Positions 1 through 32,960 of a stretch of 32,960 nucleotides of DNA are shown piece after piece. The first letter of the stretch is position 1, and each line of letters opens with the position of its first letter. The DNA comes from a bacterium (GTDB lineage Bacteria; Elusimicrobiota; Elusimicrobia; UBA1565). The DNA lies in assembly GCA_004322435.1 (NCBI GenBank), contig SCTT01000028.1, forward strand, positions 1-32,960. The letters are read 5' to 3'. The notes under the pieces are model-generated. The model did not search any database and was not told the origin of the DNA. It saw nothing but the letters and a program-made list of their open reading frames with translations. Both the position numbers and the translations under genes were made by a program.

Positions 1-3000
1 CGACCTTCTCGGGCGTCAGCGGCACGGTCAACTGGGACTACGACGACCTGGCGGGCGCCTTCCAGGACGGGCGCCAATACCGCATCTATGTTCGACTGAC
101 CGACCGTGCCGGGAACGTCCGTTCCGCGCCGGGTGGGGGGGACTACGACTTCAAATTCGACCTGACGCCGCCCGTCCTCGACGTGCGCTTCCCGTTCGCC
201 CCGCCGACGCCGCCGCCGTACTCCAACGGTCCCAGCGCCGACGCGGACCGCATCGTGGAGCTCGCGTCGGGCACGGTCTCCGACGCTTGGGCCGGGGTGA
301 ACGAAGTCTGGGTGGCGGTCTCTTCGGGCGTCTCAAACGACATGTGGTATGACCATTTGACCGGGGCCTTCGACCACGGGCCTGACGTGTCCATCTTCTG
401 GACCACACGGGCCTATTCGGGAGGCCCGTCTTGGCTCTACAGCCCGTCCACCTGGTCGAAGACCCTCGGTTCCCAGGCCGCGACGTTCCGTGACGGCGTG
501 ACGTACACGGTGTTCGTCAAGGCCCGCGACAAAGCCGGGAACTGGCTCAACGACGTCACCTCCCCCGGCGCGTCCGGCGCAGGGCAGAAGCTCGAGTTCA
601 AATACGACGTGTCCCGTCCGACCGGCGGCGTGACCGTGCCGATCCACGGTTCAAGCACCCGGACCCTGGCCCAGTTCTCCGGGACCTGGGCGGAGCAGGG
701 TCCGAACCCCGGCGGCCTGGCCGCCGTCTATGTGGCGGTCCAACACCTCGACGGCCCTCAGTTCGGCGTCGGCAACTTCTGGAACTGGGGGACCCCCGGC
801 TTCACGCTGCCCGACCCCCTCAACAACCAGAATAGCGGGGCCTGGACCCGTGTCTCCTCTTTGTCCGTGACGCAGCAGTTCAACAGCCTGTCTTGGTCGA
901 CGCCCGTCCCCGTCGCGCTGCTGGAGTCCTCCAACACCTACCGCGTCATGACGTTGGTCATCGACCAGGCGACGAACAAGCAGCTGACGCCCACGGACGC
1001 CGGGGTCGGTTCTTCGTTCCGATTCGACAGCCAGGCGCCGTCGGCGGGCATTACGTTTCCGACGACCAACTCCAGCAAGAACACCGCGGCCTTGTCCGCC
1101 ATCAGCGGCATCGCCGATGACAATGCGTTCGGCAACTCGGGGCTAGAGTTGGTCGAGGTGCTGCTTAAATCAAACCAGCTCAACGGTTACTGGAACGGCG
1201 GCAGCTCGAATTCCTTGGGCGATTGGGATACCACCGCCGGCACCAAGCACGGGCGCTGGCTGCCGGCCATCGGCCTGGCGAGTTGGAGCAAGGCCTTCCC
1301 GTCGATGGCCTTCCTGGATTCGACTGAGTTCACGTTGTGGGTCAGGGCGAGGGACCTTGCCGGAAACGTCTCGCCGACGCCCTCCGACGCCCAACTGGAC
1401 GCCGGCGAGAACTCCGATTCGACGCCGGCCATCAAGTTCATCTACGACAACACCAAGCCGGTCTCTCGCGTCTACTTCCCGGCCCAGTTCGCCAACAGCG
1501 CGACGCTGGCGGCCATCTCGGGCACTTCGGCCGACCCGGGCCTCTCCCCGGCCGGTGTGACGGGTATGGAGTTCAAGCTTAAGCGTTCCGACGGCGAATG
1601 GTGGACGCAGCTCAACTCTTGGAGCAGCGACCAGGTCGAGCCGGCGTTTGCGAACGTGACGAGCCTTCCTCCCTACCCGACTTGGTCCAAGTCCGACGGC
1701 ATCACCTACCTCAACGGCTACCGCTACGACGCGACCGGCCGCGCGACGGACGCCGCCGGCAACGTCGAGACGGCGCTCACGACGCACACCTTCATCGTGG
1801 ACCTGACGACGCCGGTCGCGCGCATTTCGGCGCCGGCGCACAACGGCTCGGTCAACGCCTCGCTGACCCAGATCCAAGGCACGGCCGACGACCGCAAGTG
1901 CTTCCTGCCGGCCGAGTCGGAGGCGGGTTGTCCCGGCGCGGCTGCGTCGAACTTCCAGTCCGGCCTCTCGAGCGCCTCGGTGGAGGTGGCCATCCAGGAG
2001 TCGAGCGGCGCCTACTGGGTGGGCGGCGGCTCGACCTTCACGGCCTCGGTGCCGGTCTGGTCCACCGCGAGCTTCGTCGGCGACTCCTCGGGCGCCTGGA
2101 CCTGGGCCTTCTCGGCGGCGAACCTCGTCTCGCCGCGCCAATACAAGGTCTCGACCCGCGTGCGCTACGACCGCTCCGGCAACTACCAGACGGTCTACGC
2201 GACCAACGCCTTCATCTACGACACCACGAAGCCGGACTCGCTGGCCACCGCGCCCGCCGGCTCCCAGGGCGCCGTCAACACCATCACCGGCACGGCCAAG
2301 GACGTGTTCCCCGGCTCCCTCGACCTGGTCCTCTTGAGCATCAAGGAAGAGTTCTGCGGCGGCAGCCCCTGCCACATCGACAACTATTGGAACGGCGTCG
2401 GGGCCGGGTGGAAGCCCGGCGAGGTCTTCCTCGCCTCGGGGACCATCACGGGCGAGGTGGCCGGCATCGACGGCAACGAGAACGGGACCTGCGACGCGGG
2501 CGAGACCTGCGCCTGGAGCTTCGACGCGACGGGCGTCGCCTGGGACAACAAGTCCACGTTCACCGTGGTGGCCCGGGCCCGGGACCAGGGGAGCAACGTC
2601 AAGGACATGCCGGGGTCGCGGGAGCTCACCTTTTACCTCGAGACGCCCGCCCCGGTGGCCAACGTCGCCCAGCCGCCGCTCGTGGCCGGCGTCCCGCATT
2701 ACCAGTCCGGCAACGCGAACGTCACCACGGTCATCGGCACCGGCGCCAACCTGCGCGTCACCGACGGTGTGCGCGTCTCGCTGCAACGTCTGGCGACTCC
2801 CACCAGCTATTGGTTCGACCCCTCCGCGGCCTGGACCAACGACGCCTCGACCTACACCTCGGTCAACCCGGCGGCCGGGGCTCCCCAGAACTGGTCGCGC
2901 TCGTTGACGGCGGGCGTCTACGCGCAGACGAACTCCTCCTACACCCTGTCGGTCATCGGCATCAACAGCGCCAACCAGCTCTCGGTCCCTTCCGTGGACC

Positions 3001-6000
3001 GCACGTTCATCATCGACGACGTCAAGCCCGTCGGCGAATTCATCAGCCCGCCGGCCGCGGCGTGCCCCGGCGAGCCCGGGGCGAACGCCTGCTTGAGCGC
3101 CCTGCCCGCCATCATCGGCACTGCGGTCGACCCCGGGAACCCCGCGGGGCTCTCGGCGAGCATCACCAACGTTTGGATTCGTCTCAAGGACAATCAGGAC
3201 GTGGTCAATCCATTCTGGGATGGGTTGACCTTCCAGGGGGTAGCGGCCGACCTGATGACTTCGGCGACTTCCAACGCGGTCGTTGACTGGAGTTCGGCTA
3301 CCCTTGCCCAGCCGGCGTTGCGGGACGGCATCGACTACACGCTCTTCATGTTCGGCAAGGACAAGGCCGGCAACCAGGAGAGCAACCCGTCCTTGATGAA
3401 GCAGTTCACGTTCGTATGGGACACCACGCCGCCGGCCCCCTGGTTCATCCAGCCCTCGTCGGGCGAGGTCTACATGAACCTCGACACCATCACCGGGACC
3501 GCGACGGACCCGGGGGGCGCCTCCGGGCCGAAGAAGTCGGGCGTCACCTCGGTCAAGGTCCGGGTGCGCCGCCCCTCCGACAACTCCTGCTTCGACGGCG
3601 CGGCCTTCGGCAGCTGCTCGGGCTCAAGCGACCTGTCGGTGACCGGCACTGACCCCTGGCAGTACACCAACGGTTCGCTGACCGGCCAGCTGATCAACGC
3701 GTCGACCTATGTCCTGACCCTGACCGCGTCCGACGCTGCGGGCAATCCTTCGGGCTCGCCGGTGTCGGTCATCTCGAGCCGCGCGGTCCACATCGACAAG
3801 AACCCGCCCACGGCCGGGTTCACGAAGCCCGTCCACCTGAGCGCCTACCAGCCCTCGGTCCTCTCGGGCGGCAGCGGCCTGACCGGCACCGCGACGGACG
3901 CCGAGGCCTTCCTTTATAAGGGCGACCCTATCCTCGACACCGGCGTCCATACCCTCATCTGGTACATGCAGGGCGCCACGAGCTTCTACTTCAACTCGGC
4001 GGCTTGCGCCCCGTCGAACTTCTGCGCGACGACCACGGCCGAGGCCAGCTGGGCGACGGCCACCTGGACCGGCTCCTGGGAGGTGTTCTTCAACCAGGCG
4101 AACTGGGTCTCGGACAAGCCCTACCGCGCGATGATCAGGGCCCGCGACCGCGCGCGGGTGTCCACCGGGACGGTGGTCGGCAACCTGTCGGCGCCCGGCG
4201 TCGTCGGGCGCGACTTCGTGGACTTCACGGTGGACGGCACCCCGCCGGTGGTTTCCGTGGTCTCCCACCAGGACGGGGCCTTCATCCAGAACCTGAACGC
4301 GGTCTCGGGCACGGCGAACTCCGACCTCGCCGGGGCGGCCAGCTACTATCTGCGCATCACGACGAAGGTCGCCGGCGCCCCCGAGGCCTACTGGAACGGC
4401 TCGGTGTGGACGCTCAACCCGACGAACCTCCCCGTGGACGTGACCGGCTCCACCGGCACGGTCTCCTGGGCCTATCCCGGGAACATCCTGGGCCAGACGG
4501 CGCCGACCATCATCGAAGCCGACGGCACGCAGTACGGGGTCTCCTTCCAGGCCAAGGACTTCGCCGGCCAGCTCTCGGCGGCCGCGACGAACTACGTCAT
4601 CCTCGACCGCATCGGCCCGACGCTCTCCCTCTCGACGCCGATGGCCGCCCCGGACCAGTACTACGGCCCCGCGCGCACGATGCCCCAGCTCAAAGGCAAC
4701 GCGTCGGACACCCCGGCCGGCGTCCGTCAGGTGCTCGTCCAGATCCAGAACCTCGACGACGTCAGCTTTTGGCACGTGGGCACCGGCCTGTGGGTCGTCG
4801 CGTCCTCGAGCTACGCGGTGGCGTCCGCCACCGCCCCGTGGACCTTCACGGGCCCGAACTTCGTCCCCAACAAGCGCTACCGCGCCTCGGTCCTCGGCGT
4901 CGACACGGCCGGGAACACCACGGCGGTGCCGTTCGACCGCGACTTCCTCTACGACGCCAACAAGCCCTCCTCGACCATCCTCTCGCCGAGCGTCTCTCCT
5001 CAGCCGCGGAACCAGCCGACCGTCATCTCGGGCACGGCGCTGGACGTCGTCAACCTCGGCGGCGAGACGGCCGGCCTCCTCGACCGCGTGGAGATCGCCG
5101 TCCAGGAGACCGTCTCCGGCAACTACTGGAAGGGGACGGTGGGTCAGGGCGGCTTCCAGTCCGGCCAGACCTACCGCCTCACGGCCTCGACCCCCGGCTC
5201 GCCGGCGGCCTGGAGTTATCCCGCCTTCGGCGACACCATCCCGCCGTGGGTCGACGGCGTGAACTACACGCTCCGCGTGCGGGCGGTGGACCGCTCGCAG
5301 AACTCGGAGCTGGTGGACCAGACCTTCGCGTTCACCTACGACCAGACGGCGCCGACGACGACGGTCACCGGGCCCACCCCCGGGGACTTCGTGCTGAGCC
5401 CGTCGACCTTGACCGGCTCCTTCACGGACGCCTCCGGCATGAGCCGCATCCAGGTGGCTCTGCGCCAGCAGAACGGCAGCTTCTGGGACGGCTCGGCCTT
5501 CGCGAGCACCGAGACCTGGTTCAACGCCCAGATCTGGACCTCCACCTGGAGCTTCTACGACCCCGACTTCGCTGCGGCCTACGCGGCGCTCCCCAATCCC
5601 ATCCGCTACTCTGTGTGGGTGGCCGGCACCGACGCCGCCGGCAACCTCAACCGCTCGACGACGACCGTGTGGTCGCCCCCGGGCGAGGACGGGAACTTCA
5701 CCATCGACCACTTCGCGCCGGTCTCCCGCTCGACCTACCCGTCTTTGGCCTACCAGACCGGCGCCGTGACGCCCATCTCGGGCACCGCGGCCGACGAGGC
5801 CAACGGCGCCGGCATGCTGGGGGCCATCGCCGTCAACCTCAAGGTGCTCCAGCTCAACTCCGCCGGCACCACCGGCTACCACAACGGCCTGGGGAGCTTC
5901 GTCGTGGGGACGGACCCCGGCTTCAACCTGCCGGTCCAGTACTTCGTCAACGGCTTCCCGGGAGGCAGCGTCGGCGCCTGGGGCTCGGACTCCACGGTCC

Positions 6001-9000
6001 TGCCGGAGGCCGACTTCACCGAGGGCTACCTCTACAAGGTGGCGGTGCAGGCGCGCGACTTGGCGAACCCGGTCAACCGCGAGGTGTCGGTGACCACCAT
6101 CTCGTTCGTGCTCGACCGCTCGACGCCGACCACCGCGTTCTTGGCCCCCGCCGCGGTCGTCTATGTCAGCACGAACGGCCTGACCACGTCCTCGGGCGTC
6201 TGGAACGACCAGTTCGGCATCGGGGGGCTCGTCGTGTCGAGCGTCGCCGCGGTCGAGCTCCAGCTCGAGGACATCTCGGGGGCGCCCCACACGCTGCCGG
6301 CCCAGGTCTACTGGACCGGGCACACCGCCTCCTGGCAGGCGGGCAGCACGGCCACGACCGCGGGGCTCTTCGCGAGCACCTGGTCGCTGAGCTCCCTGCC
6401 CACGGACTGGACGCACGCCAACAGCTGCGCCGGGACTTGCGCCGACGGCCGGCGCTACAAGCTGCGCGTCCGCGCCCGGGACCGGGCGGGCAACCAGGGG
6501 CTGTTCCCGACGTCGGCCCAGACCGCGGAGGCGCTCGTCATCGTGGACGTGGCCACCCCGCGCTCCGCCATCACGTTCCCGTCGGTGGCCGACCTCGGCG
6601 TCTCGACGAGCCTCGCCAACATCGTCGGCACGGCGGCCGACCTGGCCATCAACGGCTCTTCCTCGGGCGTGCGCGGGATGGAGGTCTCCATCCTCGCCAA
6701 CGGCAACGCCCTGGGCGGCGGCTCCGGGTGCTTGTCCAACAACTATTGGGCGGAATCGGGCCACATCTTCGTCAACACGGCGGGCGTCCCCATCTGGAAC
6801 CCGGCGAACTGGAACCCGACGACCGGCGAATGGAGCTTCACCTCCGCATTCATCGACCCCGCCCTGCTCGTCAACTGCGACTACGTCGTGATGTCGCGCG
6901 CGACGGACAAGGCCGGGTCGGCCCAGGACGCCCTCCAAGCTTCGGGGCAGCCCGCGCGCCGGGCCTGGGTCTTCCAACCGCCGCCGGCCACCACGGCCAT
7001 CACCGTCCCGGCGCCGGCGCACTACAAGGACCTCTCCGCCTTCAGCGGCGCGGCCAACCCGGACACCTACGCCTTGGAGCTCCAGATCGACCGCGCCGAC
7101 ACCGCCCAGTGCTGGAACGGCGCCGGCGGCTGGATCGGCTGCGGCGGCGGGTCCGCGATCCGCAACGCGACGCTCAACTCCGGGAACTGGGCCTATCCGG
7201 GCGCCGGCGCCGACATCCTGCCGCCGCTCTTGAACAACACGACGTTCACGCTGAGCATCCGCGGCAAGAACATCGCGGGCATCCCCGAGGTGCCCTCCGG
7301 CTTCGCCCATTCGGCCAGCTACAAGATCGACCGGACATCGCCGACGAGCACGCTGACCTTCCCCGCGGCCGGCTTCGTCAACGTGTACCCGACGCTGGCC
7401 GGCGGCGTCACCGACCCGCTCAACGGCGGCGTGCAGGCCGGCATCCGCTTCATCGACGTGCGCATCCGGCGCTCAAACGGCGACTCCTGGGACCAGACCT
7501 TGGGCAAGTGGGTGTCGAACCCCCAGTTCAACTCCGCGACGTACAACCAGCCCGGCAATTCCTGGTCCTTCTCCGCCGTCCCGGCGAGCGTGACCTGGAC
7601 CACCAACGAGACCTACCAGGTCTTCGCGCGCGGCGAGGACCTGACCTTGGGCGGCGTGAACGGGAACATCGAGGACGTGTCGACCCCCAAGAACACCTTC
7701 ATCTTCGACACCGCCATCCCGACCGCCACCATCACGTCGCTGGTGCGCGGCAGCACCTACTCGGCGGTGACCGTATCGGGCACCGTCTCGGACAGCTCCC
7801 CGGGCCTGCTCAGCATGGTCGAACTGACCCTCAAGGACCACGGGACGCCCTCGAGCCCGTTCGTGCAGTACTGGAACGGCACCGCCTGGACCAGCTTCAT
7901 CACGACCCGGGCCTCCATCAGCGGCACGGACTGGGTCTATGGGAGCACGCCGCCCTTCCAAGACCAGCACTTCTACTCCCTCTGGGCCACGGCGCACGAC
8001 CAGGCGGGCAACATCCAATCCCAGACCGAATACGTCCTCAACGGGTCTTCGTTCTCGTTCTACGCGGACGTCTCCACGCCCGTCGTGACGTTCACGAACC
8101 CGTCGGCCTCGAACATCTTCGTCAAGAGCATGGGCATCGTCACCGGCAACGTGACGGACCCGGCCGCGGGCTATAACGCGGGCGTCCACGACGTCGGCAA
8201 CGTCAGAGTGCAGGTGAAATACCTGCTCGGCACGACGACCTTCTACTACGACAACGGCGGCAACTTCTTCTCGGCCTGCCCGACCTGCAACGAGACCGAC
8301 TCCTGGTTCAACCCGCGCGCGGGCAACTTCACCGCGCTCAGCCCGTCGCAGGGCAACTGGGTCTACGACAACGGCAACATCGCGACGACCTGGGTCCCGG
8401 ACCGGACCTATACCATCTCCGCGCGCGGCGTCGACGACGCCTCGCCGACGCCCAACGAGGCCCCGCTCGACCCGCTGCGCCGGACGAACGTCGTCTATGA
8501 CATCACGGCCCCGGCGGCCGCCGTGACGGGCCCCTCGGACCAGGCGCCGCGCAAGACGGTGGTCCTGGCTTCCGGCACCGTCACCGACAACTACGCCGGC
8601 GTACAGAGCGTCCGGGTCGTCTTGAGCTACCTGGACTCCGGAACCACCTACTATTGGAACACGGGGGTCGTGCCCTCGAGCTTCACGACCGCTTACGCCG
8701 ACCAGGCGGCCGTCGTGGCGGTCCCGGGCGCGCTGGCGACGACCTGGAGCTTCGACACCTCGCTGATCGCCCAACTCAACGACGGCACCGTCGGGGGCCG
8801 CGAGTTCCGCGTGTTCCCGTACGCGCAGGACCGCTCGGGGAACGCCTACGTCGGCGCCTCCACGTCGACGTTCTACATCGACAACACGAAGCCCACCGCC
8901 GCGGTCACGAAGCCCCCGCTCGGGGCCCTGACCCACAGCCTCAACAAGTACTACAGCCCCGCGTTGACGGGCGCCGAATCCTGGGGGAACCCGGTGGACC

Positions 9001-12000
9001 CCATCCGCGGGACGGGCTCCGACGCCGCCTATCCGGCGGGCTACGCGGTCGCGCGGCCGGCCTCCGTCGAGGTCCGGGTCAAGCGCTCCTTCGACGACAA
9101 TTACTGGACGGGGTCGGGCTGGACCGCGGCGGCCAACACCTGGCTGACGATGGAGGGGACGACCACCTGGACCTGGAACACCCCGCCGGCCGTCTCCACG
9201 CCGACGGCTTGGAACGACAACCAGAAGATGACCGTCGACGTGCGCGCGACCGACCTGGTGGGGAACGTCTCGAACACGACCTTCGAGGAGTTCAACTGGG
9301 ACTCGGCGCCGCCCGTCACCACCATCACCGCGCCGTCGGGCGCCTACATGGCGTCGGTTCCCACGGTGGCGGGCTACGCCGACGACCCGTTGGACGTCTC
9401 CGAGACCGGCCAGGGGGGGCTCGACTCCTCCGTCCGGGCCGTGCAGGTCGGCACGCGCAACAACAGCCTCTCGCCGGGCCGTTGGTGGGACGGCTCCGCA
9501 TTCACCCTGCTCGACACGGCCCATGCCGCCGGCGCGGGGTGGTTCACCGCGACCGTCGGGGTCGAGAACTCGACGGCGGACTGGACGCACGCGACGACGA
9601 CGGTCTCCTTCGTGACGGGCAACGAGTTCTCCATCAACGCGCGGGCCATCGACTACGCCGACAACGTCTCGGCCCCGGTGGCGACGTTCACGTTCGTGTT
9701 CGACAATCAGAAGCCGAACGCCCTCGTGACGGTCCCCTTGGTGGGCCCGGGCCTCGTCATCAGCTCGCTGGGGACCATCCAGGGCACCGCGGCCGACGGC
9801 GTGCTGCTCCAGCGCGTCGAGGTCCGCATCAAGCGCAACGACGCGGTGGACCTCTACTGGGATCCGGGCAACTACAACGCCAACGACCTGCTCAAGTTCA
9901 TCCGGGGCGAGGCCGACAGCGGGGCCTGGTTCCCGGCGCTCGGGACCATGCTGTGGTCCACCGGGACGCTGCCGTCGAACTTCTTTAAGAACTCCCAGAA
10001 CTACTCCATCCACGCGCGCGCCATCGACCGGGCCGGCAACGTCTCGAGCATCAGCGCCGCGACGTTCACGTTCACGACCGACCTGCCGACGAGCTATGTG
10101 ACGGTGCCGAGCACGCGCGCGCTCTCGGTCTGGCCCAACATCGCCGGCACCGCGGTGGACTTGAACGCCGCCGTCAGCACCGTCAGCGTCGCCGTCAAGC
10201 GCCTCACCGACTCCTCGTGGTACAACGACGCGGGCTTCGTCCTGCCGGGCACGTCCGACCCGCTGTGGCGCCAGGTGACGGTCTCGGGGATCAACTGCAG
10301 CGCCGGTCCCAGCATCCCCTGCAACTTCAGCTACACGCTGCTGCCCTCGAACGTCCTGACACCGGGCCTCCAGTACCAGGTGATGAGCATCTCCTCGAAC
10401 ACCGCCAACAAGGTCGAGGCCTTCGGCGGCGGCAACCAGGGGACGGGGCGCGACTACACGTTCGTCTGGGACACCCAGCCGCCCGTCTCGAAGCTGACGT
10501 TCCCCGTCAGCGGCGCCACCTACGCCTCCTTGGCGGCGATCCAGGGCACGGTCAACGACCAGGACCCGGGCGCCGGCCTGCACGACCCGCTGACCTTGGC
10601 CACCTATAAGTCGAGCATGACGGTCTCCATCCAGGAGATCGGGCCTCTGGCGGGGGCGTTCTGGAACGGGGGCAGCACGTTCACGAAGAGCACCGAGGAC
10701 TTCTATCCCGTGGACTCGTTGACCCACCTCGGGAGCAACCAGTACTCCTGGTCGCTCAACAGCGGCCAGGGCCTGCCCACCCTGGCCAACGGCCGCACGT
10801 ACCGCATCCGGGTGCGCGGTACCGACGCCGCGCTGCCCGTCGCCAACCAGGAGACCCTCCTCGACCAGCGCGACTTCAACTACGAGTCCTCCGAGGCCAC
10901 CGTGACCATCACGGTGCCCGTCGACCTCGACGCCCGCAACGCCCTGAGCGTCATCTCCGGCACCGCGGCGGACCTCTTCGGCGTGAAATCCGCGTCCATC
11001 AGCCTCCGCATCAGCACCGGCAACTTCTGGAACGGCTCGCAGTACCTGTCGGGGACCCCCGTCTGGTTCACGGCCGCCTTGACGGACTCGGGCGACGGCA
11101 AGAACTTCACCTGGAGCTATTCGTCGACCACCTTCAACTTCGGCGACGATGTGAACTACACGATCGGCGTCCGGGCCGAGACCCGCGCCGGAGTGCAGCG
11201 CGCGGGGCAGCCCGTCGTCTTCACCTTCGACACGACGGAGCCGGCGGCCGGCGTGACCGCCCCGACTCGGCAGTCCTCCCCGGCCAACGCGAACGCCGTC
11301 GGCTTCTATCTGAACCAGCTGGCCTCCATCGGCGGCACGGCCACCGACCAGGTGACGGCCAAGGTGGTGCCCTCGAACGTCAACGACGTCCAGGTCAAGA
11401 TCCAGTCCCTGAGCGGCTCCGACGCCGGCAAGTTCTGGGACGGCGGCGGCTTCAACGACACGATCACCGTCTGGCTGCCGACCGACCTGAGCGGGGCTCC
11501 GCCCAACGCCTTCTCGAAGACCACCCAGCTGCCCCCGGCCGCCAAGATGTCCACCGGCAGCGTGTACGCGATCGAGGCGCGCGCCATCGACCGCGCGACG
11601 AACCAGCAGGGGACCCTCCTGGTCCGCAGCACGTTCACGTTCGACCCGCAGTCCCCGGTCGTGGCGGTGACGCTCCCGCTCGACGACGTGACGCTCGCCT
11701 CCGAGCCCTTCAAGCGCTGCTCGCCGCTCAATTACTGCGCGGGGCTGACGCAGCTCGCCGGCACGGCCAACGACAACTTCAACGTCAACCGCGTCGAGTA
11801 CCGCATCCGCAACCAGCCGGACCCGGCCAGCTACTGGAACCCGGCCAACAACCAGTTCGAGGTCAACGAGAACCTGTGGATCACGGCCCAGGGCAGCGCC
11901 AGCGTCGCGGGCGCCTTCGGCTGGTCGGTGTCCACCGTCCCCGCCTTCTCCGCGCTGTCAAACCAGCGCTACTCGATCAACGCCCGGGCCTTCGACGCCG

Positions 12001-15000
12001 CCGGGAACGTCCTGGTCTACTCGACGTCCACCTTCGTCTATGACAACACCAAGCCCATCTCGGTGGCGACCAGCGTCGTCCACGGGTCGACGATCGCGAC
12101 CTTGGGCACGGTGTACGGGACGGCCACCGACGGAGCCTTTCCCATCCTGGGCGGGGTCATCGCCTCCGAGGTCAACCAGGTCCTCTTCCGCATCCGGCGC
12201 GTCTCCGACGAAAAGTGCTGGGACTTCATCGGGTCCTTCGGCGACACGGCCTGCCTCTACACGGCCCCGGCGAGCCTGGTGGGCGCCGCGCCGAACTACC
12301 AGTGGATCATGGCGTCCGGCAACGGCCTGCCGCCGGACGGCCAGCTCCAGACCGGTTCCTCCTACTACATCAACACGCGCGCTTACGACAAGGCCGCCAA
12401 CTTCGAGACGGCCGTGTCGACCCTCCAGTTCACCTTCGACGCGACGCCGCCCGTGACCTACCTGTCGACGCCGTTCGCCAACGGCTTCTACCGCCCCGCG
12501 GACCTGGGCGTGATCGGGGGCACCGCGGTGGACCTGCCGGCCGGCCTGTCGGGGGTGTCCTACAACATGTACGACGCCACGACCGGGCAGTGGTTCGACG
12601 CGGTCGCCTCGACCTTCTCGTTGACGGCCGAGCCGCCGCCCTGGCCGGCGACGCTGGCGGGCGGCGCCTGGCAGAAGTCCATCGGCACCCCGCAGACGAC
12701 GTTCGCCAACGGCCATACCTACCAGTTCCGCAAGCTCGGCCTCGACGCCGTCAACAACGCCGAGCCGACGAACTCGGCGATGTCGTCGTGGCTGGTGGAT
12801 TCGAGCACCCCGACCACGACCATCCTGACGAACACGGGCAAGGGCGACGGCGAGACCGAAGACGACCTCGTCCACATCATCGGCAAGGCCTTCGACGTCA
12901 CCCCGACCGGCCTGCCCGGGCAGGCCCTCAACCGCTCCTCGGTCGCGCTGCCCTCGGACGTCCTGTTCACCATCCGCCAGACGGACTCCTTCTCGAACAC
13001 CGTCGAGACCGGGGGGGACAAGTACTGGAACGGCACGGCCTTCGTCGACATCGTCAGCGCGCCGGACGTGATCTGCACCGCGGCGACCGCCGGCGCGTGC
13101 CGCTGGGTCGCGGCCTCGAACTACGACACGACGACGTTCGACTGGGACTACACGGGCCTGGGGGCCGGGGCCGGGGCGACCAAGTGGCCGCGCGGCAAGG
13201 TCTACTTCGTGCGCACCCGCGCCCGCGACCGCGCCGGGAACCTGACGCTCCCCTCCGACGTCGGCATCCCGGTGTACAAGTTCAAGGTCGCCGCGCCGGC
13301 CCAGAGCTTCCGGGTCGAGATCTTCGGCGCGCCGCCGCCGTACGTCGCGGGCGATCCGTTCACGGTCCGCGTGACCGCCTTAGACGACTTGAGCAACCTC
13401 GCCGCCGACTATGCCGACTGGGTGACGTTCCAGTCGCTCGACGCGGGCGCCCCCGAATCCAACGACGGCGTGACCTTCCCGGCCGACTACAAGTTCACGG
13501 CCGCCGACAACGGCGTGCACGACTTCACGGTGCGCCTGCGCATGTCCGGGACGCGCTCGCTGCGCGTCTTCCAGAGCAACCCGCTCAACGCCTCCATCGC
13601 CGGCTCGACCGGCTCGATCACCGTCAACCCCGGCGCGGCGGACCGCATCCTGCTGACGGTGCCCAGCCAGCTGCAGGCGCCCGGCACGACCTCCGGCCGT
13701 AGCGGCGCCGTCGCGATCAGCACGGCCGGGCAGACGTTCTTCGTGACCCTGCGCGTCACCGACCAGTTCTTCAACACGGTGCCGTCGAGCTCGCCCGTCG
13801 GCGTGACCATCTCCCACACCGACCCGCGCGGCGACGCCATCGTGCCGGGCGCGTGGTCGGCGGGCGTGATGACGGCCCCCGTCCTGCTGCGCTCGAAGAA
13901 GGGCGCGCTGTGGACCGTCCCCGGGCCGACGACGGAGACCACGCTGGCCGCGGAAGGGGCCGGGACGCCGGGCTCGCATAACTCGCAGGTCGTCCGCGTC
14001 CAGGCCAACGCGGCCTCGGCGACGAAGAACCTGCTGGTGCGGCTGCCCGGCGAGACGGTGGACTCGGGCTACGCCACCGGCAAGACGGGCGTCCCTCTCG
14101 AGCAGGAGGCGGGCTCCACCTTCACGGCGACGGTCTACGCCGCCGACCAGTTCTTCAACCCGTACGAGCCCTCCCAGTTCCAGCAGCCCAACGTCTGGCT
14201 GGAGGCCAACACGGCCTACGCCCAGACCGGGACGACGGTGACCCTGGCCCTGGGCGCCACCACGTACCCCGTCTGGCTGCCCGTCGCTTCCACCACGACC
14301 ATCCTCACCGCCAAGCCCGGCACGGCCCCGTTCGTCGAGAGCTCGACGCGCGTCGCGGTCAGCCCGGCGCGTCAGGACCTCGGGGTGTGGCGCCTGCAGC
14401 TGCTCGTGCCGCCGATGGTCCAGGAGCCCGGCTCCGTGACCGGCGTCAAGAACGCGGCGGGGACGCTGGGAGTCGGCGCGACGGTGACGGTGCGCATCAG
14501 CCTGGTCGACCGCTTCTTCAACACGGTCTTCGGGACGACGACCTGGATCGGCTCGCTGAGCCTGCCGAACGTGCGCCTGGACTTCTCGGACGCCAACATG
14601 GCGACGCGGGGGCTGGTGCCGCCCAGCCTCTCGCTCATCGACGGCACGCGCGCGATGTCGTTTATCCCAGCCACGCGCACCGGCGGCGCCCTGCCGCTGC
14701 AGACCATCAGCGCGGTGGACAACGCCGCCGTCTACAGCTCCTATACGGTCTACGGGGTCGCGGTCAATCCGGGCGCCGCGACGCGGCTGCAGCTGCTCCT
14801 GCCCGGCGAGACGGCGGCCGAGGGTTCACCGGTCGGCAAGACGGGCTCGCCGCAGCTGTTCCGCGCGGGGTTCGGCGTGCTGGCGACGCTGAGGGCCACC
14901 GACGACTATTGGAACCTTACGGGCGACGGACGCACGGTCGCCTTGACGGTCTCGGACGTCTACGCCTCCACGCAGCCGGCCATCCCGTTGGTCGGCGGCC

Positions 15001-18000
15001 AGGCGGCGCTTTCGTTCACGCCGCGCACGTCGACGGCCGCCGCGCTTATGTCGGCGTCGGCGGTCGACACGGACAACATCACGCCGCAGTTGGCGACGTT
15101 CACGGTCTCCGGCCTGAGCGTCGACCCGGACACCAACATGAAGCTGGTCGCGATCATCCCGGGCGAGACGTACACCCCCGGCAAGCCGCCCTACGACACG
15201 GGCACGCTCGGCGGCCGCACGGTCAACCAGTCGACGACGGTCCCCGCCGGGACGCCGTTCACCTTCACGGTGCGCGCGGTGGACATCCAGTGGAACACGG
15301 TGCTCGCCAACGGGGCGGTCTCGATGACATCCGACGACCCCTCGGCGGTCATCCCGACGCCCACCCTGGCCTTGGTCAACGGCGTCACCACGTTCACGTT
15401 CACCCCGGTCACGGCGGGAGCGCGGACGGTCACCGTGTCCGCGGGCGGCGTGGCCTCCAACACCTCGAGCAGCTTCACGGTGGCCGCCTCGCGCCTGTCG
15501 CTGTTGGCGCCGGGCCAGACCCCGGACCCCGGCAACGTCGGCGCGCTGGGACGGGCGGGGAACGCCGACCGGGACGGCGGGACGCCGGGCGTCCAGCCCT
15601 TCATCGCGGGCACCCCGTTCAACGTCACGGTGCGCCTCACCGACGCGAACTTCTACCCCATCGCGGCGGGCGTGCCCATCACGCTGCGCTTCTTCTCCTC
15701 GGACCCCTACGCCGTCCTGCCTGCCGACAGCGTCCTGAACGCGGACGGCGAGGACGTCTTCTCGGTGACGTTGGCCTCGGCGACGGCCTTGGGCGGGGGC
15801 TCGAGCGTCTGGGTCGTCCCGCTGGCCAATTCCAACGTCATGGCCTCGACCTCCTCGGTGCTCCTCGTCGACCCCGGGACTCCGGCGCGCCTCCTGGCCC
15901 TCCCGGACGGGGTCCAGCCCGACAAAGGCTCGCCGTCGGGCTACGTCGGGACCCCCGTCGCCACGGCCGCGGGCCACGGCTATCCGCTGCGCGTCTTCGT
16001 CGTGGACTCGCTCAACAACCCCGTGGTCTGCTCCGAATATCCCGCCGGCGGGGCGCTGCCGGACTGCCTCGAGCCGAGCGTCCGGCTGGCGTTGACCGAC
16101 CCGTACGCGCCGAACGTGCCCGACTTCGCGGTCACCGGCGGCAGTCGCGTGGTGGCCGTGACGTTCTACTCGAACACGGTCGTCGACCCGGTCGGAGGCC
16201 CCTGGGCCGTGAGCATCGCCACGACGGACGCTTCCCCGCTGGCGCCGGCCTCGGTGAGCGGCATCGTCGTCAACCCCGATGCGCCCTACCAGTTCCAGGT
16301 GCTGGTTCCTACCGAGACGTCCCGCGGCGGGGCGACGGGCCTGCTGGGCAAGACGACCGCCGCGGCCTTGAGCGAGCTCGCCGGGGCGACCTTCACGGTG
16401 ACCGTGAACCTGGTGGACCGCTACTGGAACCGGATGCCGCCCGGCTTCAACTCGACCTTCAAGCTGACCTCGGACGACCCGAACAACCGTCTGGCGCTGA
16501 TGGGCAACATCACGACCGTCAACGGCCAGGCGCTCTCGACGGGCACCTTCCTGGTCACCCAGTCCACCGTGTCGGGCTGGGTCATCCGCGCCTCGACGGC
16601 CTCCGGCGACCCGTATCTGGCCGGCGAGTCCACGCGCTTCAAGGTCTTCCCGTCGACGCCTTCGCAGATGGTGGCCCTGCTCGGGCCCCAGCAGCAGGTG
16701 GACGGGGTCGGCGTGACCGGGCTGCCCGCCATCGAGACCGCCGGCGAGTTCATCACCATCCGCCTGCGCGCGGTGGACCCCGGCTTCAACTTCACGCCGA
16801 CGGTGGACAAGACGGGCATCCGCCTGACCTCGGACGACGGGTTCGCCCAGAGCTCCTGGACGCTGACGATGGCCGACGGCGTCGCGGTGGCCTCGGTCTC
16901 GCTGCGGACGGCCGGCGTGCGCTCGTTCACCATCACCGACCAGAGCGGCACGCAGCCGCTGTTGGCGGGGACGGTGTCGAGCACGTTCACGATGGTGGCG
17001 TCCAATCCGACGCGCCTGCGGCTGCTGGTGCCGTCCCAGTTCAGCGTGGCCGGCTCGACCTCGAACGGCCGCGGCGGCACGGTCGGGTCCATCCCCGCGG
17101 GTTCGACGCTGACGGCCACCGTCCAGATCACCGACTCCTTCTGGAACCTGACGCCGGGGGCCAGCCAGCAGATCCGGCTGACCTCGAGCGACCCCTACGC
17201 CGCCCTCATGCCGGCGACGTTCACCTTGGTCGGCAGCGCGCCGGTGGACGTCGTGTTCCGCCGCGCCGGCCAGAACACGGTCCGCGCGGAGCTCTTGACC
17301 ACCCCGCCGCCGTGGGGCCCCTCGGTCGTCACCGACACCAGCACGGTCATCACGGTGACGGCCGGCTTGCCGAAGAACCTGCTGACCCTCCTGCCCGGCG
17401 AGACCTTCGACCCCGGGTCGCCCTCCGGCAAGGCCGGCTCGCCGGGCTCGGTCGGCCTGCGGGCGGGCGACTCCTTCGCCGTCACGGTCGGCATCGTCGA
17501 CCAGTTCCTGAACCTGGTGACCGGCCGCCCCGCGACCGTGAAGGTCCGGACCCCGACCGGCTCCCCGTTCTCGGTGACGGCGGCCACCGAGGCGGTCGAC
17601 TTCACGGTCGGCTATACGAACCCGCCGCTGCAGGCGACCTTGGTCGCCGCGGCGACCTGGCATCAGCTGGTCGCCGAGGACTTCTTCTTCTCGGGCCTGC
17701 AGGACTCCCCGTTCACCTCGACTTTCACCGTGAAGCCCAACTTCCCGGTGGGCCTGCAGATGCTCTTGCCCGGCGAGCAGAACGTCGGCGGCCTGGGCGT
17801 CTATCCCAACGGCGGCCGCTCGGGCGTCATCAGCACGCAGACCGCCGGCGCGCCCTTCCAGGCGACGGTCAACCTCGTCGACATCTACAACAACGTCTTC
17901 AACGAGCTGGCCTCCGGCCCCAACGTCCTCCTCGCCACCAACGACCCCTACGACAAGGACCCCGGGGTCGTGCCGGTCCCGCTCTCGTTCGGCTCGCTGG

Positions 18001-21000
18001 GCATCCAGGTGACGCTGGTGAGCAAGTCCACCAGCGCGGTGCTCTCGGTGACCCCCGACATCCAGGCCGTCGACGAGGTCTGCTCGGGGAACATCCCGGC
18101 CGTCTGCCGCGCCCAGGCCCCGGGCGCCGTCTCCGCCAAGTTCAAGGTCTGGGCCTCTTCGGCCGCGCGGATGATGGTGCTGCTGCCCGGCGAGACCGCG
18201 GTGCAGGGCAAGTGCGACCTCACCTCGGTCTGCGCGGCGCTGGCCAACGGGGACACCGCCGGGAAGACCGGGACGCCGTCGCCCTTCACCATGACGATGC
18301 CGCAGTCGGGCTTCCAGGTCACCGTGAACCTCATCGACGACTTCTACAACATCGCGTCGAACCGGGTGGGCGGCACGCAGGACACGAACCCCATCCCGGC
18401 GATGCCGACCGTGCAGGTCCAGATGCCCCGGGACTCGCAGATCGTGTCGCCGGCCTCCGCGACCTTGAACGTCGGCACCTGGGCGTTCCCGATCGTGCCG
18501 TTGACGGCGCTGTCCTCCTACACAATCGTCGCGGCGACCATCTCCCCGTCGGTCGTGTCCCTTGCGACGGCCGCCTCGGCTGAGTTCGGCGTCCTCCCCG
18601 GGCCGGCGCACCACCTGCACTTCGGCAACGTGCCCTCGTCGGCGGCGGCCGGCTCGGCGTTCCCGGTGACGCTGATCGCGCACGACCAGTTCCACAACGT
18701 CTTGTCCACCGGGACGAACCTCTACACGAAGTCCGTCCAGCTGGGCGTCGGCGCCGGCGAATCGTTCGCGCCCCCGCAGGACCCCGTGTTCAGCCCGTCT
18801 ATCGCCCCGTTCCTGGCCGCCGAGCAGGGCGTGAAGTCCCTTCCCAACGCCTTCATCCTGAAGAAGGCGGGCGTGCGGACGATCAAGGCCGTGCAGACCG
18901 ACAACCCGTTCATCCACACCGACGTCGCGCCCTTCTCGCAGTCCCCGACGGTCACCATCCTGCCGGGCAACCCCGGGGCGGTGACCGTGGACCCCGGCCC
19001 CACGAGCCAGGTCATCTCGGTCCGCGCCGGCTCGATCCTCAACCCGGGCATCCAGGCCATCACGGGCCAGCTCTCGGACGCCTTCAACAACGCCGTCGTG
19101 TCGAGCTCTCCCGTGCGTCTCGAGGTGGTGGACGTCAGCGGCGCGACGGGCGCGCTGATGTACGACCCCGGCGGCGGGTGGGTCGAGATCGGCCAGTCCA
19201 CCGTCGTCTTGACCGACGCCAAGGGCCGCGTCGGCAAGAACGGCGACGCCGACAACGTCAACTTCGCGCTCGGCTACCGCGTGTCGAGCCTGGCGGGCCA
19301 TTCCGCGCGCGTGTGGATCGCGACGAGCACGCCGCCGGGCAACCTCACGCCCTACATCCTCAACCAGCGCAACCTGTCGGGGTCCCTCCTGACCACCGGC
19401 GGCAAGCCGTCGCAGCTGATCCTCGTCTCGACGACGCCCGCCGCGCCGGCCACGAGCCTGCCGGCCGGCGGCGGCGACTTCGTCGTGCGGCGCCTAGACG
19501 ACTTCGGCAACCCGACCGACCAGGGCCAGACCGACATCACCCTCTCGGTGCCGGCGGCCCAGCGGGCCGTCCGCGAGGCGCGCGGTTTCCGGCTGGGGAC
19601 GCCGTTCACCACCAACGGCGACTTCGGCTTCACCGAGCCGAACTCGCCCTTCAACTTCGTCGCCAGCATCTCGATCCCGGACTTCCTGACGGACACCTCG
19701 TTCCGCTACCGCGACGCGATGTCGTCCTACTCCGGAGCCAACCCCTCGGTGAACACGTCCTACGGGGGGCGCCCCGGGTATTGGACCCTGCAGATCACGC
19801 CGACCACCGTGGACGTCACGTCGGCGACCTTCCTGATGCGCATCAACCCCGCCGACCCGGTGAAGCTGGGCTTCGGCAACCCCGTCAACCGGCAGGTGGC
19901 CGGGAAGGTCTACGACCTGGGCGGCGTCACGCTGCGCTCCTTCCAGGCCCAGGTCCAGGACGCCTTCTCGAACCCGGCGGTGACCACGCATACGCTGGTC
20001 GTGAACCTGTCGACGGTCTCGCGCCTGTCCTCCGACCAGCTGGACTCCTTCTCGTTCGCGGCCGCGAGCGACATCGCCGCCGGCAACCCTCCGACCTTCC
20101 TGACGCCGGTGAGCTCGCTCACCATCCCGACCCTCTCCTACGAGACGACGTTCTACTACCTGGACACCCGGGCGTCCAGCAACTACCCCGCCCTTTGGCC
20201 CTATCCGTTCGGCTTCAATGTCGCGCCCGTCATCCAGGCCGCGGACCGCGACGGCGTGCTGGCGTCCACGCGCCAGTACGTCAACGTCCTGCCCGACAAC
20301 ATCAGCCGGACCGGCGTCGTGGCGCTGGCCGCCTCGGGCCTGCTGGCCGGCGCCACCAGCGAGACGCTGTTCATGCAGGTGCAGGACCGGTTCGCGAACC
20401 CCTCCGCCATCCTCGGCGGCCAGGAGGACGCGGGCAAGACCTACGTCGAGTTCCGCCTGACCTCGGACTCGCTCGGGAGCACGCAGTTCTCGAGCCCGGA
20501 CCAGAACGCCTTCACGCCGACGGTCGGCTTCGCGCGGCTCTACCCGGGCAGCCACACGACCTCCTTCTATCTGATCGACACCTTGGTGGGCGCGACCACC
20601 TGGAACGTGTACGCCGACGAGGTCCAGGACCGCACCTGGAACGCGACGTCGGCGACCTACACGGTCCGCCCCGGCCCGCCCGTGGCGGCCCGCTTCTCGA
20701 GCGCGATGCGCCGGCTGATCGCCGGCACCACCATCCAGACGGGGCTGGAAACGCCCCAGTCGACCGGCACGGCCGTCGAGGTCGAGCTCTTGGACCAGTT
20801 CGGGAACGTCACCTCGTCGTCATGGGCGTTCCACACCGTGCTCGTGAACTCCCAGGACTCGCCGACGATGCGGGCCGGCACCGACCCCACCCGCCCCACC
20901 GTCGACGGCAACGACTGGCGCCTGCGCGGCCCTTCGGACGCCCCCGAGGCGGTCACCATCAACCCCACCAAGGAGCGCGGCCGCCTCTTCGTGTGGGACA

Positions 21001-24000
21001 CGAAGGTGGGCACGAAGACGCTGCAGGCCGTCGTCGTCCGCCAGGACGGCTACACGATGCCGACCGTGACCCAGCAGGTGGAGATCACGCCGAACAAGGC
21101 CGATTACATCACGCTGCACCACCCGTTCACCGCGGTCAACCCGCTCAAGGTCAACAACCCGGGCGTCATCGCCCGCACCGCGGGCACGCAGGTCCTGGGC
21201 GTCGTGATGCGCGACAAGTTCGGCAACATCGCCTCCGGCCACCCGGTCAACGGCCAGTACTTCACGGGCGAGGTCAAGTTCTCGATCAGCGGCTCCACGG
21301 CCACGGTGCAGATGACGGACCTGGACGTGGGCATCGCGACGGGCGTGCACCAGTTCAAGGGGGCGGCCGACGGGACGCCGGGCGTGTTCACGGGCCTGCA
21401 GATCCAGGACTCCATCGTCGAGGAGCTCCAGATCCGCGCGACCGCCGTCGCGTATCCGGGCGTGTTCGGCTACACCAAGGACGCCGGGCGCCCGTTCAAC
21501 GACGTCAGCTTCACGCCGACCTCGCTGTCGGACGGCAACGTCTTCATCGCGGGCATCGTCTTCACGCCGACCGACCTGGCCCCGGAGAAGGACCCGCTGA
21601 CCGGCCTGGTGACGGTGCAGAAGTCCGGCGTCGGCCAGGTGCGCCCGGTCATCCGCCAGGGCGACGGCAGCGCCCTTGCGCCGACGCCCGAAGGCCGCAA
21701 GCCCGTCGAGATGCTCCGCCTGACCGCGCGCGTCCAGCCTTCGAGCGCGACCTTCCTCTACGGCGAGCTCGCCGGGCTCCAGGTCCAGCGCACCGGCCTC
21801 CTGGACCCCGGCCACGTCGAGGAGCTGGGGCTGTGGTCGGACGACGGGGACGGCATCCTGAAGGAGTCCGACGACGTGTTCATCGCGTCCGCGACCGCCG
21901 ACGGCCCGGTCTGGTACTTCGGCGACCCGCTCCACGCGCAGTCGCCGCTCAATATCGCCAACTCGACGAAGACGCTGATCACGACCGTCGCGCGCAACTA
22001 CTTCCTGACGCTGCGCATGAAGGCCACCGGCTACACCGACGGCGAGCTGCCCTCGAGCCTGGGGCTCCTGATCAACAGCCAATCGGCGGTGCGCCTGTCT
22101 ACGACGAGCCCGGTCGGCGTCGCCTCGAACGCCTTCGCCATCAAGACGGCCACCTCGCCGGTGGAGCGCGAGGCGGCGCGCATCCTGGTCGCGGGCAACT
22201 CCATCGGGGCCTGGTGGAACGCCACCGACGACCTCGGGGCGTCGCTCGGGCTGTCGAGCTACAGCTACGTGGACCAGGGCAAGGACTTCGTCGGCTTCCT
22301 CAAGCTCCAGCTGTGGACCGAGTCCTTCGCCGGCACCCTCGGCAAGGTCCACCTTACGCGCAACGGGGACGGCCAGGACTCCGACGTCCGCGCCGTGCGC
22401 CTGTTCATCGACTCGGGCTCGGACGGCGACCCGCGCTCGGGCGACGGCGCGTTCCAGTTCTCGATCGACAAGGAGCTGACCGACCCGGCGGCGCCGACCA
22501 AGTTCGTCGGCCGCGGCGCGGACCTCGAGCTGCAGATCCGCACCGCGGCGCAGGACCCCTCCGGCTTCAACGAAGCCCAGCGCACCATCTCGAACGCGAC
22601 GAACACCTACTTCGTCGTGATGGACATGGAGCCGGGGGCGACGCCGAGCCGCTTCCACGGCGTCCAGGTCAGCGGGCCGGCCGACATCATCCCGCTGGCC
22701 AACAACGGCCTGCCGGTGTCCTTCTCGCCGATCGTCTCCACGAACGTGGTGGTCCGGCCGACCTCGGACCTGGCGCTGCTCCAGCAGGTCAACAAGGAAG
22801 GCTGCCCGCTCGTGGGCGGCTGCACGGGCAGCCAGTTCAAGAAGTCGGTCGCCGCCTTCCTCACGCAGGCCGACCGCAACGCGGTGGTGGGCAAGCTCAC
22901 GATGAAGACGTTCACGGGGTCCGCGCTGTGGTCCGGCATCAAGTTCGACCGCTGGATCCACTCGAGCCAGCAGGGCGGCGCCATCCGCCTCAAGAACAAG
23001 GCCTCGGACGTCGACGACATCAAGGTCTGGGTCGACATGAACGGCGACGGCCTGCTGCAGCCGGCGACCGACCAGGTGGTCTCGCCGCTCTCGGGCGTCA
23101 TCCATAAGTTCCCGGCCAGCACGCTGGCGACGGCCATCAGCTCGACGACGCCGTCCCCCATCAACGTGCAGGTGGCCAACATCGCCGCCTTCTTCCCGGA
23201 CGACGACCCGTTCTCGTCGGTCCCGCAGCGCCTGGTCTTAAACGACGGCCAGAACGACGAGTCCTTGAAGGAGGTCATGGACTGCTCCGGCGTCGACTTC
23301 GCGTCGAACACCTGGCTCAACTGCCTGCGCGCGCAGGAGGGGACGTCCTCCTTGAGCTTCGCGACGAACACGGTCATCTCCGGCCCCGCCCGCATCCCGC
23401 TCTTGGGCTTAGGCGGCGGCCAGACGCTGACCGCGAACGCCAAGGACTACTTCGTGACCTTCGACGTGAACGCGCTGGCGAGCGTCGACAGCGAGGCGAA
23501 CCTCGGCGTCAGCATCCCGAACACCTTCTACTTCCAGATCCAGGCGCCCAAGAACATGGCCTCCAACAACGTCGGCCTTCCGCCGACGGGCAACACGCTG
23601 GCGCTGATCAGCGACCTGCAGCCCTACTCCGACAGCCTCACGGTCCGCTCGTCGAACACCGTGGACCAGGCCTTCGGCGCGTTCCTGCAGCAGCGTTCGA
23701 CCGCCTCCGTGCTCTCGTTCACGATGGAGACGAACGTCGCCGACGCGCTGTGGCGCTACGTCATCGTGCAGGCGACCGGCACCTCGGCGTTGGTCGGCGC
23801 GCACGTCACCGACGTCGAGCTCGTGAGCCTCTGGCGCGACTCGAACCAGGACGGGCGCCTCGACCCGGGCCTCGACGACCTCGTCGGCACCGGGAAATAC
23901 GGCAACGCCGGCAACCCGCAGCTGGCGCGCATCAACCTGTCGACGCCCACCTACATCAACACCCCGACGGCTGCCACCGCCAGCCAGCGGTTCTTCATCG

Positions 24001-27000
24001 CCTATCTGATCAGCCAGAACGCGGTCACCAACGACCCCGTCACCCAGGTCGCCCGGACGCTCGGCGCCTCGCTGATGGAAGCGGCCTTCCCGCAGGGCAA
24101 CCCCACCGTCGACGAGCCGGGCGCCAACGCCATCTCGCTGCCCGACCACTTCTCGCCGGGGACCTCGAATCTGCCCTTCATCGGCAAGCTGCGCGCGCTG
24201 ATCCCCTCCGAGCAGACCCTCTACGTGAAGGCCACGCCCGCCTTCACCGCGAGCACCGGCACCTACGCCGCGCCGACCTTGCTCCTCGACGTGGCGGTCG
24301 CGACGGGTTCGGGCGCCGTGGACCCGTATTGGGTCGTCAGCTCGACGGCGGGGCTCCCGACCGGCGGGGCGACGACCTACATGACGGTCGGCGGGACGTT
24401 CACCGCTTCCGGAGAGGTCCAGGGTTTCGAGCTGATCAGCTACGAGAGCGTCGGCCAGCAGTTCGTCCTCGGGGCCTGGCGCGACACGCTCCAGAACGTC
24501 GTCCGCGGCGCCCTGGGGTCGGCGCCCCGCGCCCACTCCGTCGGGGAGCTCCTCGCGCCGCAGCGCGAGCAGGGCGTGACGAACACCGCGCTGATGCGCC
24601 TGGAAGCCTGGTCGAGCGCCTTCCAGGTCCAGTGGCGCCGCATCGAGATGCCCTTCAAGACCCCCGCGCCGCTGTCGGTCCATGACGAGGACGTCGTGTC
24701 GGTCCGCGTCTACAAGGTCGTCCCGGGCACCGTCAACGACAAGAGCCTCTTCGAGCCGATGGTCCCGCCGGGCCGGCGCGACGTGCTGCTCGGCACCGGC
24801 CGGATGCTCGGCGGCCGCGTCGAGGTGGACTTCAAGGACGACACGATCCTCGGCCAGCCGTTCACCTTGGTCTCGCCGTCGACCGCGACCTTCTTCATTG
24901 CGGCCGACGTCGACCAGGCGTCGTTGTTCTCGCATGAGAAGCTCGACTCCAAGAACGAGGTCCTGCGCCTCTACAAGCCCAAGGGCGGCCTCGACAACCT
25001 GGGGGACTTGAAGCTCGGCCCCGACGGGGCCGGCCATGACGTCGTCGTCGTCAACCCGGACGTCCACAGCCCGCCCTCGCCGATCGTCCCGACCATCAAC
25101 ACGCTCGACGTCTCGGTGCTCTCGATCGCGCCGGACGCCGCGATGCAGAACCAGCAGTTCGTGCCCGTCGCCAAGCTCCGCGCCCGCAGCAACCAGAACA
25201 CCGTGCGCTGGAAGGAGCTGCGCATCGACCGCCTGGGCCTCGGAGGGGCCATCGACACCGACGTCACCTTGATCCGCGTCTGGAAGAACGGCGACGGCAA
25301 CGACTCCTTCTCGGAAACCGACCGCGCGACCGACGCCGCCGGCGGCTTCGTCAACCAGGTCTCGTTCGGCAACGAGAACTTCGAGTCGGGACTGAAGACC
25401 ATCGTCTTCAAGGAGCCGATCGTCGTCAGCACGACTCCGGCCGATTTCTACATCACCTACGACTTCTCGCAGTTCGCCGGCGTGGGGACCCGCCACGCGG
25501 TGACCATCGCGAACTCGACCTATGTGGCCGTCGAGGTGCCGCACTCCGTGCAGCTGACGACGGAGACGCTCTCCCAGGTGCGCATCGAGGAGGTGCCGTC
25601 CTTGGTGAGGCTCGGCGTCAACGACGTCATCTTCAACAACCAGATCGACCAGGTGGGCCAGGCCCAGGCGAAGGTGCCGTTCTTGCGATTCAACCTCAAG
25701 TCCGACGTCGGCACCGCCCGCTGGGAGAAGATGCGCCTGGAGCGCGGCGGCGGCAGCCAGGACCCGAACAAGCTCTTCGGACGCAACACGAACGTGGGCT
25801 TCGTGCGGCTCTGGCGCGACATCAACCAGAACGACAAGCTGGACGCGCCCGACATCGACATCGGCCAGGCGGGCAGCCTGGTCCAGACCCAGGTCCTCGC
25901 GGCCGCGGCGACCCCGTTCGCGCTCGTCGTCGCCTCGACCGAGGGCTTCCCGTCGAGCGGCGTCGGGCGCCTCTACGTCGGCGAAGCCGAGCTGATGACC
26001 TTCAGCGGCTACGGCCAGCAACTGATCGGGGGAACGACGTACCCGACGCTGACCATCGTCTCGCGCGGCGACGTGCTCGGCGACGGGCCCACGCCGCGCG
26101 TGACGCACGCGCCGGGCGCGCCCGTGCGCAAGGTGGACCTCTTCAACCAGCTCGACGACCAGGACCTCCAGATCATCATCGAGCTCGCCCAGAGCCAGAC
26201 CATCTCCCCGACCGCCTCGGTCTTCTTCGTCAGCTTCGACATCGGCGCGACCGCGGTCAAAAACGACGAGGTCGGGGTCAACATCCTGGACCGCTCCTGG
26301 ATCTCGGTCAGCCAGCCCAACGACAGCGCGGCCACCATCGACGTGGACGTGTCGAAGGAGCGCTCGGCCGGGACGAAGACCCAGCCCTTCCCTTATAAGG
26401 GCACGCGGGTCTTCATCTCGCCGCTGACGATGAAGGTCGCGGCGCGCAACATCGCGCCGACCGCGGCCGTCGGCGGGCAGAAGAACGTCCCGCTCGAGCA
26501 GCTCACGTTCTCGGTCAACTCGGACTTCGTGCGCGTCGCCCAGATCACGTTCAAGCAGCTGGGCACCGGCCAGACCGGGGCGGCGCTCGGCCAGGGCGAC
26601 GCGGAGCGCGTGACGATGTGGCTCGACGACGGCAACGGGGCGTTCACGCCGGCGACGGACGTCAAGATCGCCGACGTCTTCCACAGCACCTTCCCCGGCG
26701 GCAGCGCGCTGTTCGCCAACGGCTCGGCGCTGGCCGATTTGACGGTGCAGGGCATCCCGTACCTGACCGTGACCACGGCCCCGGTGAACGTCTTCCTGGC
26801 CGTCGACGTGTCCACGCGGGACGGCGCCCTCCAGAACACGGTCGGCCACAAGGTCGGCTTCGGGCTCGAAGCCTTCGAGGACATGCTGGGCCCCAACGGC
26901 TCCGAGCTGACGGCCATCTCGGACGACTTCAACGCGACGCAGCTGCCGGCGCGCTCGGCGCTCGTGACCATCTCGACGGCGATCATCCCGCTCTCGAACG

Positions 27001-28652
27001 CCATCCCGAAGATCGTCATCGCCCCGAACGGCTACCCGGCCTACGCGAAGCTCGATGCGGGCGGCAACATCATCATCTCGACGGCTACCGGCCGCCCCGA
27101 GATCGACGAGTCCAAGTGGATCCTGGTGCCGAAGGCGGTCAAGCTCGCCGAGGTCGACACCAAGCTCTTCGAGCCGCTCATCGACATCAACGGCGACGGG
27201 GCGCCCGACAACTTCGACATGACGGGGTCCGGCCGCCTCGACCAGGTCAGCCTCGGCGGCACCGGGCGGCCCTCGATGGACGTCGACGGCGACGGCCTGC
27301 TCGACATGGACATCAACATGGACGGCATCCCGGACATCGTGACCTCGGACGGCCAGGGCAACCAGGTCTTCTTCATGGTCGACGAGTTCGGCCACGCCGA
27401 GCCGGTCTCGGACCAGGGCCTGGCCCTGTCGGCCTGGAACCCGGACTCGACGGCGCTCAAGATCGCCTGGCAGGTGCCCACCTCGACGGCCGGCATCACC
27501 GGCTACCAGTTGGCCGTCGGCCGGAGCTTCGCCGAGAACCATACGTTCAAGGACTGGGTGTCCTTCGCCGGCCAGACGACCTCCGCGACGCTGACCGGCC
27601 TGGCCCTGCCCGTGCCGAAGGTGACCCGCCTGGCCCTGCCGGTGGGCATCAACGACGCGACCTTCACGGTGGAAGACGGCTCGAAGCTGCTGAGCGTCGG
27701 CAAGCTGATCATCGGCACCGAGATCGTGAGCGTGCGCAAGCTGGACAACACGCACTTCGCGTTCCAGACCGGCCAGACGGGCTGCCCCGCCGGCCAGAGC
27801 CGCGGCTGCGACGGCTCGCTGCCCTCGATGCACCTGGCCTCGGAGCTCGTCTCGGACGGCGTCGCGCTGGTGTCCGTGCGCGGCTACACGACCCCGCTCG
27901 GACAGACGCCCGGCGGGTGGATCCCGTCGGAGACCGGCCGCCCGCTCGTGATGTACCGCGTGGACACCTCCGGGCCGAACGTCCCCGGCATCGCGACCCC
28001 GCAGGTGCCGGTGGGACAGCCCTCGGGCCCGAGCTTCGTCGTCAGCTGGGGCGCCGCCAGCGACGTCGAGTCGGGCGTGATGGCCTATGAGGTGCAGGAG
28101 CGCGCCGGCACCGACCCCGTCTGGAAGTCGCTGGGCATCATCCCCGCGGTCAAGGTCGGCGGCGTCACCAACAACAGCTACCAGGTGGGCAACGCCTCGG
28201 TGAACCCCTGGGAGACCCCGCGCAAGACCGACCTCTTCCTGACCTACCGGGTGCGCGCGTACAACAACGCCGGCCTCCCGTCGGCCTTCACCGCGGAGTC
28301 GGCCGCCGTCGCGACGTCGATCACGAACTCCGTCGTCTCGAACGTCTCGAACTACCCGAACCCCTTCGACAGCCGCAAGGGCGGGCCGGAAGGCCGGACC
28401 GTCATCACCTACACGCTCGGCGCAGCCGCCGACGTCGAGATCGTCATCTACGACCTGCTCGGCTACGTCGTCAAGACCATCAAGGTGGCCCCCGGCGAGC
28501 AGGGCGGGCGCCTGGGCCCGAACTTCGTGACCTGGGACGGCCGCAACGGCATGGGCCGCTACGTCTCGAAGGGCGGCTACATCGCCCGCATCAAGGTGGG
28601 CTCGTCCTTGGGCACCGCCACGGTCATCCGCAAGATCGGCGTCATCCACTAA
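1..28652 (+). CDS. Giant modular Ig-like surface protein, 5' end outside window
   Basis: The frame is open from base 3 to the TAA at 28650-28652, giving at least 9,549 residues (about 1 MDa). No start is visible. The GTG at 183 is not the start, because the conserved module linker FKFDLTPP is encoded just before it and the frame stays open to the left edge. Order of parts: Ig-like modules (to about 13275), LLPGET-type modules (13300-21480), long repeats with acidic Asp/Asn/Gly loops (21480-27150), DxNxDG repeats, two Fn3-like domains and a YPNPF C-terminal domain. No catalytic motif was noticed. Composition is rich in Ser, Thr, Gly and Ala, and cysteines lie mostly in close pairs, as expected for an exported protein. 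Likely role: cell-surface or secreted adhesin or fibre, an inference from architecture. A separate promoter follows it, so the next gene is probably its own transcription unit. Giant ORFs of this kind are known from Omnitrophota and related uncultivated lineages. Confidence 0.93.
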   Translation, partial: TFSGVSGTVNWDYDDLAGAFQDGRQYRIYVRLTDRAGNVRSAPGGGDYDFKFDLTPPVLDVRFPFAPPTPPPYSNGPSADADRIVELASGTVSDAWAGVNEVWVAVSSGVSNDMWYDHLTGAFDHGPDVSIFWTTRAYSGGPSWLYSPSTWSKTLGSQAATFRDGVTYTVFVKARDKAGNWLNDVTSPGASGAGQKLEFKYDVSRPTGGVTVPIHGSSTRTLAQFSGTWAEQGPNPGGLAAVYVAVQHLDGPQFGVGNFWNWGTPGFTLPDPLNNQNSGAWTRVSSLSVTQQFNSLSWSTPVPVALLESSNTYRVMTLVIDQATNKQLTPTDAGVGSSFRFDSQAPSAGITFPTTNSSKNTAALSAISGIADDNAFGNSGLELVEVLLKSNQLNGYWNGGSSNSLGDWDTTAGTKHGRWLPAIGLASWSKAFPSMAFLDSTEFTLWVRARDLAGNVSPTPSDAQLDAGENSDSTPAIKFIYDNTKPVSRVYFPAQFANSATLAAISGTSADPGLSPAGVTGMEFKLKRSDGEWWTQLNSWSSDQVEPAFANVTSLPPYPTWSKSDGITYLNGYRYDATGRATDAAGNVETALTTHTFIVDLTTPVARISAPAHNGSVNASLTQIQGTADDRKCFLPAESEAGCPGAAASNFQSGLSSASVEVAIQESSGAYWVGGGSTFTASVPVWSTASFVGDSSGAWTWAFSAANLVSPRQYKVSTRVRYDRSGNYQTVYATNAFIYDTTKPDSLATAPAGSQGAVNTITGTAKDVFPGSLDLVLLSIKEEFCGGSPCHIDNYWNGVGAGWKPGEVFLASGTITGEVAGIDGNENGTCDAGETCAWSFDATGVAWDNKSTFTVVARARDQGSNVKDMPGSRELTFYLETPAPVANVAQPPLVAGVPHYQSGNANVTTVIGTGANLRVTDGVRVSLQRLATPTSYWFDPSAAWTNDASTYTSVNPAAGAPQNWSRSLTAGVYAQTNSSYTLSVIGINSANQLSVPSVDRTFIIDDVKPVGEFISPPAAACPGEPGANACLSALPAIIGTAVDPGNPAGLSASITNVWIRLKDNQDVVNPFWDGLTFQGVAADLMTSATSNAVVDWSSATLAQPALRDGIDYTLFMFGKDKAGNQESNPSLMKQFTFVWDTTPPAPWFIQPSSGEVYMNLDTITGTATDPGGASGPKKSGVTSVKVRVRRPSDNSCFDGAAFGSCSGSSDLSVTGTDPWQYTNGSLTGQLINASTYVLTLTASDAAGNPSGSPVSVISSRAVHIDKNPPTAGFTKPVHLSAYQPSVLSGGSGLTGTATDAEAFLYKGDPILDTGVHTLIWYMQGATSFYFNSAACAPSNFCATTTAEASWATATWTGSWEVFFNQANWVSDKPYRAMIRARDRARVSTGTVVGNLSAPGVVGRDFVDFTVDGTPPVVSVVSHQDGAFIQNLNAVSGTANSDLAGAASYYLRITTKVAGAPEAYWNGSVWTLNPTNLPVDVTGSTGTVSWAYPGNILGQTAPTIIEADGTQYGVSFQAKDFAGQLSAAATNYVILDRIGPTLSLSTPMAAPDQYYGPARTMPQLKGNASDTPAGVRQVLVQIQNLDDVSFWHVGTGLWVVASSSYAVASATAPWTFTGPNFVPNKRYRASVLGVDTAGNTTAVPFDRDFLYDANKPSSTILSPSVSPQPRNQPTVISGTALDVVNLGGETAGLLDRVEIAVQETVSGNYWKGTVGQGGFQSGQTYRLTASTPGSPAAWSYPAFGDTIPPWVDGVNYTLRVRAVDRSQNSELVDQTFAFTYDQTAPTTTVTGPTPGDFVLSPSTLTGSFTDASGMSRIQVALRQQNGSFWDGSAFASTETWFNAQIWTSTWSFYDPDFAAAYAALPNPIRYSVWVAGTDAAGNLNRSTTTVWSPPGEDGNFTIDHFAPVSRSTYPSLAYQTGAVTPISGTAADEANGAGMLGAIAVNLKVLQLNSAGTTGYHNGLGSFVVGTDPGFNLPVQYFVNGFPGGSVGAWGSDSTVLPEADFTEGYLYKVAVQARDLANPVNREVSVTTISFVLDRSTPTTAFLAPAAVVYVSTNGLTTSSGVWNDQFGIGGLVVSSVAAVELQLEDISGAPHTLPAQVYWTGHTASWQAGSTATTAGLFASTWSLSSLPTDWTHANSCAGTCADGRRYKLRVRARDRAGNQGLFPTSAQTAEALVIVDVATPRSAITFPSVADLGVSTSLANIVGTAADLAINGSSSGVRGMEVSILANGNALGGGSGCLSNNYWAESGHIFVNTAGVPIWNPANWNPTTGEWSFTSAFIDPALLVNCDYVVMSRATDKAGSAQDALQASGQPARRAWVFQPPPATTAITVPAPAHYKDLSAFSGAANPDTYALELQIDRADTAQCWNGAGGWIGCGGGSAIRNATLNSGNWAYPGAGADILPPLLNNTTFTLSIRGKNIAGIPEVPSGFAHSASYKIDRTSPTSTLTFPAAGFVNVYPTLAGGVTDPLNGGVQAGIRFIDVRIRRSNGDSWDQTLGKWVSNPQFNSATYNQPGNSWSFSAVPASVTWTTNETYQVFARGEDLTLGGVNGNIEDVSTPKNTFIFDTAIPTATITSLVRGSTYSAVTVSGTVSDSSPGLLSMVELTLKDHGTPSSPFVQYWNGTAWTSFITTRASISGTDWVYGSTPPFQDQHFYSLWATAHDQAGNIQSQTEYVLNGSSFSFYADVSTPVVTFTNPSASNIFVKSMGIVTGNVTDPAAGYNAGVHDVGNVRVQVKYLLGTTTFYYDNGGNFFSACPTCNETDSWFNPRAGNFTALSPSQGNWVYDNGNIATTWVPDRTYTISARGVDDASPTPNEAPLDPLRRTNVVYDITAPAAAVTGPSDQAPRKTVVLASGTVTDNYAGVQSVRVVLSYLDSGTTYYWNTGVVPSSFTTAYADQAAVVAVPGALATTWSFDTSLIAQLNDGTVGGREFRVFPYAQDRSGNAYVGASTSTFYIDNTKPTAAVTKPPLGALTHSLNKYYSPALTGAESWGNPVDPIRGTGSDAAYPAGYAVARPASVEVRVKRSFDDNYWTGSGWTAAANTWLTMEGTTTWTWNTPPAVSTPTAWNDNQKMTVDVRATDLVGNVSNTTFEEFNWDSAPPVTTITAPSGAYMASVPTVAGYADDPLDVSETGQGGLDSSVRAVQVGTRNNSLSPGRWWDGSAFTLLDTAHAAGAGWFTATVGVENSTADWTHATTTVSFVTGNEFSINARAIDYADNVSAPVATFTFVFDNQKPNALVTVPLVGPGLVISSLGTIQGTAADGVLLQRVEVRIKRNDAVDLYWDPGNYNANDLLKFIRGEADSGAWFPALGTMLWSTGTLPSNFFKNSQNYSIHARAIDRAGNVSSISAATFTFTTDLPTSYVTVPSTRALSVWPNIAGTAVDLNAAVSTVSVAVKRLTDSSWYNDAGFVLPGTSDPLWRQVTVSGINCSAGPSIPCNFSYTLLPSNVLTPGLQYQVMSISSNTANKVEAFGGGNQGTGRDYTFVWDTQPPVSKLTFPVSGATYASLAAIQGTVNDQDPGAGLHDPLTLATYKSSMTVSIQEIGPLAGAFWNGGSTFTKSTEDFYPVDSLTHLGSNQYSWSLNSGQGLPTLANGRTYRIRVRGTDAALPVANQETLLDQRDFNYESSEATVTITVPVDLDARNALSVISGTAADLFGVKSASISLRISTGNFWNGSQYLSGTPVWFTAALTDSGDGKNFTWSYSSTTFNFGDDVNYTIGVRAETRAGVQRAGQPVVFTFDTTEPAAGVTAPTRQSSPANANAVGFYLNQLASIGGTATDQVTAKVVPSNVNDVQVKIQSLSGSDAGKFWDGGGFNDTITVWLPTDLSGAPPNAFSKTTQLPPAAKMSTGSVYAIEARAIDRATNQQGTLLVRSTFTFDPQSPVVAVTLPLDDVTLASEPFKRCSPLNYCAGLTQLAGTANDNFNVNRVEYRIRNQPDPASYWNPANNQFEVNENLWITAQGSASVAGAFGWSVSTVPAFSALSNQRYSINARAFDAAGNVLVYSTSTFVYDNTKPISVATSVVHGSTIATLGTVYGTATDGAFPILGGVIASEVNQVLFRIRRVSDEKCWDFIGSFGDTACLYTAPASLVGAAPNYQWIMASGNGLPPDGQLQTGSSYYINTRAYDKAANFETAVSTLQFTFDATPPVTYLSTPFANGFYRPADLGVIGGTAVDLPAGLSGVSYNMYDATTGQWFDAVASTFSLTAEPPPWPATLAGGAWQKSIGTPQTTFANGHTYQFRKLGLDAVNNAEPTNSAMSSWLVDSSTPTTTILTNTGKGDGETEDDLVHIIGKAFDVTPTGLPGQALNRSSVALPSDVLFTIRQTDSFSNTVETGGDKYWNGTAFVDIVSAPDVICTAATAGACRWVAASNYDTTTFDWDYTGLGAGAGATKWPRGKVYFVRTRARDRAGNLTLPSDVGIPVYKFKVAAPAQSFRVEIFGAPPPYVAGDPFTVRVTALDDLSNLAADYADWVTFQSLDAGAPESNDGVTFPADYKFTAADNGVHDFTVRLRMSGTRSLRVFQSNPLNASIAGSTGSITVNPGAADRILLTVPSQLQAPGTTSGRSGAVAISTAGQTFFVTLRVTDQFFNTVPSSSPVGVTISHTDPRGDAIVPGAWSAGVMTAPVLLRSKKGALWTVPGPTTETTLAAEGAGTPGSHNSQVVRVQANAASATKNLLVRLPGETVDSGYATGKTGVPLEQEAGSTFTATVYAADQFFNPYEPSQFQQPNVWLEANTAYAQTGTTVTLALGATTYPVWLPVASTTTILTAKPGTAPFVESSTRVAVSPARQDLGVWRLQLLVPPMVQEPGSVTGVKNAAGTLGVGATVTVRISLVDRFFNTVFGTTTWIGSLSLPNVRLDFSDANMATRGLVPPSLSLIDGTRAMSFIPATRTGGALPLQTISAVDNAAVYSSYTVYGVAVNPGAATRLQLLLPGETAAEGSPVGKTGSPQLFRAGFGVLATLRATDDYWNLTGDGRTVALTVSDVYASTQPAIPLVGGQAALSFTPRTSTAAALMSASAVDTDNITPQLATFTVSGLSVDPDTNMKLVAIIPGETYTPGKPPYDTGTLGGRTVNQSTTVPAGTPFTFTVRAVDIQWNTVLANGAVSMTSDDPSAVIPTPTLALVNGVTTFTFTPVTAGARTVTVSAGGVASNTSSSFTVAASRLSLLAPGQTPDPGNVGALGRAGNADRDGGTPGVQPFIAGTPFNVTVRLTDANFYPIAAGVPITLRFFSSDPYAVLPADSVLNADGEDVFSVTLASATALGGGSSVWVVPLANSNVMASTSSVLLVDPGTPARLLALPDGVQPDKGSPSGYVGTPVATAAGHGYPLRVFVVDSLNNPVVCSEYPAGGALPDCLEPSVRLALTDPYAPNVPDFAVTGGSRVVAVTFYSNTVVDPVGGPWAVSIATTDASPLAPASVSGIVVNPDAPYQFQVLVPTETSRGGATGLLGKTTAAALSELAGATFTVTVNLVDRYWNRMPPGFNSTFKLTSDDPNNRLALMGNITTVNGQALSTGTFLVTQSTVSGWVIRASTASGDPYLAGESTRFKVFPSTPSQMVALLGPQQQVDGVGVTGLPAIETAGEFITIRLRAVDPGFNFTPTVDKTGIRLTSDDGFAQSSWTLTMADGVAVASVSLRTAGVRSFTITDQSGTQPLLAGTVSSTFTMVASNPTRLRLLVPSQFSVAGSTSNGRGGTVGSIPAGSTLTATVQITDSFWNLTPGASQQIRLTSSDPYAALMPATFTLVGSAPVDVVFRRAGQNTVRAELLTTPPPWGPSVVTDTSTVITVTAGLPKNLLTLLPGETFDPGSPSGKAGSPGSVGLRAGDSFAVTVGIVDQFLNLVTGRPATVKVRTPTGSPFSVTAATEAVDFTVGYTNPPLQATLVAAATWHQLVAEDFFFSGLQDSPFTSTFTVKPNFPVGLQMLLPGEQNVGGLGVYPNGGRSGVISTQTAGAPFQATVNLVDIYNNVFNELASGPNVLLATNDPYDKDPGVVPVPLSFGSLGIQVTLVSKSTSAVLSVTPDIQAVDEVCSGNIPAVCRAQAPGAVSAKFKVWASSAARMMVLLPGETAVQGKCDLTSVCAALANGDTAGKTGTPSPFTMTMPQSGFQVTVNLIDDFYNIASNRVGGTQDTNPIPAMPTVQVQMPRDSQIVSPASATLNVGTWAFPIVPLTALSSYTIVAATISPSVVSLATAASAEFGVLPGPAHHLHFGNVPSSAAAGSAFPVTLIAHDQFHNVLSTGTNLYTKSVQLGVGAGESFAPPQDPVFSPSIAPFLAAEQGVKSLPNAFILKKAGVRTIKAVQTDNPFIHTDVAPFSQSPTVTILPGNPGAVTVDPGPTSQVISVRAGSILNPGIQAITGQLSDAFNNAVVSSSPVRLEVVDVSGATGALMYDPGGGWVEIGQSTVVLTDAKGRVGKNGDADNVNFALGYRVSSLAGHSARVWIATSTPPGNLTPYILNQRNLSGSLLTTGGKPSQLILVSTTPAAPATSLPAGGGDFVVRRLDDFGNPTDQGQTDITLSVPAAQRAVREARGFRLGTPFTTNGDFGFTEPNSPFNFVASISIPDFLTDTSFRYRDAMSSYSGANPSVNTSYGGRPGYWTLQITPTTVDVTSATFLMRINPADPVKLGFGNPVNRQVAGKVYDLGGVTLRSFQAQVQDAFSNPAVTTHTLVVNLSTVSRLSSDQLDSFSFAAASDIAAGNPPTFLTPVSSLTIPTLSYETTFYYLDTRASSNYPALWPYPFGFNVAPVIQAADRDGVLASTRQYVNVLPDNISRTGVVALAASGLLAGATSETLFMQVQDRFANPSAILGGQEDAGKTYVEFRLTSDSLGSTQFSSPDQNAFTPTVGFARLYPGSHTTSFYLIDTLVGATTWNVYADEVQDRTWNATSATYTVRPGPPVAARFSSAMRRLIAGTTIQTGLETPQSTGTAVEVELLDQFGNVTSSSWAFHTVLVNSQDSPTMRAGTDPTRPTVDGNDWRLRGPSDAPEAVTINPTKERGRLFVWDTKVGTKTLQAVVVRQDGYTMPTVTQQVEITPNKADYITLHHPFTAVNPLKVNNPGVIARTAGTQVLGVVMRDKFGNIASGHPVNGQYFTGEVKFSISGSTATVQMTDLDVGIATGVHQFKGAADGTPGVFTGLQIQDSIVEELQIRATAVAYPGVFGYTKDAGRPFNDVSFTPTSLSDGNVFIAGIVFTPTDLAPEKDPLTGLVTVQKSGVGQVRPVIRQGDGSALAPTPEGRKPVEMLRLTARVQPSSATFLYGELAGLQVQRTGLLDPGHVEELGLWSDDGDGILKESDDVFIASATADGPVWYFGDPLHAQSPLNIANSTKTLITTVARNYFLTLRMKATGYTDGELPSSLGLLINSQSAVRLSTTSPVGVASNAFAIKTATSPVEREAARILVAGNSIGAWWNATDDLGASLGLSSYSYVDQGKDFVGFLKLQLWTESFAGTLGKVHLTRNGDGQDSDVRAVRLFIDSGSDGDPRSGDGAFQFSIDKELTDPAAPTKFVGRGADLELQIRTAAQDPSGFNEAQRTISNATNTYFVVMDMEPGATPSRFHGVQVSGPADIIPLANNGLPVSFSPIVSTNVVVRPTSDLALLQQVNKEGCPLVGGCTGSQFKKSVAAFLTQADRNAVVGKLTMKTFTGSALWSGIKFDRWIHSSQQGGAIRLKNKASDVDDIKVWVDMNGDGLLQPATDQVVSPLSGVIHKFPASTLATAISSTTPSPINVQVANIAAFFPDDDPFSSVPQRLVLNDGQNDESLKEVMDCSGVDFASNTWLNCLRAQEGTSSLSFATNTVISGPARIPLLGLGGGQTLTANAKDYFVTFDVNALASVDSEANLGVSIPNTFYFQIQAPKNMASNNVGLPPTGNTLALISDLQPYSDSLTVRSSNTVDQAFGAFLQQRSTASVLSFTMETNVADALWRYVIVQATGTSALVGAHVTDVELVSLWRDSNQDGRLDPGLDDLVGTGKYGNAGNPQLARINLSTPTYINTPTAATASQRFFIAYLISQNAVTNDPVTQVARTLGASLMEAAFPQGNPTVDEPGANAISLPDHFSPGTSNLPFIGKLRALIPSEQTLYVKATPAFTASTGTYAAPTLLLDVAVATGSGAVDPYWVVSSTAGLPTGGATTYMTVGGTFTASGEVQGFELISYESVGQQFVLGAWRDTLQNVVRGALGSAPRAHSVGELLAPQREQGVTNTALMRLEAWSSAFQVQWRRIEMPFKTPAPLSVHDEDVVSVRVYKVVPGTVNDKSLFEPMVPPGRRDVLLGTGRMLGGRVEVDFKDDTILGQPFTLVSPSTATFFIAADVDQASLFSHEKLDSKNEVLRLYKPKGGLDNLGDLKLGPDGAGHDVVVVNPDVHSPPSPIVPTINTLDVSVLSIAPDAAMQNQQFVPVAKLRARSNQNTVRWKELRIDRLGLGGAIDTDVTLIRVWKNGDGNDSFSETDRATDAAGGFVNQVSFGNENFESGLKTIVFKEPIVVSTTPADFYITYDFSQFAGVGTRHAVTIANSTYVAVEVPHSVQLTTETLSQVRIEEVPSLVRLGVNDVIFNNQIDQVGQAQAKVPFLRFNLKSDVGTARWEKMRLERGGGSQDPNKLFGRNTNVGFVRLWRDINQNDKLDAPDIDIGQAGSLVQTQVLAAAATPFALVVASTEGFPSSGVGRLYVGEAELMTFSGYGQQLIGGTTYPTLTIVSRGDVLGDGPTPRVTHAPGAPVRKVDLFNQLDDQDLQIIIELAQSQTISPTASVFFVSFDIGATAVKNDEVGVNILDRSWISVSQPNDSAATIDVDVSKERSAGTKTQPFPYKGTRVFISPLTMKVAARNIAPTAAVGGQKNVPLEQLTFSVNSDFVRVAQITFKQLGTGQTGAALGQGDAERVTMWLDDGNGAFTPATDVKIADVFHSTFPGGSALFANGSALADLTVQGIPYLTVTTAPVNVFLAVDVSTRDGALQNTVGHKVGFGLEAFEDMLGPNGSELTAISDDFNATQLPARSALVTISTAIIPLSNAIPKIVIAPNGYPAYAKLDAGGNIIISTATGRPEIDESKWILVPKAVKLAEVDTKLFEPLIDINGDGAPDNFDMTGSGRLDQVSLGGTGRPSMDVDGDGLLDMDINMDGIPDIVTSDGQGNQVFFMVDEFGHAEPVSDQGLALSAWNPDSTALKIAWQVPTSTAGITGYQLAVGRSFAENHTFKDWVSFAGQTTSATLTGLALPVPKVTRLALPVGINDATFTVEDGSKLLSVGKLIIGTEIVSVRKLDNTHFAFQTGQTGCPAGQSRGCDGSLPSMHLASELVSDGVALVSVRGYTTPLGQTPGGWIPSETGRPLVMYRVDTSGPNVPGIATPQVPVGQPSGPSFVVSWGAASDVESGVMAYEVQERAGTDPVWKSLGIIPAVKVGGVTNNSYQVGNASVNPWETPRKTDLFLTYRVRAYNNAGLPSAFTAESAAVATSITNSVVSNVSNYPNPFDSRKGGPEGRTVITYTLGAAADVEIVIYDLLGYVVKTIKVAPGEQGGRLGPNFVTWDGRNGMGRYVSKGGYIARIKVGSSLGTATVIRKIGVIH
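147..13275 (+). repeat. Array of about 33 Ig-like modules with YWNG signature
   Basis: Successive modules open with a linker like FxxDxTxP. I place these at about 147, 600, 1020, 1440, 1794, 2214, 2631, 3009, 3414, 3789, 4230, 4599, 4950, 5334, 5700, 6108, 6540, 6969, 7323, 7704, 8061, 8496, 8874, 9297, 9696, 10074, 10467, 10881, 11223, 11640, 12036, 12435 and 12792. Spacing is about 340-480 bases. Each module then shows, in order, a GTAxD turn, an amphipathic strand such as VEVRIKR, the aromatic signature (Y/F)W(N/D)G, a W near TWSY, and a closing strand YTVRxRAxDxAGN. This pattern fits Ig-like/cadherin-like beta-sandwich repeats of bacterial giant proteins. The copies are strongly diverged in DNA, so this is not a recent tandem duplication. 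A further partial module occupies bases 1-146. Confidence 0.88.
13300..21480 (+). repeat. Array of about 21 LLPGET/GKTG/DxFWN beta-modules
   Basis: The module type changes near base 13300. The new repeats start with a strand such as RLQLLLPGET, followed by a Gly-rich turn like PGSPSGKTGSP, then AGxxFxVTVxxVDxFWN, LTSSDPYA and a closing VxPGxPxRL. Starts are near 13638, 14019, 14385, 14778, 15135, 15486, 15882, 16284, 16659, 17007, 17370, 17745 and 18162. More degenerate copies follow near 18609, 18975, 19407, 19857, 20310, 20676 and 21102. The DQFxN motif and the alternating strands resemble invasin/intimin or filamin-type Ig folds (Big-like); I cannot name the family more exactly. Spacing is mostly 350-450 bases. 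Probably an extended stalk region. Confidence 0.8.
23160..23385 (+). other. Small inserted module 1 in the giant protein
   Basis: A segment starting INVQVANIAAFF and ending near TNTVISG breaks the long-repeat pattern. It contains RLVLNDG, a strand pair and a CX(n)C pair (DCSG...LNCLRAQEGTSS). It resembles modules 2-4 but is the most degenerate of the four, lacking a clear His near its end. Confidence 0.45.
24318..24561 (+). other. Small inserted module 2 (RGxxGS...H module)
   Basis: The segment reads VVSSTAGLPTGGATTYMTVG, then FELISYESV, then NVVRGALGSAPRAHSVGELL. The order 'SSTxGxP', 'Ig/EfisYxxv', 'xxVxRGxxGSxxxxHxxG' is the pattern of a small beta-module often seen in phage virion and bacterial surface proteins. 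It sits inside a long acidic-loop repeat, which continues afterwards. Confidence 0.55.
25896..26139 (+). other. Small inserted module 3 (RG...THAPGAPV module)
   Basis: The clearest copy: VVASTEGFPSSGVGRLYVGE, ELMTFSGYG, TLTIVSRGDVLGDG and THAPGAPVRK. It splits the repeat whose acidic loop WRDINQNDKLD lies just upstream from its continuation at QIIIELAQ. The pattern GFPSSGxLxIGxExxxYxG...xRG...xHxxGxxV is shared with inserted modules 2 and 4. Confidence 0.6.
27168..27400 (+). other. DxNxDGxxD repeats, probable calcium-binding segment
   Basis: Encodes tightly packed acidic loops: DINGDGAPDNFD, then SGRLDQVSLGG, DVDGDGLLDMD, INMDGIPDIV and a hydrophobic strand QVFFMVDEFG. The spacing of Asp, Asn and Gly matches thrombospondin type-3 or EF-hand-like calcium loops. 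It separates the repeat arrays from the C-terminal Fn3 and sorting-like domains, so it may act as a rigid, ion-stabilised linker (inference). Confidence 0.65.
27400..28328 (+). other. Two fibronectin type III-like domains
   Basis: The first contains ALKIAWQVPTSTAGITGYQL and ends in TSATLTGL, an Fn3-like strand pattern (W in strand B, Y in strand C, L in the F strand), and is interrupted by inserted module 4. The second spans about 27980-28328 with SFVVSWGAASDVESGVMAYE, VQERAGTD and the closing YRVRAYNNAGLPS, a classic Fn3 G-strand. Such domains commonly sit just before the C-terminal sorting-like domain in surface proteins of the FCB group and relatives. Confidence 0.72.
27621..27873 (+). other. 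Small inserted module 4, within an Fn3-like domain
   Basis: TFTVEDGSKLLSVGKLIIGT, EIVSVRKLDNTHFAF and a Cys pair (TGCPAGQSRGCDGS) precede MHLASELVSDG. The IIGTEIVSV strand and the C-terminal His follow the same scheme as modules 2 and 3. It interrupts the first fibronectin-III-like domain between TSATLTGLALP and the later GYTTPLG segment. Confidence 0.5.
28329..28649 (+). other. C-terminal YPNPF domain (T9SS type-A/FlgD-like Ig)
   Basis: The last ~105 residues begin VVSNVSNYPNPFDS (YPNPF at 28353-28367). They continue with the strands VITYTLGAAADVEIVIYDLL, GYVVKTIKVAPGEQGG, VTWDGRNGMGRYVSKGGY and IARIKVG, ending RKIGVIH. This follows the consensus of type IX secretion type-A C-terminal sorting domains and of the FlgD Ig-like fold: NPF, IYDxxGxxV, WDGxNxxGxxVxxGxY. 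In Bacteroidota such domains direct passage across the outer membrane with PorV. Whether this organism has a full type IX system cannot be seen here. The adjacent PorV-like gene supports a secretion role. Confidence 0.8.
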
Positions 28653-28686
28653 GGCTTCTTAATTCCTTCATAATCCCGAAACATCC

Positions 28687-28702
28687 CCTTGACAAGTCAA
28701 GG
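28687..28702 (+). promoter_or_regulatory. Dyad overlapping the -35 box, possible operator
   Basis: CCTTGAC and GTCAAGG form perfect 7-base arms around a central AA. The left arm contains most of the -35 hexamer, so a dimeric regulator bound here would affect polymerase access. The two-base centre makes a DNA operator more likely than an RNA hairpin, and the element lies upstream of the predicted transcript. Part of the symmetry could be coincidental. Confidence 0.4.
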
Positions 28703-28716
28703 AATCGGCCTATACT
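28689..28716 (+). promoter_or_regulatory. Sigma70-type promoter for the PorV-like gene
   Basis: A perfect -35 box TTGACA (28689-28694) and a -10 box TATACT (28711-28716) are separated by 16 bases. An A+T-rich stretch (28658-28680) just upstream could serve as an UP element. Transcription would start near 28723, leaving a leader of about 150 nt before the ATG at 28875. It follows the giant gene's stop by 36 bases, in the only A+T-rich pocket of this part of the window. Confidence 0.75.
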
Positions 28717-28742
28717 TCAGGGGTAGGGTCCCGGCCAGGCCG

Positions 28743-28781
28743 GGGGCGCGCGACTACGGGGAGACGTGCCAAGCGCGCCCC
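28743..28781 (+). other. Strong hairpin in the 5' leader
   Basis: GGGGCGCGC (28743-28751) pairs perfectly over nine bases with GCGCGCCCC (28773-28781), around a 21-nt loop. It lies between the predicted transcription start and the riboswitch aptamer. A competing hairpin upstream (CCCGGC at 28730-28735 with GCCGGG at 28739-28744) shares two of its bases. The leader could therefore fold in alternative ways; function unknown. Confidence 0.5.
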
Positions 28782-28793
28782 GCGACCGACGGG

Positions 28794-28874
28794 CGATAAC
28801 GGCAAACTCGGCGTAAGCCGAGGGCGCAAAGCCATGACCCTTGCGTAGGCGAGGGCGTCAGGCTACCGAACTCG
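28794..28874 (+). ncRNA. Cyclic di-GMP-I (GEMM-I) riboswitch
   Basis: The core matches GEMM-I landmarks in order: ACGGCAAAC; a perfect 6-bp stem CTCGGC/GCCGAG (28807-28812 with 28817-28822) capped by the GNRA tetraloop GTAA; GGCGCAAAGCC (28823-28833); a second hairpin CCCTTGC/GCGAGGG (28838-28844 with 28849-28855); and the closing GGCTACCGAA (28861-28870). CGG (28800-28802) pairs with CCG (28866-28868). An outer CGA/TCG pairing (28794-28796 with 28872-28874) would reach the base before the ATG at 28875, so translational control is likely. The G at 28802 appears to occupy the ligand-specificity position (G20 of the Vibrio Vc2 aptamer), favouring c-di-GMP over cGAMP; that mapping is by eye. A covariance-model search against RF01051 would decide the call. 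Confidence 0.8.
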
Positions 28875-30482
28875 ATGGCCAACGGCGTCTGGGGGATTAC
28901 CCCCAAGAAGAACCGGCCTGCCGGAGCGCTTAAGAGCGCTTCGGCCGCGGCGTTCCTCGCGATTTTCTCCGTGTCCGCCCGCGCCGCCGAATCCGGCGGC
29001 CAGCCGGGCGCCTTCCTGCAGTACGGCGTGGGCGCCCGGGCCCTGGCCATGGGCGGCGCCTTCTACGCCATCGCCGACGACGCCACCGCCGCCTACTGGA
29101 ACCCCGCCGGTCTGGCCTACCTGCAGCGCAAAGAGATCACCACGATGCAGGCGACCCTCTTCCAGCAGACCAGCTTCAACTACATGGGCTACGCCCACCC
29201 CACCACCACCAAGGGCACCTACTCGCTGGGCATCACCCAGCTGACCTCCAACGGCTTCGAGAAGGTCAACGCCACCTTCGACCCGGCGACCGGCGAGGCG
29301 ACCAAGATCGACAAGGCGGGCTCCTTCGCCGACACGCAGCGCGCGATCTCCTTCGCGTGGGGCCGCGAGGCCACCGAGACGATGTCCTTCGGCCTCGCGT
29401 TCAAGCAGGTCTCCCGCCAGCTCGACTCCTCCTCGGACTCCCACCTGGCCATGGACATCGGGGCGATGCGCGTCATGGGCCCCAACTACCGCCTGGCCCT
29501 CGGCGTCCAGAACGTGTTCTCGAAGGCCGGCGGCGACACCGCCGACCGCCTGCCGGTGATCCTGAAGCTCGGCAACAGCGTGCGCGCGTTCAAGGACCGC
29601 CTGGTGCTGGGCTTCGACCTGCAGAAGTCCCAGACCGCCGACCTCAACTGGCGCTTCGGCGGCGAGTACTGGGCGGCGCGCTGGTTCGCCTTCCGCTTCG
29701 GCCTCCTGGCCGCCCCGACCATCCAGGAGACCGACTTCGGCTTCGGCCTGCGCTTCCGCCGCGTGCAGCTGGACCTCGCGCAGGGCATCCACGACCTCGG
29801 GGCCTCGACCCGGATGTCCGTGACCTTCCGCTTCGGCCGCTCCCGCGACGACCGCTCCGAGGACCAGATCAAGAACCTCATCCAGCAGGGCTTCGAGGCC
29901 TTCCGCGAGGGCGACTTCTCGCTGGCCACCCTGCGCCTCAACCAGGCCCTGGACGCGGCGCCCAACAACAAGCAGGTGAAGGCGATGCTGGCCCGCCTGC
30001 AGACCGTGGTCGGCTTCGTCCCGCAGGCGACCGGCGGCGAGGAGTTCCAGACCTACACCCGCAAGGGCGTGATCGCCTACGTGGACGGCCGCGACATGAA
30101 GAGCTCGGTCAACGCGCTGCGCTACGCCTACAACAAGAACCCCAAGGACGAGAAGCTGCTGGGCCTCTTGAACTTGGTCGAGCGCGAAGGCGGCGTCAGC
30201 GAGCTGACCCGCCGCATCGACGGCCCGGACACCTTCACCTTCGTCGACCAGAAGCTCTACGACGCCCGCCAGGCCATCTACGACGGCAAGTACGACCTGG
30301 CCGTGCGCCGCGCGCAGGACATCCTGGACCTCGAGCCCTCGAACGTGACCGCGCTCGAGATCATGGGCTCGTCCTTCTTCCTGATGGAGGAGAAGGCGAA
30401 GGCCAAGGCGGTCTGGAAGCGGGTCCTAGAGCTCGACCCCAAGAACAAGACCGTCGCCGAGTTCATCAAGCAGATTCAGTAG
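28875..30482 (+). CDS. PorV/UPF0164-like outer membrane barrel with C-terminal TPRs
   Basis: 535 residues. A basic n-region (KKNRPAGALK) and hydrophobic core (ASAAAFLAIFSVSA) end at an ARA site near residue 37, a Sec signal peptide. Right after it comes the family signature GVGARALAMGGAFYAIADDA...YWNPAGLAYL (residues about 51-83), characteristic of PorV/PorQ and UPF0164 outer membrane proteins. Alternating strands typical of a FadL-like barrel continue to about residue 320. The rest is helical with three or four TPRs, for example EGDFSLATLRLNQALDAAPNN and GKYDLAVRRAQDILDLEPSN, probably in the periplasm. PorV shuttles C-terminal-domain substrates in type IX secretion, and the giant protein upstream has such a domain. 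ATG 28875 is the only sensible start; no Shine-Dalgarno is visible because the riboswitch abuts it. Expression is predicted to respond to c-di-GMP. Transport of another substrate is possible. Confidence 0.87.
   Translation: MANGVWGITPKKNRPAGALKSASAAAFLAIFSVSARAAESGGQPGAFLQYGVGARALAMGGAFYAIADDATAAYWNPAGLAYLQRKEITTMQATLFQQTSFNYMGYAHPTTTKGTYSLGITQLTSNGFEKVNATFDPATGEATKIDKAGSFADTQRAISFAWGREATETMSFGLAFKQVSRQLDSSSDSHLAMDIGAMRVMGPNYRLALGVQNVFSKAGGDTADRLPVILKLGNSVRAFKDRLVLGFDLQKSQTADLNWRFGGEYWAARWFAFRFGLLAAPTIQETDFGFGLRFRRVQLDLAQGIHDLGASTRMSVTFRFGRSRDDRSEDQIKNLIQQGFEAFREGDFSLATLRLNQALDAAPNNKQVKAMLARLQTVVGFVPQATGGEEFQTYTRKGVIAYVDGRDMKSSVNALRYAYNKNPKDEKLLGLLNLVEREGGVSELTRRIDGPDTFTFVDQKLYDARQAIYDGKYDLAVRRAQDILDLEPSNVTALEIMGSSFFLMEEKAKAKAVWKRVLELDPKNKTVAEFIKQIQ
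28890..28905 (+). other. Small hairpin early in the PorV-like coding region
   Basis: TGGGGG and CCCCCA form a perfect 6-bp stem around ATTA, starting 15 bases after the start codon. It may affect ribosome loading, but could simply be a result of the encoded GITPK sequence. Confidence 0.3.
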
Positions 30483-30498
30483 GAACGCCGGCCGTGAA

Positions 30499-30536
30499 CC
30501 CCGCGCCCTGCCTCCCCCGTACGGCAGGGCGCGGGG
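30499..30536 (+). terminator. 14-bp hairpin after the PorV-like gene, terminator-like without U-tract
   Basis: CCCCGCGCCCTGCC (30499-30512) and GGCAGGGCGCGGGG (30523-30536) are perfectly complementary with a 10-nt loop, 16 bases after the TAG. Position and stability fit a 3' end element. However, G-rich sequence rather than a T-run follows, so it is not a classical intrinsic terminator. It may block 3' exonucleases or act with Rho. Confidence 0.5.
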
Positions 30537-30610
30537 GGGAGGCCTACGGCGCAAGGGGGGCGGATTTCGGTATGAAGGAACTTACGGCGGCTGTTTTCAC
30601 GGCGGAATTT

Positions 30611-30627
30611 ACGCGCTTCGGGCGCGT
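30611..30627 (+). repeat. Inverted repeat with UUCGG loop
   Basis: ACGCGC and GCGCGT pair around TTCGG. The UUCG-type loop is common in stable RNA hairpins, which favours action as RNA. Confidence 0.45.
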
Positions 30628-30628
30628 G

Positions 30629-30663
30629 GCTTCGAGGATTCCACATACGGGAATCCTCGAAGC
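30629..30663 (+). repeat. Perfect 14-bp inverted repeat, 7-base loop
   Basis: GCTTCGAGGATTCC (30629-30642) and GGAATCCTCGAAGC (30650-30663) match without mismatch. It immediately follows the UUCGG hairpin and overlaps the next dyad by three bases, so the two cannot both be fully formed at once. Confidence 0.65.
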
Positions 30664-30698
30664 GGGAGCCCTCTGCGAGGCAGGGTCGGGCTCTCGCT
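30661..30698 (+). repeat. 11-bp inverted repeat with one G-U pair
   Basis: AGCGGGAGCCC (30661-30671) pairs with GGGCTCTCGCT (30688-30698). The only non-Watson-Crick position is a G-T, which is a wobble pair in RNA. That hints at an RNA structure rather than a DNA-binding site. Confidence 0.45.
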
Positions 30699-30713
30699 CC
30701 GCCTGGGACGGCG

Positions 30714-30733
30714 AACTCGCCCCGGGGCGAGTT
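30714..30733 (+). repeat. Perfect 20-bp palindrome
   Basis: AACTCGCCCC is followed directly by its reverse complement GGGGCGAGTT. With no spacer it looks more like a dimeric protein-binding site, although an RNA hairpin with a four-base loop is possible. A DnaA-box-like 9-mer starts at its last base. Confidence 0.6.
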
Positions 30734-30741
30734 GTGGATAA
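30733..30741 (-). promoter_or_regulatory. Single consensus DnaA-box match
   Basis: TGTGGATAA on the + strand is the exact complement of the consensus box TTATCCACA. No second box or A+T-rich unwinding region was noticed nearby, so this is not an origin. It may be chance or a DnaA regulatory site. Confidence 0.25.
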
Positions 30742-30763
30742 GTCGGGGCCTCGGGGGGTCCCT

Positions 30764-30781
30764 ACTGTCCCTGGGGATAGT
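30764..30781 (+). repeat. Near-perfect 18-bp dyad
   Basis: ACTGTCCC and GGGATAGT are arms around a TG centre, with a single G-T position. The arm TACTGTC (30763-30769) also has a perfect alternative partner GACAGTA at 30798-30804. This is the last dyad before the FliF-FliG gene and could be an operator for it. Confidence 0.4.
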
Positions 30782-30833
30782 CGCACTTTGGGGTTAAGAC
30801 AGTACCGTGGGGGGAAAGGGGAGCCGGCCGTTA

Positions 30834-30862
30834 TTGATTCCGTAACAGGGTCCCCGTAACCT
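30834..30862 (+). promoter_or_regulatory. Weak promoter candidate for the FliF-FliG gene
   Basis: TTGATT (30834-30839) and TAACCT (30857-30862) are 17 bases apart. Transcription would start at about the ATG at 30870, implying a leaderless or nearly leaderless message. This fits the absence of a properly spaced ribosome binding site there: AAGG directly touches the ATG. The match to consensus is only moderate. Confidence 0.35.
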
Positions 30863-30869
30863 ATTAAGG

Positions 30870-32849
30870 ATGCGCCGCCACGCGCCCGTCATCGCCTTCG
30901 CTTTGTCCCTGGCTTACGCCGGGGCCCCCGCGCTGGCCCAGATCCAGACGCCCAAGCTCGAGCTCTTGGCCCAGCGCGACGAGATCGCGCGGGCGTCGCG
31001 CGACCGGGTGCAGAAGGAGATCCTCGACCGCCTCTTCGGCGAGGGCCAGACCTCCACCTTCGTCGACGTGGAGCTCGAGCTGAAGGCCAGCCGGCGCGAG
31101 AACCTGCGCTTCGGCGCCGGCTCGGCCGAGAAGAACAAGATCAAGGAGACCCCGGACGCGAACGTCATCAAGACCGAGAACATCCTGCCCGGCGTCCCGC
31201 GCCCGAAGAACCTGCTCGAGACGCCCAAGGAGCACATGCCGGAGGCCGCGCAGAGCCAGACCGCCCAGCAGACGAAGACCGACCAGGAGGAGACCTACAC
31301 CCAGGAGCTGGTGTTCAAGAAGTTCTCGGTGACGGTCATCCACGACGTGAAGCTCTCGACGGAGACCGCCAAGCTCGCCGCGGCCCGGGAGCTCATCGTG
31401 CAGGCGCTCAAGGCCTACGACGTCAAGCCCGACGACGTCGTCTTCCGGGAAGCCGCCTACAAGGCCGCGGCCGCGAAGGACTGGAAGGAGGAGCTCAAGG
31501 AGCCCAAGGTCTACCTGCCGCTTTTGTACGCTCTGCTCACCACGCTGTTCTTGGCCTTCCTGTTCGGGCCGCTGGCCAAGTTCTTCAAGCGCTACGTCGA
31601 GGCCCTGGTGCAGAAACCCGCGGCCGAGATCAACGTCGAGTCGAACATCACGCCGCCCGAAGACGAAGGGAAGGGCAAGGGCGGCGACCTCGAGGAGATT
31701 TTGAAGAGCCAGGTGGAGATGCTCGTGGGGCGCAAGCCCTCCGAGCCGTCGCCGCCGCCCCCGCCCCCGCCGCCCGAGGACGAGGACGAAGAGGGGGAGG
31801 ATGGAGCCATGGCGAAAAAAGAGCCGTTCGCGTACATCAACGAGACCAACCTCAAGAACCTCGCCAACCTGTTCTTGCTGCGGGCCGAGGAGCCCTGGCT
31901 GGTCGCGGTCGTCCTGAGCTACCTGCGCCCCGAGTACGCCCGCCAGGTGCTGACGGCGCTCCCGGTGGAGCTGCAGGCCAAGGTGGCGCTCGAGGCGCTC
32001 AAGATCCGCCAGGTCACCAAGGAGCAGGTCCTCGCCATCGACTCGGACATCAAGGAGAACATCGACTACGTGGTCGGGGGCATCGAGCGCCTGATCCAGA
32101 TGCTCGAGGAGGCCGACCCGCGCACGCGCGCGAACATCCTGGACTATCTGCAAAACGACAAGCCGGCCGTCTTCGAGTACGTCCGCAAGCAGATCCTGAT
32201 CTTCGAGGACGTCGCCCGCTTCCCCGACCGCGAGATGCAGGTCATCGTGCGCGGCCTCAAGGCCGAGCAGATGGCCAAGGCCCTGCACGGGGCCTCCCCC
32301 GAGGTCGCCAACAAGTTCTTCTCGAACATGTCGGCCGGAGCGGCCTCGCTCGTCAAGGAGCAGATGGAGTACCAGCGCGACCTGACCGCCTCGCAGACCG
32401 AGGAGGAGCGCGCGCGCATCATGGACGCCATCAAGCTCCTCGAGAAGGAGGGCAAGATCTCCATCCGCGGCTCGGGCGCCGAGGCGGGGGGCTTCCACCA
32501 GGTCATCGCCACGGAGTCCGTGCGCGGCCCGCGGCGCATGCCCGGGCCGGCGGCGGCGCCGACGGCCGCCTCGGAGGACCCGCAGCTCGCGCGGCGCTGG
32601 TACGAGTCCGGCAAGGAGGCGCTCGACGCGGGCGACGTCGACGGCGCGGTCAAGTCCCTGCGCCAGGCCGTCGACCTCGACCATACTTTGGCCGACGCCT
32701 TCTCGGCCTTGGGGCGCGCGCTCTACCAGCAGGGCCGCTATTCCGAAGCCATCCTCTATTATGAGAGCTTCTTGAGGCTCAAGCCCGACCCCGAGCTGCA
32801 GGCTTGGGTCGACAACGTGAAAGCGTCGCAGGCCGGAACCGGAGCCTAA
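30870..32849 (+). CDS. FliF(C-terminal)-FliG(M+C)-TPR fusion, flagellar-ring relic
   Basis: 659 residues. A signal peptide ends at ALA-QIQ (about residue 24). Residues about 45-205 match the FliF C-terminal periplasmic ring-building region: EILDRLFGEGQTSTFVDVELE, a hydrophilic insertion, then KKFSVTVIHDVKLS and VKPDDVVF. A membrane helix follows (about 216-237, LPLLYALLTTLFLAFLFG), then a cytoplasmic tail with a proline run and an acidic linker. From residue 314 the sequence is FliG middle domain (EEPWLVAVVLSYLRPEYARQ, VGGIERL), then FliG C-terminal domain (FEDVARFPDRE, ALHGAS, SNMSAGAA, LLEKEGKISI) to about 540, then two TPRs (569-655). FliF's first membrane helix and first ring domains and FliG-N are absent; FliG-N normally binds FliF, which covalent fusion makes unnecessary. 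No other flagellar gene is in the window. Likely an inner membrane ring; whether it rotates is unknown. The upstream frame stops at 30843, so ATG 30870 is the start. Confidence 0.85.
   Translation: MRRHAPVIAFALSLAYAGAPALAQIQTPKLELLAQRDEIARASRDRVQKEILDRLFGEGQTSTFVDVELELKASRRENLRFGAGSAEKNKIKETPDANVIKTENILPGVPRPKNLLETPKEHMPEAAQSQTAQQTKTDQEETYTQELVFKKFSVTVIHDVKLSTETAKLAAARELIVQALKAYDVKPDDVVFREAAYKAAAAKDWKEELKEPKVYLPLLYALLTTLFLAFLFGPLAKFFKRYVEALVQKPAAEINVESNITPPEDEGKGKGGDLEEILKSQVEMLVGRKPSEPSPPPPPPPPEDEDEEGEDGAMAKKEPFAYINETNLKNLANLFLLRAEEPWLVAVVLSYLRPEYARQVLTALPVELQAKVALEALKIRQVTKEQVLAIDSDIKENIDYVVGGIERLIQMLEEADPRTRANILDYLQNDKPAVFEYVRKQILIFEDVARFPDREMQVIVRGLKAEQMAKALHGASPEVANKFFSNMSAGAASLVKEQMEYQRDLTASQTEEERARIMDAIKLLEKEGKISIRGSGAEAGGFHQVIATESVRGPRRMPGPAAAPTAASEDPQLARRWYESGKEALDAGDVDGAVKSLRQAVDLDHTLADAFSALGRALYQQGRYSEAILYYESFLRLKPDPELQAWVDNVKASQAGTGA
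31793..31811 (+). promoter_or_regulatory. Internal ribosome binding site and ATG at the FliG junction
   Basis: GGGGGAGG (31793-31800) lies eight bases before an in-frame ATG (31809-31811). That ATG opens MAKKEPFAYINETN, exactly where the FliG-like part begins. The gene's own start at 30870 has no comparable site. The site may yield a separate 346-residue soluble FliG-TPR protein alongside the fusion, or be a remnant of two formerly separate genes. Confidence 0.55.
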
Positions 32850-32850
32850 C

Positions 32851-32960
32851 ATGGCAGACATCCCGCCCCCTCCCCCACCCCCCGGCGGCTCGGGCCGCCC
32901 GCCCGGACCGCCGCCGCCCCCGCCGGGCGGGGCGCCGCGCAGCACGCCGCCGCCCGCGGC
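32851..32960 (+). CDS. Polyproline-rich protein, truncated by window end
   Basis: ATG at 32851 starts one base after the preceding TAA, with GGAG six bases upstream, so it is surely co-transcribed with the FliF-FliG gene. The 36 visible codons read MADIPPPPPPPGGSGRPPGP and continue with further proline runs. There is no signal peptide, so the N-terminus is probably cytoplasmic. It is too short to assign a family. The run of seven prolines from codon 5 should need elongation factor P. The FliF-FliG linker also contains a proline run, so the two proteins may share binding partners (speculative). Confidence 0.75.
   Translation, partial: MADIPPPPPPPGGSGRPPGPPPPPPGGAPRSTPPPA

Follow-up and report, generated by a model that had tools for sequence, protein, structure and literature searches.

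The natural FliF-FliG fusion of Chlamydiaceae comprises approximately 330 amino acids, is reported to be homologous to FliG-M only, and has been considered together with FlhA and the injectisome (PMC4768692). Engineered FliF-FliG fusions in Salmonella and Vibrio can assemble, and can rotate in Salmonella (PMC4768692, PMC11481574). Rotor proteins are also present in non-motile species, for which another function has been asked about (PMC12199754), and an earlier single-cell study found flagellar genes to be absent in Elusimicrobia (PMC7031533). No published account of a FliFG-MotAB system in Elusimicrobiota was found in the open-licence literature. Here, we describe a FliF-FliG fusion from this phylum that lies next to a gene for an outer-membrane protein and, in relatives, is encoded together with its own stator genes.

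The window, i.e., the whole stretch of 32,960 nucleotides that was analyzed, is the entire contig C142 of a MAG with 578 contigs; all features described are on its forward strand. An intact open reading frame with an ATG start (30870-32849) encodes a protein of 659 amino acids with the order FliF(RBM3-TM2)-FliG(M-C)-TPR, hereafter FliFG. Its N-terminus (residues 1-23, 30870-30938) is signal-peptide-like by sequence and hydropathy, as residues 5-23 are hydrophobic, end in ALA-Q and resemble a cleavable signal peptide, and it stands where FliF has TM1. The only further hydrophobic helix is a single TM helix at residues 213-239 (31506-31586), equivalent to FliF TM2 and extending from 212 to 248 in the structural model. 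RBM1, RBM2 and the N-terminal TM helix of FliF are not present, as just residues 26-200 precede the TM helix. On the cytoplasmic side, a proline-rich and acidic linker modeled at low confidence (residues 251-315, 31620-31814, pLDDT mostly <50) occupies the place of FliG-N. It is followed by the FliG middle domain (residues 336-399, 31875-32066, PF14841, E = 6.4e-13) and the stator-facing C-terminal domain of FliG (residues 427-532, 32148-32465, PF01706, E = 8.4e-24), both above the Pfam cut-offs. The FliG-MC structure 1lkv from the PDB aligns to residues 318-537 (E = 5.6e-35). Alignment to the NCBI FliG model TIGR00207 begins at residue 316 with model position 108 of 338, and FliG-N is therefore absent from the fusion; a weak Pfam FliG_N match at residues 345-424 overlies the M domain and scores below FliG_M. 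TPR repeats matched by Pfam TPR families and Foldseek (residues 573-640, 32586-32789) complete the protein.

The FliF half was assigned from orthologues and fold. Taken by itself, the N-terminal half of the window protein had no FliF match in Pfam, and a PDB-sequence profile search with it found FliF only at an E-value of approximately 0.3. The family YscJ_FliF_C was matched by 22 of 36 orthologues (best E = 1.9e-5). An AF2 model of residues 26-252 reached a mean pLDDT of 72.5, and its top 18 Foldseek matches were all FliF, mainly RBM3/S-ring structures (probability 0.91-1.00). These modest orthologue scores and the similarity of the predicted fold indicate that residues 26-200 (30945-31469) are the ring-building domain RBM3 of FliF, including a beta-collar-type insert at approximately residues 81-137. 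The original prediction had proposed a single chain of the FliF C-terminal periplasmic region, a membrane helix, FliG-M/C and TPRs, from which the N-terminal half of FliF and FliG-N were missing and in which a signal peptide replaced the first FliF membrane helix. This chain and both losses were borne out, and the predicted signal peptide has its counterpart in the hydropathy profile.

Full-length orthologues with 39-75% identity were encoded in most of 57 relatives, and 45 loci with full-length orthologues were found in an independent collection, nearly all of them titled Elusimicrobia or Elusimicrobiota. The possibility that an assembly error had merged two genes is excluded by these full-length orthologues in dozens of independent genomes. 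The survey of the architecture that had been suggested at the outset matched the fusion in 100 of 295 Elusimicrobiota genomes and in 53 of 90 genera (E ≤ 1e-30), some few of the 100 being fragments or partial matches to paralogues. Beyond the phylum, a conserved-peptide scan for the window-type fusion yielded loci that are titled Elusimicrobia/Elusimicrobiota or that carry no phylum in their titles. Pairwise dN/dS values of approximately 0.27-0.37 among the three closest copies show FliFG to be under purifying selection. In one genome, a pair of short frames resembling FliG-M, of which one contains an internal stop, is located just upstream of the fusion (G038:C32:30556-31075) and apparently arose by tandem duplication of the FliG-M domain.

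Gene order around the fusion in relatives is a PorV/PorQ-family barrel with TPRs, FliFG, a coiled-coil protein, MotA, MotB and a lipoprotein, and a cysteine desulfurase often comes after the lipoprotein-like gene. Synteny was counted across the 45 loci, with those that had enough flanking sequence as denominators. PorV was upstream of FliFG in 38 of 39 testable loci, and the sole exception (L089) does carry a PorV frame, which dropped out of the count owing to an over-long FliFG frame. The coiled-coil gene was found in 30/30, MotA-MotB in 29/30 and the lipoprotein in 26/30 testable loci. The coiled-coil protein is approximately 800 amino acids long, is proline-rich at its N-terminus and lacks a membrane helix. 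In the window, FliFG is preceded by a PorV/PorQ-family outer-membrane beta-barrel with C-terminal TPRs (28875-30482; NF033709, 98.4 bits vs. a cut-off of 90). The gap between the two genes (30483-30869) is 387 bp long, as compared to approximately 54 bp in a close relative (L042), and possibly holds a promoter or reflects a lost element. Farther upstream, a frame that is open at the contig start (3-28652) encodes at least 9,549 amino acids of a giant surface protein with a FlgD_ig/type IX-like C-terminal tail (PF13860, 29.2 bits vs. a cut-off of 27; similarity to PorU/sorting tails), which is a probable cargo or adhesin. This frame is composed of long repeated regions. Of the 23 loci whose upstream sequence exceeds 9 kb, 5 encode a homologous giant tail.

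The window contig stops 111 bp past FliFG, before the coiled-coil and stator genes. Another contig of the same genome (C107) starts 213 bp ahead of a MotA gene, whose product shares 81% identity with MotA of a close relative; MotB, the lipoprotein and a cysteine-desulfurase-like frame come next. The coiled-coil gene of the window-type cassette was not located in the window's genome. This genome holds at least two further FliF-FliG fusions. One of its frames (L010:1691-4129, on G000:C470) encodes HisKA, HATPase, YscJ_FliF_C, FliG_M and FliG_C domains, i.e., a rotor with a histidine kinase fused N-terminally to the FliF part. Its operon includes a PorV gene, and the fusion is followed by coiled-coil, MotA and MotB genes, an arrangement that was found again in L128 and L134. 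Other genomes encode FliFG-MotA-MotB cassettes, usually with a second MotB, as well as kinase-flanked cassettes with PorV, receiver-like frames and MotA/MotB. At least three paralogous cassette types exist, and FliG_C of any kind was present in 120 of 295 genomes, often in multiple copies. The smaller FliFG-MotA-MotB cassette of L124-L127, L129 and L130 apparently has no coiled coil; a second MotB-like gene is present in at least four of these loci, with a TPR-type protein adjoining.

The cassette MotA scored best with the flagellar MotP/MotA/PomA models (up to 214 bits), aligned to solved flagellar MotA at E = 1.3e-49, and had no TolQ/ExbB match within an E-value of 0.1, which places it in the flagellar class as judged from sequence. 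The cassette MotB has a plug-type N-terminus, the channel Asp and a peptidoglycan-binding OmpA domain, and the channel residues, i.e., two MotA prolines and the MotB Asp, are kept. In the E. coli stator, R90 contacts D288-D289 of FliG and E98 contacts R281 (PMC12505986). These charged torque residues of FliG are not retained as such in the fusion, and the changes in MotA match. Gly490 is at the R281 position and Gly occurs there in every full-length sequence of the window's cassette type, with Gln at the MotA E98 position in nearly all window-type loci (Asp, Ala or Glu in three). The D288 position is Glu throughout this cassette type (Glu497 in the window) and MotA R90 is Lys throughout; the D289 position of the fusion is uncharged. 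That one charge pair is lost from both partners and the other conservatively retained is what would be expected of a real rotor-stator interface, read here as a correlation among related sequences. This account fits the window's cassette type and, largely, the FliFG-MotA-MotB-MotB cassettes, but fails for the kinase-fused or kinase-flanked cassettes.

FlhA was not detected in the window's own genome and was absent in 56 of 57 relatives (the exception being G006), and domains of FliM or FliN were detected in none of the 57. Flagellated control genomes were detected in every FlhA and FliM/FliN search. Across the phylum, FlhA was present in 3 of 295 genomes (G088, G250 and G275), just one of which overlaps with the fusion, i.e., in 1 of the 100 fusion-bearing genomes. 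In G088 and G250, FliG_C was additionally found in frames as long as an ordinary FliG (356 and 320 amino acids), so that some of the FlhA-bearing members may be truly flagellated, or contaminated. These distributions support the original view that the fusion looks like an MS/C-ring subunit that has been minimised and repurposed, and unlike an ordinary flagellar gene.

Combined interpretation of domain architecture, synteny, stator class and gene absence leads us to propose FliFG as the rotor subunit of a rotary motor that works independently of a flagellum and moves surface adhesins, a reading to which, as a whole explanation, we assign a probability of roughly 0.6. Its parts differ in strength. 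A non-flagellar rotor-stator motor with a one-piece rotor and without the FliM/N switch is highly probable, and adhesin movement as its most likely output, i.e., gliding or surface movement, is a tentative proposal that we hold with slightly less than even confidence. As FliF RBM3 and the membrane helix are joined to FliG-M/C in one chain, docking by FliG-N is not needed. The RBM3 domains would form an inner-membrane ring that carries a FliG wheel on its cytoplasmic face. MotA5MotB2 units anchored to peptidoglycan via the OmpA domain of MotB could then rotate this ring by ion flow, and the cytoplasmic coiled coil and the TPRs might take the place of the FliM/N switch or act as a scaffold. Force would cross the envelope via a hypothetical carrier to PorV-type outer-membrane proteins and giant surface proteins exported by type IX secretion.

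The type IX link behind the last step was followed with a phylum-specific SprA profile, which detected SprA in 52 of 57 relatives as compared to 9 of 57 with Pfam SprA_N. SprA is encoded in 96 of the 100 fusion-bearing genomes and in 157 of the 195 without the fusion. In the window's genome it is located on C30 and C91; TIGR04189 matched a representative SprA fragment at E = 1.9e-34, under the curated cut-off. Physical linkage of SprA to the motor locus was not seen in eight SprA loci. Overall, 253 of 295 Elusimicrobiota genomes encode an SprA-like type IX translocon, members of small-genome families among them, and Pfam SprA_N mostly missed it. A strict one-to-one link between SprA and the fusion is ruled out, as SprA is far more widespread. 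Co-occurrence of PorV, the giant tail and SprA may nevertheless point to type IX-exported surface proteins as the target of the motor.

The same co-occurrence raises the alternative that a FliFG-MotAB motor powers type IX secretion itself, in place of GldLM, instead of moving adhesins. The PorV-family neighbor of the motor, the type IX-like tail of a giant protein in some loci and the high frequency of SprA in fusion-bearing genomes would all fit such a role, as would the result that no GldL scored above cut-off in the 57 relatives, although the sensitivity of this model is doubtful at such distance and it may miss divergent GldL in the way that Pfam SprA_N missed SprA. Against such a role stand the 157 genomes that have SprA but no fusion. 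They include family f5, whose small genomes nearly all encode SprA and have almost no FliG_C, so that SprA does not need a FliFG motor, and together they argue against a motor that is needed for secretion. We therefore regard a secretion motor as unlikely and would favor an optional activity such as surface movement over one required for secretion. Somewhat less likely still is a surface- or force-sensing device in which the load on MotAB-FliFG would be relayed to two-component systems and hardly any motility, or none, would result. Stators of flagella are known to act as mechanosensors, one paralogous cassette of the window's own genome has a histidine kinase fused to the rotor, and histidine kinases and receiver-like genes flank another cassette type. 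The cassette type of the window, however, has no kinase, and its stator channel residues are kept, which fits work output.

Because every part of the cassette is homologous to flagellar parts, it could also be the decaying remnant of a lost flagellum, or the fusion could simply belong to an ordinary flagellum or injectisome. The latter view was rejected because FlhA is almost always missing and FliM/N were not found in the 57 relatives, and decay is hard to reconcile with a cassette that remains intact and syntenic phylum-wide in their absence, that is under purifying selection with coordinated changes of rotor and stator residues, and that has been expanded into several paralogous cassettes per genome; this explanation is accordingly very improbable. 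An anti-phage defence system of the Zorya type, in which ZorAB are MotAB homologues, has a negligible probability. The cassette MotB does match ZorB profiles (E = 2.4e-20), as any MotB-like protein might, but MotA has no ZorA match, no defence-family match was obtained for FliFG, the coiled coil or the lipoprotein, and synteny with PorV-family proteins is fixed. Zorya was rejected, since ZorA plus ZorC/D or ZorE were not matched, only MotB to ZorB.

If the proposed adhesin-moving rotary motor is correct, the flagellar rotor-stator pair can function as a stand-alone module. The locus offers a testable answer, as rotor and own stator are co-encoded and under selection, changes at their interface are matched, and flagellar export is almost never encoded. 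This bears on flagellum origins, with rotor and stator as a separable module, and on the power source for gliding or surface transport in a large and barely cultured phylum.

The Elusimicrobiota system shares with the flagellum FliF RBM3 and TM2, FliG-M/C, a flagellar-class MotA with the channel prolines, and a MotB with plug-type N-terminus, conserved Asp and OmpA domain. It differs in that FliF and FliG form one chain, in the absence of FliF RBM1/2, FliG-N, FliM, FliN and FlhA, in its added TPRs and the loss of the E98-R281 pair, and in its setting among PorV, coiled-coil and lipoprotein genes. The AglRQS gliding motor of Myxococcus is not known to have a FliF/FliG rotor. Use of a MotAB-family stator without a flagellum is a feature shared with AglRQS (PMC9389320, PMC12505986), but AglRS belong to a generic clade (PMC12505986) whereas the Elusimicrobiota MotA scores with flagellar MotA/PomA. 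GldLM/PorLM of Bacteroidota is likewise an ion-driven motor linked with type IX components and surface adhesins, yet GldLM lacks a FliG wheel and is not clearly homologous to MotAB (PMC9389320). The Chlamydiaceae fusion likewise joins FliF and FliG(M) naturally, in bacteria that are not considered flagellated (PMC4768692); the Elusimicrobiota protein differs from it by FliG-C, TPRs and adjacent MotA/MotB, with FlhA almost always absent. The Salmonella and Vibrio fusions, in contrast, are man-made and operate within a complete flagellum. Neither the Chlamydiaceae nor the engineered fusions are reported with their own stator operon outside flagella. The chances seem evenly balanced that the Elusimicrobiota cassettes constitute a separate class of FliG-wheel rotary machine outside flagella, with a one-piece FliF-FliG rotor, its own MotAB stators and several paralogous forms, some of them kinase-fused, that moves outer-membrane or surface proteins exported by a type IX-like route.

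Follow-up and report, generated by a model that had tools for sequence, protein, structure and literature searches.

The closest described system is the bacterial flagellar rotor of FliF and FliG with its MotAB stator, in which the EHPQ motif of FliG is the contact for FliM. Two rotor-stator charge pairs, MotA R90 with FliG D288-D289 and MotA E98 with FliG R281, are described in PMC12505986, and a passage of PMC7564593 assigns positioning to R90-D289 and torque generation to E98-R281, treats the latter as more critical for torque, and also reports a fliG(R281V) strain as motile. For PomA, two faces are distinguished in PMC10374538, one with R88, K89 and R232 and the other with D114 and E96. 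MotAB-family stators are described outside flagella in the Myxococcus AglRQS gliding motor (PMC12505986, PMC12204202), and the Bacteroidota T9SS/gliding motor GldLM is described as an ion-driven inner-membrane motor tied to PorV- and SprA-like outer-membrane parts (PMC8986121), a link to outer-membrane parts that has a counterpart in the locus analysed here.

That locus lies in a window of 32,960 nucleotides (the whole stretch of DNA analysed) from an Elusimicrobiota genome and encodes P0001, a protein that shares with the flagellar motor the FliG M/C fold and the FliF RBM3/collar fold, and that goes together with flagellar-type MotA and MotB, an acid at the D288 position and a basic residue at MotA R90. 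Unlike flagellar FliF and FliG, P0001 is one fused chain with a TPR domain, without RBM1 and RBM2 and with no clear FliG_N; R281, R297 and EHPQ are lost, the phylum sample holds no FliM and almost no flagellar export genes, and the gene stands in an operon with PorV-family and giant proteins. FliF and FliG also share one chain in the Vibrio PDB matches 8z4d and 8z4g, which we take to be engineered, but there both FliF and FliG are full-length, whereas P0001 is natural, short in its FliF part and TPR-bearing. Compared with GldLM, the components here are MotAB and a FliG-type rotor protein, and GldL was over its cut-off in 0 of 99 genomes, a weak negative since no control genome scored either. 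AglRS is placed in the non-flagellar GIT clade (PMC12505986), while MotA here lies near flagellar MotA and a FliG-type rotor protein is present.

Domain structure and distribution of P0001

The region 32200-32400, which the sequence-only reading had assigned to a FliG C-terminal part, falls inside a single open reading frame, that of P0001. The features of the window are as follows.

3..28652, +: giant ORF of 9549 aa that runs off the 5′ contig end; it contains Ig-like pieces, and its C terminus resembles FlgD_ig/T9SS tails
28875..30482, +: 535-aa outer-membrane protein of the PorV/PorQ family, carrying TPRs and adjoining P0001 upstream (NF033709, 98.4 bits against a cut-off of 90)
30870..32849, +: P0001, 659 aa, with signal peptide, FliF RBM3/collar-like periplasmic domain, membrane helix, Pro-rich linker, FliG M and C domains, and TPR
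30939..31469, +: FliF RBM3/beta-collar-like domain, P0001 aa 24-200 (AlphaFold model, YscJ_FliF_C, hhalign)
31503..31589, +: membrane helix, about aa 212-240 (long model helix H212-248 and a hydrophobic stretch in the sequence)
31875..32066, +: FliG middle domain, aa 336-399 (Pfam FliG_M), with EHPQ changed to EEPW at 31887-31898
32148..32465, +: FliG C-terminal domain, aa 427-532 (Pfam FliG_C, 84 bits, E 8e-24; model superposition)
32286..32288, +: H473, at the E. coli FliG K264 position (alignment)
32337..32339, +: G490, at the R281 position (alignment)
32358..32360, +: E497, at the D288 position (alignment)
32361..32363, +: Q498, at the D289 position (alignment)
32385..32387, +: T506, at the R297 position (alignment)
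32580..32840, +: TPR domain, aa 571-657 (Pfam TPR matches in 30/30 orthologues)
32851..32960, +: start of a Pro-rich ORF truncated where the contig stops, matching the Pro-rich gene of orthologue loci by operon position

P0001 is a natural FliF-FliG-TPR fusion, a feature that the sequence-only reading of the FliG part left unmentioned, as it did the non-flagellar operon. In AlphaFold models of the complete protein (mean pLDDT 74.7) and of its N-terminal part (78.7), a signal-peptide helix is followed by a periplasmic domain having two long strands; next come a long membrane helix and a linker that is Pro-rich and disordered, then the FliG M and C domains and the TPRs. When the model of residues 25-250 was compared with known structures using VIA-align, the top 15 matches were all FliF (8z5v: Z 11.3, rmsd 2.0 Å over 99 residues), and Foldseek also returned FliF for the N-terminal domain, with weaker E-values (best 7.8e-5). 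The Pfam family YscJ_FliF_C was matched in 12 of 30 orthologues (best E 7.2e-6), and hhalign placed 172 columns of this domain onto residues 221-432 of E. coli FliF (E 7e-6, probability 84). RBM1 and RBM2 of FliF are absent from P0001, as the periplasmic part has only about 190 residues and the hhalign match covers E. coli FliF residues 221-432 alone. The FliG M and C domains exceed their Pfam cut-offs in P0001 and are present in 30/30 orthologues, while FliG_N gave a weak match only (26.4 bits at aa 345-424, overlapping FliG_M). P0001 reached 108.8 bits against the NCBIfam FliG equivalog TIGR00207, below its cut-off of 226.7, and also matched MgtE_N in Pfam (E 4e-6).

Matches to P0001 were found in 121 of 294 Elusimicrobiota genomes at E 1e-5, the weakest perhaps through the TPR only. 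Relatives in a wider contig search (80 kept of 111) came from records named Elusimicrobia, Elusimicrobiota or Endomicrobia, or otherwise 'bacterium', and the nearest relatives are 46-75% identical. FliM was found in 0 of 149 Elusimicrobiota genomes and FlhA and FliMN_C in one of 149 each, both in the same genome (G032), with four flagellated control genomes positive each time; FliM and flagellar export genes were likewise not found in the window's own genome. This agrees with the description of Elusimicrobia in PMC7031533 as lacking flagellar genes.

Charged residues of the FliG-type domains

Residues were compared across 61 TPR-bearing orthologues including the one in the window (type A), 19 TPR-less paralogues (type B), 2 others (type C) and 17 flagellar FliGs (E. 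coli, T. maritima, A. aeolicus, one Vibrio PDB chain and 13 plasmid-encoded FliGs), numbered by E. coli K-12 FliG from NC_000913.3 placed in the alignment. The 81 loci compared were our own selection among the P0001 matches, and FliG pieces shorter than 300 aa were excluded from the alignment (two 89-aa pieces at locus L065). A FastTree of the 99 sequences set the 82 from Elusimicrobiota apart from the 17 flagellar FliGs with support 0.999; in this same unrooted tree, types A and B were less clearly resolved, type A having support 0.84 and type B forming no clade of its own.

The FliG_C domain of P0001 aligned without gaps to T. maritima FliG (1lkv), and its AlphaFold model superposed at 1.1 Å both on 8ucs_H, a FliG bound to MotAB (88 residues), and on 1qc7_B (89 residues). 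The fold is retained, as the sequence-only reading had proposed, and the letters that it gave by eye (H, G, E, Q and T at the positions of K264, R281, D288, D289 and R297, and EEPW for EHPQ) were all right, the alignment upholding each pairing without gaps, by sequence and by predicted structure.

Its claim that most torque-related charges are lost fared less evenly. At position 281, R is present in 16/17 flagellar FliGs and in 0/61 type A (G54 N5 S2) and 0/19 type B sequences, with K in both type C sequences; at position 297 a basic residue is present in 16/17 flagellar, 0/61 type A and 0/19 type B sequences. These counts leave little room for chance as the explanation of either loss. Position 288, in contrast, keeps its charge in P0001, since the change is from D to E, and E is also found in 9 of the 17 flagellar FliGs (acidic in 16/17, E9 D7) and in 61/61 type A sequences (type B Q11 E8). 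Position 289 is acidic in 17/17 flagellar, 21/61 type A and 14/19 type B sequences, and position 264 is basic in 16/17 flagellar (L in Aquifex FliG), 23/61 type A and 17/19 type B sequences. Judged from the alignment, then, R281 and R297 are gone across types A and B, the charges at 289 and 264 are lost mainly in type A, and the acid at 288 is kept in type A.

Charges conserved at shifted positions would have counted against the sequence-only reading, and a scan of FliG_C columns 222-330 found this in part. Position 261 (K470 in P0001), one helical turn before K264, is basic in 87% of orthologues and in 18% of flagellar FliGs, and position 287 is basic in 97% and 53%, respectively. As a replacement for R281 or R297 a shifted charge was rejected: no conserved basic substitute lies nearby, the nearest conserved one to R281 being 287. 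Charge reversals that the sequence-only reading did not anticipate were also seen. Position 222 is acidic in 71% of flagellar FliGs and basic in 89% of orthologues, position 320 is acidic in 82% and basic in 98%, and the conserved type A charges that are missing or reversed in flagellar FliGs include basic residues at 222, 261, 307, 320 and 324 together with K273 (61/61). E497, K482, M487 and S488 are invariant in 30/30 orthologues.

The sequence-only reading had also proposed a changed FliM interface, which the comparison supports. The EHPQ motif of E. coli FliG (125-128) corresponds to E340-E-P-W343 in P0001, and among the type A orthologues H126 is kept in 0/61 and Q128 in 5/61, in line with FliM in 0/149 genomes. 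With FliM lacking, there would be no need to retain EHPQ.

Operon and stator

Gene calls were made with our own caller seeded with the FliG ORF, and gene lengths are from that caller, not from curated annotation. The typical type A order is PorV-family protein, FliG fusion, Pro-rich protein, FlbD, MotA, MotB and lipoprotein-like protein. PorV is directly upstream of the fusion at 56/59 orthologue loci, the Pro-rich gene is present in 49 of 60 type A loci, and within six genes downstream of the fusion MotA occurs at 39/60 and FlbD at 38/60 type A loci (window not counted). MotA was not found near the fusion in 21/60 loci, several of which end at a contig edge; the window genome has its FlbD-MotA-MotB on a separate contig, C107, that starts inside FlbD. 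Ten deep-lineage genomes carry MotA-MotB, mostly with FlbD, away from the rotor gene. At type B loci MotA is nearby in 15/19 and two MotBs are present in 13/19. In bacteria without flagella, a gene for an altered-charge rotor protein beside its own motor and surface-protein genes suggests a rotary motor put to a different use.

FlbD is a small protein of flagellar operons, and an FlbD-like gene adjoins MotA in the operon, for example at L037:9841-10068 (PF06289, E 1e-22). At deep-lineage loci L042, L043, L090, L092, L094-L097, L099 and L100, the FliG fusion has behind it a further large gene (about 1550-2100 aa), which precedes the Pro-rich gene where the contig holds the latter. One genome, G000, carries a second FliG-type operon at locus L034 (G000:C470:2001-21985), positions 14690-19684, with a giant ORF, a small protein, a PorV-family protein, an 812-aa FliG-like protein, MotA and MotB; its MotA has Q at R90 and R at E98, and its FliG-like protein has K at 281.

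Stator residues were read from 50 type A MotAs, 39 adjoining the rotor gene and 11 elsewhere, including the window genome's own. Position R90 is K in 40 and R in 10, position E98 is E24 Q24 D1 A1 (acidic in 25/50, the window genome's own included), the PomA-D114 position is D49 E1, and the PomA-R232 position is S43 and R3, with others. The window genome's MotA has K at R90, E at E98 and E at 114, and falls short of the NCBIfam flagellar MotA equivalog cut-off (207.5 bits against 340). The nearest solved MotA structure is 6ysf (E 1e-49), both channel prolines are kept in type A MotA, and MotB has plug and OmpA domains, with Asp32 in all type A rows except one.

Since position 288 is E in 61/61 type A rotor proteins and MotA R90 is K or R in 50/50, one classical rotor-stator pair persists, so the sequence-only proposal of a changed stator interface holds for the losses of R281 and R297 but not for this contact, and a rebuilding of the whole interface is not supported. 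On residue identities, the basic stator face and the rotor acid persist, R281 is gone on the rotor side, and MotA E98 is lost in about half of the copies. A strict coupling of MotA E98 with FliG 289 or 264 was rejected, as none was seen in 39 same-locus rotor-stator pairs, and because E98 is still acidic in 25/50 MotAs though R281 is gone, the losses of E98 and R281 are not strictly coupled either.

At type B loci L047, L050, L105, L108 and L115, one of the tandem MotBs has N or S for Asp32, and at the type A locus L044 one of two tandem MotBs has G. Replacement of Asp32 in one of two tandem MotBs suggests a heterodimeric MotB with one ion-binding Asp.

A candidate non-flagellar motor

Taken together, these data describe a candidate non-flagellar FliF-FliG/MotAB motor, in which P0001 is probably the rotor subunit of an ion-driven MotAB motor with torque mainly through K/R90-E497 and output on surface proteins. 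The FliF-type RBM3/collar domain would assemble into a periplasmic ring, one helix would cross the membrane, and FliG-M/C would face the cognate MotA-MotB stator, while the TPR domain may take on the scaffold or regulatory work of FliM. Torque would pass mainly between MotA K/R90 and FliG E497 (E. coli R90-D288), the E98-R281 pair having been abandoned on the rotor side phylum-wide; without FliM, EHPQ would have nothing to be kept for, and switching is probably absent. Because the first gene of the operon encodes a PorV-family protein, in many cases preceded by a giant protein, the output is probably on outer-membrane or surface proteins. Several observations count against this reading: D289, the partner of R90 in PMC7564593, is replaced by Q498 in P0001 and the position is acidic in just 21/61, the retained acid being 288; the lost pair E98-R281 is the more torque-critical one according to that source; E98 stays acidic in 25/50 cognate MotAs although R281 is lost; MotA is not nearby in 21/60 loci; and RBM1 and RBM2 are missing from P0001.

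Some of the same observations would fit a static anchor, in which the FliG-like part docks MotAB near the TPR/PorV complex and the periplasmic part of MotB does the work, as in Tol/Exb/Gld, with no turning of FliG. R281, described as more torque-critical in PMC7564593, is lost while the R90 positioning contact is kept, MotAB is apart from the rotor gene in the 10 deep-lineage genomes, and TPR and Pro-rich partners are at hand; the FliF RBM3/collar fold, however, points to a ring like that of a rotor, and PomA-D114, which PMC10374538 places in the stator's other face, is kept in 49/50. We regard an anchor as unlikely. Even less probable is a decaying flagellar remnant whose torque charges drift now that no mechanical work is asked of it: R281, R297, EHPQ and, in many sequences, K264 and D289 have been lost, and flagellar export and FliM are absent, but P0001 is intact and conserved across the phylum with 46-75% identity in its nearest relatives and four residues invariant in 30/30 orthologues, and the MotAB operon is kept with R90 as K/R in 50/50 and PomA-D114 as D in 49/50. 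A regulator or scaffold unconnected with MotAB, merely sharing the FliG/MgtE_N fold, could draw on the MgtE_N match (4e-6) and the missed FliG equivalog (109 against 227 bits), but deserves very little credence given the FliG_C match (8e-24), the 1.1 Å superposition over 88 residues on a FliG with MotAB (8ucs_H) and the operon with MotAB.

If the rotor reading is true, the core of the flagellar motor can move to another machine, and P0001 with MotAB is a candidate motor for a phylum described in PMC7031533 as without flagellar genes. In a non-flagellar FliG-MotAB pair, the requirements of rotor-stator contact (an acid at 288, a basic MotA 90) are separated from possible switching or flagellar-load needs (R281, R297, EHPQ), and the Elusimicrobiota pair puts the charge-pair model to the test in nature. 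No published description of this system was found in the open-licence PMC literature.

The motor possibly serves a T9SS-like surface machine, and we hypothesize a surface-moving or gliding role for it. The fuller version, in which a fused FliF-FliG-TPR ring and its own MotAB take the place of GldLM in driving a T9SS-like surface or gliding machine of Elusimicrobiota, made up of the PorV-family protein, a SprA-like translocon and giant surface proteins, with the torque face cut to one charge pair in a non-switching motor, is put forward only tentatively. The C terminus of the giant ORF scored 17.7 bits against TIGR04183 (cut-off 23) and 28.7 against FlgD_ig (cut-off 27). T9SS is called Bacteroidetes-specific in several abstracts, whereas a SprA/Sov-like protein was found in 257 of 294 Elusimicrobiota genomes, the window's own included (for example L236:4109-8998:-), matching TIGR04189 at E 5.9e-39 yet under its 200-bit cut-off. 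A requirement of the FliG-type gene for the SprA-like protein was rejected: by hand count, 118 of the 121 genomes that match P0001 (a few of these matches weak and possibly TPR only) have the latter, as do 139 of the 173 that do not. SprA-like genes are thus common in genomes without the FliG fusion, indicating that the motor is not needed for the SprA-like protein as such.
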